The notes below the pieces were generated by a model that was not told where the DNA came from, ran no database searches, and saw only the letters and a program-made list of their open reading frames with translations. A DNA stretch of 64,000 nucleotides from Oscillatoriaceae cyanobacterium Prado104 (GTDB lineage Bacteria > Cyanobacteriota > Cyanobacteriia > Cyanobacteriales > Microcoleaceae). Where the stretch lies: contig JALOON010000076.1 in NCBI GenBank assembly GCA_025454405.1, forward strand, positions 1 through 64,000, written 5' to 3'. This document shows positions 1 to 64,000 of this stretch, piece by piece. The first letter of the stretch is position 1, and every line of letters begins with the position of its first letter. The position numbers and the translations under genes are program-made.

Positions 1-1192
1 AGCGGTATTAACCCTGCTATGGCGAGATGTAGCGGGAGTAACAGAGCTCACAAGAATGCTGGCAAGAGAAGGTTTTTTATGGTGCCGACCTACGACAGTC
101 AGTCAACAAGCTATGTCTCAAAGGTTTCTAAGTTTTCCCGCCACATTATTTGAGGGAGTCTTTAAAAACTTATTGCCAAGTTTAAGAACCGCTTGGCACC
201 AAAGAAACCAACGACCCCTACCAGAAAGCATTCAATTTGGCTTGAGGAAATTTTCGAGAATTTGGATAGTGGATAGTTCAACGCTCGAAGCATTATTTTG
301 CAAGCTCAAAAGCCTGGAAGATCTACCTAAAGGGCAATTGGCAGGAAAAATGGCAACAGTTATAGATTTAATGACCAGGCTCCCAGTTGATATTTGGTTT
401 CTAGAAAACCCCAGAGCTTCAGATGTGAATCTGGAAGAAAATATCCTGCAATTAGTTCCAGCAAACACCTTACTTTTACTAGATAGAGGATTTTATCATT
501 TTAGCTTTTGGCTCAAATTAATCGAGCGAGACATCCATTTAATTACTCGCTTAAAAAAATGAGCAGCAGTTCAAGTACAGCAAGTATTTACCAAAAGTTA
601 CGACCTGAGAGATAGTTTGGTACGTTTGGGTTCTGGAACAGCAAAAACTCCATTTATTACCTTGCGTCTGATTGAAGTTCGTTCGGGTAAAAGCTGGCAT
701 TCTTATTTGACAAGTGTACTTGACCCGACTGTGTTACCACCTTACGTCGTAGCAGATTTATATCGCAGGCGTTGGAGAATTGAAGAAGCCTTCAATACCG
801 TCAAAAGACTCTTGGGCTTAAGTTATTTGTGGACGGGTTCTCTCAACGGTATTCAACTGCAAATTTGGGGAACTTGGATATTTTATGCAATCTTGGTCGA
901 TTTAGGTGATGCCGTTGCCGACCAACTCTCTTTACCAATAGATTCGATTTCATTAGAGATGATTTACCGAGGTCTTTACCATTTTTACGTGGCCCGCCAA
1001 CAAGGTAAGGCAACCGATCCTAGAGAGTATTTTGCTGCGCCAGAAAATCAAGATTTAGGTGTTGTTAAACGACAACGAAAGCCAAATATTAAGTTAATTA
1101 TTGCACCCTTCCCCGATCGACAGCGTAACACCGACCAATTTTTCTTTAAAGTGGATACTGAAATCCCCTTGACAACTGCCATGCAGCCTTAA
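1..1192 (+). pseudogene. IS4-family transposase, interrupted by one in-frame stop
   Basis: DDE transposase of the IS4 family that would catalyse cut-and-paste movement of its own element. The frame is already open at the left edge (…LWRDVAGVTELTRM…), so the true start lies outside the window. Visible motifs are the first Asp in WIVDSSTLEA, the second in LLLDRGFYHF, and the family signature Y-x2-R-x3-E-x6-K in YRRRWRIEEAFNTVKR. A TGA at 560-562 splits the frame between KK and AAVQVQQ. The codons before and after it stay in the same frame, so a single base change (for example GGA to TGA) explains the break. The copy is therefore probably inactive and recently so, because the rest is well preserved. 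The element's left end is not in the window. Confidence 0.88.
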
Positions 1193-1195
1193 CTT

Positions 1196-1372
1196 GTTAC
1201 CAATGCTGCGGGAGTGGGGGGATTAGAATCAGACCCACTCGCTGTCTGCGAGCAAATTCTAGCAGTCCAAAAAACTTATCTGGAACAAAGTCCTTACGGT
1301 GAAATTAGTGCGGATTTTTTGCGCAGAATTCAGAGGGGGGTGCAAGTCGCGATCGGCATTTACGAACTTTAA
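1196..1372 (+). pseudogene. C-terminal remnant of a gene cut by the IS4 element
   Basis: Directly after the transposase stop an open frame of 58 codons runs to a TAA at 1370-1372. It reads VTNAAGVGGLESDPLAVCEQ and ends RRIQRGVQVAIGIYEL. The composition looks like real protein and the frame has no start codon of its own, so it is most simply the 3' end of a gene whose front part lies left of the IS and outside the window. I do not recognise the family. The scrap ends 61 bases before zds, so the interrupted gene was the upstream neighbour of zds. Confidence 0.55.
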
Positions 1373-1433
1373 TATTTATGATATTATAATTTTTTGTTAC
1401 AATTTGTAAAAATACTGAAAAAGGAATAGTCAA

Positions 1434-2867
1434 ATGCGGGTTGCGATCGCAGGTGCAGGATTGGCCGGGATGACGACAGCCGTCGATTTAGCTGATGCCG
1501 GCCACGAAGTAGAGATTTTTGAATCCCGCCCCTTTGTCGGCGGCAAAGTCGGCAGTTGGGTTGACACGGACAACAATCACGTGGAAATGGGCTTGCATGT
1601 CTTCTTCGGCTGCTATTATAACTTATTTGCGCTGATGAAAAAAGTTGGAGCATTCGACAATTTGCTCCTCAAAGAACACACCCATACTTTTATCAATCGA
1701 GGCGGCGAAACAGGTTGTTTGGATTTTCGCTTTCCCGTCGGCGCGCCGTTTCACGGTTTAAAGGCATTTTTCACTACATCCCAGCTATCGCTGCAAGACA
1801 AAATTCAAAATTCGATCGCCCTGGGAACTAGCCCGATCGTCCGGGGTTTGATAGACTTTGATGGGGCAATGAAAACCATCCGCGATTTGGATAAAATTAG
1901 TTTTGCTGACTGGTTCCGCAGCCACGGTGGCAACCAAAATTCGCTCAAAAGAATGTGGAATCCGATCGCCTACGCCCTGGGTTTTATCGACACTGAAAAT
2001 ATTTCTGCCCGATGCATGCTGACAATCTTTCAATTCTTTGCATCGAAAACCGAAGCATCAGTAATGAGGATGCTGGCAGGTTCTCCTAACGAATATTTGC
2101 ACAAACCAATTGTCGAATATTTGGAAAGCAAAGGCACCAAAATTCACACCCGGCGGCGAGTGCGAGAAATTCAGTATGAAGGCAGCGAAGAAATGCGAGT
2201 CACGGGCATAGCAGTAGCCAGCGGCGAAACCGAAGAAATTATTACCGCTGACGCCTATCTTTTTGCATTGGACGTGCCGGGAATTCAGAAAATATTGCCG
2301 CCAGCGTGGCGCAAATGGTCGGAATTTGACAAGATTTATAAATTAGATGCAGTTCCGGTCGCTACAGTACAATTGCGGTTTGACGGTTGGGTAACGGAAT
2401 TAGAAGATGAAGCCAAGCGCAAACAGTTGGAGCGCGCAGTCGGTATCGATAATTTGCTATATTCAGCAGATGCCGATTTTTCCTGTTTTGCAGATTTGGC
2501 GCTGGCAAGTCCTAAGGATTATTATAAAGAAGGACAAGGTTCGCTATTGCAATTGGTGTTGACACCGGGAGATCCGTTTATCAAACAAAGCAATGAAGAG
2601 ATCGCCCAGCACGTACTCAAGCAAGTTCGAGATTTATTCCCCTCAGCGCGGGAACTAAACATGACCTGGTACAGTGTAGTTAAGCTGGCTCAATCTTTGT
2701 ATCGCGAAGCACCGGGAATGGATGTTTACCGTCCCGCTCAAAAAACACCTGTTGCTAACTTCTTTTTGGCAGGAAGTTACACTCAGCAAGATTATATCGA
2801 CAGCATGGAAGGAGCAACAATTTCCGGCCGTCAAGCGGCGCAGGCAATTCTAGAAGCTTACAGCTAG
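1434..2867 (+). CDS. zds: 9,9'-di-cis-zeta-carotene desaturase
   Basis: FAD-dependent desaturase of the plant-type carotenoid pathway that converts zeta-carotene through neurosporene towards lycopene; it works at the thylakoid membrane. The 477 residues are the normal family length. The N-terminus has the dinucleotide-binding glycines G7-x-G9-x-x-G12 (AGAGLAG), followed by the family stretch [10 protein letters not shown] and [17 protein letters not shown], which separates Zds from the CrtI type. The C-terminal FAD-contact motif reads [20 protein letters not shown]. The start ATG at 1434 has an AAGGA box about eight bases upstream. The next gene on the same strand encodes an SRPBCC protein, a pairing seen in other cyanobacteria. 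Confidence 0.96.
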
Positions 2868-3085
2868 TTAACAGTTGACAGTTGACAGTTGACACGAGGG
2901 AAGAAGGAAGAGTTGATAGTTGATAACCGGAAAGCGTTGGCGTAGCCTGCCCTGCGGGCATAGCCTCCGCCGAGAGCGGAATCGTTGACAGTTGACAGTT
3001 GACAGTAGTCATTACCAATCCCCAATTCCCAATCCCCAATCCCCAATTCCCAATTCCCAATCTAAAATCTAAAATCTCAAATCCC
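2868..3085 (+). repeat. Heptanucleotide repeat cluster
   Basis: The gap between zds and the next gene is filled with short tandem units of seven bases: GTTGACA (at 2873-2893 and again at 2983-3004) and CCCAATT/CCCAATC (about 3014-3060). Between them lies a GC-rich palindromic stretch (2934-2982, GGCGTAGCC … GGGCATAGCC). Such arrays recur in this window and are typical non-coding filler of these cyanobacteria. No promoter could be picked out. The upstream extension of the following reading frame into this array is an artefact of the repeats. Confidence 0.8.
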
Positions 3086-3532
3086 ATGACTGATTGGTTA
3101 GAACACAGCGTGCAAGTAGAAGTGGCAATTCCCATCGAATTAGCCTGGGAACTTTGGTCGGATTTAGAACAAATGCCGCGCTGGATGAAGTGGATCGAAT
3201 CGGTTCACGTTCTCGAAGAAGATCCAGAATTATCCCGCTGGAAACTCGCAACGGGCGGTTTAGAATTTAGCTGGCTGTCTCGAATTCTTAAATTAGTGCC
3301 GAACCAGATAATTCAATGGGAATCGGTAGACGGTTTGCCCAATCGCGGTGCGGTAAGATTTTACGATCGCAAAGATAGCAGTATTGTCAAGTTGACTGTT
3401 GCTTACGGGATTCCCGGCTGGCTGGGTAAATTAATGGATAACCTATTTCTGGGGCGCGTGGTGGAATCGACAATTCAGGCCGATTTGGAAAGGTTTAAAG
3501 AGTATGCTTTAAAGGCTAAAGCTAATTCTTAA
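3086..3532 (+). CDS. SRPBCC (START/cyclase-dehydrase-like) family protein
   Basis: Small 148-residue protein of the SRPBCC hydrophobic-pocket fold (polyketide cyclase/dehydrase, COQ10-like). Seen: the N-terminal strand VQVEVAIPIELAWELWSDLEQMPRWM typical of the fold, a central WES/W-rich strand section, and a C-terminal helix (TIQADLERFKEYAL). Start: the ATG at 3086 is chosen because the frame upstream of it is made only of heptanucleotide repeats. The gene follows zds on the same strand, and zds-SRPBCC adjacency occurs in other cyanobacteria, so binding or delivery of a lipophilic molecule such as a carotenoid or quinone is a fair inference. No substrate is shown by the sequence. Confidence 0.82.
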   Translation: MTDWLEHSVQVEVAIPIELAWELWSDLEQMPRWMKWIESVHVLEEDPELSRWKLATGGLEFSWLSRILKLVPNQIIQWESVDGLPNRGAVRFYDRKDSSIVKLTVAYGIPGWLGKLMDNLFLGRVVESTIQADLERFKEYALKAKANS

Positions 3533-3779
3533 AGTTTGAGGACTCAAGTCCTGACTGCGAACAGGCTTGTAGTGAGGACTTCAGTCCTTAAATTTTTCAT
3601 TGTATAGCAACTTTGCCGGACGGTGCTGCAGGTTCTTAATCACTGAAAATATTACTGTGACAGCATTTCCCTTCTTCCTTCTTCCTTCTTCCTTCTTCCT
3701 TCGGCTGCAAGGCGCAAGTCGATCGCCCTTGCAGCTCACTATCATAGGAATATGCTGCTGATTCCTTCTCGGTTCAGTT
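3533..3779. repeat. Repeat-filled intergenic region
   Basis: Contains a short palindromic repeat of the GAGGACTTCAGTCCT type (3538-3553 and, as GTAGTGAGGACTTCAGTCC, 3571-3589) and a heptanucleotide CTTCTTC array at about 3669-3702. Members of the same GTAGTG…GGACTT family occur at 6212-6261, 12120-12142 and 14375-14393. No gene seen. Confidence 0.7.
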
Positions 3780-5777
3780 ATGAGTTACTGCTTAAATCCT
3801 ACCTGTCCGAACCCCCAAAATGCCGATCGTACCCAATATTGTCTCAGTTGCGGCTCCAAACTGCTGCTGAGAGAACGTTACCGCGCCATCAAACCCCTCG
3901 GGCGCGGCGGTTTCGGCCGCACTTTTTTAGCTATAGACGAGGACAAGCCCTCAAAACCGCGCTGTGCCATCAAACAGTTTTTCCCCCAAACCCAAGGTAC
4001 TAGCAGCGCCGAAAAAGCAGCGGAATTATTCAATCGGGAAGCCGAAAGGCTGGATGAATTGGGGAAACACCCGCAAATTCCCGAATTGCTGGCGCACTTC
4101 CAGCAGGAACGCTATCAGTATTTAGTCCAAGAATTTATAGAAGGCGAAAATTTACAGCAAGAATTGGTGCGGCAAGGGCCGTTCAGCGAAAGTCAGATCC
4201 TGCGCTTGTTAAACGATTTATTGCCAGTATTGCAGTTCGTGCACGATCGCAACGTCATTCACCGAGATATTAAACCTCCCAATATCATCCGCCGCCGCAG
4301 TTCTCCCCCGGCAAATTCTTATTTTTTCTCCACATTTACCGGGGAATTAGTTTTAGTTGATTTCGGCGCTGCGAAAGTTGTGGAGGGTAGTTTTCAAACA
4401 GGTACAGTTATCGGTTCTCCCGAATTCGTCGCACCGGAACAAATCAGAGGTCAAGCAGTTTATGCCAGCGATTTGTACAGTTTGGGAGTAACTTGCATTT
4501 ATTTGCTGACTCAAATATCTCCTTTCGATTTGTTCGATATCAATCAAGATGCTTGGGTGTGGCGGGATTTTTTGAAAGTGCCAATCGATCCGAAATTAGG
4601 TCGCATTCTCGATAAATCGATCGAATCCAATCTGGGCCGCCGTTACAAATCAGTCTCTGAGATGCTTCGGGATTTGCAGCCGCAGCAGTCGGTGTCAATT
4701 CCAGCAGTCGGGCCAATTCCAGCATTTGGGGCGATTCCAGCAGCCGGGGCAAACAAGGCGACACCGCCCCAACGAACCCAGAATGCAATGCCGCCAACGG
4801 TTGCAGGTACGATCCAGCCCGTACCTGCTGCGCAGCGGGTCGTGCCGGCACGCGCGCCTACTTGGAAGTGCGCGGCCACTCTGGTAGGGCATTCTCAAGC
4901 TGTTACGTCAGTAGCTTTCAGTCCCGACGGCGCTACTTTGGCTAGCGGGAGTGAGGACAAAACTATTGAAATGTGGAAGTTGGACGCGCAGAAGCGGTGG
5001 TACACTCTCACCGGTCATTCCGATTGGGTGACTTGTGTTGCTTTCAGTCCCGACGGCGCTACTTTGGCTAGCGGAGGCCGGGACAAAATGATTCATATTT
5101 GGGATTTGAAAAAAGGTAAGTGGTGGTTTGGTTTGACCGGTCATACTGACAGGGTGCACACTGTGGCCTTCAGTCCCGACGGTCAAGTTTTGGCTAGCGG
5201 GAGTCGGGACAAAACCGTGCAGTTGTGGAATTTGAATAAAGGAAAGCGGATGTCAGCTTTGACCGATCACGCCGGCGGGGTGGAAGCGGTGGCTTTTAGT
5301 CCTGGAGGGGAATTTTTGGCTAGCGGGAGTCGCGATAAAACCGTACAGTTGTGGGATTGGCAGGCTGGGAAGCCGATTTGTACTCTGGCGGAGCACGGGG
5401 ATTGGGTGCGGGCGATCGAATTTTCTGCCTCCCCCCCTTCTCAAGGGGGGGCTGGGGGGGGATCGATTTTAGCTAGCGGCAGTCGCGACGGTACGGCGAA
5501 GCTGTGGCGGGCGGACGGTGAGGGTCGAGGCACGCTGCTGCGGAGTATGAGAGATAATTCTGGAGATGTTTTGTGTTTGGCCTTCAGTCCTGACGGTCGG
5601 ATTTTGGCAACAGGGAGTCGGGACGGTACGATTTATTTGTGGGATGCTGGCACGGGCGATTTATTGGAACTTTTGGCGGGACACGAGGGAGAGGTGTTGT
5701 CGGTGGCGTTTAGTGCAGATGGGGCGAGTTTGGCTAGCGGTGCGGGCGATCGAACTGTGAAAATTTGGCGGGTTTAA
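3780..5777 (+). CDS. Ser/Thr protein kinase with N-terminal zinc ribbon and C-terminal WD40 propeller
   Basis: Hanks-type kinase of 665 residues in the common cyanobacterial layout. N-terminus: four-cysteine zinc ribbon C4-x4-C9…C21-x2-C24. Kinase domain about residues 33-300: glycine loop GRGGFGRTFLA, catalytic loop HRDIKPPN near 160, and DFGAAK near 194, all key residues present. A proline/alanine-rich linker (about 305-365) contains a repeated PAxGxIPA motif. C-terminus: seven WD40 blades, each with the GH…SPDG…LASGS…W pattern, enough for a closed propeller. No membrane segment, so it should be cytoplasmic, with the propeller binding a protein partner. Blade 5 carries an insertion encoded by a C/G-rich genomic repeat (5427-5461). 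Start: ATG at 3780 begins the zinc ribbon. Confidence 0.93.
   Translation: MSYCLNPTCPNPQNADRTQYCLSCGSKLLLRERYRAIKPLGRGGFGRTFLAIDEDKPSKPRCAIKQFFPQTQGTSSAEKAAELFNREAERLDELGKHPQIPELLAHFQQERYQYLVQEFIEGENLQQELVRQGPFSESQILRLLNDLLPVLQFVHDRNVIHRDIKPPNIIRRRSSPPANSYFFSTFTGELVLVDFGAAKVVEGSFQTGTVIGSPEFVAPEQIRGQAVYASDLYSLGVTCIYLLTQISPFDLFDINQDAWVWRDFLKVPIDPKLGRILDKSIESNLGRRYKSVSEMLRDLQPQQSVSIPAVGPIPAFGAIPAAGANKATPPQRTQNAMPPTVAGTIQPVPAAQRVVPARAPTWKCAATLVGHSQAVTSVAFSPDGATLASGSEDKTIEMWKLDAQKRWYTLTGHSDWVTCVAFSPDGATLASGGRDKMIHIWDLKKGKWWFGLTGHTDRVHTVAFSPDGQVLASGSRDKTVQLWNLNKGKRMSALTDHAGGVEAVAFSPGGEFLASGSRDKTVQLWDWQAGKPICTLAEHGDWVRAIEFSASPPSQGGAGGGSILASGSRDGTAKLWRADGEGRGTLLRSMRDNSGDVLCLAFSPDGRILATGSRDGTIYLWDAGTGDLLELLAGHEGEVLSVAFSADGASLASGAGDRTVKIWRV
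5427..5461 (+). repeat. C7/G7 palindromic repeat lying inside the kinase gene
   Basis: A C-run, TTCTCAA, then a G-run and GCTGGGGGGG. The same kind of element occurs between genes at 6107-6142 and 42383-42405 and inside the amidohydrolase gene at 10038-10110. Here it stays in frame and adds about a dozen residues (SASPPSQGGAGGGS) in WD40 blade 5. Confidence 0.75.
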
Positions 5778-5838
5778 CCTTAGAGGCAGCGCGTGCTGTC
5801 AATTCTAGGAGTTCCGACCCAAAAATATATTTTTTTGC

Positions 5839-5867
5839 TTGACATTCGATCGAAGTTTGTGTTAGAT
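5839..5867 (+). promoter_or_regulatory. Sigma70-type promoter of tRNA-Val
   Basis: TTGACA at 5839-5844 and TTAGAT at 5862-5867 with exactly 17 bases between them. The predicted start point is a few bases before the tRNA at 5881. Confidence 0.65.
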
Positions 5868-5880
5868 TGAGTAACAGTGC

Positions 5881-5954
<74 letters not shown>

Positions 5955-6106
5955 TCTTCTCAAACCCCATAATTTCGGTTTTAAAAAGCTTTTTGCAGAG
6001 TCCCAGTACAAAAGGCTCGAAATTGCCTGTACCTATAGCGTACCAGAATCGAGAGGCGATCGCGTTCAACCAACTATTACAGCAGATTGCAGGTTTATGA
6101 AGTACA

Positions 6107-6142
6107 CTCCCTCCCTTAATAAGGGGGGGTTGGGGGGGTCAA
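6107..6142. repeat. C/G-run palindromic repeat (intergenic copy)
   Basis: CTCCCTCCCTTAATAAGGG followed by a long G-run with a TT in it. Same family as the copies inside coding sequence at 5427 and 10038. The rest of the 400-base gap 5955-6354 holds only this and the hairpin at 6212-6261. Confidence 0.7.
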
Positions 6143-6211
6143 AAATGTACCGAATTCGCGCGCAATCTGCTGTATATCATGTCAGGTCGATTACTATAAC
6201 AAAAACCGTTT

Positions 6212-6261
6212 GTAGTGCGGACTTTAGTCCGCAATAAGGAGCGGACTAAAGTCCGCACTAC
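6212..6261. repeat. Perfect 21-bp inverted repeat
   Basis: Arm GTAGTGCGGACTTTAGTCCGC at 6212-6232, loop of eight bases, and its exact complement at 6241-6261. Each arm itself contains the self-complementary GCGGACT…AGTCCGC core. It lacks a T-tract, so it is not a standard intrinsic terminator. Related shorter copies lie at 3571, 12120 and 14375, which points to a dispersed palindromic repeat family. Confidence 0.85.
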
Positions 6262-6354
6262 GAACTTTAAAATAGGTGGCTGAAGTTTAGCTAACTGCTA
6301 GTAGCCTAATGCACTATAACTTTAAAGTACCGATTGAATTACCTCAAATTTCCC

Positions 6355-7539
6355 TCAATTACCTGAATATTGCCTCGGGTTCGCTATTTTCAAAGCTTCA
6401 ACCAACTGCTGGATTTGTGCGGGTTCGTGAGTTGCCATCAGCGAGATCCGAATGCGACTGATACTAACAGTCGGAGGCCGCACGGCTGCTGCAAAAATAC
6501 CCATTTGTTTGAGTTGGCTGCCAACTGTTAATGCTGTCGCTGCATCCTTGAGGGGCAAACAGAAAATAGGAGAGATAGAATCGGTAATCGGTAATTGATA
6601 CTTGTGAATCGCGCAATCTTTGAAAGTGTGGATATTTTGCTGCAATCGAACTCGGCGAGTAGGTTCTTGCTTCACAATTTTGACAGCTTCTAAAGCAGCG
6701 GCTGTATCGGCAGGCGTCAATCCTGTAGTATAAATCCAAGTGGCGGCTCGATTGCGGAGAAAATCAATTAAAGCAGCATCGCCCGCAACGTAGCCGCCCA
6801 AACTGCCTAAAGCTTTGCTGAGGGTGCCAACTTGAATTAGGGGTTCTCCCGTACACCCGAAATGTTCGGCGCAACCGCCACCGCTAGCACCGAAAACTCC
6901 CGTAGCGTGAGCTTCATCTATTAATAGCATGCAGCTATATTGGCGCGCTAATGCTAACAGTTCGGGCAGCGGGCACAAGTCGCCGTCCATGCTGAAAACG
7001 CTATCAGTAATTATTAAACACTTGCGGTAGCGATCGCGGTTTTTCTCTAACTTCGCTGTTAAATCTGCGAGATTGCAGTGGCCGTACTCTATGACCGCTG
7101 CACCGCTGAGGATGGCTCCATTTTTGAGGCTCGAATGGTTGTACTTGTCCGATAATATCAGGTCGCGCGCGCCGGCGACAGAGCCGATCGCTCCTAAGTT
7201 TGCTAAATATCCCGAACTAAATACTAAAGCATCTGCGGTTTGTTTTAAATTAGCAATCGCTTGTTCTAGCTGCCGGTGCAACTCTCGGTGTCCGGTTAGC
7301 AACCTCGAACCCGTCGCACCCGTACCAAATTCTTTTGTTGCAGAAATAGCGGCTTGAATTAACCTGTCATCGCCCGCGAGTCCCAGATAATCGTTGCTGG
7401 CAAAATTGATTAGCTGGCTGCCTGCTAATTGTACCGCAGGGCCCGGACAGTTGTCGATCGCAACGGGCGATCGATACCAATCTGCGCGGTGAATAGCAGC
7501 TAGAGATTTCTCTATCCAAGCGTAAGGGTCAGCATTCAT
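6355..7539 (-). CDS. bioF: 8-amino-7-oxononanoate synthase (biotin synthesis)
   Basis: PLP-dependent alpha-oxoamine synthase that condenses pimeloyl-(ACP/CoA) with alanine to give KAPA, the first ring-forming step of biotin synthesis. 394 residues, usual family length. Seen: [11 protein letters not shown] near the N-terminus, [27 protein letters not shown] for the PLP ring Asp region, and the PLP lysine in [13 protein letters not shown]. It stands alone on the minus strand; no other bio gene is in the window. Related enzymes (Kbl, HemA) share the fold, but the length and the SRLLTG segment fit BioF. Confidence 0.93.
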
Positions 7540-7624
7540 GGTGGAAAGCGATCGAGTAATACGTTATATTATGTTTTGATAAGTTCCCCTGCATCTGCCA
7601 AACATACATACATTTTGCAAACCT

Positions 7625-8560
7625 ATGTCAGACTCTAAAAAATATAGATTAGTCACCCGCAGCGATTTTGACGGTCTGGTCTGTGCCGTACTCTTGAAAG
7701 AACTAGACCTGATCGAAGAGATTAAGTTCGTTCATCCGAAAGATATGCAGGATGGAAAAATTGAAATAACAAATAACGATATTACCACAAACTTGCCTTA
7801 TGTTGATGGTGTTTATTTAGCTTTCGACCACCATTTCAGCGAAACTCTCCGGCATGAAAAAATCAAAAACAACCACATCATCGACCCCCATGCAGATTCG
7901 GCAGCTAGGGTGTTGTACAGGTATTACGGCGGCAAGCAAAAGTTTCCGCAAATTTCCGAAGCGATGATGGCTGCGGTCGATAAAGCTGACTCGGCTAAAT
8001 TTGCCAAAGAAGAGGTGTTGCATCCCGAAGCTTGGGTGCTGTTAAACTTCATCATGGATGCGAGAACTGGGTTGGGCAGGTTTAAGGACTTTACGGTTTC
8101 CAATTACCAGCTAATGATGGAGTTAATTGATTACTGTAAAAATCATTCGATCGATGAAATCTTGCAGCTTGATGATGTTAAAGAAAGAGTGGATCTTTAC
8201 TTCGAGCAAGAAGAGAAGTTTAAAGAGCAGATCGATCGCTGCAGCAAAGTTTACGGCAATTTAGTTGTTTTGGATTTGCGCGAGGAAGAAACAATTTATG
8301 CGGGTAATAGATTTGCTATTTATGCTTTGTTTCCCGATTGCAATATCTCGATTCACGCTCTTTGGGGGCTGAAGAAGCAAAATACTGTGTTTGCGGTGGG
8401 CAAGTCAATTTTCAACAAAACTTCTAAGACTAATATCGGTGAGTTGATGTTGCAATACGGCGGTGGCGGACACCGGAATGCGGGAACTTGTCAGATTGAA
8501 AATGACAAAGCTGATGGAGTTTTGCAAGAGTTGATCGCGCAAATTAATGCTGACGGTTAA
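7625..8560 (+). CDS. DHH-family phosphoesterase
   Basis: 311-residue DHH/DHHA1 phosphohydrolase. Seen: RSDFDGLVCA with D14 and D16 (motif I), FDHH near residue 68 (motif III, the family name), and the C-terminal DHHA1 signature GGGGHRNAGTCQ near residue 280. Such proteins cleave phosphoester or phosphoanhydride bonds in nano-RNA, cyclic dinucleotides, pAp or polyphosphate with Mn2+. The sequence does not say which; the short cyanobacterial form is usually annotated exopolyphosphatase-related. It diverges from bioF, 85 bases apart, so the promoters are likely back to back. Confidence 0.88.
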   Translation: MSDSKKYRLVTRSDFDGLVCAVLLKELDLIEEIKFVHPKDMQDGKIEITNNDITTNLPYVDGVYLAFDHHFSETLRHEKIKNNHIIDPHADSAARVLYRYYGGKQKFPQISEAMMAAVDKADSAKFAKEEVLHPEAWVLLNFIMDARTGLGRFKDFTVSNYQLMMELIDYCKNHSIDEILQLDDVKERVDLYFEQEEKFKEQIDRCSKVYGNLVVLDLREEETIYAGNRFAIYALFPDCNISIHALWGLKKQNTVFAVGKSIFNKTSKTNIGELMLQYGGGGHRNAGTCQIENDKADGVLQELIAQINADG

Positions 8561-8741
8561 TCCCAGATTGGGGGTGAAAAACTTTCTTTCACGTAACAAA
8601 GTGTGTTGGGCGGTAAGCTGCCGCCAACTTTGTATTCGCAATCGGTATTCGCCATCGCCGCTATCATTTTCATTCATCACCTATGGGGATCTTTCAAAAA
8701 AAGGGATCTAAGTCCTATCCAGCTCGAGTTTAGCGCTGGTT

Positions 8742-10250
8742 TTAAGAATACCCTTGCAGTTTCATTACTTGGCGGTAATGCGATTCAATTTCGCTGACCA
8801 TTGGCGATTGACGCTTGCTACTCCACTCGCTGCGATCGAACAATTCTTGTCTTAAATTATCAACATCGATCGTTGTCACTTTACCCGATCCTACAATTTG
8901 CCTGCCGTTTATCCAAACGCTCTCTACCGCATTAGTCGGGCGTCCCAAAACTAACAGACCGATCGGATCGGTGCGCGGTAGCAATGATAAACTGGTTAAA
9001 TCGTACAGTACAAAATCTGCTTTTTTCCCAACTTCCAGCGAACCCATTTCATCACTCGCATTCAATCCTTTTGCACCTCCCAGCGATGCCATTTCTACAG
9101 ACTGCAGCGGTGAAATCCAGTGGCGGTAATCCAAGTCAGTGATATTGTGCAAAATCGAACCAATTTTAATCGCTTCCAGCAAATCTTGACCGTCGTTGCT
9201 AGCTGCACCGTCGCAGCCAAAAGATACGTTGACTCCCGCTTGGCGGTATTTTAAAACTGGTGCGATGCCGCTTCCCAAGCGCAAGTTACTGAGGGGATTG
9301 TGCACGACTGTCGATCGAGTTTCTGCCATAATTGCAATGTCGGAATCCTCCAGCCACACGCAGTGTGCTAAGGAAGTACGGGGACTTAAATAGCCGATTT
9401 GTTTGAGGTGTTCTACGGCACTGCAACCGTATTTTTCTTGAGCTAATTTTTTTTGAGCGGGAGTTTCTAAAAGGTGGGCGTGGCGGCAAAGATTGTAACG
9501 ATCGCTCAATTCAATGCAGCCTTGAAATAAAGCATCAGAACACAGTTGAATTCCGGTCGGTGCTAACAATATATTAACACCTTTTTCGGGATTGTGAAAC
9601 TGTTCGATCGCGGATTTCATTAAATCTAAAGTTGCCTGAGTCGATCGAATGTAAGCTGCGTGTTCGATACCGGTATCGCCTGCTGGCATTCCCGCTGTTA
9701 GGGATGCATCTTGAATTAGCGGTCCGATAAAAGCGCGGATGCCAACTTCTTGATAAGCGCTAACTGCTGCCGCGATCGTCTCTAATTCTTGCCCCGGAAT
9801 TAGCACTAAATGATCGACAACACTCGTACCGCCAGATAGCAAAGTTTCTACCGCAGTTCCCAAAGCACTTAAATAAATTTGTTCGGTATCGAGAGGGGTA
9901 AAATCGTACAGTTCGGCAATCCACAATTCCAGGGGTAAAGGAGGGATAATGCCCCGCTGCCACATTTCGGAAGAGTGAGTGTGCGCGTTGACAAAACCGG
10001 GCAGCAACAGCTTATTTTTGGCGTCAATAACTGTTTCACCTCCCCTAGCCCCCCCTTGGTAAGGGGGGGAATTAAGAGGGGAGTTCTCCCCTTGGTAAGA
10101 GGGCGAATTAAACGAGGTATTCTGAAGCGCGATCGCGCTGATGCAATTATCCACCACTTGCACTGCTGTTGTTTCATAACCGCTCTCAACCAAAATCAAA
10201 GCGTTTTGAATAGTAAAGCTCACGGATTGACCCTTTGTTTTAATTGACAT
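8742..10250 (-). CDS. Amidohydrolase (cytosine/atrazine deaminase-like, ATZ/TRZ family)
   Basis: Metal-dependent TIM-barrel hydrolase of 502 residues. Seen: metal-binding HxH at H90/H92 (VNAHTHSSEMW), RHAHLLET, LAHCVW, the metal Asp in GCDGAASNDGQDLLEA, and a C-terminal beta-sandwich segment KADFVLYDL. The subfamily includes S-adenosylhomocysteine/methylthioadenosine, guanine and chloro-s-triazine deaminases; the substrate cannot be read from sequence. Residues about 46-73 (NSPSYQGENSPLN…PPYQGGARGGE) are encoded by the C/G-run repeat and form an insertion in the N-terminal composite domain, away from the metal site. It is divergent from the cysteine hydrolase at 10575. Confidence 0.88.
   Translation of the reverse strand: MSIKTKGQSVSFTIQNALILVESGYETTAVQVVDNCISAIALQNTSFNSPSYQGENSPLNSPPYQGGARGGETVIDAKNKLLLPGFVNAHTHSSEMWQRGIIPPLPLELWIAELYDFTPLDTEQIYLSALGTAVETLLSGGTSVVDHLVLIPGQELETIAAAVSAYQEVGIRAFIGPLIQDASLTAGMPAGDTGIEHAAYIRSTQATLDLMKSAIEQFHNPEKGVNILLAPTGIQLCSDALFQGCIELSDRYNLCRHAHLLETPAQKKLAQEKYGCSAVEHLKQIGYLSPRTSLAHCVWLEDSDIAIMAETRSTVVHNPLSNLRLGSGIAPVLKYRQAGVNVSFGCDGAASNDGQDLLEAIKIGSILHNITDLDYRHWISPLQSVEMASLGGAKGLNASDEMGSLEVGKKADFVLYDLTSLSLLPRTDPIGLLVLGRPTNAVESVWINGRQIVGSGKVTTIDVDNLRQELFDRSEWSSKRQSPMVSEIESHYRQVMKLQGYS
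10038..10110. repeat. C/G-run palindromic repeat inside the amidohydrolase gene
   Basis: Two linked copies of the C-run/TTGGTAA/G-run palindrome keep the reading frame and code for roughly 25 low-complexity residues between two strands of the enzyme's N-terminal domain. Compare the intergenic copies at 6107-6142 and 42383-42405. Confidence 0.75.
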
Positions 10251-10574
10251 CTATTTATATTTTACGATTAGTTGGTGCTAATTAAGTCTGTCTAATTAAA
10301 TAGTTGTCAGTTGAAGGTTGACAGTAGATCGTTGTAGGGGGCAGAAACCGGGTTTGACTATATTGTGTCAAGGTTTAAATCCCATAAAAACCCGGTTTCT
10401 TGAGTTTGAATGCACCAATAAGCTGTAGGGTACGCACTGCGCACCTTACTATTTAAAGTTAATTAATCATAAAAATTATAAGAAAAGTTACGCCGGACAC
10501 TTAAGTTTGGTAAAGATTCAAGTTATAAGAAAGTAGTAATGTAAAATAGTAATTGTTTTTGAGTCGCGATCGCA
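10251..10574. repeat. Intergenic region with AGAAACCGGGTTT inverted repeat
   Basis: Arms AGAAACCGGGTTT (10343-10355) and AAACCCGGTTTCT (10388-10400) are perfect complements across 32 bases. The same palindrome core forms the centre of the 95-bp repeats at 55172 and 63479. A GTAGGGTACGCACTGCGCACC stretch follows at about 10427. The remainder, up to 10574, is AT-rich and probably holds the promoter of the next gene. Confidence 0.7.
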
Positions 10575-11369
10575 ATGAATCAAAATTCTCATCCAAATTC
10601 TCATCCAAATTCTCTCCGCACCTTAGGAATCCCGCCGAACGCTTGGATGGTTGATGCCACAATTGCCGACATCACCCGCCCGCAACTCGACCCGCAAATC
10701 GTCACCCTAAAAACCGAAACAAAAACCCTGCATTTAGACTTAGCAAAAGCAGCAATGTTAGTGATAGATATGCAAAACGATTTCTGCCATGCCGATGGTT
10801 GGTTGGCGCACATCGGCGTGGATGTAACGCCTGCAAGAACGCCAATTAATCCCTTACAAAAATTGCTGCCAGAATTGCGATCGCGCGCAATTCCAATTAT
10901 TTGGATTAACTGGGGAAACCGCCCGGATTTGTTAAATATCGGTGCAGCTTGCCGCCACGTTTACAATCCTGCTGGTGACGGCGTAGGTTTGGGAGATCCG
11001 CTACCAAAAAACGGCGCGTCCGTACTGATGGCGGGAAGTTGGGCAGCAGCAGTTGTTGATGAATTGGAACAGAAACCCGAGGATATTTGCGTTGATAAAT
11101 ATCGGATGAGTGCCTTTTGGGATACTCCTTTAGATAGTATCTTACGGAATTTAGGAAAAACTACACTTTTCTTTGGAGGAGTTAACGCCGATCAGTGCGT
11201 AATGGCTACGCTGCAAGATGCTAATTTTTTAAATTACGACTGCATCTTAGTCACAGATTGTACGGCTACGACATCTCCAGAGTATTGCTGGCAAGCGACT
11301 CTTTACAATGTCAAACAATGTTTTGGATTTGTGTCGGATTCTCAAGCTATATTGGAAGCAATTAGTTGA
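10575..11369 (+). CDS. Isochorismatase-family cysteine hydrolase
   Basis: 264-residue alpha/beta hydrolase of the isochorismatase/nicotinamidase/ureidoacrylate amidohydrolase superfamily. The catalytic triad is visible: Asp in MLVIDMQNDFC (near 65), Lys in CVDKYRMSAFWDT (near 174), and Cys in NADQCVMATLQDA (near 207). The cis-peptide region GGVNADQC fits amidases of this superfamily. The N-terminus carries a short repeat (NSHPNSHPNS) from a 12-bp tandem duplication in the DNA. Most likely an amidase or carbamoyl hydrolase; the substrate is unknown. With the divergent amidohydrolase and the downstream cupin and CocE-like genes it suggests a small C-N bond hydrolysis pathway. Confidence 0.88.
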   Translation: MNQNSHPNSHPNSLRTLGIPPNAWMVDATIADITRPQLDPQIVTLKTETKTLHLDLAKAAMLVIDMQNDFCHADGWLAHIGVDVTPARTPINPLQKLLPELRSRAIPIIWINWGNRPDLLNIGAACRHVYNPAGDGVGLGDPLPKNGASVLMAGSWAAAVVDELEQKPEDICVDKYRMSAFWDTPLDSILRNLGKTTLFFGGVNADQCVMATLQDANFLNYDCILVTDCTATTSPEYCWQATLYNVKQCFGFVSDSQAILEAIS

Positions 11370-11652
11370 CAGAAGTCATTAGTCAGCAGTCAGTCATTAG
11401 GCATTAGAAATCAGCTTGGCAGGTCGGGCAGACTAATAACTTGAAATTCCCATTTTGGCAGCCAAAAATAACTAATTTCGCCTAATTCCACATCCAATTA
11501 GATAACTAGAGTCCTCTTCTTTCTTTCTTCTTCCCTCTTCCCTCTTCCAGATTCAGGTGGTAGGTTGTAGGTTTTAGGTTTGAGTCTTTTCCACTTATCA
11601 CCTACCACTTTCTTCCTTCTTCCCTCTTCCTTCTTCCTTCTTTAATAAAACT
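11370..11652. repeat. Intergenic simple-repeat region
   Basis: CAGTCATTAG-type short repeats at the start, then two CTTCTTC/CTCTTCC heptanucleotide arrays (about 11517-11550 and 11610-11643) flanking a GGTAGGTTGTAGGTTTTAGG tract. No gene seen. Confidence 0.7.
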
Positions 11653-12105
11653 ATGACAAATCACTGCATGATTCCCGTTGTCAAGTCTCCGAAAGACTAC
11701 CAAGTATTTCGCATCAGCCCGCACGATACGAATAGATTGGCGATCGTTTTCGATCCGGCGACAGCTAATCATTCACTAACAGTTTGCGTGGAAATTTTCG
11801 ATCCGGGCGGCAAAACTCCTCCCAACCGCCATCAAATGGCAGTTGAAATGTTTTTCGTGATTAAGGGAGAAGGGCGCGCAACTTGCGACGGCAAAACAGT
11901 TAATATTAAAGCGGGAGATAGTTTGTTAGTTCCTCCAACTGGCACTCACCTGATTGAAAATACGGCAAACGAACGATTGTATGCTTTGTGCATCATGGTG
12001 CCGAATGAGGATTTTGTGGAATTGATTCGCAGCGGAACTCCTGTTGAATTAGATGAGGAAGATCTGAGAGTTTTAGGGCGAGCGGATATCCTCGTACCTT
12101 GCTAG
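11653..12105 (+). CDS. Cupin-domain protein
   Basis: 150-residue single cupin. Cupin motif 1 is recognisable as PPNRHQMAVEMFFVIKGEGR and motif 2 as GDSLLVPPTGTHLIENT, with the usual His and Glu metal ligands mostly in place. Such small cupins are metal-binding isomerases, dioxygenases or sensors. It stands between a cysteine hydrolase and a CocE-like hydrolase on the same strand, 121 bases before the latter, so a shared metabolic context is likely. No signal peptide. Confidence 0.85.
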   Translation: MTNHCMIPVVKSPKDYQVFRISPHDTNRLAIVFDPATANHSLTVCVEIFDPGGKTPPNRHQMAVEMFFVIKGEGRATCDGKTVNIKAGDSLLVPPTGTHLIENTANERLYALCIMVPNEDFVELIRSGTPVELDEEDLRVLGRADILVPC

Positions 12106-12226
12106 TTTGCAGTCAGGTTCGTAGTAAGGACTTCAGTCCTTAAAGATAGGATTAAATTTCTTACTATTGATATCTTGCAATAAGATCGAGAAGACGAACT
12201 TTTTTATTGATTTTTTGAGATAATTT

Positions 12227-13855
12227 ATGTTCAAAATTTGCCCGAAAGAAACAGCATCAATGCTAACTAGAGACGGCGTTCGCCTGGACGCCGACATCTA
12301 CCGCCCCGATGCAGAGGGCGAATTTCCAGTATTATTAATGAGACAGCCTTATGGAAGATCGATCGCCTCTACAGTAGTCTACGCCCATCCCGCATGGTAT
12401 GCCAAACAGGGCTACATCGTCGCCATCCAAGACGTGCGGGGACGCGGTACTTCTGAAGGGAAATTTAAACTATTTATTAATGAAGTAGCAGACGGATTTG
12501 ATGCGGTAAATTGGGCGGCTAATTTGCCGGGAAGTAACGGCAAAGTCGGAATGTACGGCTTTTCTTACCAAGGCATGACTCAACTCTATGCAGCCTCTGC
12601 TAAACCCAGCGCTTTAACAACAATTTGTCCGGCAATGGTAGGCTGCGATTTGTATGCAGAATGGGCTTATGAAGGAGGGGCTTTTTGCTTGCAATCGAAT
12701 CTCGGCTGGGCAATTCAGCTAGCAGCGGAAACTGCTCGCTTAAAAGGCGATGTTTCAGCCTATCAATCCCTCTACGGAGCTTCGAGAAACCTGCCTCTAG
12801 GCGATACTATTCCCGCGCGTCCCGAGATTTTAAAACATTTGGCACCAGATTCATATTATCATGATTGGGTGGATAATTATCGACCGGGCGAGTATTGGAA
12901 AAATTTATCGCCAAATATCGAAAATTTAGATTTGCCAATGCTGCATATCGGGGGTTGGTTCGATACTTATTTACGGGGAACGATCGCACTTTACAAAACA
13001 ATGGTTTCTCGGAAAAATCACTTGCAGCATTTGATAGTTGGTCCTTGGACACATTTACCTTGGGGGCGAAAAATTGGCGCGATGGATTGCGGTTTGGCAG
13101 CTTCCAATCCGGTAGATGAGTTGCAAATTCGCTGGTTCGATCGATTCTTAAAAGGATTGGATTCGGCAATGTTTGACGGTCACCCGATTGCTTTATTCGA
13201 GATGGGTAGCAATGAATGGCGCAAATTTGATAAATGGCCCGATCGCGAGCGAAAATCCTATTTTTTAGCAACTAACGGACTGGCGTCTGTGAGAGAAGAT
13301 GCGGGTATTTTAACACATAATTGCCTGGATGTTTGTATTGAGGATATATTCGTACACGATCCTTGGCGGCCGGTGCCATCCTTAGGAGGACACGCGGCAT
13401 TTCCTGCAGGTTCGTTCGAGCGATCGACCGTTGATTGTCGCACCGACGTGTTAACATACACTTCTGCACCGCTAACAGCAGATTTGCACTTAGCTGGAGA
13501 GATAATTGTCGAAATATTCTGTACTGCGGATGCGCCGAGTTTTGATTTGTGCGCGATACTTTCTGAGATGAAAGATGGCAGCAGTGTTTGGAATTTTGCG
13601 CAAGGTTACGTGCGGGTAAATTCCGGCGAAAATCCTGTCAGAATTTTAGTGCAACCAACCTGCATGAAAATTGTCAAAGGTAATGCTTTGCGCCTGAGTT
13701 TGAGTGCCACTTGTTTTCCCGCTTGCGATGTCAATCCGGGAACAGGTGCGCCTGTCGGTGAAGCGCGGTTAATTGATGCTAAAATTGTGACGCTGACAGT
13801 CAGTTGCGGCGGGAATTATCCCTCTCAAATTTTGCTGCCACAAAACAAAGGTTAA
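12227..13855 (+). CDS. CocE/NonD-family alpha/beta hydrolase (X-Pro dipeptidyl-peptidase S15 type)
   Basis: 542-residue serine hydrolase. N-terminal alpha/beta-hydrolase domain: nucleophile Ser113 in YGFSYQG, Asp near 245 in GGWFDTYLRG, His276 in GPWTHLPWG. The C-terminal jelly-roll domain typical of CocE starts about residue 340 (FFLATNG-like strand, then TADLHLAGEIIVEIF). Family members hydrolyse acyl esters and amides (cocaine esterase, cephalosporin and glutaryl acylases, X-prolyl peptidases). No signal peptide, so cytoplasmic. Last gene of the hydrolase neighbourhood that starts at 8742; the substrate is unknown. Confidence 0.9.
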   Translation: MFKICPKETASMLTRDGVRLDADIYRPDAEGEFPVLLMRQPYGRSIASTVVYAHPAWYAKQGYIVAIQDVRGRGTSEGKFKLFINEVADGFDAVNWAANLPGSNGKVGMYGFSYQGMTQLYAASAKPSALTTICPAMVGCDLYAEWAYEGGAFCLQSNLGWAIQLAAETARLKGDVSAYQSLYGASRNLPLGDTIPARPEILKHLAPDSYYHDWVDNYRPGEYWKNLSPNIENLDLPMLHIGGWFDTYLRGTIALYKTMVSRKNHLQHLIVGPWTHLPWGRKIGAMDCGLAASNPVDELQIRWFDRFLKGLDSAMFDGHPIALFEMGSNEWRKFDKWPDRERKSYFLATNGLASVREDAGILTHNCLDVCIEDIFVHDPWRPVPSLGGHAAFPAGSFERSTVDCRTDVLTYTSAPLTADLHLAGEIIVEIFCTADAPSFDLCAILSEMKDGSSVWNFAQGYVRVNSGENPVRILVQPTCMKIVKGNALRLSLSATCFPACDVNPGTGAPVGEARLIDAKIVTLTVSCGGNYPSQILLPQNKG

Positions 13856-13974
13856 AAAAACGGATTTCTTTGAAATCTTGTCGCTAATACCAAAAGATAT
13901 TGGTGCAGCAACCGGATTTTTGACCGCGCGCGCAAGTTACTTATCAGTCGATCGCCCTTAAAACCTATCCAATT

Positions 13975-14313
13975 ATGAGCATTATATTTCACATCACTCA
14001 CAGCCAACAGTGGAAAGACGCAAAACAAGTTCAATCCTATCGCGGAGATACGCTAGATACCGAAGGATTTATCCACTGTTCTACTCTGCCGCAAGTAACT
14101 CGATCGGCCAATAAATTTTTTGCCGGAAAAACAGGATTGCTGCTGCTTGCCATTGACTCCGAACAAGTGCAAGCTGAAATTAAATATGAAGAAGCTGCTG
14201 GAGAGTTATTCCCGCACATTTACGGACCGCTGAATGTTGATGCTGTGGCGAACGTTTTTGCGTTTGAAGCAGGGGAAAATGGCAAGTTTGAACTGCCGGA
14301 AGAATTACGATGA
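13975..14313 (+). CDS. DUF952 family protein
   Basis: 112-residue small protein with the DUF952 pattern: IIFHIT…W at the N-terminus, GFIHCST in the middle (GDTLDTEGFIHCSTLPQV), LLLLAID, and the C-terminal PHIYGPLNVDAV. The family has an ADP-ribosyltransferase-like fold relationship and no proven reaction. Start ATG at 13975. It is 120 bases after the CocE-like gene and could be co-transcribed, though no functional tie is evident. Confidence 0.88.
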   Translation: MSIIFHITHSQQWKDAKQVQSYRGDTLDTEGFIHCSTLPQVTRSANKFFAGKTGLLLLAIDSEQVQAEIKYEEAAGELFPHIYGPLNVDAVANVFAFEAGENGKFELPEELR

Positions 14314-14662
14314 GTATCGACGAAACCAGCAAGATATCGGGTTTAAAGCAGATTATTTCGTAGCGAGATTATTTTGTAGTGAGGACTTGAGCCCTCTCAA
14401 TTCTGAAGACAAGTACCCAACTGCCGATCGCACCCGGTATCAGTTCTCGATCCCAGACAGTGTTTTTGACCTGTTATACCAAATCCGGGTTACTTATCCC
14501 CTTGATGAAGGAGCGATCTCATTTCTCTCCCTCCTGCCCCCTTCCCCCCTTCCCCTTCATCTCCTTTTGCGGTAAAGTAAACTATTGTAAAGAAATATGA
14601 GATTTCTCTTATCCTCTGGTTAAAACGGCCAGTTAGCATAGATACCTGAATTAGAAGTTCCT
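14314..14662. other. Intergenic region without a supported gene
   Basis: Holds a GTAGTGAGGACTTGAGCCCTC repeat copy (about 14375-14395) and a C/T-rich tract (14520-14560). An open frame from 14234 crosses it, but it overlaps DUF952 and has biased composition, so I do not call it. Confidence 0.6.
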
Positions 14663-15466
14663 ATGTCACAGATTTTTCCGCGAAGACTTTTAGCATCTGC
14701 TGTTGCATTGTTCCTGGCTGTGTCAGTATGGGCGATTGCCCCTGCCGCGCAAGCTTACAACAATCCCGATTTGCTCCCCGAAACCCAGACGCCAATTATC
14801 GACTTGGCTAAAGCCCTCACGGATCTTGAAGAAGAGGGGCTGGCAAAAAATTTAAACGACTTTGAAGCTGAAACTGGCTGGAAACTGCGGGTACTAACTC
14901 AGTTCGATCGCACTCCGGGTTTGGCTGTCAAAAATTATTGGGGGCTAGATCGAAAAAGCGTGCTGTTAGTTGCCGATCCGCGCGGGGGCAATTTGCTGAA
15001 TTTTAATGTGGGAGATGACCTGTACCCACTGCTGCCGCGCACTTTTTGGGTGGAACTGCAAACTCGCTACGGCAATCAGTTTTTTGTGCGGGAAAATGGG
15101 GAAGACCGATCGATAGTGGAATCTTTGGAGTCGATCGAGGGCTGTTTGCGCCGGGGCGGATGTCGGGTAGTTCCCGGTTTGCCCAGGGAACAGTGGATTT
15201 TGACATTGATTACTTCTTGTTTGGGCGGGATAGTCTGCGGGTTTGCCGCCCAGCCTCGGAAGCCAGGACAGTTGGTAGCTTGGCAGTGGGCGCTAATTTT
15301 CTCGCCGCTGTGGGGCATTCTGTTTGTGGCTTTCGGCATCGCACCAGTGGTGACTCGGACTGCTGAGTTGTTGCCTTTGGTTCGCAATGTAGCCGGTTTT
15401 GCGATGGGAGCTCTGGCGGCATTTTTGACTCCGGTATTTAGCAAGTCTTCATCCTCAGAAACTTAG
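14663..15466 (+). CDS. TPM-domain (Psb32/TLP18.3-like) membrane protein
   Basis: 267 residues. Signal peptide: MSQIFPRRLL followed by a hydrophobic stretch and an AQA cleavage site after residue 31. The TPM domain spans about 35-150 (TPIIDLAKAL…LAKNLNDFEAETGWKLRVLTQF, then KSVLLVADPRGGNLLNFNVG), the fold of plant TLP18.3/Psb32, linked to photosystem II repair and thylakoid organisation. Three hydrophobic segments follow (about 178-196, 209-230, 243-260). The predicted topology is a lumenal or periplasmic domain with C-terminal membrane anchors. A role in photosystem maintenance is inferred from the family, not shown here. Confidence 0.85.
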   Translation: MSQIFPRRLLASAVALFLAVSVWAIAPAAQAYNNPDLLPETQTPIIDLAKALTDLEEEGLAKNLNDFEAETGWKLRVLTQFDRTPGLAVKNYWGLDRKSVLLVADPRGGNLLNFNVGDDLYPLLPRTFWVELQTRYGNQFFVRENGEDRSIVESLESIEGCLRRGGCRVVPGLPREQWILTLITSCLGGIVCGFAAQPRKPGQLVAWQWALIFSPLWGILFVAFGIAPVVTRTAELLPLVRNVAGFAMGALAAFLTPVFSKSSSSET

Positions 15467-15564
15467 AGTCATCAGTCATCGGTCATTAGTCATCGGCTGC
15501 AGATTAATGACCAAAACCTGTTAAGCTAATACCTGACAACTCACAGGCGACAGCTATTCAACAA

Positions 15565-16188
15565 ATGGAATGGCACGTAAGCGATGCCCAGAGTCTGGGA
15601 TTAATCGACAATGAAATTGGCGAACACAGTTTTTCAGCAGCGGAGTACGAAATAGTCCGCCGCGCGATTTATGCAACTGCTGATTTCGAGTACAAATCTT
15701 TAATTAGTTTTTCCGATCGCGCTTTGCAAGCAGGGGCTGCGGCTTTGGCTGCCAGAACTACGATCGTGGTAGATGTGCCGATGGTGCAGGTGGGCATTAC
15801 GCCGCAAATTCAAAACACTTTTGCAAATCCTGTTTACTGTTCGATGGATGCTCTGACTCGCCCTCAAAAGGAAAAAACGCGGGCGGCTTGGGGTATTGAA
15901 ACTCTGGCGAGACGCTATCCTGAAGGAATTTTTGTCGTGGGCCAGTCTCAAACTGCTTTGTCGGCGATCGTGGATTTGATCGAGGCTGAGGAAATTCGAC
16001 CTGCTTTGGTAATCGGTACGCCTTCGGGGTTTGTCGGTGTTGACGTGGCTAAATCGCGCCTGCACGATTCAATGATTCCTCACATTCGGATTGAGGGACG
16101 CAAGGGTTCGGCGGTAGTGGCTGTGGCGATTGTTAACGGACTGGTAGATTTGGCTTGGCAAGCTTACGGTCAAGAGGGTAACAGTTAA
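15565..16188 (+). CDS. cbiC: Precorrin-8X methylmutase
   Basis: Cobalamin pathway enzyme that moves the C-11 methyl group to C-12, giving hydrogenobyrinic or cobyrinic acid. 207 residues, usual length. Seen: ADFEYKSLISFS, VVDVPMVQVGI, the family stretch TRAAWGIETLA, and the C-terminal IGTPSGFVGVDVAKSRL…GRKGSAVVAVAIVNGL. The motif that in the well-studied CobH/CbiC enzymes reads IHATADF has Tyr in place of the catalytic His here (IYATADFEY). No other cobalamin gene is adjacent, as is usual in cyanobacteria, where the pathway is scattered. Confidence 0.92.
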   Translation: MEWHVSDAQSLGLIDNEIGEHSFSAAEYEIVRRAIYATADFEYKSLISFSDRALQAGAAALAARTTIVVDVPMVQVGITPQIQNTFANPVYCSMDALTRPQKEKTRAAWGIETLARRYPEGIFVVGQSQTALSAIVDLIEAEEIRPALVIGTPSGFVGVDVAKSRLHDSMIPHIRIEGRKGSAVVAVAIVNGLVDLAWQAYGQEGNS

Positions 16189-16471
16189 ACATGAGAATGA
16201 GGCGATGTAAATGTACTGATTTACTCCCTTCCCACTAAAAGACTATGTACTTCTTTCTGATTCTTCTCTTCGCGTTCTACCCTTCTCTAAGGCTTCGCCT
16301 ACTGCGTCGAAAGCGGTTCAGTAAGCAAGTTTTACTCTCGCGCAAAAAAAGCCTCTCGATTTGCGGGCGTGTTTCTCTGAGTTATATCCAGTAAAATTGA
16401 GGCAAAAATCTTTAAAACTCTTGCGACTCACACCATAAACTTTTTGTCAATTGGAAAAGTTAAATTTAAAG
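16189..16471. other. Intergenic region
   Basis: Contains a short palindromic repeat remnant (AAGGCTTCGCCTACTGCGTC, about 16291-16310) and A/T-rich sequence; no gene, RNA or clear terminator seen. Confidence 0.5.
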
Positions 16472-16741
16472 CTATCCATCCTTGCCGGTACCGGACTCTT
16501 TCGGCTTCCGAGTTTTTTTCACAACCTTAGGACGCTTGAAAATCAAATAATTGTGGTCGTACTTAGAGTCGTGGTGGAGCGCCACAAGTTCCCAACCTTC
16601 ATCTCCCAATTGACTGACATATAAATGCAGGGAACCCTGTTTCCAATCTCGCAACTCTTCACCATTTACATATAAACTAATCAGCTTATCTCCAAAAGGA
16701 TAGGGACTAGCTTCTAAAAATAAATATTCCCACTTTTGCAT
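16472..16741 (-). CDS. DUF4177-like small protein
   Basis: 89 residues from the ATG at 16741 (MQKWEYLFLEA…). Seen: KWEYLF at the N-terminus and LGDEGWELVALHHD in the middle, the two halves of the DUF4177 signature (W-E-Y … L-x-x-x-G-x-E-G-W-E-L-V). The C-terminus is basic (KRPKVVKKTRKPK). Function unknown. Starting at 16741 rather than at 16768 avoids nine unconserved residues and begins at the expected position for the family. Confidence 0.75.
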   Translation of the reverse strand: MQKWEYLFLEASPYPFGDKLISLYVNGEELRDWKQGSLHLYVSQLGDEGWELVALHHDSKYDHNYLIFKRPKVVKKTRKPKESGTGKDG

Positions 16742-16782
16742 AAAAATCCTTAATTGAAAAAATGGCAATTAGTCATTAGCTA

Positions 16783-17031
16783 TCATACTAAAAATACATA
16801 CCGGTCAAAGCAGCTAGCTGACAATTTAGCTCCAAATTCTGTATGTTTTCCTGCTTTACCTCTAACTATTGGACGGATATGAGGTTGTGTTAAACTGACA
16901 ATTCTATCGTCTATCTTGTTGGTCTTGTATTCGTACATCCAAGATTGCAGGCGGTAAACTTCTTGACAGACTAGCAGCAGCTTATATTGCTGTTTACTCA
17001 AGTTTTCTAAGGATGCACCTAACTCGACTAA
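16783..17031 (-). pseudogene. IS5-type transposase remnant
   Basis: Open frame of about 80 codons without a proper start: LVELGASLENLSKQQYKLLL … DDRIVSLTQPHIRPIVRGKA … EFGAKLSASCFDRYVFLV, then stop. The RIVS-x-x-QPH-x-RPIVRGK stretch is a conserved internal segment of a cyanobacterial IS5/IS1182-like DDE transposase. Both the front and the catalytic C-terminal part are missing. It is a scrap, next to the TnpB scrap at 17110. Confidence 0.7.
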
Positions 17032-17076
17032 TCAGGGCAATTTTTATTAAGAAAGTCGAAAACCCCTAGCGGACGC

Positions 17077-17124
17077 TTGGTTTATGAGTGCCAGTTCTCG
17101 ATCGGACTGGCACTCATAAACCAA
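17077..17124. repeat. Perfect 19-bp inverted repeat at the TnpB fragment border
   Basis: TTGGTTTATGAGTGCCAGT at 17077-17095 and its exact complement at 17106-17124, ten bases apart. It marks the point where TnpB homology begins abruptly, so it is probably a rearrangement or element boundary. Confidence 0.8.
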
Positions 17125-17396
17125 CCGAGGAGAAGGTTTGGGACTTTTTGGAGAGGTCTATTGCTGACATGGGTTTTTATAAGTTCCGCAGGCAAGTCAC
17201 CTACAAATGCAAATTGTACGGTTCCAGGCTGGTAGTAGTCGATAGCTGGTTCCCCAGTTCCAAACTTTGCTCGAATTGCGGTGCTAAAAAAGAAACACTT
17301 TTGCTAAAAGAAAGAGTGTTTGAATGTCACAGTTGCGGTCACACTCAAAACAGAGATTTGAACGCCACAATTAATCTGCAAAAAACCGTCAGTTAG
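17110..17396 (+). pseudogene. TnpB (IS200/IS605-type) C-terminal fragment
   Basis: Only the last third of TnpB remains. Homology starts at RSIADMGFYKFRRQVTYKC and continues through the zinc ribbon CSNCG…ECHSCG and the final RuvC Asp in NRDLNATINL, then stop. The residues are all consensus, so the loss of the front half is recent or this part is selected. Directly downstream lies the expected right-end/guide-RNA region (17400-17630). TnpA and the left end are absent. Confidence 0.85.
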
Positions 17397-17399
17397 ACG

Positions 17400-17630
17400 G
17401 GGTTAGCCTGTAGACTGGTGAGTGCCGACACTACCAGAAAGAAGCAGGAAGTAAGTGCCAAAGTCCAGAGCTGTACAGCTCTGGGTAGCTTTGGGTAAAT
17501 CTTATGTAACGGCTGACAACAGCCTCGTTAAGAGTCAACGAAGCAGGAAGAAAGGTGAAGAGGCGCGGTTTCAACCCGCCTCGTAACATCCTTTAAGAAT
17601 CCCCGCGCATTTATGCCGGGGAGTAAGTCA
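17400..17630 (+). ncRNA. Candidate TnpB right-end / omega-RNA-like region
   Basis: After the tnpB stop comes a structured stretch ending in two hairpins: GAGGCG/CGCCTC (17560-17565 with 17577-17582) and CCCCG-GCA/TGC-CGGGG (17601-17620), then AGTAAGTCAA. The solo copy at 24003-24112 has the same order of elements. TnpB guide RNAs are known to come from exactly this position, spanning the tnpB 3' end and right end. Transcription is not shown. Confidence 0.5.
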
Positions 17631-17637
17631 ATTAATA

Positions 17638-17949
17638 TTAATAACGCGCCCCTCCACCTCCGCGAGCAAATTTTCCGCCACCGCCCCGATTGCCGCGACC
17701 GTCGTCTTCGCGGGGCTTGGCTTTGTTAACCTTGAGGTCGCGACCCATCCACTCAGCTCCGTCGAGAGCGTTAATCGCTGCTTCTTCTTCAGCATCGGTT
17801 GACATTTCTACAAAACCGAAGCCGCGGGGGCGACTGGTTTCTCTGTCGGTGGGTAAGTGTACGCGCTTGACTGTTCCGTATTCGGCAAATACGCTGATGA
17901 TGTCTTCTTGGGTAACTTTGTACGATAAGTTACCAACGTATATCGACAT
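17638..17949 (-). CDS. RRM RNA-binding protein (Rbp type)
   Basis: 103 residues: a single RRM (about 1-80) with RNP2 IYVGNLSY and RNP1 RGFGFVEM, then a glycine-rich tail (GNRGGGGKFARGGGG). This is the cyanobacterial Rbp family, often cold- or stress-induced, binding mRNAs and affecting thylakoid mRNA localisation. Start: the ATG at 17949 has a GGAG box nine bases upstream and begins at MSIYVGN, the family start. The upstream 100 bases (17950-18080) are free of genes and could be a long 5' leader. Confidence 0.92.
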   Translation of the reverse strand: MSIYVGNLSYKVTQEDIISVFAEYGTVKRVHLPTDRETSRPRGFGFVEMSTDAEEEAAINALDGAEWMGRDLKVNKAKPREDDGRGNRGGGGKFARGGGGARY

Positions 17950-18146
17950 GAGGAATAACTCCAAAATTTAGATAGTGTAAAGATTTCAGTTTCGGAGAGC
18001 TCCCTGCCGATACAGAAGGGCAAGTTTTTAGACAATTCTGTAGCAATGAACAAAGCCTGCAACCGAATCTGATTCACACTAGGTACTTTAGCACAGAATC
18101 GCTCCTACTGATGGGGTTTGGGCGGTTAGTTGTGTAGGGGGACTGT

Positions 18147-19439
18147 TCAGCGCAGGTAAGATAGGTCAACCCCGCCAAAGTTGGTGCACAAAGCTAGATT
18201 GAGGTTTTCTAAGGCTTTGACCAACCAAACGACGCCTTCTCTGGCGCGAAATTCGTAGTGAGCGAACAAAATTGCCAGTCGCTTTTCTAGGTAGGGTTTG
18301 ACTTTATCGCAAATTAGGACAATTTTTAGCAACAGACCGATGGTTTGGGTGGGGCCGAGGTTTGAGATCAGGTCAATGAAGACAAAATGGTTGGGCCTGT
18401 GAGGACTCTCTACTACTAAAAAGTTCAACAACTGGCTGCAAGTTCTCATCATCAAAACTTCGTTGAATTTCCGATCGTCGCTGTGAGGAAAGGTGTTCTG
18501 TAATTGCTTATACAATTTTTGATTGAATTGACCTTTGCCGTAGGGATCGTGGCTAACGGTCGAAATCAGGTATTCATATAAGTCGTCTTTGAAGGAACGG
18601 TAGGATTGGCTTTCGCTCGTACTGGCCCGAAAGCTACCGGCTAGTTGTTTGTATGTATTGCCTGCTTCTACTTTGCCAACAAATTGTTTGAGGGCAAAGA
18701 ACAGTTCCGGGTCGCTTAACAGAGTTGGGTTTTTTATATTCTGTATAGGTCTGCCAAAGGAGATAGATGTAAAACGGCGGGCGACCTGACTTTTTCTCAC
18801 TTGGTGAGCGACGTACTGGGAGAGGTCGATTTCAAATTGCTGCTGTTTTTGAGCTTGGATTTTCTTGATGACTTTCTGCTGTTCGTAGTTGCTGTCGTCG
18901 GTGAGGAGGCAGTGATTCCAGAGGTAGGGATAGCGGGGAATTAAGGTGCCGAGGGACTGACTGGCGGGGGTTTTGCCGTTAGTGCTGCCTGCCGAGTTGT
19001 CGGTGATGACTTGAGCCAAGCGCTTGAGGGTGAGGTACTGTTCGCTGGCGGTAAATTGATGTATTAATCTGGGAAGTCTGCCGATCGCGCGGCTGTATCC
19101 GGCACCTGAAGGTTTGGGAACCAATTCAAACAAGGCAATCAGTTCGGGAATGGCTTTTTGCTTGCCGGGATAGGGCTGCCAGCGATTGATGGCGATGTGG
19201 CAGCAGCGATTGAGGATGTATTTGAATTCTTGTTCGGCCCCCTTGGAGGCTGCTATGGTTTCGAGGGCTGCTGCAACGGCGCGATCGGGATAGCCGCTGC
19301 CACAGACAAACAACTGGCGAAATCGATCGATCGATTCGGCTGGTTGCTCTGTTTGTACCACTTGCAGCAGGTGGTTGTACAGTATTTGTTCTTGTGCGTG
19401 AGTTTGTCGGTTGTAACTATCTGTCCAGGTATTGTTCAC
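18147..19439 (-). CDS. Conserved hypothetical protein, helical
   Basis: About 430 residues that I do not recognise. No signal peptide or membrane helix. Mostly amphipathic helices with a central low-complexity charged stretch (KKIQAQKQQQFEIDLSQYV), a conserved-looking SFRASTSESQSYRSFKDDLYEYL segment, and a hydrophobic C-terminal half (FVFIDLISNLGPTQTIGLLLKIVLICD). Start: a strong GGAGG (19449-19453) sits nine bases before a GTG at 19439; the ATG at 19448 touches the GGAGG directly and a TTG at 19466 lies in front of it, so GTG is preferred. It is separate from both neighbours. Confidence 0.65.
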   Translation of the reverse strand: MNNTWTDSYNRQTHAQEQILYNHLLQVVQTEQPAESIDRFRQLFVCGSGYPDRAVAAALETIAASKGAEQEFKYILNRCCHIAINRWQPYPGKQKAIPELIALFELVPKPSGAGYSRAIGRLPRLIHQFTASEQYLTLKRLAQVITDNSAGSTNGKTPASQSLGTLIPRYPYLWNHCLLTDDSNYEQQKVIKKIQAQKQQQFEIDLSQYVAHQVRKSQVARRFTSISFGRPIQNIKNPTLLSDPELFFALKQFVGKVEAGNTYKQLAGSFRASTSESQSYRSFKDDLYEYLISTVSHDPYGKGQFNQKLYKQLQNTFPHSDDRKFNEVLMMRTCSQLLNFLVVESPHRPNHFVFIDLISNLGPTQTIGLLLKIVLICDKVKPYLEKRLAILFAHYEFRAREGVVWLVKALENLNLALCTNFGGVDLSYLR

Positions 19440-19854
19440 TTGTATCATCCTCCGAGGCTTTGGCAAGAGCTTTTAGCGCTGTTGGCTCGATCGATTTGGC
19501 TGATGCTTCGCCTGACTAGAGTTAACGTATCTGTTTGCTGCTAAGTGCTTTGGTCTAGCAATTCTCAGCACCAGATCGGGTGGATTTTTTTGCTCAAACA
19601 ATTGATTAGTACCAGCATTACACGCTCTGTTACTAGCTATCAACGATCGGACGCAAAAAGTCGTTGAAATTTTGTCAAATATTTGTGAAGATAGCGGGAT
19701 AAAACTCAGGATTTATTTATCTGCTGGCAATTTAGTATTAGTATTATTTTAGATCCTGTCCTTGCCAGCTACCCGCTTTTGCTGAATTCTGGAAGATGCT
19801 GCTGCTGCCTCCAGGACGAAAATCGGGGATCGAGGGAAGGAAATTAGTTGAAGT
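19440..19854. other. Intergenic region between divergent genes
   Basis: About 400 bases between the minus-strand gene at 18147 and murF. No repeats of the usual kind and no RNA seen; it must hold the promoters of both genes. Confidence 0.5.
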
Positions 19855-21255
19855 GTGAGTGCTAGCCAAATGGTTTGTCGCGTTACTGTTACCCAACTTG
19901 CGGAAATTTTGTCTGTTCCTTTGCCGGATTCGTCCGATCGCGTTTTCACAGAAACTTTGTGCGAGGGGATTGCTACCGATACGCGCACCCTGAAAGGAGG
20001 AGAAGTGTTTTTAGCACTGCGCGGCGAAAATTTTGACGGGCATCAATTTATTGCAAAAGCTAGGGACTTAGGGGCGATCGCGGCTGTTGTCGATCGCGCA
20101 CAGCAAGCAGAAGTTCCCGATTTCCCCGTATTGAGAGTTGATGACACTTTAAAAGCCTATCAATCGATCGCCCGTTGGTGGCGAGATCGCTTCAACATAC
20201 CGATAGTTGCTGTTACCGGGTCCGTAGGTAAAACTACTGCCAAAGAACTGATTGCGACGGTTTTGTCAACTGGGGGAAACGTTCTTAAAACTCAACTCAA
20301 CTACAACAATGAAATCGGAGTGCCAAAAACCCTGTTAGATTTGTTGCCATCGCACAATTATGCTGTCATTGAAATGGGAATGCGAGGTCTAGGTGAAATT
20401 GCGCTGCTCTCGCAAATTGCCCGCCCGAATATTGCGGTAATTACTAATGTCGGAACTGCCCATATCGGGCGGTTAGGTTCCGAAGAAGCGATCGCGATCG
20501 CTAAATGCGAATTGTTGGCCGAAATGCCGTCCGATAGCATTGCGGTTCTCAATCACGATAACGATCGCTTAATAGCAACTGGGGCAAAATTTTGGTCGGG
20601 AAAAACTTTAACTTACGGCTTAGAAGGCGGAGATTTGTGCGGGGAATTGTTAGGTAACGATACTATACTGGTGGAAGGTATACAACTGCCGCTGCCGCTG
20701 CCGGGAAGGCACAATGCTGTAAATTATTTAGCAGCTTTGGCTGTAGGAAAAATCTTAGGTATTAATTGGGAAAATTTACAGCAAGGTTTGTCCGTGCAGT
20801 TGCCGGATGGTAGGGCGCGCCGCTACGAATTGCCCGACGATATTGTAATTTTAGATGAAACTTACAATGCAGGTTTAGAATCGATGCTGGCGGGATTGAG
20901 ATTGCTGGCAGATACTCCGGGAAAACGCCGAATCGCGGTGTTGGGAACGATGAAAGAGTTGGGTGAAAGGTCGATCGAATTTCACCGACAAGTAGGCAAA
21001 GCTGCGCGAGATTTAAACCTCGATGCTTTGTTTGTGTTTGCCGATTTTGCAGAAGCTGCTGCGATGGCTGGCGGTGCGGCGGGAATGCATTTTGTGGAAG
21101 TAGCAGATCTGGAAGCTGAGAATTCTCGCGATGTGTTGGCAAAGCATTTATCAGAGTTTGTGACAGCGGGCGATCGAATTTTATTTAAAGCTTCTCATTC
21201 GGTGGAATTACATCGAGTTGTGGAAAAATTTAAACAGTTGACAGTTGACAGTTGA
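19855..21255 (+). CDS. murF: UDP-N-acetylmuramoyl-tripeptide--D-alanyl-D-alanine ligase
   Basis: Last cytoplasmic amino-acid addition of peptidoglycan precursor synthesis. 466 residues in the Mur ligase layout: N-terminal substrate domain (TDTRTLKGGEVFLALRGENFDGH), central ATPase with P-loop AVTGSVGKTTAKE, MGMRGLGEI and TNVGTAHIGRLGS, and C-terminal domain with DETYNAGLESMLAGL and VLGTMKELG, all MurF-specific. Start: GTG at 19855 with GGAAGG about a dozen bases upstream; an ATG at 19870 is the alternative. No other mur gene adjoins it. Confidence 0.94.
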   Translation: MSASQMVCRVTVTQLAEILSVPLPDSSDRVFTETLCEGIATDTRTLKGGEVFLALRGENFDGHQFIAKARDLGAIAAVVDRAQQAEVPDFPVLRVDDTLKAYQSIARWWRDRFNIPIVAVTGSVGKTTAKELIATVLSTGGNVLKTQLNYNNEIGVPKTLLDLLPSHNYAVIEMGMRGLGEIALLSQIARPNIAVITNVGTAHIGRLGSEEAIAIAKCELLAEMPSDSIAVLNHDNDRLIATGAKFWSGKTLTYGLEGGDLCGELLGNDTILVEGIQLPLPLPGRHNAVNYLAALAVGKILGINWENLQQGLSVQLPDGRARRYELPDDIVILDETYNAGLESMLAGLRLLADTPGKRRIAVLGTMKELGERSIEFHRQVGKAARDLNLDALFVFADFAEAAAMAGGAAGMHFVEVADLEAENSRDVLAKHLSEFVTAGDRILFKASHSVELHRVVEKFKQLTVDS

Positions 21256-21540
21256 AGGAAGAAGGAAGAAGGAAGAAGGAAGAAGGAAAGATTCTCCCCA
21301 TTCCCCAATCGAAAATCGAAAATTGAAAAATCGAAAATCCCCCAACATCCAATCCCCAATCCCCAATCCCCAATCGTTTGACAGTTGACAGCACGTAGGG
21401 TGCGTCGCCACAAAAAATTTTCGATATAAACCAAGATTCAACGAGCGACGCACCCTACAATTTATAATGGGGATGAATCACCCGGATTTGCGATCGGATC
21501 GGATCGCTTTACTTTTGCTGCGATCGTGCTGACAGCTTTT
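21256..21540. repeat. Heptanucleotide arrays and a 14-bp inverted repeat
   Basis: GGAAGAA array (21255-21288), CCCAATC/CAATCCC array (about 21300-21376), then arms GTAGGGTGCGTCGC (21395-21408) and GCGACGCACCCTAC (21445-21458), perfectly complementary. Non-coding repeat filler typical of this genome. Confidence 0.75.
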
Positions 21541-21547
21541 TGTTCAA

Positions 21548-21822
21548 TCACTTGTTCAACCAAAAAATGATGAATTGACAGTAAGGCTCATATTGAGATT
21601 TATCATTTACATTACTGTATTTGGCGATTTCTTTACTTAAGATGGCTGCTGTCCATGACTTAGATGGATATTTTTTATCCAATCCCATAATAACAGCATC
21701 CAGAACTGCTTTCCGCAGTTGTAAGTCCTTTCTTTCAGTGGCATGTCTTGAATATGTCCGCAGTTTGAACAGGGCTTGCTCGAAGGGAACCAACGGTCAG
21801 CAACTAAACATCGGTACACCAT
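21548..21822 (-). pseudogene. TnpB zinc-ribbon fragment fused to unknown sequence
   Basis: From 21822 down to about 21709 the minus strand encodes VADRWFPSSKPCSNCGHIQ and DMPLKERTYNC, the TnpB zinc-ribbon region up to its third cysteine. Homology then ends. In another frame a coding-like stretch follows (KAVLDAVIMGLDKKYPSKSW … QFIIFWLNK, stop at 21548) that I do not recognise. Most likely a chimeric scrap. The remaining bases up to 22356 contain no supported gene. Confidence 0.65.
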
Positions 21823-22356
21823 AGATATTTGTCTATTAGTGTACCGCTTTGTCTATTTATTCGCTACCTAGGTACTAACTCTACTACATTATCGTACTTG
21901 CTGTTTGCTAGCGATCGTCCCCTGCTCGACAAGGACACCGCAGCTTTCAAGGCTGAGAAAAATGTATCAAACCTTTACTTTTTACCGAGCCACCGATCGA
22001 ACTCGTCAAGCCGCGATTCAGTCCTGACAGCACTAGGCCTTCACAATTCCAGCTCTTGAAATTTTATTTATTGGTATTTATACTTGCTCACTTGGTGATA
22101 CATAAAGATTTATAAAGTTTTGTCAACGCCTGGAGCATCTTAAATTAAAATCTTCTCATAAAAAAGACTGTTTCTTGACGATCGCAAATTGTAAAAAAGA
22201 ATTTAAATCTCAAGCTGTGAGTAAGATAGAGGATTTGTCAGTCAAAGATTTTTTGAATAAGCAAAAGCTATCGAGGTCGATCGCTCATAACAGCAGTGCA
22301 ACAAAAAGCAAAAATACCCGCCCGATCGAGCTTAGTTCAGGTTTGGATAGGTGTTA

Positions 22357-24006
22357 ATGGAACAGCTTAACCCCATGATGGATCTCGATTGTTTCGCTTA
22401 CGGCACGGGTCACGCAGGTGAAGGGGTCTGTTTGCTAGTCCGCATGGGGCCGCACCGGATTTTACTCGACTGCGGTATAGAGGACGTTACACCCCTTTGG
22501 GCAGATCTCGATCGACCGCTGCCAGCAGATTTAGTCCTGTGCACTCACGCACACTCCGATCACGCCAGAGGTTTGCTAGCACTCCACCAAACTTTCCCGC
22601 AGTTGCCAATTTACGCCAGCGAAGTCACGACCCAACTGCTACCCCTCAACTGGCCGGAAGAGGCTCGAACGCCTGAGTCGCGCTTCTGTCAGGCCCTGCC
22701 TTGGCTGTCGGCGGTCGAACTGAGGCGGGGACTGAGCGTGCAGTTGTTTCCATCGGGGCATTTGCCGGGGGCGGCGGCCGTGCTGCTGACTTATACAGCG
22801 CCCCACCGCACTTACACCCTGGTGTACACGGGCGATTTTTTCCTGTCCAATTCGCGTTTGGTAGAAGGGCTGCCCCTGGGAGAACTCAGGGGACTTAAGC
22901 CGGACGTGCTGATTTTAGAGGGAAGTTACGGCACCGCCCGCCACCCCCACCGCCGGCAACTGGAAAATCAGTTGGCGGAACGCATTCACCGGGCGATTGC
23001 AGAAGGATACTCGGTACTGCTGCCCGCGCCGACTCTGGGCTTGGGTCAAGAACTGCTGATGTTGCTGCGCAGCCACCACTACTTCACCGGCCGCGACTTG
23101 GATATCTGGGTAGACGGCACTGTTGCCGACGGGTGCAACGCTTATCTGGAATTGCTGCCGCACTTTCCGACTGCGGTGCAAAATTTTGCCCAGCACCAAC
23201 CCCTGTTTTGGGACGAAAGGGTGAGGCCCCGCTTGCGCCGTTTGCTGCCGGAACAGCGCCAGTTCTTGGGCAAGACGCCGTGCATCGCGATCGTTGACAG
23301 AACTGCAGATTTAAACTTGTATGCGGGCGATCGTACCGCTGATTGGATCGTGCTAGCCTCTCAAAAGCCCGGATATCCCGCCTGGGAATGGCAGGGAAAC
23401 AGACAAGCATCCAGAATCAGAAGCATCGAAACATATTTGCTCGCCGAACACTGCGACGGTCCGGGAACTACGCAGCTAATTCACAATTTGCGCCCCCAGC
23501 ACGTAATTTTAGTCCACGGAGCGCCTGCGTATTTGGCCGACCTCGCTAACTTGGACGAACTGCGAAATCGCTATCAGTTGCACACGCCAGCCCCCGGCAC
23601 TCTGGTAGAACTGCCTCTGGGCGAAACATTCATCCAACCCGCGATTCCGGAAACAAGTTACGAGGGGGAACTCAGCGAGTTGGGGACGGAGGTAGCGATT
23701 AGTTTGCCCAGTCAGATTACAGCCGACCCCCGGTGGGCGAATTTTGCAGATACGGGTTTGGTGGAAGCGCGCTGGCAGGGTGAAGAACTGGTACTGCGGG
23801 GACTCGGCCAGCGGGAACTGCTGTCTCAAGGTAGCGATCGCATTCGCACTACCCATCTCGAATGTTGCGGCAACTGCCAGCACTATCGAGGTCAGCGCTG
23901 TTGGAATCAGTTAAGTGCTTTGTTCGGCTTTAAAGTTACCCCTGATGGTTACTGTCCCGTTTTTGAAGCGATGCCCGAGTTTTATCTACCTGACGAAGAA
24001 TTGTAG
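22357..24006 (+). CDS. MBL-fold / beta-CASP metallo-hydrolase (RNA-processing type)
   Basis: About 549 residues. Metallo-beta-lactamase domain: THAHSDHARG carries the HxHxDH zinc motif, followed by PSGHLPGAAAVLLT and YTGDFFLSNSRLVEG. Beta-CASP insertion about 200-360; near the end of the fold NLRPQHVILVHG provides the last His. A C-terminal cysteine cluster (CCGNCQHYRGQRCWN … GYCPVF) of five cysteines is probably a metal-binding add-on. Homologues are CPSF73-like or RNase J-like nucleases; ribonuclease action is inferred. Start: ATG at 22357 rather than the GTG at 22351. The solo TnpB right end begins at its stop codon. Confidence 0.88.
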   Translation: MEQLNPMMDLDCFAYGTGHAGEGVCLLVRMGPHRILLDCGIEDVTPLWADLDRPLPADLVLCTHAHSDHARGLLALHQTFPQLPIYASEVTTQLLPLNWPEEARTPESRFCQALPWLSAVELRRGLSVQLFPSGHLPGAAAVLLTYTAPHRTYTLVYTGDFFLSNSRLVEGLPLGELRGLKPDVLILEGSYGTARHPHRRQLENQLAERIHRAIAEGYSVLLPAPTLGLGQELLMLLRSHHYFTGRDLDIWVDGTVADGCNAYLELLPHFPTAVQNFAQHQPLFWDERVRPRLRRLLPEQRQFLGKTPCIAIVDRTADLNLYAGDRTADWIVLASQKPGYPAWEWQGNRQASRIRSIETYLLAEHCDGPGTTQLIHNLRPQHVILVHGAPAYLADLANLDELRNRYQLHTPAPGTLVELPLGETFIQPAIPETSYEGELSELGTEVAISLPSQITADPRWANFADTGLVEARWQGEELVLRGLGQRELLSQGSDRIRTTHLECCGNCQHYRGQRCWNQLSALFGFKVTPDGYCPVFEAMPEFYLPDEEL

Positions 24007-24112
24007 AGCAGGAAGAAATACGGTCAAAGCAGAAAAATAAAGAAGCACGGCTTCAGCCTGCTTCTATGCAACCTTTGGGTATGTCCTCCCTAAATGCGCT
24101 GGGAGGAGTCAA
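24003..24112 (+). ncRNA. Solo TnpB right-end / omega-RNA-like element
   Basis: Same layout as 17540-17630: GCAGGAAGAAA, hairpin GAAGCA/TGCTTC (24042-24047 with 24059-24064), an ACCTTTGGGTAT spacer, hairpin CCTCCC/GGGAGG (24085-24090 with 24101-24106) and AGTCAA. No tnpB coding sequence is beside it. It may be a relic or, if transcribed by readthrough from the upstream gene, an orphan guide-like RNA. Confidence 0.5.
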
Positions 24113-24121
24113 TCCCAGCAA

Positions 24122-24433
24122 TCAATCCAAATTAGATTCGGGGTAGCGATCGCGAATTTGTTCGGCTTCTGGACAATCATCAGAAACTAGAGGTTCGCAG
24201 TTGGTTCTCGATACCGAAGCCAACTTCTGGGATACAGCTCCAATACTTTCGAGACGCACCATTTCTTCCCAGGAGCTAATTTCGTCTTCTTCCTCAGTTT
24301 CGTAGCGCAGCGTGACTAGATCCCCTTCAATATCTAGGATACGAGCGCGCTCTATCCAACGTTGCTGATCTCGAAGAAAAATAGAAACCTCACGACCATC
24401 ACAACAGAGTTGATAGATTTTGCGCTGTAGCAT
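24122..24433 (-). CDS. Conserved cyanobacterial small protein (DUF6679-like)
   Basis: 103 residues. Begins MLQRKIYQLCCDGREVSIFL, then RDQQRWIERARILDIEGDLVTLRYETEEEDEISSWEEMVRLESIGAV: an acidic beta-rich core resembling a small barrel, and an acidic C-terminal tail. I recall this as a cyanobacterium-wide family (DUF6679) of unknown function; the name is from memory. No membrane segment. It converges with the MBL gene, separated by the TnpB-end element. Confidence 0.75.
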   Translation of the reverse strand: MLQRKIYQLCCDGREVSIFLRDQQRWIERARILDIEGDLVTLRYETEEEDEISSWEEMVRLESIGAVSQKLASVSRTNCEPLVSDDCPEAEQIRDRYPESNLD

Positions 24434-25017
24434 TTGTCAGTTCTCCTGCGCAGTGTATTTGCTTAAAAACCTTGCCTGTCTGCGGTAACGTACTTTGAGT
24501 TTTACATCGGCAGGCACAGCCCTACAGACCGGCCAGTTTCACGTTTCCCGAGACTCGAACACCGATGGGAATTACCAAATCAATGGTATCACCAAATCTA
24601 CCCGCTACGCTATTTATTATTCTTGCAAATTGTGCTCTCGACCGCACCAGGGTTTCAGTTGTTCAGCAGCATGGAAGCAGCACCAGGACTTGACGCAGCG
24701 ATCGCTCCGAGGCGACACTCAAACAACAAGATAAACAACAGATCCCGCAAGCTCAGACCAAATCTCGTTCGTTTGGAAGATGAAACAGACCCAAGCAGTC
24801 AATTTTTTGGCAAATTATGCGACCCGAATCCACAAGTAACTTTAAACTTGACCCGAATGCGATCGCGATCGCTGACAGCAGGCAGCCGCTAAATGTAAAA
24901 GATGGTAGCGATCGACAATTAGCTTCAAATCGGGTCAGCGCAGAGGCGGTTAAGCTAGAAGAATTGCGGTTTTCCAAAAATAAGTAAAGGCGAACCAGTG
25001 AATAAGGAGGCTAATTG
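24434..25017. other. Intergenic region, no supported gene
   Basis: 580 bases. Overlapping short frames on both strands look like chance frames and none has a ribosome site plus protein-like composition. A tRNA-like T-arm sequence near 24548-24562 was examined and rejected. The AAGGAGG at 25004-25010 belongs to the next gene. Confidence 0.5.
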
Positions 25018-27072
25018 ATGGTATACGCAGAAAATTGGTCGCAGCCGTCGATCTTTGAACAAGCGCGATCGGGCAACTTTCAAGCCCTGAACTACTGGAT
25101 AGACAGCTTGCTGCGACCCGAAGGAATTGACGCCCGCGTCGAAGCAGCTCATGCCGGTTGCGTGCAGATTTTGGTAGAATTCGGGCGCGAATTTGCGTCA
25201 GATACAAACTTTGGCAATCCGCTGCGGGAAGGCTTAGTTAAATTTATCTGCCACCAACTCTGGAGGCTCAACTCTCCTGCAGTAGAAGGAGTGCGAATTA
25301 AAGCACGTTTGGCTGGGGAACCAGACATTCTCTGGAAACAGTCAGTGCGTATAGTAACTCCGGCCAACCGCCGGCGCCGGCGTTACCGTTCCCTACTTGT
25401 TATCGATTGGGTTAAATTTAAAACGTACCGTTCTCTGCTGCTAGTGGGTTCGGCACTTGCCTCATTTATTTTGGGGTGTTGGGTCAGCTACCACGAGGCT
25501 CTGGCAATGCGGTTAGTTCCGATCGACTCCCAACAGCAGCAGGCACTTGTCATGTCGGGACCGCCACCAAAACGTCCGGATACCGTACAAGCTGCCTTAG
25601 AAGTAGTACCAGTGGTGCAGCAAAAGCAGGTACTTTACCCTGACGACCCAACGGTGACGCTGATGTTCGGAGGTAATGTAAATCTGTCGGATGCGCTGGC
25701 AGGATCGGCAGCCAAAGATTACCAATGGGGCTTCGCAAAAATGGACGAGTACCGACAAGCAGATGTGTCGATGGTTAATCTAGAAAACCCCTTGACTCGC
25801 TCTACTTTGGGAGCCGCTAAAAAACAGTTAAGTTTTAGGGCAGATCCGGAATCGGTGCAAGTATTAAAGGCGGGCGGAGTGGATATTGTCAATTTGGCAA
25901 ACAACCACGCTATGGACTACGAGGAACCCGGACTGGTGGAAACTATAAATACTCTAGATAATGCCGGCATCCATCACTTGGGGGCCGGTCGAGATATTAA
26001 AGAAGCGCGGCGTCCGGATATTATTGAGGTTAAAGGTCAGCGGATCGCGTACCTCAGTTATTTCGACGCTGACCTTCACGCAGCAGATCCGGGGAAAGCA
26101 GGGACTAATGCCCGCCGCAACAACCGCGTGGCGGAGGATATTCGCGCTCTCAGGGGTCAGGTGGACTGGATTGTGGTTAATTATCACTGGGGAGTGGAAT
26201 TGGCAGATTATCCGGGAGACTGGCAGATAGATTTGGCACGCTTTACGATCGACCAAGGAGCGGATCTGGTGGTGGGACACCACCCCCATGTTTTGCAAGG
26301 TGCAGAAATTTACAAAGACCGACCGATTGTCTACTCGCTGGGCAATTTTATTTTCGGTGGCAACGCGCGCAGCGATTACGATACAGCAGTGCTGAAAGTA
26401 TCGCTCCGAGACCGTTCCATGAAGGTAGAGTTTTTGCCTGTAGAGGTGAAAAAGTTTCAGCCGAAAGTGGTGGAAGGTGCTAAAGGGTCTCGCATCCTCA
26501 AACATATCGAGCAGATTTCCAGTATTTTTGACAAGCCGATGCGATCGCAAGTAGTCCTCGAAACCCCTGTTTCGGGAATGCCGGTTCAAATCCCGGCACG
26601 CACCGGTACTTACAGGCAGCCGAATTCTCAAGTTCCCGCAGGACAGGACGCTATTCCAGGGCCGGGACAAACCAAACCGACTCCGGTTTTGCCACCTTTG
26701 CCCCAGGCTCCCAAACAGCAGGAAAGTTCGTCATTGTTCCAGAACGGAACTGCCCCGGCTGCTGAGTCAAGCCCGACTCCGACTCCAGAGTTGCCGACGC
26801 GCAACTTGCCAGATCGACCTCAGAAACCCGATCGGGATACAGCGGAGCCGTTTACTCGAGAGCCATTTATCAAAGAACCTTTCATTGCTCCCCCATCCCC
26901 GAGTTCCGAGGTGCTACCGAGTCCGCAAAGCTATCTGCCCGCAACTCCATCTCTGTCTTTTAAAGTCGCTGTGAAACAGCAGCCCCCAACAGGAATGGCT
27001 GCAGGTACTTGCATCTCTAGCAACCGCTGCAAGACCATCGCCCTGCCACAGCTAAATGCGGGTATGGGTTAG
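25018..27072 (+). CDS. CapA-family (poly-gamma-glutamate capsule type) protein
   Basis: 684 residues. A cyanobacterial N-terminal domain (1-125) is followed by a basic stretch (NRRRRRYRS) and one membrane helix about 139-160. The CapA metallophosphatase-like domain spans about 210-490 with NLENPLT, NLANNHAMDY, VNYHWGVEL, VVGHHPHVLQG and YSLGNFIFGG. A proline/glutamine-rich tail (520-640) follows. CapA proteins act in capsule or poly-gamma-glutamate export; in cyanobacteria the substrate is unknown, so a cell-surface role is inferred. Start: AAGGAGG at 25004-25010 is seven bases from the ATG at 25018. Confidence 0.88.
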   Translation: MVYAENWSQPSIFEQARSGNFQALNYWIDSLLRPEGIDARVEAAHAGCVQILVEFGREFASDTNFGNPLREGLVKFICHQLWRLNSPAVEGVRIKARLAGEPDILWKQSVRIVTPANRRRRRYRSLLVIDWVKFKTYRSLLLVGSALASFILGCWVSYHEALAMRLVPIDSQQQQALVMSGPPPKRPDTVQAALEVVPVVQQKQVLYPDDPTVTLMFGGNVNLSDALAGSAAKDYQWGFAKMDEYRQADVSMVNLENPLTRSTLGAAKKQLSFRADPESVQVLKAGGVDIVNLANNHAMDYEEPGLVETINTLDNAGIHHLGAGRDIKEARRPDIIEVKGQRIAYLSYFDADLHAADPGKAGTNARRNNRVAEDIRALRGQVDWIVVNYHWGVELADYPGDWQIDLARFTIDQGADLVVGHHPHVLQGAEIYKDRPIVYSLGNFIFGGNARSDYDTAVLKVSLRDRSMKVEFLPVEVKKFQPKVVEGAKGSRILKHIEQISSIFDKPMRSQVVLETPVSGMPVQIPARTGTYRQPNSQVPAGQDAIPGPGQTKPTPVLPPLPQAPKQQESSSLFQNGTAPAAESSPTPTPELPTRNLPDRPQKPDRDTAEPFTREPFIKEPFIAPPSPSSEVLPSPQSYLPATPSLSFKVAVKQQPPTGMAAGTCISSNRCKTIALPQLNAGMG

Positions 27073-27275
27073 GAGGGAGGAAGCAGCGCGGCCGGCAGCC
27101 TCCGGAGAGAAAATAGGCAGCAGGAAGTATATACTGCTGCGCAAAAATTCTCTCAAGGTTCCTAAATCTCACCATCAACTGCGCGATCGTGCCTCCACGA
27201 GCCGGTCGAGAAGTTCGCTCAACAACCAAACTGACAGGTGTAAGAACCCAAATCGCTGAAAAATTTTAATCAGTT
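27073..27275. other. Short intergenic region with a hairpin
   Basis: GCAGCAG … CTGCTGC (about 27117-27141) forms a 7-bp stem but no T-tract follows, so termination of the capA-like gene there is uncertain. Nothing else seen. Confidence 0.4.
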
Positions 27276-28553
27276 ATGTACGCCATCAAACTCGAATTAA
27301 AACTTAAGGATCGAAAACGTACCTTGATGGCGCTCTATTCTTGTGATGCCAGATTTTGTTACAATTTGGCATTAGCTATCGCTCGATCGGTGAAAGATCC
27401 TCAAGTTAGCAGTAGTAAAAAAGTAGTGGCGATCGCCAGAGTCTTTGCGAACCGCATCCAGAAACTGCTACAAGAGCCAGAAACTAAAACCCGAGCTTCT
27501 AGGGTTGACAAAATAATGAATTTCTGGCATTTTAGTGAAGCTTTATCCAGATTTTTTAAAGTATTAGGAGGACAGCACAAATTAAACAGGAAAAAAGATA
27601 GTAATTTATTTACAGTAGAGGCTGCTAATGGAAATCGCGAAATTTTATTAGAAGATTCCAAGTTGATTAAATTCCCCTCCTTAGGGACATTTAAGTTAAA
27701 TAAGGCTATTCCATTAAAGTGCAGGGCACAGGCATCGAGCAGCTCGCGCGCGATGGATAAATGGTATGTTTCCTTTGCTATAAAAGCCGAAAAAGTCCCG
27801 CCCCTATTGCATCCTGTCACTGAACCTGCAGGTATTGACTGGAGAGGAGCGATTTTTGCTACTCTTTCAGATAGTAATTGTTACGAATCTCCCCTGCAGC
27901 TCGCTAAAGTGAAAACCAAGCTGAGCCAAACACGGTGGAGAAATCGCAACAAGCAACTAGGCAGCAGGCAATTAGATGTAAAAGCATCAAAAAATGCTCG
28001 CAAACACTACGGTCGGTCGGCCAAGATTCATGCCAAAACTGCCAAGGGAAACCGAGAGTTTTTGCAGAAATCCAGGACAGAAATTAGCAAAAAAACTGCT
28101 GGCATTCGCAGAGAAGATTTGCAGGCAAGCTGGACGATCGCCGGTCGTAATTTAGCAGCAGCTATTTCAGATTGCGGGTTTTCTGAATTGCGATGCCAGT
28201 TGGTGTATAAATCTTCTATGTATGACACGACAGTTGAGTTGGTCGCTCGTTGGTATCCATCATCAAAGACTTCTTCAAACTGCGGTCGCATTCGATCGAT
28301 GCCGCTAAAAGAACGAGTTTGCGAATGTCAGCATTGGGGTGCAATTATTAATAGCGGCATTCAAGTCGCGACCGATTTGGCCCGACACGAGGCAGCTCGT
28401 AAAGCTTGGCAAGGCCGCTCAGTTAGAGCCTGCGAACAAGAAGGAGTCGGCTCCCTTGCAAAAAGCTGTTCGCGAACATTAGATCTACTGGGAGTAGATT
28501 TGAGTAAGTTTCACACAAAGGCGAACAGCAGCAGATCGGAAAACAATTACTAA
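27276..28553 (+). CDS. TnpB-like protein with degraded RuvC/zinc-ribbon residues
   Basis: 425 residues, full TnpB length, with no stop or frameshift. N-terminal WED/REC-like part starts MYAIKLELKLKDR. The first RuvC Asp is kept in AGIDWRGAIFATLSDS. The EDL that could be the catalytic Glu is in RREDLQASW, but the usual helices before it are shortened. The zinc ribbon is damaged: CSNCG has become SSNCG and the second CxxCG reads CQHWG. The final motif DRDLNA reads NSGIQVA, so the third catalytic Asp is gone. DNA cleavage is therefore unlikely. Either a decaying transposon gene or a nuclease-dead, possibly repurposed TnpB. No tnpA and no right-end hairpins were found beside it. Confidence 0.8.
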   Translation: MYAIKLELKLKDRKRTLMALYSCDARFCYNLALAIARSVKDPQVSSSKKVVAIARVFANRIQKLLQEPETKTRASRVDKIMNFWHFSEALSRFFKVLGGQHKLNRKKDSNLFTVEAANGNREILLEDSKLIKFPSLGTFKLNKAIPLKCRAQASSSSRAMDKWYVSFAIKAEKVPPLLHPVTEPAGIDWRGAIFATLSDSNCYESPLQLAKVKTKLSQTRWRNRNKQLGSRQLDVKASKNARKHYGRSAKIHAKTAKGNREFLQKSRTEISKKTAGIRREDLQASWTIAGRNLAAAISDCGFSELRCQLVYKSSMYDTTVELVARWYPSSKTSSNCGRIRSMPLKERVCECQHWGAIINSGIQVATDLARHEAARKAWQGRSVRACEQEGVGSLAKSCSRTLDLLGVDLSKFHTKANSSRSENNY

Positions 28554-28574
28554 TGATTCATTTACTGACCACCA

Positions 28575-29489
28575 ATGATCGATGACCTACTAACGATGAC
28601 AAACTTGCCCCAATCCGCTGTGTTTGCGATCGCGATCGAGCAAAAGCAGTACAAAACCTACGTCCTCTCCGACAAACTGGCTAACTCCACTCTGGAGGTT
28701 GTGCCGGAACGGGGCGGCATCGCCACTAGCTGGCGAGTATCCGATAAAGAAATTTTGTACTTGGATGCGGAACGGTTTGCTAACCCCGAATTGACTGTAC
28801 GCGGCGGGGTGCCGATTTTGTTTCCAATTTGCGGCAATTTACCGGACAATACTTACAGGTACAAGGGAGTATCGCGGAATCTCAAACAGCACGGCTTTGC
28901 TCGCGACTTGCCCTGGGTGGCTGCCGATCGAGTTACTGAGGGCAAGGCAGCCTTGACTCTGGTACTTGACAGCAACGATCGCACTCGGGCGGTGTATCCT
29001 TTCGATTTCCGCCTCGCCTTTACCTATCAGATTAAAGGCAATGCTTTAGAAATTTTCCAGCGCTATACCAATCTGTCTGCAGAACCCATGCCTTTTTCTA
29101 GCGGCTTGCACCCTTACTTTTTGGCTCCCGATAAGTCCAAGCTGCGCTTTGAGATTCCGGGGATGCAGTACAGAGATCAGAGAACTCAGAAAAAGGGTTA
29201 TTTCACCAGCGTTTTTGACCCAACTCTAGAAGAAATTGATGTTTCCTTTGACGAACTGACAGGCCTGGCTGCTACCGTCACCGATGCAAGCCGCCGCTTG
29301 CGGATGACTCTCAGTTACAATTCCAGTTACGGAAAGCTGGTTTTTTGGACGCTCAAAGGCAAGGATTTCTACTGTCTGGAACCTTGGACGGCTCCTCGAA
29401 ACGCGCTGAATACTGGCGAACACCTGATTTATTTGCAGCCTGGGGCTAGTTGCGAAATGTTGGTGCGGATGACTGCAACATTTTTTTGA
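28575..29489 (+). CDS. Aldose 1-epimerase family protein
   Basis: 304-residue GalM/YeaD-type beta-sandwich protein. Seen: RGGVPILFPICGNLPDN, LKQHGFARDLPW with the active-site His region, FSSGLHPYFLAP, and the C-terminal CLEPWTAPRNALNTGEHLIYLQPG. This pattern is closer to the D-hexose-6-phosphate epimerase-like branch than to canonical galactose mutarotase. It interconverts anomers of sugars or sugar phosphates; the exact substrate is unknown. Start may be 28575 or the ATG at 28596 (MTNLPQ). Twenty-two bases after the TnpB-like gene and before tRNA-Lys. Confidence 0.87.
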   Translation: MIDDLLTMTNLPQSAVFAIAIEQKQYKTYVLSDKLANSTLEVVPERGGIATSWRVSDKEILYLDAERFANPELTVRGGVPILFPICGNLPDNTYRYKGVSRNLKQHGFARDLPWVAADRVTEGKAALTLVLDSNDRTRAVYPFDFRLAFTYQIKGNALEIFQRYTNLSAEPMPFSSGLHPYFLAPDKSKLRFEIPGMQYRDQRTQKKGYFTSVFDPTLEEIDVSFDELTGLAATVTDASRRLRMTLSYNSSYGKLVFWTLKGKDFYCLEPWTAPRNALNTGEHLIYLQPGASCEMLVRMTATFF

Positions 29490-29496
29490 AAAATAC

Positions 29497-29525
29497 TTGA
29501 TATTTCGATCGAGGGGTGCTACTAT
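29497..29525 (+). promoter_or_regulatory. Sigma70-type promoter of tRNA-Lys
   Basis: TTGATA (29497-29502), 17 bases, TACTAT (29520-29525), about 30 bases before the tRNA. Confidence 0.6.
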
Positions 29526-29556
29526 TAGAAATTGTGTGCGGAAACAAAGTTTTAAT

Positions 29557-29628
29557 GGGTCGCTAGCTCAGCGGTAGAGCACTCGGCTTTTAACCGATTG
29601 GTCTCGGGTTCGAATCCCGGGCGACCCA
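29557..29628 (+). tRNA. tRNA-Lys (anticodon UUU)
   Basis: 72-nt cloverleaf: acceptor GGGTCGC/GCGACCC, D arm GCTC/GAGC, anticodon loop CTTTTAA giving TTT, T arm TCGGG-TTCGAAT-CCCGG, discriminator A at 29628. CCA not encoded. The top pair of the anticodon stem is a C/T mismatch. Confidence 0.96.
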
Positions 29629-29918
29629 TTTTTTAAGGGCAAAAATCAGCAGTGCAAAAAATCATCAGCGGGAAGCAGAATCAATTCTGCTGGCGGCACC
29701 AAACTATGGATAGATTGCTGCAACCCATGAGGTGATTGATTTTCGCTTCTTCCTTCTTCCTCCTTCCTTCTTCCTTCTTCCTTCTTCTTTGTTCTTTCTG
29801 CGGCAAATCCGGAAAGATTAATGTGCCATGAACCGCAAATTGTCTTAATATTGTCGTAAGAATTGAGCTTGCCCAAGGCACACTACTCAAAAACGACAAA
29901 TAACTAGGAGGAATATCT
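29629..29918. repeat. Intergenic region with CTTCTTC array
   Basis: A heptanucleotide CTTCTTC/CTTCCTC array at about 29746-29795 and otherwise unique AT-rich sequence that must hold the fba promoter. AGGAGG at 29907-29912 is the fba ribosome site. Confidence 0.7.
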
Positions 29919-30998
29919 ATGGCGCTTGTACCTATGCGACTGCTGCTCGATCACGCGGCTGAAAACGGTTACGGCCTGCCGGCTTACAACGTTAACAACA
30001 TGGAGCAGATCCAAGCGATCATGCGGGCTGCCGACGAAACCAACAGCCCTGTAATCCTGCAAGCTTCTCGCGGCGCTCGCTCCTACGCTGGGGAAAATTT
30101 CCTGCGCCACTTGATTTTGGCTGCGGCTGAAACCTACCCGCACATTCCCATTTCCATGCACCAAGACCACGGCAATGCCCCCGGTACTTGCTATTCTGCC
30201 ATGCGCCAAGGTTTTACCAGCGTGATGATGGATGGTTCTTTGGAAGCGGATGCTAAGACTCCTGCAAGCTACGAGTATAACGTTGAAGTTACTCGCGAAG
30301 TAGTGAAAGTGGCTCATTCGATCGGCGTTAGCGTCGAAGGCGAACTCGGCTGTTTGGGTTCTCTGGAAACTGGGATGGGCGAAGCAGAAGACGGTCACGG
30401 TTTTGAAGGAGCGCTGTCTCACGACCAACTGCTGACTGACCCCGACCAAGCAGTTGATTTTGTTGAGCAAACAGGCGTAGATGCTTTGGCAGTGGCAATT
30501 GGCACTTCTCACGGCGCTTACAAGTTTACTCGCAAGCCGACTGGCGAAATTTTGGCAATCAGCCGGATTGAAGAAATTCACCGTCGCTTGCCGAACACTC
30601 ACTTGGTGATGCACGGTTCTTCTTCCGTGCCGGAAGATTTGCTGGCGCTGATCAATCAGTACGGCGGCAAAATCCGCGAAACCTACGGCGTACCCGTTGA
30701 GGAAATCCAAAAGGGAATTAAGAGCGGTGTTCGCAAGATCAATATCGATACTGACAACCGTTTGGCAATTACTGCTGCAGTGCGCGAAGCTTTGGCAGCG
30801 AAGCCGGAAGAGTTCGATCCGCGCCACTTCTTGAAGCCTTCGATTAAGTACATGCAAAAAGTTTGTGCCGATCGCTACAATTCTTTTGGTGCGGCCGGTC
30901 ACGGTACGAAGGTCAAGCAGGTATCTTTGGATGATTTCGCAGCTAAGTATGCTAAGGGCGAATTGAGCTCTTCTGCTAAGAAAGCTGTAGCTGTTTAA
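29919..30998 (+). CDS. fba: Fructose-bisphosphate aldolase, class II (Calvin-cycle type)
   Basis: Zn-dependent aldolase that joins dihydroxyacetone phosphate with glyceraldehyde 3-phosphate or erythrose 4-phosphate, working in the Calvin cycle, glycolysis and gluconeogenesis. 359 residues, class IIB. Seen: [24 protein letters not shown] (metal His and catalytic Asp), [40 protein letters not shown], and [12 protein letters not shown] (phosphate site). Start ATG at 29919 has a perfect AGGAGG six bases upstream. Single-gene transcription unit ended by the terminator at 31050. Confidence 0.97.
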
Positions 30999-31049
30999 TA
31001 ATTTTCTGTTTTAGATTTTGGATTTATCTGAGGTCTAAATTTTAGTTTG

Positions 31050-31079
31050 CCGGGTAACTTTGAAGTTGCCCGGTTTTTT
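31050..31079 (+). terminator. Intrinsic terminator of fba
   Basis: CCGGGTAAC (31050-31058), loop TTTGAA, GTTGCCCGG (31065-31073), then six T. Fifty bases after the fba stop. Confidence 0.9.
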
Positions 31080-31204
31080 GTTTTGAGAGTGCGTGGGGCG
31101 GGTTCAAGGTAGAACTCACAGGACTCACCAGCGCGATCGCGCTTATGACAAGCCCCGCATCGGTCGAGTTCAACGATCGATAGTCGATCGACCATCGCTC
31201 GCTG

Positions 31205-31927
31205 GTGACGCTCGCATTACAACTATCAACTATCAACTATCAATTTGTATTGGTGTGGGATGAATGGCGCGACAAAAACGAAACATCATTCAATTGTTTT
31301 TTACCGCAGGTAAAAGCGATCGAACAAGTTGGCAATATTGTGTTTGGGGATAACCCCCAGTTGGAAGACAATATTGATGTTTTTGATGCAGATTCAACTC
31401 AAGACAAAATTTGGAAACGCAACACGGTTACTTTCCTCAATGACCTCGATAATGATGTGCGCGGCTTTGCTAACTCCGACGATGTAATTAACGGTCAAGG
31501 CGGTAATGATAATATTCGAGGCATGAATGGTGACGATCTGCTGCGCGGTGGTGGTGGTAACGATATCCTAGATGGCGGAGTTGGAGCCGATATCCTAATT
31601 GGTAATGCAGGGGATGATACCTTGCTTTTAGGAGGCGGTCGCGATGTAGATACTGTTATTTATCGCAGTGGAGATGGTAGCGATACGATCCGTCAGTTCG
31701 ATCGGGGAACGGGCGGCGATTTACTTCAGTTTGAAGGCATTGAGGCGATCGATTTGGTGGTTAATGGCAATAGCACGGCTTTCTACCTCAGTGATGGAAT
31801 TGAAAGCAATAGCGGGTTTGGTTCCGGTCAAATTCTTGTCGAATTGCGCGGTGTGACAGGATTTACGAGAGACAATCTGGGGCTGAATTTGGCTGTCGGT
31901 AATACGGCGCAGTTCTTGTTTGCCTAG
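31205..31927 (+). CDS. RTX (hemolysin-type calcium-binding repeat) protein, probably N-truncated
   Basis: 240 residues at most. The core has four GGxGxDxLxxG-type calcium nonapeptides (NGQGGNDNIRGMNGDD…GGGGNDILDGG…GNAGDDTLLLGGGRD), then a C-terminal beta segment typical of type I secreted proteins (DTVIYRSGDGSDTIRQF, FLFA end). It would be exported by an ABC/HlyD/TolC system and fold with Ca2+. The predicted start is doubtful: the first 14 codons run through a CAACTAT heptanucleotide array (31220-31241), so the gene probably lost its original 5' end or starts later (GTG 31253). Confidence 0.7.
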   Translation: MTLALQLSTINYQFVLVWDEWRDKNETSFNCFLPQVKAIEQVGNIVFGDNPQLEDNIDVFDADSTQDKIWKRNTVTFLNDLDNDVRGFANSDDVINGQGGNDNIRGMNGDDLLRGGGGNDILDGGVGADILIGNAGDDTLLLGGGRDVDTVIYRSGDGSDTIRQFDRGTGGDLLQFEGIEAIDLVVNGNSTAFYLSDGIESNSGFGSGQILVELRGVTGFTRDNLGLNLAVGNTAQFLFA

Positions 31928-31981
31928 TCTACAATACCAATTTCATAAAATAGCGCTACATATCCACCCCCCCTTCGCAGA

Positions 31982-32131
31982 CAGGGCTGTTTCATTTTCC
32001 AAAAAACGAGGTTTTTGTAGGGGCGAAGCGAAGCGGAGGGGGTGCCCCCGTGTCCGCCCTGGCTAGGCAGGGCTGTTTCATTGTACAGAAAACGAGGATT
32101 TTGTAGGGGTCGTGCCCCCGTGCCGACCCTG
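31982..32131. repeat. Tandem pair of CAGGGCTGTTTCATT…GTGCCCCCGTG repeats
   Basis: Unit A 31982-32061 and unit B 32068-32131 share CAGGGCTGTTTCATT, AAACGAGG, TTTTGTAGGGG and GTGCCCCCGTG…CCCTG; A carries 16 extra bases. Each unit can fold on GTAGGGG/CCCC. Non-coding dispersed-repeat type. The gap 31928-32308 holds nothing else. Confidence 0.75.
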
Positions 32132-32308
32132 CAATCCGCTGTAAGTCTCACAAAGGTATTAGGTAACTCTACTCATAACAACTAAAGTTATAGAGTCATT
32201 GCTCTCTTTAGTTGAGTGCGGATCGAGACTTTCTTCAGATGTGCATTCAAAAAGGAATCTTTACTATAAAAATATCAACAAATTCCACTTGCACTGAAGG
32301 AAACAATC

Positions 32309-32599
32309 ATGAAACTCATTTATCGCGGCGCAACCTACGATTCCGAAACTCTCAAAGCTGCTAACGATCGTTCCGTTCCCTGCGAAACGCCATACACCTT
32401 GAAATATCGCGGTGCCAGCTATCAAGTGAATCATCGAGGTGAAACTGTTGAAATGCCTCCTCAAACCTTCGGTCAAAAAATTAGCGGTGTCACCGATCGA
32501 GTTCCTCCCCAACCTGAAGTTGCCCAATCCCCGGTTCAAACATTTACCCGCCAATTAATTTATCGCGGCAATACTTACTGGGTGACTCGCACGGTTTAA
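32309..32599 (+). CDS. DUF4278 family protein
   Basis: 96 residues, begins MKLIYRGATYD. The diagnostic YRGxxY motif occurs three times (IYRGATYD, KYRGASYQV, IYRGNTYWV), with a proline/glutamine-rich spacer before the last. DUF4278 proteins are small, cyanobacterium-specific and of unknown function. Start ATG at 32309 with GAAGGAAA about nine bases upstream. Monocistronic. Confidence 0.85.
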   Translation: MKLIYRGATYDSETLKAANDRSVPCETPYTLKYRGASYQVNHRGETVEMPPQTFGQKISGVTDRVPPQPEVAQSPVQTFTRQLIYRGNTYWVTRTV

Positions 32600-33091
32600 T
32601 CTCGAATCCCAAGAACGATCGACATTTCAAATACCAAAAACTCCTACACAAGCAGGCAAGATCGTGACTTACGAATTTACCAACTCTCCAAATTGATGCG
32701 GTTACAAAGTTATTTTGTTTAGCGAAAACAACGCATTATCGAACGCGGAAACCAGCATTTTGATGGATTCTGGATGCGGCCAGTAGATGAATTTTGGAAT
32801 TACGTTCAATAAGGCTCGATCGCCCGCCCAAAAAGTTAAGTTCCACCTAGCGACGCAAGTCCTTAACTTTTCTGTATCGACTCAATAAGTGCCAATTCGT
32901 ATAACCGAATTAGCGATCGAGAAATCGGCAGCAGCAATAGCCAGCGATTCCCATCGCACCAGATTTTTTCAACCGCGCGCGCGATCGCATTTTCCCCTAG
33001 AAAAGTGCAGTTTTGACTGTGCTGGCATTCTGGTGGATTGTTTGCTGCGATTTCAACACAAAACTCAACAAATGAACTAGGAGCCAACCCT
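32600..33091. other. Leader region of the first giant gene
   Basis: Contains an inverted repeat AAAAGTTAAG (32831-32840) / CTTAACTTTT (32862-32871) followed by CTGTATCGAC. The same module stands in front of the second giant gene (55370-55420). A 26-codon coding-like scrap ending at 32812 (IIERGNQHFDGFWMRPVDEF) has no start and is not recognised. CTAGGAG at 33078-33084 is the ribosome site of the next gene. Confidence 0.6.
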
Positions 33092-36000
33092 ATGGCAACA
33101 TTTACAGTCAATAGTTCTGGCGACACGATTAATCCCAACGATGGGGTGACAACCCTGCGCGAAGCCATCAATCAGGCAGCGAACAGCCCCGGACGAGATA
33201 CCATTTTCCTCAACAGTTCTGTTGCGTTAAACAGTTCTTTGCAAACATTGGAAAGGGGGAACGATATTGATTTTATCGGGAACTTTGCCAATCGAGGCGC
33301 TACCATCAACGGCAATAACAGGCAAATTTTTACCATCCACGGCGCAAATGTTAGCTTTACAAATCTGACAATTCGCAATGGTGCAGCCATCGGCGGCGGT
33401 GGGACTCGCGGCGGTGGCGGCGGACTCGGTGCTGGCGGGGCGCTGTTTATCAACCAAGGGAATGTCATTGCTGATAGTGTTACCTTCATTGGCAACCGGG
33501 CAGTGGGCGGCGGTACCAGCGGACGAGGAGGCGACGGCAACTCGGGCGGGAACGACTCCGGTAGCGGTCAAACTGGATTGGCTGGCGGCAGAGGCGGCAA
33601 CTTCAATAACCTCAGCAATGGAGCACTGGATGCTTTGGGACTGGGGAATGGCGGGGGAGATGGCGGTAGTGGCGGTCGTGGCGGTAACGTCCTCTCCAAT
33701 GGGAGTGGTGAATTTGGTTTTGCGGGTGGTTTTGGGCTAAACGGCAACTTCGGTTCTGGCGGTGGTTCCGGCGGTGGCGCTGGCGGCGGTGCTGGCGGTG
33801 CGGCTGCTTTCCGACCGGGTGCTGGTGGCGGTCGCGGTGGCTTTGGCGGTGCTGGCGGTTTCGGTGGCGGTGGCGGCGGTGGCGGCGGTGGTGGCGGCGG
33901 CGGCGCTAACGTCAATTTACTTGGCAGTAGTGCTGGTAGTGGCGGTGCTGCGGGTGCTGGCGGTGCTGCGGGTCAATTTGGCGGCAGTAGTTTATCAGGT
34001 GTTGCGGGCGGAAACGCTAGCACTACCGGAAGTGGCGACAACCCTGGTGGCGGTGGTATTGGTGGCTTTGGCGGCGGTGGTGCGGGTTTGGGCAGCGCGA
34101 TTTTCGTCAATTCAGCGGCAAACTTGGCACTAATCAACAGCAGTTTTGACGGCAACGTTGCTACAGGCGCGGGTAGCGGTCAGGGACGCGGCGCGATTTT
34201 CGTTCGCGATGGCGGTAGGGCGGCGGCAACGGGTTTAACTTTTAGCGGCAACAGGGCTTCTACTTCTGACCCGAATACTTTTGGTACGATTCGCACTCTA
34301 ACCATTCCCACAGTCAATATCTCCCAGAATTCCAATGCCAGCGAACCGAATGGAAATGGGAACTTTCGAGTCAATTTATCCAATTCCTTCCCGGTAGATT
34401 TGGTTGTGAATTACAGTATTGGGGGGACGGCGACTGCAGGCACGGACTATAACACTTTGTCGGGTAGCGTTGTGATTCCCGCAGGCAGTACAGTTGCCAA
34501 TATCAACGTGGGAGTCAGAGATGACTTGGTTTTCGATCCGAATGAAACGGTTAATGTTACCCTGCAAGCGGGTCGCAACTATAACTTGGGGACAACAAGA
34601 ACGGCAAGTTTAACCATTGTTGATAACGAACCTTTAGTCAGTATTGCTGCTGGAAATACACCCGCAGAAGAAGGGGAAGTACCGGGAACGTTTGTTGTCA
34701 GTCTCGATCGCGCCGCTCCAGCAGGCGGTTTGGTGGTAGAGTACGCGGTAGGCGGTACGGCGACTTCAGGTGATGATTACGAAGCTCTAACCGGAACGGT
34801 TTTGATTCCTCAAGGACAAAGCACCGCTACGATTCAACTTGATACTTTCGACGATGCTTTTATCGACCCCAATGAAACCGTAACGGTGACACTCCGCGAA
34901 CAACCGGATCGTTTGAATTACGGCGTTAATCCTGCTAGCAATACGGCATCGTTAACCATTACCGACAACGAACGCATTGCCGAAGTGAGTATTGCTGCGG
35001 TGGACTTGGAAATTGGCGAAGATGGATTTGGACGCTTCCAACTGACGTTAACGGAACCTGCACCCGTTGATGGATTGACGGTTAATTATCAAATTGCTGG
35101 AACGGCGGCGAACGGTACGGACTATCAAACTTTAACGGGAAGCGTGTTTGTCCGTCCCGGCAATACTAGCGCGGGAATTGGGATAAGTTCGATCGAAGAT
35201 TTTGTAGCAGAAGGGAATGAAACCGTTGAATTAACGATTTTATCGGGTGAAAATTATACGATTGGTTCCGTTGATGCTGCTTCCCTAACCATCGCCGATA
35301 ATGACTCTGCCGGATTGAGTATTTCCCCGTTGAATGGGACAACGAATGAAGCGGGAGGAACGGCAACATTTGAAATTGCGCTGACAAGCGAACCGGACAC
35401 ACCGATTACTGTCAATCTTACCAGTTCGGATATTGGCGAAGGAACGCTATCAACTTCTTCCTTAGTTTTCACGCCAGAGAATTGGAATGTCGCGCAAACT
35501 TTCACAGTGACGGGAGTGGACGATACTGAAACGGATGGGAATCAATCTTACACAATTCAAGCAACAATCGATCGCAATAGCGATGATGCCAATTATCTCA
35601 ATTTAAACCCCGTTGAAATTGCCTCGATCAATGTCGATAATGACACTGCCAATGTGTTGATAACTCAGAGTGGGGGAAATACATCGGTTGCAGAAGGTGG
35701 CGCTACCGATAGTTATATTGTTGCCCTCACGAGTACGCCAACCAGCGATGTGACGGTGACGTTGACTCCCACCGAACAAATCGATTTGGGTGCGGGTGCG
35801 GGATTGCCTGTCACGTTAACCTTTACGCCGGATAATGCCAATACGCCGCAAACGGTGAATGTGGCGGCGGTGGATGACAATCTGGTAGAAGGGTTGCACG
35901 AGGCTTTGATTTCCCAGGCGGTTAACAGCGACGATACAGATTACGCTGGGATTGCCATCGAAGATGTGGCGGTGAATATTTCCGACAATGATTTACCGAC

Positions 36001-39000
36001 TGTAACGGTTGTTCCTGGAGGCAATGCTAGCGAACAAAGCGCAATTCCCGGCGTGTTTAGTTTCAGTTTAAACGATGCCGCACCGCAAGGTGGATTGACT
36101 GTAAATTATACCGTCAATGGCGTGGCGCAATCAGGTACAGATTTCTCGCCGCTGTCGGGAAGTATTACTATTCCCGAAGGCGAATTTGGGGCGAATTTGT
36201 TTGTCAATCCGATTAACGATTTAATTGATGAAAATCCGCCGGAAGCACTAACTTTAACCCTCAGTAATGGAACCGATTATCAAATCGGTGCAGAAAATGC
36301 GGCAACGATTGCGATTAGCGATGACGATATCGCAGGTGTACGAATTCTGGAAACGGGGAATCGGACGAATGTGGCAGAAGGCGGCGCGACGGATATTTAT
36401 CGAATTAGTCTCACAAGTCAGCCGACAAGCAATGTCACGATCGATTTTATTACAGACAATCAACTCGAACCGATTTCCTCAATTACGTTTACGCCAGAGA
36501 ATTGGAATATCGAACAACAAGTTACCGTTGTTGCCACCGATGATGGTATTCAAGAAGAATTGCATGGGGGAACAATCCGCCATGAAATTACCAGTTCGGA
36601 CTCTAATTATCAAGGCATTTCCGTGCGGAATGTAACGGCAAATATCCGCGATCGCGTTTTTGACCCCCTGACCACTTCCCAAGGCTTGGGAACGACGCTA
36701 GACCGCTTGCAGCAGATTTTAGAACGGGAGTTGCTATCGATCGATTTACCCATTTTGGGGGATGTGGGCGATTTTGCCCCGGCATTTATCGAACGGTTCC
36801 GCAACAGCGTAGTGAATCAAGTGCGATCGGCGCGAGATTTAACCCAAAGTGCCTTAGAAGGAATTTTAGAAAGGGCAATTTCTCCCTTCTTCCCCAACGT
36901 TCAAGTTACCAGCAATTCCAATATCGATGAAACCACCTTTCAACTCAATCTCGGCAACGTTTTCCAATTAAATAATGTGGAATTGGAAGAAACGCTAGGA
37001 TTGCCTGCGTTGGGAATTAATCTTGACGGACAAGGTGCGGTTAATTTCAACTACGATCTCGATTTGGGATTTGGCATTAATCGAGATTTGGGTTTCTTTG
37101 TCGATCCTGATAATACGGGTATTTCCTCCCGCGTCGATCTGAATTTGGCTAATAATTTTAATGCCACAGGTGGACTGGGATTCTTGCCGTTCAACTTTAC
37201 CAATGATGCCAGCAATCCCACAGATTTATTGCTGAACTTTGGCTTTACGTTGAATGACTTGGATAATCTTGGCGGGGCAAATGATGGCGATCGCTTGACT
37301 CTCAACGAATTGTTAGGCAATTTCACCTTTAACAACCTTTTCGATGCCAACGCTACCGCCAACGCCAATCTAGGCTTAACTGGAGTGACAAATCTCCTGG
37401 GCAACCCCGCCCTTCCCGGTTTGCGCTTCGACTTGGATGCAGGCTGGAATACACCTTTAACCTATGCAGGCGGACAACTCACTTCTGCGTCGGTTCCCAC
37501 GGTGAATCTCAACGACACGGGACTGGATTTAGGCGCTTTCGTCAGCGATTTTGCCGTCCCCATCCTGCAACAAATCAACCCAATTATTGCCCCCTTCCGT
37601 CCGGTCATTCAACTTCTGAATACGGATACGAAATTGTTCTACGCCATTTCCAACGACTTGGGACGACTGTTCGATATTAATCAAGATGGCCGAGTGTCCT
37701 TGATTGAAGCAGCCTTGCGGTTAAGCGGTCGCGGTGATGTAGAATTAGGCTTCTTCGATGCAGTCGTTGCCCTCGACGAACTGACTCAACTCTCAACTCG
37801 GTTAACTCCCGGCGAAACCTTATTTATCGATCGCGGTTCCTATCGTTTAGATGGCTTCAACGCCGCCAATCCTAACGACAGCGTTCTCAATGCAGCCCTC
37901 ACTTTAACCGATAACGCAGGGCAACCCAACCCAGACTTATTAACTGTCGCCAGTCGCGCCTTCCTCAATGCCTTCTCTGCCCTGGACGGACTCGATCTGC
38001 CAATTCTCACCAATCCTAAAACTACCGCAGAGTTGATTGTCGGTCGTCCCGATATTGCCCTGTTAACCTACGATGTCCCCGAACTGGAATTGGGATTGGG
38101 ATTCGACCAAACCTTTCCCATTTTCACCATTGGGCCAGTTTCCCTCGATGTGTTGTTACAAGGCGGTTTCACCGCAGCGTTAGATATTGACTTCGGTTTC
38201 GATACCCTCGGACTGTCCCGGTGGCGGGATACGGGATTTGCTGAAAACCAGGCATTCCAAGTGTTAGACGGCTTCTTTGTTAGCGATCGCGACAATCCCG
38301 ACGGAACGGGCGAAGATGTCCCCGAACTCGTCCTGACGGCAACGATTGCGGCGGGTTTGGGTGTGGATTTAGCCCGTGTCGTTTCCGGGTTCCTGACGGC
38401 CGGAATTGAAGGGATTGCCAACATCGATTTGGTGGATGGCGGAGAACTCAACGGAACCGATGACGGGCGCATCCGCGTTTCCGAAATTATCCCCCGCTTG
38501 TCCCGACCTTGGGAACTGTTCGATGTCGATGGTACGATTAACGCCTTCCTGGGGGCAAACGTGCGCGTATTGGGTCAAACGGTCTACGAACCTCGCTTTG
38601 CTACGTTTGAATTGGCGCGGTTTACCCTCGGCAGTACCAACAGTTTCCGGGGAGTTGGCAGCGATCCTTATTTAGCCGGGTCAACAGCCTTCTTCGATGC
38701 TAACTTCAACAACATCCAAGATGCCGGCGAACCCTTTACCGTTACCAATGCTGACGGGACGTTTGCGCTGGATGTCTCCGTTCCCATCTTTGACGTTAAT
38801 GGCAATGGCGCGATCGACGGCAACGAAGGACAATTAGTTTTTGTCGGTGGCGTGGATACTTCTACTTTCGTCGATCGCGTGACTCCCTTGCGTTCCGTTC
38901 TCGATGCGACTGTTGTTACTCCCCTCACCACTTTAATCGCGGAATTGGTGGCGGATGGCGCGACGGTTGCCAATGCAGAAACCCGAGTGGGTCAAGCCTT

Positions 39001-41104
39001 TGGACTGCCCGATGCGATCGATTTGAATGCGTTCGATCCGTTAGCTGCGATTGCCGGTGGTAACGCAGCAGGGTTAGAAGTCTTTGCCCGTCAAGCGCAA
39101 GTCGAAAATCTCGTCGTCCAACTGTCTCGGTCGATTAGCGGCGCAACGGGCGTTTCCCTCCAGACTGCGGCGAATCGAACCATCGATGCGATCGCAAATT
39201 CCCTAACGACGGGTACGAATTTCAGCAATCCTGCCCAATTAAACTCTCTCCTAACTACTTTAGGAGTCAACCCCGCGATCGCACCTATTCTCGGGGAACT
39301 AAACCAGCGCATCGACACTATCGCCAACGATACAACTTTATCCTTGAACGATCGCGCGATCGCAATTGCCCGAGTGCAACAAGTCGCCCAAGGAGAAGTC
39401 GCCCTCGACTTGCAAGCTGTGGGATTGGGAACGCAAACCGTGGGGGATGCGATCGCGAACAATACCGGAAATGCCCTCAGCCAGCAGATTAACGCTGCCG
39501 AAGTGGGAAATCCGATCGATCGACCCGATCTCGACAACACCGTCCCCTCGGCGCGGCCAGACACCGCTACGACAAAGGAAGGTTTGCCTGTAATTATCAA
39601 TGTCCTCGCCAACGACACCGATGCCGACGGCGACACTTTAGAAGCTGGCTTTGTCTTCCCTGCGGAAAACGGTCAAGTGGCAATTAATGACGACGGAACC
39701 ATCACCTACACCCCCAACGCCAATTTTGTGGGGACTGACACCTTTGCTTACCTGATTAGCGACGGCGAAGCGGTTGCCCCTGCCGAAGTCACAATTACCG
39801 TCGATGCCATTCCCCGGAATCAAATTCTGGGAACTCCCGGACGAGATACCCTCATCGGAACCAGTGGCGACGATGAAATTACCGGCTTCCAAAGTGCCGA
39901 TATGCTAATAGGTGGTCGAGGAAACGATCTGTTTGTTTACAACAGTTTGACGGATGCAGGCGATACGATTTCCGATTTTGAAGTAGGGCGCGATCGTCTT
40001 GTCCTCACAGAATTGTTTAATAGTATCGGTTACACCGGAACCAACGCCCTAGAAGACGAATACCTGCGCTTCGTTGCCGCCGGAAGGGGAACGACGATCG
40101 AAATCGATCCCGACGGTCCTGCGGGCAATAGCGCATTCCGCCCCCTGGTGTTGCTGAATAATGTCACCGTTGCCGCTTTAAATAATAGCAACAGCATTAC
40201 AAGTGCGATTTCTGCAGGAAGAAACCTGCCTAACGCTTCTGCAAACCGCAACATCTCGATCGGAATCGAAGGCGATGACGAGTCGGCGGTGATTCAAACG
40301 ACAGATATCTCGACTGATGATGCAGAACCAACTGCAATTCCAACAACAAATATCTCGACTGATGATGCAGAACCAACTGCAATTCAAACAACAGATATCT
40401 CGACTGATGATGCAGAATCAACTGCAATTCAAACAACAGATATCTTGACTGATGATGTAGAAACAACTGCGACTCAAACTACTGATATCTCGGCTGATGA
40501 TGCAGAAACAACTGCGACTCAAACTACTGATATCTCGGCTGATGATGCAGAAACAACTGCGACTCAAACCGCAGATGTCTCGACTGATGATGCAGAAACA
40601 ACTGCGACTCAAACTACTGATATCTCGACTGATGATGTAGAGACAACTGCGACTCAAACTACTGATATCTCGACTGATGATGTAGAGACAACTGCGACTC
40701 AAACTACTAATATCTCGACTGATGATGTAGAGACAACTGCGACTCCAACTACTGATATCTTGACTGATGACGAACAGCCAACTGCGACTCCAACCGCAGA
40801 TGTCTCGACTGATGATGCAGAAACAACTGCGACTCCAACAACAGATATCTCGACTGATGATGTAGAAACAACTGCGATTCCAACAACAGATATCTCGACT
40901 GATGATGTAGAAACAACTGCGACTCCAACAAAAGATATCTTGACTAACGATCCAGAACCAACTGCGATTCCCACAAAAGATATCTTGACTAACGATCCAG
41001 AAACAACTGCGATTCCCACAAAAGATATCTTGACTAACGATCCAGAAACAACTGCGAGACTAACGATCCAGAAACAACTGCGATTCCCACAAAAGATATC
41101 TTGA
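33092..41104 (+). CDS. Giant exported beta-helix / Calx-beta / RTX-type protein, C-terminus frameshifted
   Basis: 2670 residues from the ATG at 33092 (MATFTVNSSGDTI; CTAGGAG eight bases upstream). Domains in order: beta-helix start with the TLREAINQA motif (1-100); extreme Gly-rich insertion (about 100-336); seven Calx-beta-like beta-sandwiches (about 406-1183); an unrecognised region with EF-hand-like loops (DINQDGRVS near 1529, DVNGNGAIDGNEG near 1903); a cadherin-like module (2152-2240); one RTX-type motif and a type I secretion C-terminal domain (2245-2366); a 15-residue repeat tail (TTDISTDDxExTAxP). No Sec signal, so type I export is likely. A 19-base deletion in the DNA array shifts the frame near 41057, giving an odd last 17 residues and cutting off a second secretion domain (41101-41628). 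Likely a surface adhesin. Confidence 0.85.
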   Translation: MATFTVNSSGDTINPNDGVTTLREAINQAANSPGRDTIFLNSSVALNSSLQTLERGNDIDFIGNFANRGATINGNNRQIFTIHGANVSFTNLTIRNGAAIGGGGTRGGGGGLGAGGALFINQGNVIADSVTFIGNRAVGGGTSGRGGDGNSGGNDSGSGQTGLAGGRGGNFNNLSNGALDALGLGNGGGDGGSGGRGGNVLSNGSGEFGFAGGFGLNGNFGSGGGSGGGAGGGAGGAAAFRPGAGGGRGGFGGAGGFGGGGGGGGGGGGGGANVNLLGSSAGSGGAAGAGGAAGQFGGSSLSGVAGGNASTTGSGDNPGGGGIGGFGGGGAGLGSAIFVNSAANLALINSSFDGNVATGAGSGQGRGAIFVRDGGRAAATGLTFSGNRASTSDPNTFGTIRTLTIPTVNISQNSNASEPNGNGNFRVNLSNSFPVDLVVNYSIGGTATAGTDYNTLSGSVVIPAGSTVANINVGVRDDLVFDPNETVNVTLQAGRNYNLGTTRTASLTIVDNEPLVSIAAGNTPAEEGEVPGTFVVSLDRAAPAGGLVVEYAVGGTATSGDDYEALTGTVLIPQGQSTATIQLDTFDDAFIDPNETVTVTLREQPDRLNYGVNPASNTASLTITDNERIAEVSIAAVDLEIGEDGFGRFQLTLTEPAPVDGLTVNYQIAGTAANGTDYQTLTGSVFVRPGNTSAGIGISSIEDFVAEGNETVELTILSGENYTIGSVDAASLTIADNDSAGLSISPLNGTTNEAGGTATFEIALTSEPDTPITVNLTSSDIGEGTLSTSSLVFTPENWNVAQTFTVTGVDDTETDGNQSYTIQATIDRNSDDANYLNLNPVEIASINVDNDTANVLITQSGGNTSVAEGGATDSYIVALTSTPTSDVTVTLTPTEQIDLGAGAGLPVTLTFTPDNANTPQTVNVAAVDDNLVEGLHEALISQAVNSDDTDYAGIAIEDVAVNISDNDLPTVTVVPGGNASEQSAIPGVFSFSLNDAAPQGGLTVNYTVNGVAQSGTDFSPLSGSITIPEGEFGANLFVNPINDLIDENPPEALTLTLSNGTDYQIGAENAATIAISDDDIAGVRILETGNRTNVAEGGATDIYRISLTSQPTSNVTIDFITDNQLEPISSITFTPENWNIEQQVTVVATDDGIQEELHGGTIRHEITSSDSNYQGISVRNVTANIRDRVFDPLTTSQGLGTTLDRLQQILERELLSIDLPILGDVGDFAPAFIERFRNSVVNQVRSARDLTQSALEGILERAISPFFPNVQVTSNSNIDETTFQLNLGNVFQLNNVELEETLGLPALGINLDGQGAVNFNYDLDLGFGINRDLGFFVDPDNTGISSRVDLNLANNFNATGGLGFLPFNFTNDASNPTDLLLNFGFTLNDLDNLGGANDGDRLTLNELLGNFTFNNLFDANATANANLGLTGVTNLLGNPALPGLRFDLDAGWNTPLTYAGGQLTSASVPTVNLNDTGLDLGAFVSDFAVPILQQINPIIAPFRPVIQLLNTDTKLFYAISNDLGRLFDINQDGRVSLIEAALRLSGRGDVELGFFDAVVALDELTQLSTRLTPGETLFIDRGSYRLDGFNAANPNDSVLNAALTLTDNAGQPNPDLLTVASRAFLNAFSALDGLDLPILTNPKTTAELIVGRPDIALLTYDVPELELGLGFDQTFPIFTIGPVSLDVLLQGGFTAALDIDFGFDTLGLSRWRDTGFAENQAFQVLDGFFVSDRDNPDGTGEDVPELVLTATIAAGLGVDLARVVSGFLTAGIEGIANIDLVDGGELNGTDDGRIRVSEIIPRLSRPWELFDVDGTINAFLGANVRVLGQTVYEPRFATFELARFTLGSTNSFRGVGSDPYLAGSTAFFDANFNNIQDAGEPFTVTNADGTFALDVSVPIFDVNGNGAIDGNEGQLVFVGGVDTSTFVDRVTPLRSVLDATVVTPLTTLIAELVADGATVANAETRVGQAFGLPDAIDLNAFDPLAAIAGGNAAGLEVFARQAQVENLVVQLSRSISGATGVSLQTAANRTIDAIANSLTTGTNFSNPAQLNSLLTTLGVNPAIAPILGELNQRIDTIANDTTLSLNDRAIAIARVQQVAQGEVALDLQAVGLGTQTVGDAIANNTGNALSQQINAAEVGNPIDRPDLDNTVPSARPDTATTKEGLPVIINVLANDTDADGDTLEAGFVFPAENGQVAINDDGTITYTPNANFVGTDTFAYLISDGEAVAPAEVTITVDAIPRNQILGTPGRDTLIGTSGDDEITGFQSADMLIGGRGNDLFVYNSLTDAGDTISDFEVGRDRLVLTELFNSIGYTGTNALEDEYLRFVAAGRGTTIEIDPDGPAGNSAFRPLVLLNNVTVAALNNSNSITSAISAGRNLPNASANRNISIGIEGDDESAVIQTTDISTDDAEPTAIPTTNISTDDAEPTAIQTTDISTDDAESTAIQTTDILTDDVETTATQTTDISADDAETTATQTTDISADDAETTATQTADVSTDDAETTATQTTDISTDDVETTATQTTDISTDDVETTATQTTNISTDDVETTATPTTDILTDDEQPTATPTADVSTDDAETTATPTTDISTDDVETTAIPTTDISTDDVETTATPTKDILTNDPEPTAIPTKDILTNDPETTAIPTKDILTNDPETTARLTIQKQLRFPQKIS

Positions 41105-41330
41105 CTAAAGATCCAGAACCAACTGCGATTCCAACAAAAGATATCTCGACTAACGATCCAGAACCAACTGCGACTCCAACAAAAGATATCTCGACTAACG
41201 ATCCAGAACCAACTGCGATTCCAACAAAAGATATCTCGACTAACGATCCAGAACCAACTGCGATTCCAACAAAAGATATCTTGACTAAAGATCCAGAAAC
41301 AACTGCGACTCCAACCATAGATATCTTGAC
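40291..41330 (+). repeat. 45-bp tandem coding repeat array
   Basis: About 23 units of 45 bases, each containing GATATCTYGACT and coding for 15 residues. Units fall into blocks (TTDISTDDAE, then TKDILTNDPE). One unit near 41045-41070 is only 26 bases, lacking the 19 bases TTCCCACAAAAGATATCTT, which causes the frameshift. Confidence 0.9.
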
Positions 41331-41628
41331 TGATGGTGGCAAGACGGGCGAGTTTGTTTACACTAGCATGACGGATGCAGGAGATATCATCACTAATTTT
41401 CAAGTCGGACCCGACAAATTGGTGTTTACCAAACTGCTGGATACATTGAATTACACGGGAACCGACGCTTTAAAAGATGAATACATTCGCCTAGTTTCTG
41501 GAGGGACCGGAACGATACTGGAAATCGACCCCGACGGACCGATCGGCAGTGGTGTTTTCCGTCCGTTCCTGTTAGTAGAAAATGTCAAGCCAGAAGATTT
41601 GAACAAAGTTAATAACTTTTTGTTCTAG
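41101..41628 (+). pseudogene. Detached C-terminal part of the giant protein (secretion domain)
   Basis: Continues the 15-residue repeats in the shifted frame and ends with a complete type I secretion C-terminal domain: GEFVYTSMTDAGDIITNFQV, KLVFTKLLDTLNYTGTDAL, GTILEIDPDGPIGSGVFRPF and NNFLF. Adding the missing 19 bases restores one frame of about 2851 codons. It has no ribosome site, so it is best read as the lost tail of the 33092 gene, unless slippage or programmed variation rejoins it. Confidence 0.8.
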
Positions 41629-41833
41629 TCTATAAACATCGGGGCATCTACTAAGTTTCATATTAAATCCGGTTACATCGGAATTATTAATCTCCCTCTT
41701 CTCTCTCTGCGCCCTCTGCGCCCTCTGCGGTTAAATCATTCCGATGCTACCGGAAACGATATCACACCCAAAATCTCGATCGAATCGATTTCATGAAATC
41801 TGTCCAACAACCTTAATAATCAGGAAAAAAACA

Positions 41834-42364
41834 ATGATTAACTACTTACAACAACTCGTTCTTGCCGCTGCCACTCTTTCCTTCAGCTTGGTTGCCATCA
41901 GTCCAGTTCGATCGGCTACCCTCACCTACAACTTCTCTGGAACCACCGATTCCGGTCCTTTTGTCGGCGAAACTTACTCGGGTTTTTTGAGCTTTGACGA
42001 CTCTAATATAACGGGAAATGGTCGCGAATTCTTAACCATTACCAATCTCGATTTTGACTTTTCCAATCCAGTTTTTAGTAATGCAAATCCGATTTCAAGG
42101 GCTGAAGCTTCATTCTTAAATGGCACATTTTTGGGGTTGAGTTTTTCCGCTGAAACCTACTCTTTTATTCCCGGATTTTTTGAGGTTAGCGAAGCATCTT
42201 TTGCTTACCAATTCAACCAACAAGGTGGTGCGGGAGATGTCAATTACAGCTTGGAAACTGCCCCGACGGCAGTGCCAGAACCTACTTTTGCGGCTGGGTT
42301 ATTGCTGTTCGGTGTTGGCGGAATGGGGCTCAAGTTGAAGCGCAAGATGCAAAATGAGTTGTAA
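41834..42364 (+). CDS. PEP-CTERM sorted secreted protein
   Basis: 176 residues. Sec signal peptide at the N-terminus (MINYLQQLVLAAATLSFSLV … SPVRSA), a beta-rich body without known domain, and a C-terminal PEP-CTERM tail: VPEPTFAAGLLLFGVGGMG followed by LKLKRK. Such proteins are exported and processed by exosortase, often in exopolysaccharide-producing cells. Start: ATG at 41834 with AGGAAA upstream; the longer frame lacks a signal peptide. It follows the giant gene on the same strand by about 200 bases. Confidence 0.88.
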   Translation: MINYLQQLVLAAATLSFSLVAISPVRSATLTYNFSGTTDSGPFVGETYSGFLSFDDSNITGNGREFLTITNLDFDFSNPVFSNANPISRAEASFLNGTFLGLSFSAETYSFIPGFFEVSEASFAYQFNQQGGAGDVNYSLETAPTAVPEPTFAAGLLLFGVGGMGLKLKRKMQNEL

Positions 42365-42382
42365 AGTTTTTTACCACCCCAA

Positions 42383-42405
42383 CCCTCCCCTTAATAAGGG
42401 GAGGG
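42383..42405. repeat. Palindromic C/G-run repeat after the PEP-CTERM gene
   Basis: CCCTCCCCTT, loop AAT, AAGGGGAGGG. Same family as at 6107. May act as a weak terminator, but no T-tract follows. Confidence 0.7.
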
Positions 42406-42440
42406 AGTAAGAAATTTACAAATGATTTAGGATTGCTACA

Positions 42441-42594
42441 ATAATCAACAATCAGCGGAAGCGAAGATTACTGACAGCTTAACTGATAACGATCGACTGT
42501 GGTGGTTGCTATAATAGAAAATGTCAAACCAGAGCCTTTTAACAAAGTTAATAACTTTGTATTTTAAGTAGAAATTGACTCCGATCTGGTTATC
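42441..42594 (+). pseudogene. Scrap of the giant-gene tail
   Basis: AATAATCAACAATCAGCGGAAGC-like sequence matches the 48-bp units near 61200, and 42513-42594 (ATAGAAAATGTCAAACCAGA, AAAGTTAATAACTTTGTATT, then GAAATTGACTCCGATCTGGT) matches 61629-61714, including bases past the stop codon of the 55490 gene. So this is a copy of the second giant gene's 3' end with an internal deletion. Confidence 0.8.
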
Positions 42595-42601
42595 AAAATT
42601 T

Positions 42602-42613
42602 GAATTGTTATGC
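42602..42613 (-). other. attC-like half site at the end of the 215-aa gene
   Basis: On the minus strand GCATAACAATTC; the stop codon TAA of the gene lies inside it. Resembles the R'' end of an integron attC site. Compare 44435-44446, 46852-46864 and 62985-62997. Confidence 0.5.
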
Positions 42614-43255
42614 TGCTGAATCTAAGCCATATCGCAATAGCATTTTCCCATACTCGTTCAACTCATAAACAACGCCTCCAGAAAAAAGTTCATTCAATGT
42701 TCCACCATCCATTCCCGCAAAACTAAGTAGTCCAGCGCTTTGAAGACTAGCAGCAATATTTGGATTATTCTGAATACCAGGTTTAAACTCAAGCAGGTAA
42801 TTCAAATCAGAGATATATACGCGATCGACTATGAACGATAATCGAGTTACGTCCTCGTAAGATATATTGTCGAGGATATGGTGCTTGAGCAAACGTCCTA
42901 GAATTGATGGTTTTTGAAGGCTGTCTGCACGATCGATTAACAGTACTAAGGTTTCTCCGAATTCACGCTTCTTCCTGGGGTCTTGCTCTATTTCTTCAAC
43001 AAATTTTTGGCGTTTTTCAAAGGGTGTGTTGGATAGTTGCTGCAAGAAGTTTATAACTTTCTTGATGAAAAGATGCTGACGAATTTCAACACCAGCTTGG
43101 TATAAAGCAACAATGGTGTTAAAAACTGGAATATCACGAAATACACCTTCCTTTAAAGCAGCGTCAAGTGCCACTTCACTCAGATCGCGCGCTACAGAAC
43201 TAAGCTTATCAGTGGCAATCGAATTAACTAAATCAATACTTGTTTTTTCATTCAT
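42608..43255 (-). CDS. Hypothetical protein, hydrophobic-helical
   Basis: 215 residues. Pattern: ALDAALKEGVFRDIPVFNTI, VALYQAGVEIRQHLFIKKVI and NFLQQLSNTPFEKRQKFVEE, a layout I know from a widespread unnamed family found in many bacterial accessory regions (D-I-P-x-x-x-x-x-x-x-x-Y/K-x-G/A … helical). No catalytic motif recognised; no signal peptide. The C-terminal half may be a winged helix (ELNEYGKMLLRYGL). It ends at an attC-like half site and is the first gene of the accessory island on the minus strand. Confidence 0.65.
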   Translation of the reverse strand: MNEKTSIDLVNSIATDKLSSVARDLSEVALDAALKEGVFRDIPVFNTIVALYQAGVEIRQHLFIKKVINFLQQLSNTPFEKRQKFVEEIEQDPRKKREFGETLVLLIDRADSLQKPSILGRLLKHHILDNISYEDVTRLSFIVDRVYISDLNYLLEFKPGIQNNPNIAASLQSAGLLSFAGMDGGTLNELFSGGVVYELNEYGKMLLRYGLDSAA

Positions 43256-43277
43256 TTGTTATTTTTAATTTTAACCG

Positions 43278-43649
43278 CTACTCAGGTTGCCACACGAGTT
43301 GAGAGCTTCTAGCCAGTAAACCAGCCAATCGTTCAGCCTCAGCTAGATTATCCTCTCGATCGGGCAACCCAACGATATTGGCATGGTCGATCGAATCGCG
43401 ATCGACATCCAAACCAATTTCCCGTATCGCCCCCGTCTGGAGACTTGCAACACCATAGCACTTTCTGAACGAACCCGCGCATTGTTCGGGCGAACAAACA
43501 CTGGCAATGTTGACAGACAACCCAGACTCATTGGTACGCGAAAAATAGGCATCTGGCTTCACCCGTCCGGTATCTTCATCAATCCACTGTTTGCGAAGTA
43601 ACGCTCTGTAAACGATCGTATCATCTGGCAGGGGTTCCCAATTGCTCAT
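43278..43649 (-). CDS. Hypothetical protein, second gene of an ATGA-coupled pair
   Basis: 123 residues from MSNWEPLPDDTIVYRALLRK. Conserved-looking features: YRALLRKQWIDEDTGRVKPDAYF, ESGLSVN, and a cysteine pair in CSPEQC. I do not know the family by name; similar proteins occur in many cyanobacteria. The start ATG at 43649 overlaps the stop of the upstream gene as ATGA, so the two are translationally coupled. A two-gene toxin-antitoxin arrangement is possible but not shown. Confidence 0.7.
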   Translation of the reverse strand: MSNWEPLPDDTIVYRALLRKQWIDEDTGRVKPDAYFSRTNESGLSVNIASVCSPEQCAGSFRKCYGVASLQTGAIREIGLDVDRDSIDHANIVGLPDREDNLAEAERLAGLLARSSQLVWQPE

Positions 43650-44038
43650 ACTCGATCGAACCACTCCAACCACCGAACCAGTACCGATATTGAAACATCT
43701 TCTTCAACCCCGTAAGACTCCCCCAATTCATGGTACAAATACGCGGGTTTCCCGACACTAGCCGGACAAACCAACCGCACCTCACACTCTGGCTGCAACT
43801 TTGTCCAAGTCAAGCGAATACCGCCCTCTTCATCCGTAGAAACCGAAGCTTTCGGAAAGCGATCGCCCATCCATTCATAGGCTTCTACCACTAACTCGAT
43901 CGCCATTTTAAACGCAGACTGACTCGGTTGCAAAATCCCATAGTCATCAGTTTCATCTTCCTCCAGCAAAGCAACCAGACGCTTGAGAGTAATTGTAATA
44001 TGGCTGGCCGGGGGTTTTATAGATTGAGCAACGCTCAT
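43646..44038 (-). CDS. Hypothetical protein, first gene of an ATGA-coupled pair
   Basis: 130 residues from the ATG at 44038 (MSVAQSIKPPASH). Acidic, with LKRLVALLEEDETDDYGIL, ELVVEAYEWMGDRFPKASV, and WTKLQPECEVRLVCP. No known domain recognised. Its gene was partly copied elsewhere: the 5' end and promoter (43985-44116) recur at 46616-46757, and its 3' end (43628-43682) recurs at 53412-53466. Partner of the 43278 gene through a 4-base overlap. Confidence 0.7.
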   Translation of the reverse strand: MSVAQSIKPPASHITITLKRLVALLEEDETDDYGILQPSQSAFKMAIELVVEAYEWMGDRFPKASVSTDEEGGIRLTWTKLQPECEVRLVCPASVGKPAYLYHELGESYGVEEDVSISVLVRWLEWFDRV

Positions 44039-44150
44039 CAAACTTGCTCCAAAATAGCCGACAATATAAATCTGCCTTTATTTTAACGTACAAAGAGTTA
44101 GAGAGGCAATCGCCCATCTATTCATAAGCTTCCACCACAAACTCGATCGA

Positions 44151-44350
44151 ACTACTCCCATCAATGCGCCTGCTACCGACCAACGGGGGATTGTGCGATC
44201 GCAAGACGGCGATAATAATGATACGGTAGTATTCGATCGATAACCATCAACAACCAGTGGCAGCGACAACAACTGACAGTTCAAGTGATGTGGAAAATTT
44301 TAGGTTTTAATTGGTACTCTCCGCTTTTATCAAGTGGAGATTCTTGATAA
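44151..44350 (+). pseudogene. Chimeric scrap of the second giant gene
   Basis: Three segments joined: 44156-44226 matches 60612-60680 (ACCGACCAACGGGGGATTGT, ACGGCGATAATAATG); 44236-44290 matches the 48-bp units near 61000; 44290-44345 matches 61772-61830 (TTTTAATTGG, CTCCGCTTTT, TCAAGTGGAGATTCTTGATA). So a copy of the gene's 3' third collapsed by internal deletions. Confidence 0.8.
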
Positions 44351-44361
44351 GCAGTCACGCA

Positions 44362-44446
44362 TTTAACAGCTCAAATCAGCGGTGGCAGTTTCCTTTCGGG
44401 ATGCACTAGCGGTTTTCGTCCGTCCCCTGCATTTGAATTGTTAGCC
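44362..44446 (-). other. attC-like recombination site after the helicase gene
   Basis: Read on the minus strand: GGCTAAC (R''-like), AATTCAAATGCAG, about 45 variable bases, CTGATTTGAGCT, GTTAAAT (R', fits GTTRRRY). The two arms pair with one extra unpaired base, as in L boxes of integron attC sites; total 85 bp is in the normal attC size range. It lies 75 bases after the helicase stop. One R'' base departs from the RYYYAAC consensus. Confidence 0.5.
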
Positions 44447-44520
44447 TGCGAATACTATCTTACTAACGATTGATTACTTCCGTAATTTTAGACTGAGATT
44501 ACACCTTGATTCAAAAAGAG

Positions 44521-46404
44521 TCAAAGCTTCTCAAACGCCGTCCACGTTCTACCAAACTCTTCAAGTTTTGGATTAGAACAGACAACAGTTAGATAGCTTC
44601 CTTCTGTGTGTCGTTTTAGCCGACTCATTGCAACATAAGCAGACTCGAGATCTGTATCTTCAGAAATAGCAATAACCATATAGCGAGCTTCCCATCCTTT
44701 AAAACTATGGATTGTACAAGCTTTGATTCGAGCATCACCCATAAAAAATGCCATCTTCCGGCTCTTCTTTTCTTGTTGATCTGCATCAAAGATATGGATG
44801 ACATTGAAGTTTTTTTCATTAAGAAGTGATACACAGGCTAACCCAAATTTGTGAGTTGGAAGCAAAAGAACAATATCTGGGTAAGCAATAACATTTGGAG
44901 CAGCTAAACCAGGCATTTTGAGCGCAGCACTGACGCACTCCTTCGCTATTGACTGAAAAGAGCTAAGTTGTATCCAACTAAGATGAGTAGGATATAAATC
45001 TAATTCAGATACTTGTGCTGTTGGCAAGTTAAGTTTCAAGTCAGGCAAGTATCGTTTTGCAAAGTCCCTCAAGTATTTAATAAGCGAATGAGGCATTCGG
45101 TAGCATCTTTCTAGTTGGACCCAAGGACCGCTAAAGCCTGCACCATTCATAGCATCTTCCGTCCAACTCCTAGCTCGTTCATAGAGATCTTGAGTTTCAT
45201 CGGCAACTAGTACCATTTCACCACTTGATTTTAGGACTCGTCGCAGCGTGTTCCACCAGATAGGGTTGTAGTCCTGTCCTTCATCAACCAAAATGGCATC
45301 ATATTTGGTAATTTGTGCTCCTGCGATGTCAATCGCCTGATTAGTTAACTGAACAATCTCGATTTCTAGTACTTCAGAAATATCTGGATTCCCTTGCCAA
45401 AGCCCATTGTATTCATTATTTAGACCTGCCTCACTACAGATGACTTGCTTGCACCATTCATGAAAATGGAGCCATGTAATGTAGCGATTAATCGTTTTAC
45501 CTGGGAGTGGATACCGAACTGCTAAATCTCGGAGATAATGCCATAACGTAATGTTGAATGAAACTACTAAGGTGTCTTTATGTTCAATTGATAACTGAGC
45601 GGCTCTTGCTGCCAATACCAATGATTTACCGGAGCCAGCAGCACCGCGAATACGACGATACCCAGATCTGGTGCGACTTATTGCCAGTTGCCGTTGTTTA
45701 GGATTAAGCTCTAGAGGTTGCCGCTGAGTAGCGGAAAAGTCTGGCTCAACTAACCAACCTCGCAAAGATGTAGCAAGTTCAGGCTCCATAAATTTAGAAG
45801 CGCGCCATCGACTTGCAGTAGGAAAAACAGTTTCTAGGTCATTTAACAAAAGCGCATCACACCCTGCCAGTGGGTGGTAAGGTTTGGCTTTCCCAAGGAG
45901 GTTCCGCGTTTGGTAGAAAGGAAAAAACAACTCTTCTAGAGTTTTAGTATCTGCGGTTGTTACAATCACTCCAGCAGTGATTAAAGAAAGATAGGCAGTG
46001 GATCGATCGGTGCAATTATTATTGATTTGTGGACAGTATAAATTAGCAATACTATTTTTATAGATGAGAACCTTTTCAACTGGATTATCTTTGATCCGAA
46101 AGGCCTTTCCATCTCTCGATGTCGCCCACAATTCTGGGTCATTGGATTCAGTTGATGAGTACCTTACGTAATAAGGTAGTGCCGTTAAATCCCAGTCCTT
46201 AACCTCAAAAACAGCAATGCCAACCTTCGGATTTAATAGGACGAAATCTGGACGTAAGCCATTCAGATGGGGCTGAATATAGATCTCCCAATCTTCTGAA
46301 AGATTTTGATTAAAAAACTCAAAGACTCTTTTCTCCCCTACCGTTAGAGGAGTTCTGAGGGTGTCTAGTTCATGCTCCGAAGGTGAAACAAATCGATTGG
46401 TCAT
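44521..46404 (-). CDS. NERD-domain nuclease fused to UvrD/Rep-type (SF1) helicase
   Basis: 627 residues. N-terminal NERD domain (about 18-130), a PD-(D/E)xK-like nuclease: GEKRVF, D53 in RPDFVLL, E67 and K69 in VFEVKDW. Helicase: Walker A GAAGSGKS near 257, Walker B DEGQD near 374, CYRMPHSL (motif IV region), TIHSFKGWEA near 566 (motif V) and VAMSRLKRH (motif VI). Such fusions act on DNA and are frequent in defence and mobile regions. It lies downstream of the HEPN/ATPase pair on the same strand after 500 bases of mosaic sequence. GTTAGAT four bases before its ATG and the attC-like site after its stop give it the look of a gene cassette. Confidence 0.87.
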   Translation of the reverse strand: MTNRFVSPSEHELDTLRTPLTVGEKRVFEFFNQNLSEDWEIYIQPHLNGLRPDFVLLNPKVGIAVFEVKDWDLTALPYYVRYSSTESNDPELWATSRDGKAFRIKDNPVEKVLIYKNSIANLYCPQINNNCTDRSTAYLSLITAGVIVTTADTKTLEELFFPFYQTRNLLGKAKPYHPLAGCDALLLNDLETVFPTASRWRASKFMEPELATSLRGWLVEPDFSATQRQPLELNPKQRQLAISRTRSGYRRIRGAAGSGKSLVLAARAAQLSIEHKDTLVVSFNITLWHYLRDLAVRYPLPGKTINRYITWLHFHEWCKQVICSEAGLNNEYNGLWQGNPDISEVLEIEIVQLTNQAIDIAGAQITKYDAILVDEGQDYNPIWWNTLRRVLKSSGEMVLVADETQDLYERARSWTEDAMNGAGFSGPWVQLERCYRMPHSLIKYLRDFAKRYLPDLKLNLPTAQVSELDLYPTHLSWIQLSSFQSIAKECVSAALKMPGLAAPNVIAYPDIVLLLPTHKFGLACVSLLNEKNFNVIHIFDADQQEKKSRKMAFFMGDARIKACTIHSFKGWEARYMVIAISEDTDLESAYVAMSRLKRHTEGSYLTVVCSNPKLEEFGRTWTAFEKL

Positions 46405-46408
46405 GAAA

Positions 46409-46415
46409 ATCTAAC
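46409..46415 (-). other. attC R'-like core before the helicase gene
   Basis: GTTAGAT on the minus strand fits GTTRRRY and ends four bases before the helicase ATG, where the start of a cassette would be expected. A 7-base match alone is weak. Confidence 0.3.
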
Positions 46416-46851
46416 ATTGCCCAGATGGATGTTCAACTAAATCTTATAACTGTATTGCCGTTGCGATACAATATATGATATTGCCTAAGACTACCGCAGA
46501 TCCCTCCTGTATGTCAACCTCTTCTTACTCTCCTTCAGAATCTCCATCGAAACCGCAGATTTTGGAAAGCGAATCAGTTTTTTAGGAAACTAATAATGCA
46601 GCAACCGTTTCATTTGAGGGTAATTGTAATATGGCTAGCCGGAGGTTTTATAGATTGAGCAACGCTCATCAAACTTGCTCCAAAATAGTTGACAATGTAA
46701 ATATGTGTAAATATGTATTTATTTTAACGTACAAAGAGTTAGAGAGGTGATCGCCCAATTCTCTAGCCAGGAGTTTAGAAGGTCGATTGCTGCTTGATTT
46801 TTCCTTGCTTGTTCGGGATTGATAACAGATGAGGCAACCGCCCGCACTAAC

Positions 46852-46864
46852 GCATTGTTATGCC
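46852..46864 (-). other. attC-like half site after the AAA-HEPN gene
   Basis: GGCATAACAATGC on the minus strand, 41 bases after the stop of the HEPN gene, followed by GTTAGTGCGGGCGG. Same core as the half sites at 42602 and 62985. Confidence 0.4.
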
Positions 46865-46904
46865 GCATTTAGATACCTTGCTAAGCGTAAGGCTACTCTA
46901 TAAA

Positions 46905-48428
46905 TCAAAGCTCTAAATATTTATTAATGCGTTGAAGAATCTCTTTACAATAGCCTTCAGCTATCTGTCTTTCATAATCAGAAATAACATCATCTCGATT
47001 GTGAGCAAGAGGATTTCTGACCTTCGATACCACTTGAGAACGTTGATCCCAGTAAGCTTTATCTTTACCAAAAATGGGTTGAAATATTTGCCATTCCTTC
47101 AATACTATTGCGAAAAGATCTTGCGGATAAGTAAAGTCTAGAGGGTTTTGTGATGCCCTATCACGCCAAGTTTTTATTTCTCTTTCCTGAGATTCACGAC
47201 ATTTCTGAAAAAGATTTTTTCCACTTTGTTTATCCATGCAGAGATTAGGATGGCTCTTTTCAAGCTTGCCAAACCAATCGCTACCATACTTATTTTGTAA
47301 TGTTGATGTCAGTAAAATCCTAAGATTTTTCTCTGTATCTCTCCACACACTCCATAAATCAGTTTCTCGTTCTATCAAGCTTAAAAATGAGTGGAAGTGT
47401 TCCGAAAATGCTGTATAAGTGCTTTGCTTACTCAGCCTAATAAATCCATATCTTAAAAACTCATCAACATCTGTTTGCTTAACATCAATTACTGGACCAA
47501 ATAGTATTTGTAGCAACTTTCCAAGATTTCCATCCTCTTGAAGAAGATAGACAATAGAGTCGTAGTGATTTACAAAAGATCGTTCAATTTTTTGGAAAGC
47601 AAGATTAACATTAACTTGCTGCTGCTCGCGAAACATTTCTACGATTTCATAGCCCAACATTTCCAATAGATAAGGATGCTTCCCGCAGTAAAATTCTATT
47701 TCATCGATAATTTCAACAGTGATGCACAGCCCAACTGAACTAAGACGATTGGCAAAAGCTTGAAAGTCTTCATCATCGAACATTGCTAGATAATGCTTAT
47801 GAAAAATTCCATCCAATGTAGAAATAGCCTGTGATTGTAGCTCAATTTCGCGGATAGTACGTCGTGAAGTAGTTATAAAAGTGACTCTCCACTCTGGACG
47901 ATATGACAATTCACGTAACCCTTGAAAGCCAGAGATGTCGCCTTTAAAGAGGAATCGAGCATGATCGAACTCATCTAATATGAAAAGTACACGAATATTA
48001 CTCTGACGAATCTTTTCAAAAAATCTTTGGATACGAGAGTAGCCTTCACTCCAAGAGGCTTCATCCTGTAGAGCGTGATTAGCCGCACATTGAATTGTTT
48101 CAGTCACCCAATTTAAGTCTTCCAATTCATCAATACATCTTGTGATCAAGGACTTGAAGAATATTGGAGGCTGGTCATAGGTTGCTAAGTTAATCCATAT
48201 TGGTAAGAGCCTTTTAGAAATAAGCACTGGCTTGCTTTCGATTACAGCTTTATATGTTAAGCTGCTTTTGCCAATACGAGGATCGCCAATGATTGCAAGG
48301 TTTCCTGGTTCTTGTGGACGTGTGACTCTATTTGCAATTACTCGCAAACTATCTTTACGCCCAATGAAACGATTCCCAGTGACAATATTGCCATAATCAG
48401 CAAACGGATTTTCAATCTCAAGATTCAT
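46905..48428 (-). CDS. AAA/STAND-like ATPase with C-terminal HEPN (Swt1-like) domain
   Basis: 507 residues from the ATG at 48428. Begins ENPFADYGNIV…FIGRKDSL, then Walker A GDPRIGKSS (48-56), Walker B LFILDEFDHA near 168, sensor-like TFITTSRR near 193, and a lid/winged-helix region to about 370. The C-terminus (about 380-507) is a helical domain with RNPLAH (R471, H476), the R-x4-H signature of HEPN ribonucleases/toxins, in the context seen in Swt1-like HEPN domains. Inference: the ATPase gates an RNase effector. It starts seven bases after the stop of the 1613-aa gene, whose ATPase has the same ENPYAAY lead-in, so the pair is one operon of related sensors. Confidence 0.83.
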   Translation of the reverse strand: MNLEIENPFADYGNIVTGNRFIGRKDSLRVIANRVTRPQEPGNLAIIGDPRIGKSSLTYKAVIESKPVLISKRLLPIWINLATYDQPPIFFKSLITRCIDELEDLNWVTETIQCAANHALQDEASWSEGYSRIQRFFEKIRQSNIRVLFILDEFDHARFLFKGDISGFQGLRELSYRPEWRVTFITTSRRTIREIELQSQAISTLDGIFHKHYLAMFDDEDFQAFANRLSSVGLCITVEIIDEIEFYCGKHPYLLEMLGYEIVEMFREQQQVNVNLAFQKIERSFVNHYDSIVYLLQEDGNLGKLLQILFGPVIDVKQTDVDEFLRYGFIRLSKQSTYTAFSEHFHSFLSLIERETDLWSVWRDTEKNLRILLTSTLQNKYGSDWFGKLEKSHPNLCMDKQSGKNLFQKCRESQEREIKTWRDRASQNPLDFTYPQDLFAIVLKEWQIFQPIFGKDKAYWDQRSQVVSKVRNPLAHNRDDVISDYERQIAEGYCKEILQRINKYLEL

Positions 48429-48435
48429 GACATTC

Positions 48436-51400
48436 CTATTGTGGATGGGCAATTAACCATTCCTTAAACAACTCAACTCGCATACGGTAATAGTTTTCTT
48501 GTTCTTGTCTTATTACTTCTCGATTTTCGAGGTCTCTTAAAATCTCATCAATAGGTATCTGGGTTTCACATACAATGCTATGACGACTACATGCGCCAGT
48601 GCGACTATTTTCAGCTATGGACGCTAAAACTTTCCTGGCATCTTCATCTGAGATAGCATCTGCTGAAGTATCTCCAGAACTAATTAAATTATCAAACTTA
48701 TCAATACTTAAAGCATTAACCCCTTGAATTAACTCGAATTTGACTTGCTCAACATCTGACTTTGTAACTAGCTTCGCTCGCTTACGATTCATATACTCAA
48801 CTAAGCGGTTACAAAGAATCTGAATATAAAATGGACTTCCAGCAGTTAACTCAACAATTCTATCGATAGCTTTCTCCACATAACGACTCTTTCCCTGCTT
48901 ACCACCAATCCGAATTGGTTCATCAATCAGTTTAATAGCATCTTCATTTTTAAGATAACTAACTCGTTCATCCTGAATAATTCCAAATTCATTAGGGAAT
49001 CTCTGCTTGAATTTTGGCATAACATCCTGCCCCACAAGTACGGCACTAAAAAAGTTTTCTTGTAGTAATGCTTTCCAATTTCTCATGAATTCTTCAGGAA
49101 CTTTACCACTCAAAATTTGACTATAAATGTAAGAAAATTCGTCTATCAAAAGTACGACTCTGACCTTCTTCCAATCATCTGCTTTAGCTATATTTCTTTT
49201 GAATCGCTCAAAAATATCCTTAAAGAGAGTTAATGTGCTAGGATGTTTATAAAATTCATAATCAGTCGGAAAATTTATAGATACTAACCCATAGCCCTCA
49301 TCTAATTTATCTTCAATAGCATACTCAAGTTTTTTGATAATGCTCCACAAAATTTGGTATAACAAAGGCGTAGAAGAATATTCATCTAATATTGAGCCTA
49401 TATTCCCTATATCTAAAATAAGTAAATTCTTATCCTGTTGCAGTTCAAGTTTAAGATGATGAAGGATGGAAGATTTTCCAGAACGTTTTTGTCCAAATAT
49501 AACTAAGCACTTGTTTTGAGAATGAGAATTCTGGATGGTGCGAGCAGTATTACTAATTAGCTCATTACGTCCATAAAACATATCCTTATTTTCAACAATA
49601 GCTGATTCAGCATAGGCAGCGTAAGGGTTTTCAATTTCTTCAAACTGCTCTTCAGAATAGAGACGAATGGAGAAATTGGCTATTTGTGTTTGAACTATAT
49701 TTTCTGCACGTGTCCGATACTGAGCATAAATCGGTAAAGAAAATGTCTCTGATTTTACTGCCTCTTCAGTTAATCGTATAGGTATAGTTAAAATATCTTG
49801 AGAACCCCCGCGTAAAGGGCAATCCAGCATAATCTCATTACGAGTAACTGTGAAAAATTCATTATCTTCTTCCACAATTAGTTCTAATGATTCCGCTGGG
49901 CTACAACCCATTCTATTTTCAACAACAATTTGCACTTCTATAATTTGATTTGCATCATGTGAATATGAATCAAACCCTTCAGCTAAACGAAGTGTCAATT
50001 GGGGTACGGAACTTTCATATATTTCTTGAAGTTTTATATTTGCCTTATTTTGAAGTGACTCAAGAATAGGGTAGATGCTCTCAACAGAAAATTTTGTTGG
50101 TCCATTTTCAATTTCTTTCAACAGATTTCTGCAACGAGTATCTATCTGATCGCAATAACGTTCCTTTTCCTCAAAAGTACTTTGCTTACACAAATCGTAT
50201 GCAATCTCTAACACTTTTTGCAATTCTCTAATGCGCTGCTGATCGATATTAAATAAGAGATTTGCTTCTATTCCTTTTATCCTTGTGATTCTATCCTCTA
50301 AGGAGGATATCGTAAGATCTGCCTTAGCAATAAAGCTCATTTCCGTAGAGATGTTGCGCGTCTCTTCAGATTTTTTGCGCTGCAACTCCTTCCACTTCTG
50401 TAGAAAGTCATCACGATCGATCGCACCGCTCCTCGCTAGTTCAAGCTTATTCTCTAAATATTCAAGAGCTATAGCTTGAAAAGTAGCCTTTGCATATAAT
50501 CTAGTTAAGATACGATTTGCAGCAAACTTACTTCTATTAATTAGATAGGCAACTACATCAAATAGCTGCTCTCGATTTGGATGTCTATTTAATATATCTT
50601 CTAAAGTTTCATCGATCGAAGGAATTTTATTGCTGGTAGGAATGTTGATATGACCAAGTGTTGATGCTAAAAATCTAATAATTGAATTTATTGCATCCTG
50701 CTCATCTCGACCAGTACTTCTATACCCATCATATACGCTCAAAGCCTCACAATAACAATCACGCGCAATATCCAATGAGCTATTTTCTATAACGGCTGCA
50801 TCACCTCTTGAAGCAAAACTACGGCAAAGATACTTATGGAATTGGTTTGGATCATCCCATTCCTCAATTAGAGAAATAATTTTAGCTGCTGATAAATAGT
50901 AGCCGGATCTCTCTCTAGGTCGATAGGTTCTGGATTCTGTTGCAAGCTTCTCTAATTTATCAACATCTGAGCGATCAAATTTCTGCTCTTGCAAGCGAAC
51001 AGGAGGCACACCCTGAAACTCACATTTTTCTAGGAAAAATTTTGTAAATTCACTAACTTCATTTGAGAAGCCAGACAAAAAGGTTTCTACAAGAATTTCA
51101 TCAACCTGAGCAGCCTGACCAATTTTCTTTGCTTCTGTTATGGCTGCCAATAACTCAGCAGCTTGTGTGTCCGCTGAATGTGCCAAAATCTTGTTCAAAA
51201 TTGCTTCAGCACCATCATAATGCTCCTGTTTAATTAAGCAGAAAGCAATATTGATTTGAGTATTTTCTACCCCTAATTTTTCAATAGCCCTGAATTCCGA
51301 TTCAGCACTTTGATAATCGCCTTGCTTTAAATAGCAGCTAGCAATTGACCTTAAAAACTGGGTTTTTATTTCCTTGTTAGAAGAATTTGCAGCTTTTCGT

Positions 51401-53277
51401 TTTAGCAAATCAATCGCTTTTTCGTATTGATTTGCTTTCTGATAGATATTAATTAACAAGTTATCTACAGTTTGAGGATTCGTGATCTTGTTGCGATTTT
51501 GGTCTAACAGTTTAATAGCTTCTTCTGTTTGACCGATTTGAACTAAAAGCTGTGCCAAGTCTTTAATAGCGCTCTCTACATTATCCCCCTGTTTAATCGC
51601 TAATCGAAGTAATTGAGCCGCTCTTTCAGGATCTCGTTCTATAAGCTGGATACGTTTAGCCCGAGCATATGTATTGGTTCCCCTAGGAACACCTATCGCG
51701 CGAGCGTATTCCCGCCATTTCTCATGAAATTGTTGAGCCTTTGGATAATCTACATTGATAGCTAGTACTTTTCTAATCTGAGAAATTGCTTTTGCATATT
51801 CACCATCATTTGCATACTGAGTTGCCAAACTAAATAATTCATTAATAGTTCTATGTAGCGAAATTCCAATTGCTAAAGGACCTTTTGATCCTTGTGCAGA
51901 CTCAAATATTACCGGTATCCTTTCAGATACTTGTATTTTGTTGATTCTGCTGTGCAATTCTTCATCAATCACAGCACTTCTATGGAAGAAGTATTCCACA
52001 CCATCTGATCCACGAATGAATCCAAAACTACGTTGAGGAGTATATATGTAGATATGGCCACGAGGTTGATTCACCAGAGTATCATCACTTTGAGTCTTAT
52101 TCTTATTACTGGTAGAGCTAAAGTCTCGTAGCACTTTTTGATAGGCATCGCTTAACTCTCCAGAAAAGTACTTAAGTCCTTCCTGAACTAGCAATTTCAA
52201 AGATGAATCCTGTGACCATTGGCGTACTAAATCTGTAGCTAAGTCAATCCTGTCTGTTAACTTCAGTAGATATATTTCCGTTTCGAGTAAGATTTGATAT
52301 TCAATTTCAGATAGTTCATGTTCATTGCTTCCAGCGATTAGTTGCAACAAAGAAAAATCACCTGATGATCTTAGAATGCCAACATATACATACCAAGCAT
52401 TTTGGTTTTGTTCGGAATACAAACCTGCTTTTATAAAGAATTGGCTCAATGCATAACAAGCCAAGCTATCATCACCAACTTCTCTCGCAGTAACAGCCAG
52501 ATTATACCAGTCTTCTTTTCTCTTGGAGAGAATTGCGGATTTGGTATAATGCTTAAGAGCTTCTTTCTTATTTCCTGAAATTAACTCTAGAAAACCCAAG
52601 TGATTTTTTATGCTTGGTGAGGCATTAAACCACTCATTTAAAAGCTTGAAATCTAATGCTATGGCAGGTAATCTACCAAATTTAATTCCTAACTCATTAT
52701 TTTTAATAGCATTTTCATATTTATTTTTTGCTCTTATCCATATTTTATTAGCTTCTTGCTGTCGATTACCTTTTAATTCTTCTTTAGGGAACTCAAAACT
52801 AGGAGAAAATAAGTCAATTTTTGACATTTTAATACTTGCATCAAAACGTGCCTCAATCTCAACTAATCTTTTAAATATTTCTGGATTAAAATTATTTAAT
52901 GGAGATGTTATAGTTGATACTCTGGCATTCTTATCATCTATATTTGAATCTTCTTGATTGGAATTAAAACTTTTTACTTCAGCAGTCTCCAAATTTTTAG
53001 AAGCTTCATCCTTTAGCTCTTGCTCTTGTCTTGTGGAGACTTCAGAGACATGTGAATCGCAGGGAACTGCACCCTTTAGCTCCTGCTCTTCTCCACTAGG
53101 TACTTCCCAAAAATCTATTCTTTCTATAGGTAGTTTAGAAATGCCTGTTTCAGTTTCAATTGCAACATGATCGCGACCTATTTCGGTAAGTATCCCTGAA
53201 ATCTCGCGTCCACTAGTTAGAATAAATTTTACTTTGCCACCAAGAGGTACTTGCTGCTGTATTAGCTGTGAAAGCAT
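48436..53277 (-). CDS. Giant Sm-like / cold-shock-like / TPR / AAA-ATPase protein
   Basis: 1613 residues, ATG at 53277. Order: Sm-like beta barrel (1-65, VKFILTSGREISGILTEIG); disordered linker (70-130); helical repeats (150-390); a cold-shock/OB-like domain about 404-470 (SFGFIRGSDGVEYFFHRSAV); TPRs about 475-760 (LATQYANDGEYAKAISQIRK, IASCYLKQGDYQSAESEFR); helical region and coiled coil to about 1100; beta-sandwich about 1110-1210; AAA ATPase about 1225-1500 with ENPYAAYAES, Walker A GQKRSGKSS near 1262 and Walker B VVLLIDEFSYIY near 1374; winged helix at the end. Two putative RNA-binding modules on an ATPase suggest a sensor of RNA or translation state. No nuclease motif seen. First gene of an operon with the HEPN ATPase. 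Confidence 0.82.
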   Translation of the reverse strand: MLSQLIQQQVPLGGKVKFILTSGREISGILTEIGRDHVAIETETGISKLPIERIDFWEVPSGEEQELKGAVPCDSHVSEVSTRQEQELKDEASKNLETAEVKSFNSNQEDSNIDDKNARVSTITSPLNNFNPEIFKRLVEIEARFDASIKMSKIDLFSPSFEFPKEELKGNRQQEANKIWIRAKNKYENAIKNNELGIKFGRLPAIALDFKLLNEWFNASPSIKNHLGFLELISGNKKEALKHYTKSAILSKRKEDWYNLAVTAREVGDDSLACYALSQFFIKAGLYSEQNQNAWYVYVGILRSSGDFSLLQLIAGSNEHELSEIEYQILLETEIYLLKLTDRIDLATDLVRQWSQDSSLKLLVQEGLKYFSGELSDAYQKVLRDFSSTSNKNKTQSDDTLVNQPRGHIYIYTPQRSFGFIRGSDGVEYFFHRSAVIDEELHSRINKIQVSERIPVIFESAQGSKGPLAIGISLHRTINELFSLATQYANDGEYAKAISQIRKVLAINVDYPKAQQFHEKWREYARAIGVPRGTNTYARAKRIQLIERDPERAAQLLRLAIKQGDNVESAIKDLAQLLVQIGQTEEAIKLLDQNRNKITNPQTVDNLLINIYQKANQYEKAIDLLKRKAANSSNKEIKTQFLRSIASCYLKQGDYQSAESEFRAIEKLGVENTQINIAFCLIKQEHYDGAEAILNKILAHSADTQAAELLAAITEAKKIGQAAQVDEILVETFLSGFSNEVSEFTKFFLEKCEFQGVPPVRLQEQKFDRSDVDKLEKLATESRTYRPRERSGYYLSAAKIISLIEEWDDPNQFHKYLCRSFASRGDAAVIENSSLDIARDCYCEALSVYDGYRSTGRDEQDAINSIIRFLASTLGHINIPTSNKIPSIDETLEDILNRHPNREQLFDVVAYLINRSKFAANRILTRLYAKATFQAIALEYLENKLELARSGAIDRDDFLQKWKELQRKKSEETRNISTEMSFIAKADLTISSLEDRITRIKGIEANLLFNIDQQRIRELQKVLEIAYDLCKQSTFEEKERYCDQIDTRCRNLLKEIENGPTKFSVESIYPILESLQNKANIKLQEIYESSVPQLTLRLAEGFDSYSHDANQIIEVQIVVENRMGCSPAESLELIVEEDNEFFTVTRNEIMLDCPLRGGSQDILTIPIRLTEEAVKSETFSLPIYAQYRTRAENIVQTQIANFSIRLYSEEQFEEIENPYAAYAESAIVENKDMFYGRNELISNTARTIQNSHSQNKCLVIFGQKRSGKSSILHHLKLELQQDKNLLILDIGNIGSILDEYSSTPLLYQILWSIIKKLEYAIEDKLDEGYGLVSINFPTDYEFYKHPSTLTLFKDIFERFKRNIAKADDWKKVRVVLLIDEFSYIYSQILSGKVPEEFMRNWKALLQENFFSAVLVGQDVMPKFKQRFPNEFGIIQDERVSYLKNEDAIKLIDEPIRIGGKQGKSRYVEKAIDRIVELTAGSPFYIQILCNRLVEYMNRKRAKLVTKSDVEQVKFELIQGVNALSIDKFDNLISSGDTSADAISDEDARKVLASIAENSRTGACSRHSIVCETQIPIDEILRDLENREVIRQEQENYYRMRVELFKEWLIAHPQ

Positions 53278-53377
53278 TGTGAATAAAAGATTTAATTTAT
53301 ATGGCTATGTACAACCAGTGCCTGATATTGCCTAAGATTACCGCAGATCGCTCCTGTATGTCAACCTCTTCTTACTC

Positions 53378-53722
53378 TCATTCAGAATCTCCTTTTCTCG
53401 ATCTAGTTCGGCTGGCAAGGGTTCCCAATTGCTCATACTCGATCGAACCACTCCAACCACCGAACCAGCAAGGCATATCCACACCCAAATACATGAGATT
53501 GGCGTAAGTGACCGCCCGAATTTCTACAATTATCTCGCCCTTCAATTCTAGCTCAGGGCGACCGGTGCGACTCGCAAGCAGATATAGCTCAACCTGTTGA
53601 TGAAGCCAGTCCCTAGCGCTTTCTGTATCCAGAGCTAATCCATCCAAACTGAGGAGTTCCCCATAGATTTCGAGCGCCATCGTCTGGTTTGTTGCTACAT
53701 CTAAATGCAGCAACCGTTTCAT
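53378..53722 (-). CDS. Hypothetical protein, possibly chimeric
   Basis: 114 residues. The front (MKRLLHLDVATNQTMALEIY … LELKGEIIVEIRAVTYANLM) looks like a real small protein with repeated Glu-rich strands. The last 30 codons lie in the 55-base block shared with 43628-43682, read there in another frame, so the C-terminus was probably replaced by a rearrangement. Its start overlaps the end of the dead DUF2283 gene. Expression uncertain. Confidence 0.45.
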   Translation of the reverse strand: MKRLLHLDVATNQTMALEIYGELLSLDGLALDTESARDWLHQQVELYLLASRTGRPELELKGEIIVEIRAVTYANLMYLGVDMPCWFGGWSGSIEYEQLGTLASRTRSRKGDSE

Positions 53723-53885
53723 TGGACATAAAACGCCGAAAATCTAGGATTTCAACTAGAACGAGTTTGGCGTCCCGAGAATAATGTAAAATGACTTATC
53801 CTTCGTCTTCAGCATAGGCAATTGGCTCATGGGAAATTTCAATTAATAGAGCACCAACATCTTGGCTATAGCTAATCTTTTTCAT
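53720..53885 (-). pseudogene. DUF2283 family gene with nonsense codon
   Basis: ATG at 53885 with AGGAGG upstream. Reads MKKISYSQDVGALLIEISHE then PIAYAEDEG, a TAA (53796-53798) where CAA is expected, and in the same frame VILHYSRDAKLVLVEILDF. This is the DUF2283 pattern, usually the partner of DUF4258. A single change killed it. Confidence 0.72.
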
Positions 53886-54132
53886 ATCTAGACCTCCTGC
53901 CGGGATAAAGGGTGATGATTAAGATGAAAATATTGAATTCTCGGTAAACAACTCGAAGCACTAAATTTTCATCTCAACGCCTCTGTGCGATCGGTTTATC
54001 ATCTTCTCCGGTTTCTAGCCGATCGGGCGATCGTACTGTCTCTATTACAAGATTGCGATTGATGGGAATTTAATGACTGGCTAAAATTTCCATTTTTAAT
54101 TGAACACGATCGCTAAAACGAATTTCTTTCAT
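53886..54132 (-). pseudogene. DUF4258 family gene with two nonsense codons
   Basis: ATG at 54132: MKEIRFSDRVQLKMEILASH, stop, IPINRNLVIETVRSPDRLET … IAQRR, stop, DENLVLRVVYREFN … TLYPGRR. Matches the DUF4258 (RelE-like fold, toxin-like) family. It directly precedes the DUF2283 gene, the common gene order for this pair. A second, more decayed copy is at 54941-55162. Confidence 0.72.
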
Positions 54133-54195
54133 TTCATATTAGGGGGCGATCGGACAATCGATATTTATCATTGCTGAAGAAATTGGCGATCGCAT

Positions 54196-54504
54196 TTATT
54201 GATAAACTATAATTACTAACTGTTGTAAGTTTTGGGAAAATAATTCTTCGAGTTCAGTGTTTTTAATATTTCCTGTCGCCACCATGAGTAGCTTATAAGG
54301 CTGCTGTTGAAGCAAAAATGACTCAACAAAATCAGCATCTTTTGTGATGACACTCCGCTGCTCCTGGATAGAAACCTGGTTGATGAATACGTCGGGTGTT
54401 GCATTCTGCTGCGGTAGATCGCGAGTGTGCAAGGTGTCATAGCCTTCGGATTGCAGAAACCGAGCCAGTCGCACGGGCAGTTGAGCATCTACAAGAAACT
54501 TCAT
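54196..54504 (-). CDS. DUF5615 PIN-like toxin
   Basis: 102 residues: MKFLVDAQLPVRLARFLQSE with the first PIN Asp (D6), TRDLPQQNATPD, and VITKDADFVES with further acidic residues. DUF5615 is a Mut7-C/PIN-like RNase family commonly paired with DUF433. Its ATG overlaps the DUF433 stop by four bases (54501-54504). Complete and probably functional; the predicted role is an RNA-cleaving toxin neutralised by its partner. Confidence 0.85.
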   Translation of the reverse strand: MKFLVDAQLPVRLARFLQSEGYDTLHTRDLPQQNATPDVFINQVSIQEQRSVITKDADFVESFLLQQQPYKLLMVATGNIKNTELEELFSQNLQQLVIIVYQ

Positions 54505-54737
54505 GATGCCAATCGATGAATACTCTTAACTTGGCTCAAACGAGCGGCAAACAGAAGAACGGCTAAAATGTCAGATTCTTCTAGATCGTCGTAGTCAGTT
54601 AAAATTTCCTCGTGAGTCATCCCAGAACTGAGCAGTTCGAGTAAAAACTCAACAGGATAACGCAATCCTCGAATGCAAGGTTTCCCATGACAAATTTCTG
54701 GACTGATAGAAATTCTTTGTAACAAACTCTCAGTCAT
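54501..54737 (-). CDS. DUF433 antitoxin
   Basis: 78 residues: RISISPEICHGKPCIRGLRY, VEFLLELLSSGMTHEEILTDY, DLEESDILAVLLFAARL, the full DUF433 winged-HTH pattern. It binds the PIN-like partner and probably its own promoter. Start ATG at 54737 with GGAGGAG about nine bases upstream. First gene of a two-gene toxin-antitoxin operon. Confidence 0.88.
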   Translation of the reverse strand: MTESLLQRISISPEICHGKPCIRGLRYPVEFLLELLSSGMTHEEILTDYDDLEESDILAVLLFAARLSQVKSIHRLAS

Positions 54738-54940
54738 AAGTTGTCTCCTCCGTGTATGAAATAACAGATATATCTATGCTCTAAACTGTTGTGTGACGCG
54801 ATCGCAACCTGTCCTTACTGTAACCAAAATCGGATCGCAATAATATATTGTACAACAGTATGTAGCAAAAGAGCATCATGCCAAATGCCGAATCATGAGT
54901 CTTGTTATACAAGGATTTCACTATACTAATCTAGATTCTT

Positions 54941-55162
54941 AGAACTCCTGCTGGGATAAAGGGTAATGATTGAGATGAAAGTATTGAATTTTCGGCAAAC
55001 AACTCGAAGCACTAAATTTTCATCTTATCATCTTCTCCGGTTTCTAGCCGATCGGGCGATCGTACTGTCTCTATTACAAGATTGCGATCGACGGGAATTT
55101 CATGACTGGCTAAAATCTCCATTTTTAATTGAGTACGATCGAATCAAGCGAATTTATTTCAT
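54941..55162 (-). pseudogene. Second, more decayed DUF4258 copy
   Basis: About 85% identical by eye to 53886-54132: same start region (ATGAAATAAATTCG, now with an early TAA), an AGCCAGTCATGAAATTCCCG block, and a deletion of about 20 bases after GAAGATGATAA. The open frame on the plus strand here is only its antisense. Confidence 0.72.
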
Positions 55163-55171
55163 CTGATATTT

Positions 55172-55266
55172 TTAATTTTAATCGCTATTCAATAACACTT
55201 TAATTATAACCGATCGCTTGAAAAATATGTTGAAGAAACCCGGTTTCTTCAAGAAACCGGGTTTCT
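55172..55266. repeat. 95-bp direct repeat, left copy
   Basis: Matches 63479-63573 over 95 bases with two differences seen. Its right third is a near-perfect palindrome, AGAAACCCGGTTTCTT / AAGAAACCGGGTTTCT (55234-55249, 55251-55266). The two copies bracket the second giant gene and the M23/lipoprotein genes. Confidence 0.88.
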
Positions 55267-55369
55267 GGGGTGTACTTAAGGGTTACTTAACTGGTTTAAC
55301 TTTCAGGCTGTGCCCCTTAACCCTTGCCAGCAAGGCTGGAACTCGAATGCTTGCAAACATTCTTAACAA

Positions 55370-55408
55370 AAAAGTTAAGTCTCTCCCCACTCAAACTCCT
55401 TAACTTTT
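55370..55408. repeat. Inverted repeat upstream of the second giant gene
   Basis: AAAAGTTAAG (55370-55379) and CTTAACTTTT (55399-55408), followed by CTGTATCGAC. Same module as 32831-32880 in front of the first giant gene, so both genes share leader DNA. Could be a transcription terminator of upstream DNA or a regulatory hairpin. Confidence 0.65.
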
Positions 55409-55489
55409 CTGTATCGACGGTTATTTGAGCAAAATTTATAAAGGGATTATCAACACTACTCAATTTACCCATTATCCAATAAAACAACA

Positions 55490-58400
55490 ATGCAAACACT
55501 TAGATTCGACAATTTAGGAACTTTCACAGTTCCCAGCTTTACTCAATCTGGAGTAACAATTTCTGGGTCAGACACCCTACGTTTTTTTAACTCGACTGGG
55601 GTAGGTGTAACTGGTGGTTTATCCGAGAATGTTGTTGATGGGAACGAATTTGTGACGTTTCGATTCGAGGGAGGCGTGGCTTCTAATGTTTCCTACGGTT
55701 TAGCTTTTCTGAGTGATAGCTTTAGAAATGGGAATGGTATAATAGGAGAAAGAGAGATTGAAGCGTTCGATATCAATGGCAATAGTTTGGGAACGATCGA
55801 GACCAGTGGTGGGGAAACAAATGTTTCTACATTATTTGGCGATCGCTTAATTTCAGGTTTCCAAATTAAATCCATTTCAGGAGATTTGCTTCGGCTCGAT
55901 TCAGTTACTTTTACTACCGAATTTATTGTCGATACATTAATTGATGAAAATGATGGTAACTTGAATACAGGGGATGTCTCTCTGCGAGAAGCACTATTAG
56001 CAACGCAGTCTGGGGGAACGATTCGCTTTTCTCCAACTCTTTCCGGCGGTACGATCGCACTTGCTTTAGGGGAATTGGCGATCGATAAAAATATTACCAT
56101 TGAAGGTTTAGGGGAAAATAATCTCACCATCAGCGGCAGCAATGAATCGCGCATCTTCCGCATCGGTGGCAATACAGAAGTTAATATTAATGGGTTGACA
56201 ATTGCTGACGGATTTGCTTTAGAAGATGGAGGTGCGATCGACAATCGCGGTATCCTCAATCTCAACAATACGATCGTCCGAGATAGTGTTGCTTCTGACG
56301 ACGGCGGTGGCATTCACAACTTGGGAACATTGCGCCTCAATAACAGCCTTCTCAGCAACAATATCGCCGAAGATGATGGCGGAGGCATTGGCAATTTTAA
56401 CGGCATTGTAGAAGCTGCTAACACTCTCTTTAGCGGCAATACGGCAGAAGACAATGGTGGCGGTATTTTTAACTCGAACGGCACGATTCGACTGGTTAGC
56501 AGTACCCTAACAGAGAATGCGGTTGATGGCGGTAATGGCGGTGGCATTCGCAGTTTTCGCGGGACAACTTCGGTTAAAAATACGATTATTGCAGGTAACA
56601 TTGATGTGGGGGGAGAAAGTCCCGATGCCAATGGCAATTTTACCAGCAATGGCTTTAATTTGATTGGCATCTCTGAGGGAAGTACGGGATTTGGTAATAA
56701 CGATATTGTTGGGACGGTAAATAACCCGATCGATCCGCAATTGAGCGATTTAGAAAACCATCACGCGCCGCAAATTGGCAGTCCGGTTATTGATGCAGGC
56801 GATCCGAGTCTGACAGGAAGCGATTTCTTGGGAAACTCCCGTCTTTCAGGCACAAGAGTTGATATCGGTGCGGTGGAATTTCAATTTGTCGATCGCCTGA
56901 CAGTAGACACGGCAATTGATGAATTTGATGGCGATTTAACTCCAGGTGATGTATCTTTACGCGAAGCAATTTTTGCGATAAATGCAGGTGGCACGATCGA
57001 CTTTGCTGCAAGTTTGAGTGGCAGTGCGATCGGGCTAACCTTGGGAACATTGAACCTGAATAAAAACTTAATTATTCAAGGATTGGGTGCAGATAACCTT
57101 ACCTTAAATGGAAATAATAGCACTCGAATTTTATCGATCGAACCGAATGCCAATGTTGAGATTCGCGGCTTAACTTTTGCCAACGGTAGCAACACCGCTA
57201 TTTTCAATTTTGGAACCATCAATCTCAGCGATAGTATCATTCGCGACAGTCGAGGACGTTTCACTGGCGGCATTAACAATCAAGGCAATTTAACACTTGT
57301 CAACAGCATCATTCGGAACAACCAAGATGAGGAACGAGAAGGCGGTAGCGGGATTGTCAATGTTGGAACGGCAACATTACAAGGAAGTACAGTTAGCAAT
57401 AACTTAAACGGCGGCATTTTCAATACTTCTTCTGGCAATCTAACGATCGACAACAGTACCATCAGCAATCATCTCGATCGCAGCGGTATCCGCAATTCTG
57501 GAAACCTTACAGTTACTGACAGTACCATCAGCAATAACAACGCGGCTGGCAACGGTGGTGGCATCAACAATGCTGGAACTTTGAGTTTGAATAACAGCAC
57601 TATCAGTGGTAATTCTGCCGACTTTGGCGGTGGTATTTTTAATGATTCTGGCGCGACTTTTACCATTACCCATAGCACGATCGCCAATAACACGGGAAGA
57701 AGTCCTGGTGGCGGTATTTTCAGTGTGGGATTGATTGGCGAGACTCCTGTAATTACCCCTCAAATTGGCAATAGTATTGTTGCTGGAAATATTAGTGCTG
57801 CTAATTCCGATGTAGATGGTCGTTTTAGCAGTAATGGGTTTAACTTAATTGGGAATGGTAACGGCAGTCTCAATTTTACAAATGGCGTAAATGGAGATAT
57901 TGTTGGTACGCTAAATAACCCGATCGATCCGCGATTGAGTCCATTACAAGATAACGGCGGTTCGACTTTAACTCACGTTCCTCTTCCCGGTAGTTTGGCG
58001 ATCGATAATGGCAATCCCAATGCAACTGAACTCGACCAAAGAGGAGTCGATCGACCTCAAGGTTTAGGGGTGGATATTGGCGCAGTGGAAGCGGAATTTA
58101 CCTTTGCCGAGTCCCTGAGAGTCGATACGCTTGCGGATGAATTAGATGGCGTTATCACTCCCGGCAATGTGTCTCTGCGCGAGGCTATTTTCTTTACAAA
58201 TTCTGACGGGATTATTGACTTCGATCCGAGTTTGAATGGTGGAACAATTCGCCTGAATCTAGGCGAATTGGAGATTCAAAAAAATCTGACGATTCGGGGA
58301 CTGGGAGCAAATAATCTGACGATTAGCGGCAACCAAACTTCTCGCATCTTCAATGTCGATGATGGGAATAGTGAGAATGCGATCGCATTTTCGATCGATG

Positions 58401-61400
58401 GCATTACCCTAACCGAAGGTGCAGCAACCGATAACGGCGGCGCAATTTACAACAGTGAAAATCTGACCGTTAACAACAGCATTATTACTTTAAACTCTGC
58501 CAATTCTGGCGGTGGTATTTTCAACCTGGGAACTGCTACAATTGGCAACAGTACGATCGATAGTAACAGTGCCGACAGTCAAGGTGGCGGGATTTTGAAT
58601 CAGGGAAATTTACAGATCGATCGTGCTACAATTTTGGGCAACTTCGCCTTAGCTGACGGCGGTGGAATTAACAACGACGGCGGCACGCTAACCGTCACCA
58701 ACAGCACGATTAATAGTAATTTCGGTCAAACTGCTAGCGGCGGAATTGACAACGATCGCGGCACGGCTACAATTATTAACAGTACCATCAGCGATAACCT
58801 TGCCGAAAGCTACGGCGGCATTGCCACCAACCTCGGAAATACCGCGATTCTCAACAGCACAATTACCGCAAATATTAGTAATAGTGGCGGCAACGGTGTC
58901 TTTAACGGAACGGACAGCAATACTGTTATTACCAATAGCATCGTCGCCGGAAATTGGAATAATAGCGATATTTTTGCACTCAATCCCTTCACTTCCGGCG
59001 GCAACAACCTGATTGGCAATGGCGCAGGAATCGCAGGCTTTACCGATGGTGTCAGTGGCGATATAGTAGGTACGGTGGAAAGTCCGATCGATCCGCAACT
59101 GGGAACCCTACAAGACAACGGCGGCGCAACCTTCACCCACGCCTTACTGAGTGGCAGTCCCGCCATCAACGCCGGAAATAACGCCACTCTCCCAGCCGAC
59201 ACGCGAGATTTCGACGGCGACGGCAACACCAGCGAACCGCTGCCTGCAGACCAACGCGGTGTCAATCGGATACAAAATGGTTTTGCAGACATCGGCGCAT
59301 TTGAATCCGACATCGAAACCCGTCCCCTCGTCAGCTTGCAACTCACCGATGCCTTCGCTGACGAAACTGGCGATGTCGGAATCTACACCCTCACCCGCAA
59401 CCAAACCGACGGCGAACTCACAGTCAACCTCAACCTCGATGAGTTCGACACCGCAACCTTCGGCGACGATTACACCCTGGAAGTCAACGGCATTCCCGTC
59501 ACCCCCAACAATCGCAACTTCAGCCTCACCTTTACCGACGGAGAATCAGAATTAAACTTGCGCCTGGTTCCCATCGACGACTTCTTGCCAGAAATCCCCG
59601 AAACCGTCAGCGTCACCCTCAACGAAAGTATCGAGTACGTCCGCGACGCGGCGAATGGCGGCGGAACCGTCACCATTGCCTTCAGCGATTTAACCACCGT
59701 CACCAACACCAACGATAGCGGCATCGGTTCTCTGCGCCAAGCCATCTTCTACGCCAACGCCAACCCCGGCGCAGATACCATTACCTTCGCAGGTTCCGTC
59801 TTCACCGACAACAACCCCGATACGATTACCCTCACCACAGGCGAACTGCGAATTACTGACAGCCTGACGGTTCAAGGCTTGGGTGCAAATCGCCTCACCG
59901 TCAGCGGCAACAACGCTTCCCGCGTCTTCAATATCGATAACGGCAATGCCAGTCAAATTAATGTATCCATCAACGGATTAACAATTGCGGGTGCAAATAC
60001 TACAGGTTTGGGAGGCGGCATTCTCAACCGGGAAAACCTCACCGTCAGTAACAGTACCCTCCGCAATAACGTGGCGGGAGAAGGTGGCGGGATTAATAAC
60101 GACGGCGGTACGCTGACACTGAGCGACAGTACCTTAAATAATAACCGGGCGACGACATTTAGTGGCGGTATTGATAGCGATCGCGGCATCGCAACCATCA
60201 CCAACAGTACCATCTCCGGCAACAGCGCCGCCAACTTCGGCGGCATCGCCACCAACCTCGGCAACACCACCATCACCAACAGTACCATTACCAACAATCA
60301 AGGCAACGGCAACGGCAACGGATTATTTAACGGCGGCGCAGGCAGTACCGTCACCGTCCGCAATACCCTCGTCGCCGGGAACCAAAACAATCGCGACTTA
60401 TCGGGGAATTTCATCAGTGGCGGCAACAACCTGATTGGCAGCAGCAACGGTGGCAGCGGCTTCAACAACGGTAAAAATGGGGATAAAGTCGGGACGGCAG
60501 CCAATCCCCTCAATCCGCTACTGAGTCCCCTACAAAACTTTAGCGGAACGACGCAGACTCATGCCTTGCTGTTAGGAAGTCCCGCCATCGATGCGGGGAA
60601 TAATGCCAATGCGCCAGCGACCGACCAACGGGGGATTGTGCGTCCTCAAGACGGCGATAATAATGGTACGGCAGTAGTGGATATTGGCGCATTTGAGGAA
60701 GTCATTGCGACAGCCAATCCGATTGTTGTGCTTCCCAATTCCGACAACAATCCTACCAATGGTTCTACAAATAACAAAACTTTCAACAATTCTGCGCCAG
60801 TTACTTCCTCTCCGCTAAGTTTAGTTCGAGTTAGCGACGCGCCAACTTTCTCGCCTGCTAGCGAAACTGCAAAAGTCGATACTTCAGTAGAAGATTCCGG
60901 CGTTATTTCCTCTGATAATCAGCCAGTAGAAGTGACAACTACTGACAGTTTGACTGATAACAACGAACAACCAGTGGAAGTGACAACTGCTGATAGTTCG
61001 ATCGATAACAATCAACAACCAGCGGCAGCGATAACTATTGATAGTTCGATCGATAACAATCAACAACCAGCGACAGCGAAGACTGTTGATAGTTCGATCG
61101 ATAACAATGAACAACCAGCGGCAGCGAAGACTTTTGATAGTTCGATCGATAACAATGAAAAACCAGCAGAAGCGACAACTAATGATAGTTCGATCGATAA
61201 TAATCAACAACCAGCCGCAGAGATAACTGCTGATAGTTCGATCGATAACAATCTACAACCAGCGGCAGCGAAGACTGTTGATAGTTCGATCGATAACGAT
61301 CGACAACCGACAACGGGGGAAACAACTGATAGTTTGATTGGTAACGATCGACAACCGATCGAGATGGAAACACCTGATATTTTGACCGACGGTGGCAGAA

Positions 61401-61684
61401 CAAATGAGTTTGTTTACACTAGCTTGATGGATGCAGGGGATATCATCACCAATTTTCAAGTTGGACTTGACAAACTGGTGTTTGGCGAACTGCTGGATAC
61501 ATTGAATTACACGGGAAGTAATGCCATAGCAGACGAATACATTCGCCTAGTTTCTGGAGGGACGGGAACGATACTGGAAATCGACCCAGATGGGCCGATC
61601 GGCAGCGGGATTTTCCGTCCGTTCCTGTTAATAGAAAATGTCAAACCAGAGGCTTTGAACCAAGTTAATAACTTTGTGTTCTAG
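55490..61684 (+). CDS. Giant exported beta-helix protein with type I secretion tail
   Basis: 2064 residues, ATG at 55490. N-terminal beta domain (1-140). Four beta-helix modules begin near residues 145, 470, 876 and 1402, each opened by the VDT…DG…SLREAI motif and ladders such as NNSTISNNNAAGNGGGINN. A Calx-beta domain lies near 1280-1385. Then a tail of 16-residue repeats (DSSIDNNQQPAAAKTV, about 1813-1960) and a type I secretion domain (1969-2064: DAGDIITNFQV, KLVFGELLDTLNYTG, LEIDPDGPIGSG, NNFVF end). The tail domain is nearly identical to that of the first giant gene. No Sec signal; export by an ABC-type system and a cell-surface role are inferred. Frame intact, unlike the first gene. A further 36 in-frame codons of tail follow the TAG. 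Confidence 0.87.
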   Translation: MQTLRFDNLGTFTVPSFTQSGVTISGSDTLRFFNSTGVGVTGGLSENVVDGNEFVTFRFEGGVASNVSYGLAFLSDSFRNGNGIIGEREIEAFDINGNSLGTIETSGGETNVSTLFGDRLISGFQIKSISGDLLRLDSVTFTTEFIVDTLIDENDGNLNTGDVSLREALLATQSGGTIRFSPTLSGGTIALALGELAIDKNITIEGLGENNLTISGSNESRIFRIGGNTEVNINGLTIADGFALEDGGAIDNRGILNLNNTIVRDSVASDDGGGIHNLGTLRLNNSLLSNNIAEDDGGGIGNFNGIVEAANTLFSGNTAEDNGGGIFNSNGTIRLVSSTLTENAVDGGNGGGIRSFRGTTSVKNTIIAGNIDVGGESPDANGNFTSNGFNLIGISEGSTGFGNNDIVGTVNNPIDPQLSDLENHHAPQIGSPVIDAGDPSLTGSDFLGNSRLSGTRVDIGAVEFQFVDRLTVDTAIDEFDGDLTPGDVSLREAIFAINAGGTIDFAASLSGSAIGLTLGTLNLNKNLIIQGLGADNLTLNGNNSTRILSIEPNANVEIRGLTFANGSNTAIFNFGTINLSDSIIRDSRGRFTGGINNQGNLTLVNSIIRNNQDEEREGGSGIVNVGTATLQGSTVSNNLNGGIFNTSSGNLTIDNSTISNHLDRSGIRNSGNLTVTDSTISNNNAAGNGGGINNAGTLSLNNSTISGNSADFGGGIFNDSGATFTITHSTIANNTGRSPGGGIFSVGLIGETPVITPQIGNSIVAGNISAANSDVDGRFSSNGFNLIGNGNGSLNFTNGVNGDIVGTLNNPIDPRLSPLQDNGGSTLTHVPLPGSLAIDNGNPNATELDQRGVDRPQGLGVDIGAVEAEFTFAESLRVDTLADELDGVITPGNVSLREAIFFTNSDGIIDFDPSLNGGTIRLNLGELEIQKNLTIRGLGANNLTISGNQTSRIFNVDDGNSENAIAFSIDGITLTEGAATDNGGAIYNSENLTVNNSIITLNSANSGGGIFNLGTATIGNSTIDSNSADSQGGGILNQGNLQIDRATILGNFALADGGGINNDGGTLTVTNSTINSNFGQTASGGIDNDRGTATIINSTISDNLAESYGGIATNLGNTAILNSTITANISNSGGNGVFNGTDSNTVITNSIVAGNWNNSDIFALNPFTSGGNNLIGNGAGIAGFTDGVSGDIVGTVESPIDPQLGTLQDNGGATFTHALLSGSPAINAGNNATLPADTRDFDGDGNTSEPLPADQRGVNRIQNGFADIGAFESDIETRPLVSLQLTDAFADETGDVGIYTLTRNQTDGELTVNLNLDEFDTATFGDDYTLEVNGIPVTPNNRNFSLTFTDGESELNLRLVPIDDFLPEIPETVSVTLNESIEYVRDAANGGGTVTIAFSDLTTVTNTNDSGIGSLRQAIFYANANPGADTITFAGSVFTDNNPDTITLTTGELRITDSLTVQGLGANRLTVSGNNASRVFNIDNGNASQINVSINGLTIAGANTTGLGGGILNRENLTVSNSTLRNNVAGEGGGINNDGGTLTLSDSTLNNNRATTFSGGIDSDRGIATITNSTISGNSAANFGGIATNLGNTTITNSTITNNQGNGNGNGLFNGGAGSTVTVRNTLVAGNQNNRDLSGNFISGGNNLIGSSNGGSGFNNGKNGDKVGTAANPLNPLLSPLQNFSGTTQTHALLLGSPAIDAGNNANAPATDQRGIVRPQDGDNNGTAVVDIGAFEEVIATANPIVVLPNSDNNPTNGSTNNKTFNNSAPVTSSPLSLVRVSDAPTFSPASETAKVDTSVEDSGVISSDNQPVEVTTTDSLTDNNEQPVEVTTADSSIDNNQQPAAAITIDSSIDNNQQPATAKTVDSSIDNNEQPAAAKTFDSSIDNNEKPAEATTNDSSIDNNQQPAAEITADSSIDNNLQPAAAKTVDSSIDNDRQPTTGETTDSLIGNDRQPIEMETPDILTDGGRTNEFVYTSLMDAGDIITNFQVGLDKLVFGELLDTLNYTGSNAIADEYIRLVSGGTGTILEIDPDGPIGSGIFRPFLLIENVKPEALNQVNNFVF
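60930..61375 (+). repeat. 48-bp tandem coding repeat array
   Basis: About nine units containing GATAGTTCGATCGATAACAA and coding for 16 residues. All spacings keep the frame. Confidence 0.88.
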
Positions 61685-61797
61685 GTGGAAATCGACCCCG
61701 ATGAGGTTATGAAAAGCGGTGTTCTTTGTCCTCTTTTGTTGGTGAAGAATGTGTCGGTTGCGACGTTGAGTGATGTGGGGAATTTTGGGTTTTAATT
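61685..61797 (+). pseudogene. Extra in-frame copy of the secretion-tail end
   Basis: Right after the TAG of the giant gene and in the same frame: VEIDPDEVMKSGV … LLLVKNVSVATLSDVGNFGF, stop TAA at 61793-61795. This is the end of another type I secretion domain, left by tandem duplication or unequal exchange. A hairpin (AATCTCCGCTT … AAGTGGAGATT, about 61801-61827) follows. The remainder to 62005 is non-coding. Confidence 0.75.
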
Positions 61798-61897
61798 GGG
61801 AATCTCCGCTTTTCTCAAGTGGAGATTCTTGATAAGCTGCTGGGATGCAGCACCCAACAGCCTGCTCATCAGGTCAAGATGGACTTTGTTCATGTGG

Positions 61898-61906
61898 CAT
61901 AACGGT
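61898..61906 (-). other. attC R'-like core after the M23 gene
   Basis: On the minus strand GGTGAACGCGACC then GTTATGCC, preceded by a GCACTTCGCGTGC mini-hairpin. Same GTTATGCC core as at 63425-63432 and the half sites at 42602, 46852 and 62985. Confidence 0.4.
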
Positions 61907-62005
61907 CGCGTTCACCCGCACGCGAAGTGCAGATGTCGTGTTTAAATCCCGACAAAGTTACTATCAGCTTTGGAATTTGATGAAAAATCCGGTAAAAATA
62001 CCCCT

Positions 62006-62950
62006 CTAATGACTCATGCGATCGCCGCGAATCAGATAGCGTCCATCAAAGCGCATCGGCAATGGTTCGCCGGAAAATGGCTGCCCAGGGGTTCCGGGAC
62101 GTTGAGCGCTGATATGTAAGTGAGGTTCGTCGCTGGCACCAGAGTTGCCGACCTCCGCAAGACGATCGCCAACCCGAACCTCTATTCCAGGTTGTACCAA
62201 GAGACTCTGAGATCGAAAATGCGCCAGTAGAACATCGATGTCGTTACAACGCAGCACAACATGATTACCTGCCCGATTCACCAAATCAGTCTGGGGAATC
62301 TTCAAATCTGGAAATCCATCCACCGCTTGCACAATCTTGCCTGAACAGGGTGCTAAGACGGGCTTACCATAAATCTGATAAGCAGTTGGATCGGTGGGAA
62401 CGATGCCATTTGCCCGTAAACCGAACGCATCGATTTGGATGATATCAATGCCATAACTCTGTCCTCGATAAGCCCGAAAGCGTGGTACTGTCTCGTCTAA
62501 TGTTTTCATATGAGCATTGATACGAAGATTGCTACCGCCATTGACAATCAAATAATTTCCATCTTTCAGCGGAAAGGCCAGTTCAACAGCAGCAACCGAA
62601 GGTGGCAACTGTCCAGCCCAACTACGCGCAGCTTCGTTGCCTACAAATACACCAAAAGCAACAAAAGCGATGATAGCAATCCAGCCCAACCAGCTAGATG
62701 GCAGCTTTCGCAAGGGCTTATATCGCCAGAACCCAATCAATAAGACCAGAATAAAGAGTAGTCCATAAAGATAAGGTGTCCACCAAGGTGGAAAGACCCA
62801 AACTCCTATGCGGGCGATCGCTACTAAAGCAATTGCTGTTACCAAAGCCTGTAGCGCAAATCCCAGTCGGTTTCGAGGTGGGGCGATCGCAAACCATGCA
62901 ATGAAAACCAATGGTATAAAGATCTGAGCTGCAATCAGTGAAGCCATCAT
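62006..62950 (-). CDS. M23-family (LytM) metallopeptidase with membrane anchor
   Basis: 314 residues. Four hydrophobic N-terminal segments (about 1-25, 30-52, 58-76, 86-105) and a LytM domain from about 150. Seen: GIDIIQ with the metal Asp, GNHVVLR, LLAHFRSQSLLV, GDRLAEVGNSGASDEPHLHI with the HxH motif. In classical M23 enzymes the segment before the Asp carries a His (HxxxD); here it reads GQSYGID, so that ligand is absent. Peptidoglycan hydrolysis is possible but activity is uncertain. It follows the lipoprotein gene by 47 bases, with an attC-like half site between them. Confidence 0.82.
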   Translation of the reverse strand: MMASLIAAQIFIPLVFIAWFAIAPPRNRLGFALQALVTAIALVAIARIGVWVFPPWWTPYLYGLLFILVLLIGFWRYKPLRKLPSSWLGWIAIIAFVAFGVFVGNEAARSWAGQLPPSVAAVELAFPLKDGNYLIVNGGSNLRINAHMKTLDETVPRFRAYRGQSYGIDIIQIDAFGLRANGIVPTDPTAYQIYGKPVLAPCSGKIVQAVDGFPDLKIPQTDLVNRAGNHVVLRCNDIDVLLAHFRSQSLLVQPGIEVRVGDRLAEVGNSGASDEPHLHISAQRPGTPGQPFSGEPLPMRFDGRYLIRGDRMSH

Positions 62951-62984
62951 GATATTTATTGTCTACATAGGGTTCGGCTTGAAT

Positions 62985-62997
62985 GAATTGTTATGCC
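62985..62997 (-). other. attC-like half site between lipoprotein and M23 genes
   Basis: Minus strand GGCATAACAATTCATTCAAG then CCGAACCC, beginning at the base after the lipoprotein stop codon. This is the classic R''-L'' look of integron attC sites. The matching second half does not follow; the M23 gene does. Confidence 0.6.
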
Positions 62998-63429
62998 TCA
63001 TTTTGCTTGGACTAGCTCTGGCCAACTGTCGGGAAGATCTTTAACCCGCTTAAATTTTGCTTCTGATGGACTAAAGCACTGACCGGAAAGGTTTGCAAAA
63101 TCACCCTCATTTCTAGGGTGCTCGACGTGTTCGATCGCCGAATTGCCGCGGACAAATACTAGCAGCGATATTCCATCGCTGTGTCCAATGGCGCTGTGAC
63201 TCTCGACTGGCCATTTGAAGCCTAGCGTCTTTTCAGTTGCTGCATTGTCCATATACGGACCAATAACGCAGACTTTTTCCCATTGGGAAGGGACCGCCTT
63301 TTTCAAGTCGATCGACTCCCTGCCAGAAGCATTGAACTGGTCCGATATCTCGGCGGAATAGTCCCTGCACCCGGTGCATGCGACCAAAATCAGGATTAGA
63401 ACACTGCGATGAAGATTGGTATGAGGCAT
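62998..63429 (-). CDS. Small predicted lipoprotein
   Basis: 143 residues. N-terminal signal of type II: MPHTNLHRSVLILILVACTG with lipobox LVAC, so Cys18 should be lipidated. The body has WEKVCVIGPYMD and FVRGNSAIEHVEHPRN and ends DSWPELVQAK; no named domain recognised, but similar short lipoproteins are common in integron cassettes. Its ATG lies inside a GTTATGCC core (63425-63432) and its stop is followed at once by GGCATAACAATTC, so the gene fits exactly between two attC-like ends. Confidence 0.75.
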   Translation of the reverse strand: MPHTNLHRSVLILILVACTGCRDYSAEISDQFNASGRESIDLKKAVPSQWEKVCVIGPYMDNAATEKTLGFKWPVESHSAIGHSDGISLLVFVRGNSAIEHVEHPRNEGDFANLSGQCFSPSEAKFKRVKDLPDSWPELVQAK

Positions 63430-63432
63430 AAC
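63425..63432 (-). other. attC R'-like core at the lipoprotein start
   Basis: Minus strand GGGAACGTTATGCC; the lipoprotein ATG is within GTTATGCC. Fits the left edge of a gene cassette. Confidence 0.45.
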
Positions 63433-63478
63433 GTTCCCGGTCAGCTTTTCTTTGTACTTGAATGTTTATTTCACCTTG

Positions 63479-63573
63479 TTAATTTTAATCGCTCTTCAAT
63501 AGCACTTTAATTATAACCGATCGCTTGAAAAATATGTTGAAGAAACCCGGTTTCTTCAAGAAACCGGGTTTCT
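63479..63573. repeat. 95-bp direct repeat, right copy
   Basis: Partner of 55172-55266, same orientation, two differences seen. Contains the AGAAACCCGGTTTCTT palindrome. Confidence 0.88.
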
Positions 63574-63602
63574 CTGTATCCTCCTTATTTTGGATCGATT
63601 TT

Positions 63603-64000
63603 CTATTTGACGATCGCACCTAAAGTTTGCAAAGTCGCGATCGTCGCTTCAGTTAAACCTTTGACACCCGTTAATCTCATTCCTTCATAAAGGCGTTTCG
63701 CAATCAAAATTCTCGCGCACTCACCCGTTTTCGCATTCCAAATTCGTACCGTTTGGTCTTGAGAACCGCTGGCGATCGCTTCCCCGTCGGGACTAAAAGC
63801 CACTGAAGAAACTAGATGGGAATGTCCCTCATACACGCCGATACACTGACCGGATTTGACATCCCAACGCCTCACAGTTCCATCGTGAGAAGCACTGGCA
63901 AGAGTTTGTCCGTCCTTGCTAAAAGCAACAGAAAATACCCAGTTTGTATGCCCGATAAAAGTTTTCAAACACGCTTCTGTTGCCCAGTCCCAAAGTTTGA
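63603..64000 (-). CDS. WD40-repeat protein, C-terminal part (runs off the window)
   Basis: The frame is open to the right edge (KLWDWATEACLKTFIGHTNW continues past 63968). Two and a half WD40 blades are visible: GHTNWVFSVAFSKDGQTLAS…VRRWDV and GHSHLVSSVAFSPDGEAIAS…VRIWNA, then the tail RLYEGMRLTGVKGLTEATIA ending LGAIVK. That tail is the usual end of large cyanobacterial NB-ARC/STAND-type WD40 proteins, so the missing N-terminus may carry such an ATPase domain (inference). Stop at 63603. Confidence 0.85.
   Translation of the reverse strand, partial: KLWDWATEACLKTFIGHTNWVFSVAFSKDGQTLASASHDGTVRRWDVKSGQCIGVYEGHSHLVSSVAFSPDGEAIASGSQDQTVRIWNAKTGECARILIAKRLYEGMRLTGVKGLTEATIATLQTLGAIVK

Follow-up and report, generated by a model that had tools for sequence, protein, structure and literature searches.

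The described proteins most similar to the gene pair presented here are single-protein fusions in which a Swt1-like HEPN domain is joined to a STAND-ATPase, TPR, and S1 domains, represented by Npun_F6454, MED222_16016, and Desac_1927 (PMC3710099, Table 1). Other described systems resemble the pair in part. EAD-coupled NTP-dependent conflict systems are reported to have a constant NTPase core and variable effectors (PMC7159879). CoCoNuTs, which are type IV restriction systems, are described as featuring cold-shock domains, a beta-sandwich, a HEPN effector, and predicted RNA targeting, and are built on a McrB-type GTPase and McrC (PMC11090510). In the account of DUF499-centred BREX-related and Hma systems, many members combine HEPN with an ORC/STAND-type ATPase (PMC12839542).

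The window, a 64,000-nucleotide stretch of DNA from contig JALOON010000076.1 of Oscillatoriaceae cyanobacterium Prado104, encodes two adjacent genes that share with the three fusions a Swt1-like HEPN domain, a STAND-type ATPase, TPR, and an OB-fold RNA-binding domain. The fusions are already published, and the two-gene, twin-ATPase form is unnamed; by their published description the fusions are single proteins, whereas the window system is split over two genes and has a second, homologous ATPase, an Hfq-like barrel, and effectors that can be exchanged. The fusions may still be directly related to the pair. A literature search, covering mainly open-access papers, gave no description of a two-gene Sm/TPR-ATPase plus ATPase-HEPN system. 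The original prediction that the pair matches no named defence system agrees with PADLOC, NCBIfam, and Pfam, which return single domains only. The PADLOC candidate PDC-M34B hits the window protein in its HEPN region with E 1.6e-9, and 21 of the 23 members score E<=1e-3 against it, but its models span 147–192 positions, cover the HEPN region only, and are silent on the ATPases and the sensor. MADS is a set of eight mad genes. Its component Mad8 matches the ATPase region in PADLOC (E 3.6e-7), but this likeness is to the Mad8 ATPase only, and none of the remaining mad models hit any of the three window proteins scanned.

Assignments to an EAD/vWA-MoxR system, to the CoCoNuTs, and to the DUF499 systems were rejected because the core domains of each are absent from the Pfam families listed for the window pair. 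Pfam reported no EAD, vWA, MoxR, or GTPase family in the pair, and no McrB-type GTPase, McrC, or DUF499 for either protein, the large protein being represented in each case by its best 25 of 30 families. Additionally, the DUF499 systems are described as having an N-terminal HEPN on DUF499 together with a methylase and a helicase (PMC12839542), unlike the window pair.

Both genes lie on the minus strand, which the original prediction left unsaid, and begin with ATG. The large gene (48,436–53,277) encodes 1613 aa and the small gene (46,905–48,428) encodes 507 aa, comprising a STAND/ORC-type ATPase and a HEPN domain. The large-gene stop codon ends at 48,436 and the small-gene ATG is at 48,428, which leaves an intergenic gap of 7 nt (48,429–48,435), exactly the spacing claimed for a two-gene operon. 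A longer reading of the small gene from a TTG start at 48,452 is also open and gives 515 aa. The gap between the paired genes has a median of 11 nt in 26 relatives.

A scan of genome contigs with the aligned large-protein profile found at least 35 loci in many phyla, this count being a lower bound since the scan uses exact peptide patterns. A relative of the small gene lies directly downstream in 30 of these 35 loci (four of the 30 are split and one is without HEPN). The other five comprise one fusion, three loci in which the partner is missing or changed, and one in which the contig ends early. The loci were found from the large protein alone, and the adjoining partners, together with the fusion, a natural joining of the two proteins in Methanoregula, support the claimed co-conservation of the pair. 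The divergence of the two proteins also matches, with a Mantel r of 0.937 over 22 pairs that none of 2000 permutations reached, a correlation to which the common ancestry of the hosts contributes in part. The pair is well supported as a system, and its function is a prediction.

A two-gene operon with close co-inheritance also suits a toxin-antitoxin-like pair, in which the large protein would mainly restrain a HEPN toxin and its loss or attack would release that toxin; HEPN toxins are described as common in such pairs (PMC3710099). This explanation is distinctly improbable, however, as the restraining role would fall to an elaborate ATPase of some 1200–1800 residues, the conservation of the Walker A and B motifs in both proteins argues for active switching, and the exchange of effectors described below equally suits a sensor.

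The large protein is ordered as Sm barrel, helical/TPR region, cold-shock domain (CSD), TPR, helical region, putative beta-sandwich, and STAND/ORC-type ATPase with a putative C-terminal winged helix. The Sm-like barrel of the original prediction is borne out as Hfq-like by a structure model and fold search, which place an N-terminal helix and a five-stranded barrel at residues 1–60 (53,098–53,277, minus strand). Profile searches with this barrel returned Lsm 6tfl as the top PDB match (E 0.0018). The LSM profile is matched at E<=1 by 3 of 24 members (best 3.7e-5) and the RimP C-terminal SH3 profile by 12 of 24, and other small barrels match too. The Sm barrel may bind RNA, though its modelled fold is also common to other small barrels.

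The cold-shock (OB-fold) domain occupies residues 406–473 (51,859–52,062, minus strand). Its matches to Pfam CSD (E 5.2e-4) and PADLOC CSD_V (1.2e-4) are in line with the domain that had been proposed; the Pfam score of 20.3 is below the curated cut-off of 27 bits in the window protein and narrowly over it (27.7 bits) in an Oscillatoria relative. In 13 of 30 aligned rows this region has 30 residues or fewer, so that the domain is optional in the family and not essential to the system, and RNA sensing would consequently rest mainly on the Sm barrel. The predicted TPRs exceed the Pfam cut-off (TPR_19 1.2e-13, and others) and form a superhelix at about residues 480–735 (51,073–51,840, minus strand). 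The beta-sandwich that had been placed before the ATPase corresponds to a sequence block conserved in 21 aligned sequences, at about residues 1085–1210 (49,648–50,025, minus strand). A profile of this block found no relative in the PDB, the best match being bL9 at E 0.61, so the conserved block stands and the fold is a weak, putative assignment.

Two ATPase modules are present in the pair. Module 1 covers residues 1212–1613 of the large protein (48,439–49,644, minus strand), with Walker A GQKRSGKSS and Walker B LLIDEF. An AAA/STAND-like ATPase was expected here, and Pfam places AAA_22 above its cut-off (29.1 vs 27 bits) and nSTAND1 just under (26.4 vs 27.1 bits). Module 2 covers residues 1–356 of the small protein (47,361–48,428, minus strand), and a fold search of the modelled small protein gave an ORC/Cdc6/STAND-type fold with CED-4 among the matches. 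The match to the whole small protein covers residues 1–356 only, and its reach to residue 356 is the sole basis for the winged helix, a weak and putative assignment. Modules 1 and 2 are homologous (hhalign probability 97%, E 1.9e-11). The shared lead-in pointed out earlier (NPFADY / NPYAAY ... GR) is thus part of a real homology, and the suggestion that the modules are duplicates gains support. By this homology module 1 probably shares the STAND/ORC-type fold.

The Swt1-like HEPN domain covers residues 358–507 of the small protein (46,908–47,357, minus strand). HEPN_Swt1 scores 23.5 in the window protein, below the curated cut-off of 27.5 bits (E 7e-5), is over the cut-off in the family protein P0009, and reaches E<=1e-3 in 20 of the 23 family members, with 1.2e-9 as its best value. 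HEPN motifs follow the rule Rx4-6H with a polar residue after R, are positioned where a long helix ends and the loop leading into the last helix begins, and are accompanied by Ex3[KR] in many families, as set out in PMC3710099. RNPLAH (R471–H476; 47,001–47,018, minus strand) fits this rule as an Rx4H motif in which polar N follows R, and the structure model places R471 at the end of helix 457–475 and H476 where the loop towards the last helix, 484–506, begins. In addition, E366-x3-R370 is invariant in 23 members and resembles the Ex3[KR] motif. These features support the predicted C-terminal HEPN. A HEPN profile search of the PDB gave four matches, the best being 2nrk (named GrpB; E 0.0043), and none was recognised as HEPN. 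The domain is a putative RNase. It is very unlikely that it serves instead as a non-catalytic RNA-binding part with the output elsewhere, such as ATPase-driven remodelling: R and H are retained in 30 of 32 rows and SLFN_AlbA_2 substitutes for HEPN in two members, set against an Oscillatoria member (L118 = G487) that has lost both R and H and is otherwise intact, and against the inactive HEPN domains known from PMC3710099.

The two members with SLFN_AlbA_2, the Methanoregula fusion and the distant L132, both exceed the Pfam cut-off. The module 2 profile matches the L132 protein P0018 weakly, with a probability of 31%, and for this reason L132 is treated as no more than a distant variant. The Schlafen family is counted among RNase effectors in PMC12839542. 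Downstream of an Okeania member lie EAD1-trypsin genes, and one of these has the same ATPase module, a further likeness to the EAD-coupled systems; EAD1 turned up in these neighbours and not among the families listed for the window pair. The replacement of HEPN by SLFN_AlbA_2 and the EAD1-trypsin genes of Okeania point to a conflict system whose effectors can be exchanged. A plasmid pair of Acinetobacter ursingii (L097) keeps its twin ATPases in the same order (hhalign E 5.2e-21 for module 1 and 1.2e-13 for module 2) but differs in its sensor-side protein, an N6-methylase with a specificity region, in which the beta-sandwich profile found a weak stretch only (probability 2%). Broken copies occur in L104, L107, L116, L117, G157, and G433, some of which may be assembly errors.

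The system is spread patchily, being present in 1 of 29 genomes of the genus, and an order-level search with the Planktothrix protein found it in 8 of 388 genomes, fragments included. The cyanobacterial copies have more than one origin. This distribution, the broken copies, and the swapped effectors make it unlikely that the pair performs housekeeping RNA surveillance, degrading damaged or stalled RNA in normal cells as a stress response and not as immunity, even though Sm, CSD, and TPR are typical in RNA metabolism and the Poribacteria loci L111, L115, and L116 adjoin, by eye, ordinary metabolic or housekeeping genes. Both flanks match all 29 genomes of the genus, only in short or diverged pieces among the matches listed, so that no clean insertion site is readable among them. 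A scan of genome contigs for close relatives of the small protein alone, using narrow peptide patterns, found none. The large protein has two partial matches on plasmids.

The preferred reading is that the pair is a two-gene conflict system with an RNA-engaged sensor, a two-ATPase switch, and a HEPN endoRNase output, to which we assign a probability of about 0.55. This reading draws on the adjacency and short gaps of the genes, their matching divergence, the Hfq-like fold, the STAND/ORC fold of module 2, the homologous ATPases, the HEPN motifs, the effector exchange, and the patchy spread; we infer from these the RNA trigger, the hetero-assembly, the ATP gating, the RNase activity, and the role in defence. 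The large protein would be the sensor, using its Sm barrel, its TPR helices, and in many members a cold-shock domain to engage RNA that is foreign or damaged, or else a complex of RNA and protein. Module 1 would pair with the related module 2, which at rest would hold the C-terminal HEPN domain apart or masked. On sensor engagement, modules 1 and 2 would assemble, driven by ATP, and join HEPN domains into a working endoRNase, which would cleave cellular and invader RNA, perhaps tRNA, and halt growth or phage replication.

Some observations run against these proposals. Besides the Oscillatoria member without R and H, the L106 partner is without the HEPN region, which counts against the preferred reading. 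Likewise against it, no consistent defence-gene neighbourhood was seen by eye in 21 loci, the small protein has zero matches in plasmid and phage protein records, and among viral contigs 80 stretches fit a pattern from its alignment and none encodes a relative.

A broader and more tentative idea is that the pair belongs to a new immune class with a twin-ATPase chassis at its core, sensor-ATPase 1 paired with ATPase 2-effector, into which sensors and effectors both plug. The sensors would be the Hfq-like Sm, TPR, and cold-shock parts for RNA, or the N6-methylase and specificity region of the Acinetobacter plasmid pair for DNA, and the effectors HEPN, Schlafen AlbA_2, or EAD1-recruited trypsin. 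The Hfq fold would then be a built-in detector of non-self RNA inside an NLR-like switch.

If the conflict-system reading is true, the pair would be an unnamed, widely scattered STAND/HEPN system that carries sensor and effector on separate but homologous ATPases, so that sensing, switching, and cutting could be separated with one Walker mutation each. The Methanoregula fusion and the HEPN/Schlafen exchange offer ready comparisons, and replacement of the putative cutting domain in two relatives is expected for a bacterial immune or self-shutdown system. With an Hfq-like barrel for a sensor, there would be a tangible way to approach how bacteria discriminate foreign RNA from their own.

The large gene (48436-53277, 1613 aa) and the small gene (46905-48428, 507 aa) are minus-strand ORFs of the window, with the small gene beginning 7 bases after the large one. 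The contig that carries them is 71 kb long and belongs to a genome of 8.5 Mb. Scanning genome_contigs (described as covering 84,980 species) with patterns from the large-protein alignment revealed 35 loci, 30 of which feature a relative of the small protein immediately downstream and on the same strand. This adjacency was not built into the scan, because the query was the large protein only. The median intergenic gap is 11 nt (26 loci). Among the 30 loci, the small-protein relative is split in four (L104, L107, L116, and L117), with the large gene also broken in L104 and L107, and it lacks the HEPN region in L106. The other loci, one of each kind, are a Methanoregula locus (L125) in which both proteins are fused in a single 1802-aa frame, a Trichodesmium locus (L127) with a broken partner on the opposite strand, an Okeania locus (L126) with no small-protein partner downstream, L132, where the downstream gene encodes a different ATPase, and L131, where the contig stops within the large gene. 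The pairwise identities of the large and small proteins covary (Mantel r 0.937, 22 pairs, 0 of 2000 permutations as high). This test excluded 10 of 32 partner rows, either as split or short (L104, L106, L107, L116, and L117) or because the large protein was absent from the alignment (L113, L119, L120, L122, and genome G659). Common descent of the hosts accounts for part of the correlation. The two genes form one unit.

Profile-profile comparison of module 1, the C-terminal ATPase of the large protein, with module 2, the ATPase of the small protein, gave a probability of 97.3% (E 1.9e-11), and the alignment begins at the common NPYAAY/NPFADY lead-in. At the level of sequence profiles the modules are homologous, which bears out the original prediction that the ATPases are duplicated modules. 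Of 32 rows, 30 retain the HEPN Arg and His; the two without are L106 and an Oscillatoria copy. In the latter (SIO1A7, L118 13270-14790) the motif is lost (ATSLAQ) in an otherwise intact protein, and the adjacent large protein features two cold-shock domains by eye. SLFN_AlbA_2 forms the C-terminal end of the Methanoregula fusion (33.6 bits, cut-off 25.3) and also of the ATPase encoded downstream of L132, a distant relative (47.4 bits). Two EAD1-trypsin genes follow the Okeania relative, one of which also carries module 1. By these domain assignments, effectors are exchanged among relatives of the pair. The part of PMC12839542 consulted gives HEPN and Schlafen RNases alike the role of back-up effectors in other systems.

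An Acinetobacter ursingii plasmid encodes an N6-methylase that has a specificity region and ends in a module-1-like ATPase (hhalign E 5.2e-21); the methylase gene overlaps a module-2-like gene (E 1.2e-13) that is matched in 3 plasmid records, all from A. ursingii and including its own. A 476-aa Methanomethylovorans plasmid protein (L096 7962-9392) matches large-protein residues 15-466, the Sm-to-CSD part (E 2e-10), with a cold-shock match (PADLOC CSD_V, 5.1e-7), a below-threshold Hfq match (E 0.004), and no ATPase. Its gene has csa3 nearby, and a TPR gene and helicase genes lie downstream of it. These plasmid proteins, few as the cases are, suggest exchange of sensors in addition to effectors. 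Cyanobacterial operons at L062-L066, L068, L071, and L079 combine a ~360-aa ATPase gene with an 800-aa ATPase gene whose product is a multi-pass membrane protein by eye; both ATPases are related to modules 1/2, and some copies are broken. These operons are assigned to a membrane-bound twin-ATPase family. One cyanobacterial locus (L078 228-7231) features five successive ORFs (370-642 aa); by eye, ATPase motifs are present in most of them.

The small protein was matched in 1 of 29 genomes of the genus and 5 of 61 of the family (E<=1e-5), the latter including Okeania G430 via the large protein's ATPase. In the order, the Planktothrix protein was matched in 8 of 388 genomes (E<=1e-10): four near full length without a stop (G255, G659, G000, and G487), three broken or fragmentary (G433, G157, and G649), and one by the ATPase only (G571). 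G255 (Planktothrix rubescens), G487 (Oscillatoria), G430 (Okeania), and G433 (Trichodesmium) are the same records as L128, L118, L126, and L127, respectively, and are not independent cases. The small protein of the window shares 62% identity with an Anaerolineae relative and 42% with the Planktothrix relative. The cyanobacterial label requires two changes on the tree, and 0 of 200 bootstraps gave a single-change tree. The pair moves and decays; assembly errors may account for some of the breaks seen in metagenome-assembled genomes.

Directly beyond the pair in the window lies a NERD nuclease-UvrD helicase gene (44521-46404, minus strand; PADLOC C3a187, 2.6e-133; Pfam NERD and UvrD); among the other loci inspected by eye, no such gene was noticed next to the pair. 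Direct repeats of 70 nt (96%; 46476-46545 and 53323-53392) and 57 nt (98%; 43625-43681 and 53412-53468) bracket the pair and the region of the NERD-UvrD gene, and short related stretches are found in many genomes of the genus. A 92-nt repeat (92%; 43983-44074 and 46614-46705) spans the start of a small ORF (43646-44041) and is a duplicated gene fragment. Two direct-repeat pairs (92% and 95%; 53889-54112 and 54940-55141) flank a DUF5615 PIN-like gene (54196-54504). At L103, two sulfatase-like ORFs with the same length and ends (2601-4022 and 6476-7897) surround an AAA_21 and DUF3226 gene pair (4159-5886), and at L130 an AAA_15 and DUF3226/Toprim pair (10588-12296) comes after the system.

The ingredients of the pair are already published, because Swt1-like HEPN fusions with STAND-ATPase, TPR, and S1 are listed in the portion of PMC3710099 consulted. 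Those proteins are fusions, whereas the window system consists of two genes with twin ATPases and an Hfq-like barrel. Literature searches of titles and abstract beginnings found no description of this version; the HEPN/STAND-ATPase/TPR/S1 ingredients are known and the two-gene, twin-ATPase, Hfq-like arrangement is apparently new. The observed part of the mechanism comprises the anatomy, the pairing of the genes, and the exchanges only. The most likely working is that RNA or an RNA-protein complex would engage the large protein as sensor, modules 1 and 2 would undergo ATP-driven assembly, the HEPN domains would pair, and RNA would be cleaved, leading to growth arrest or abortive infection.
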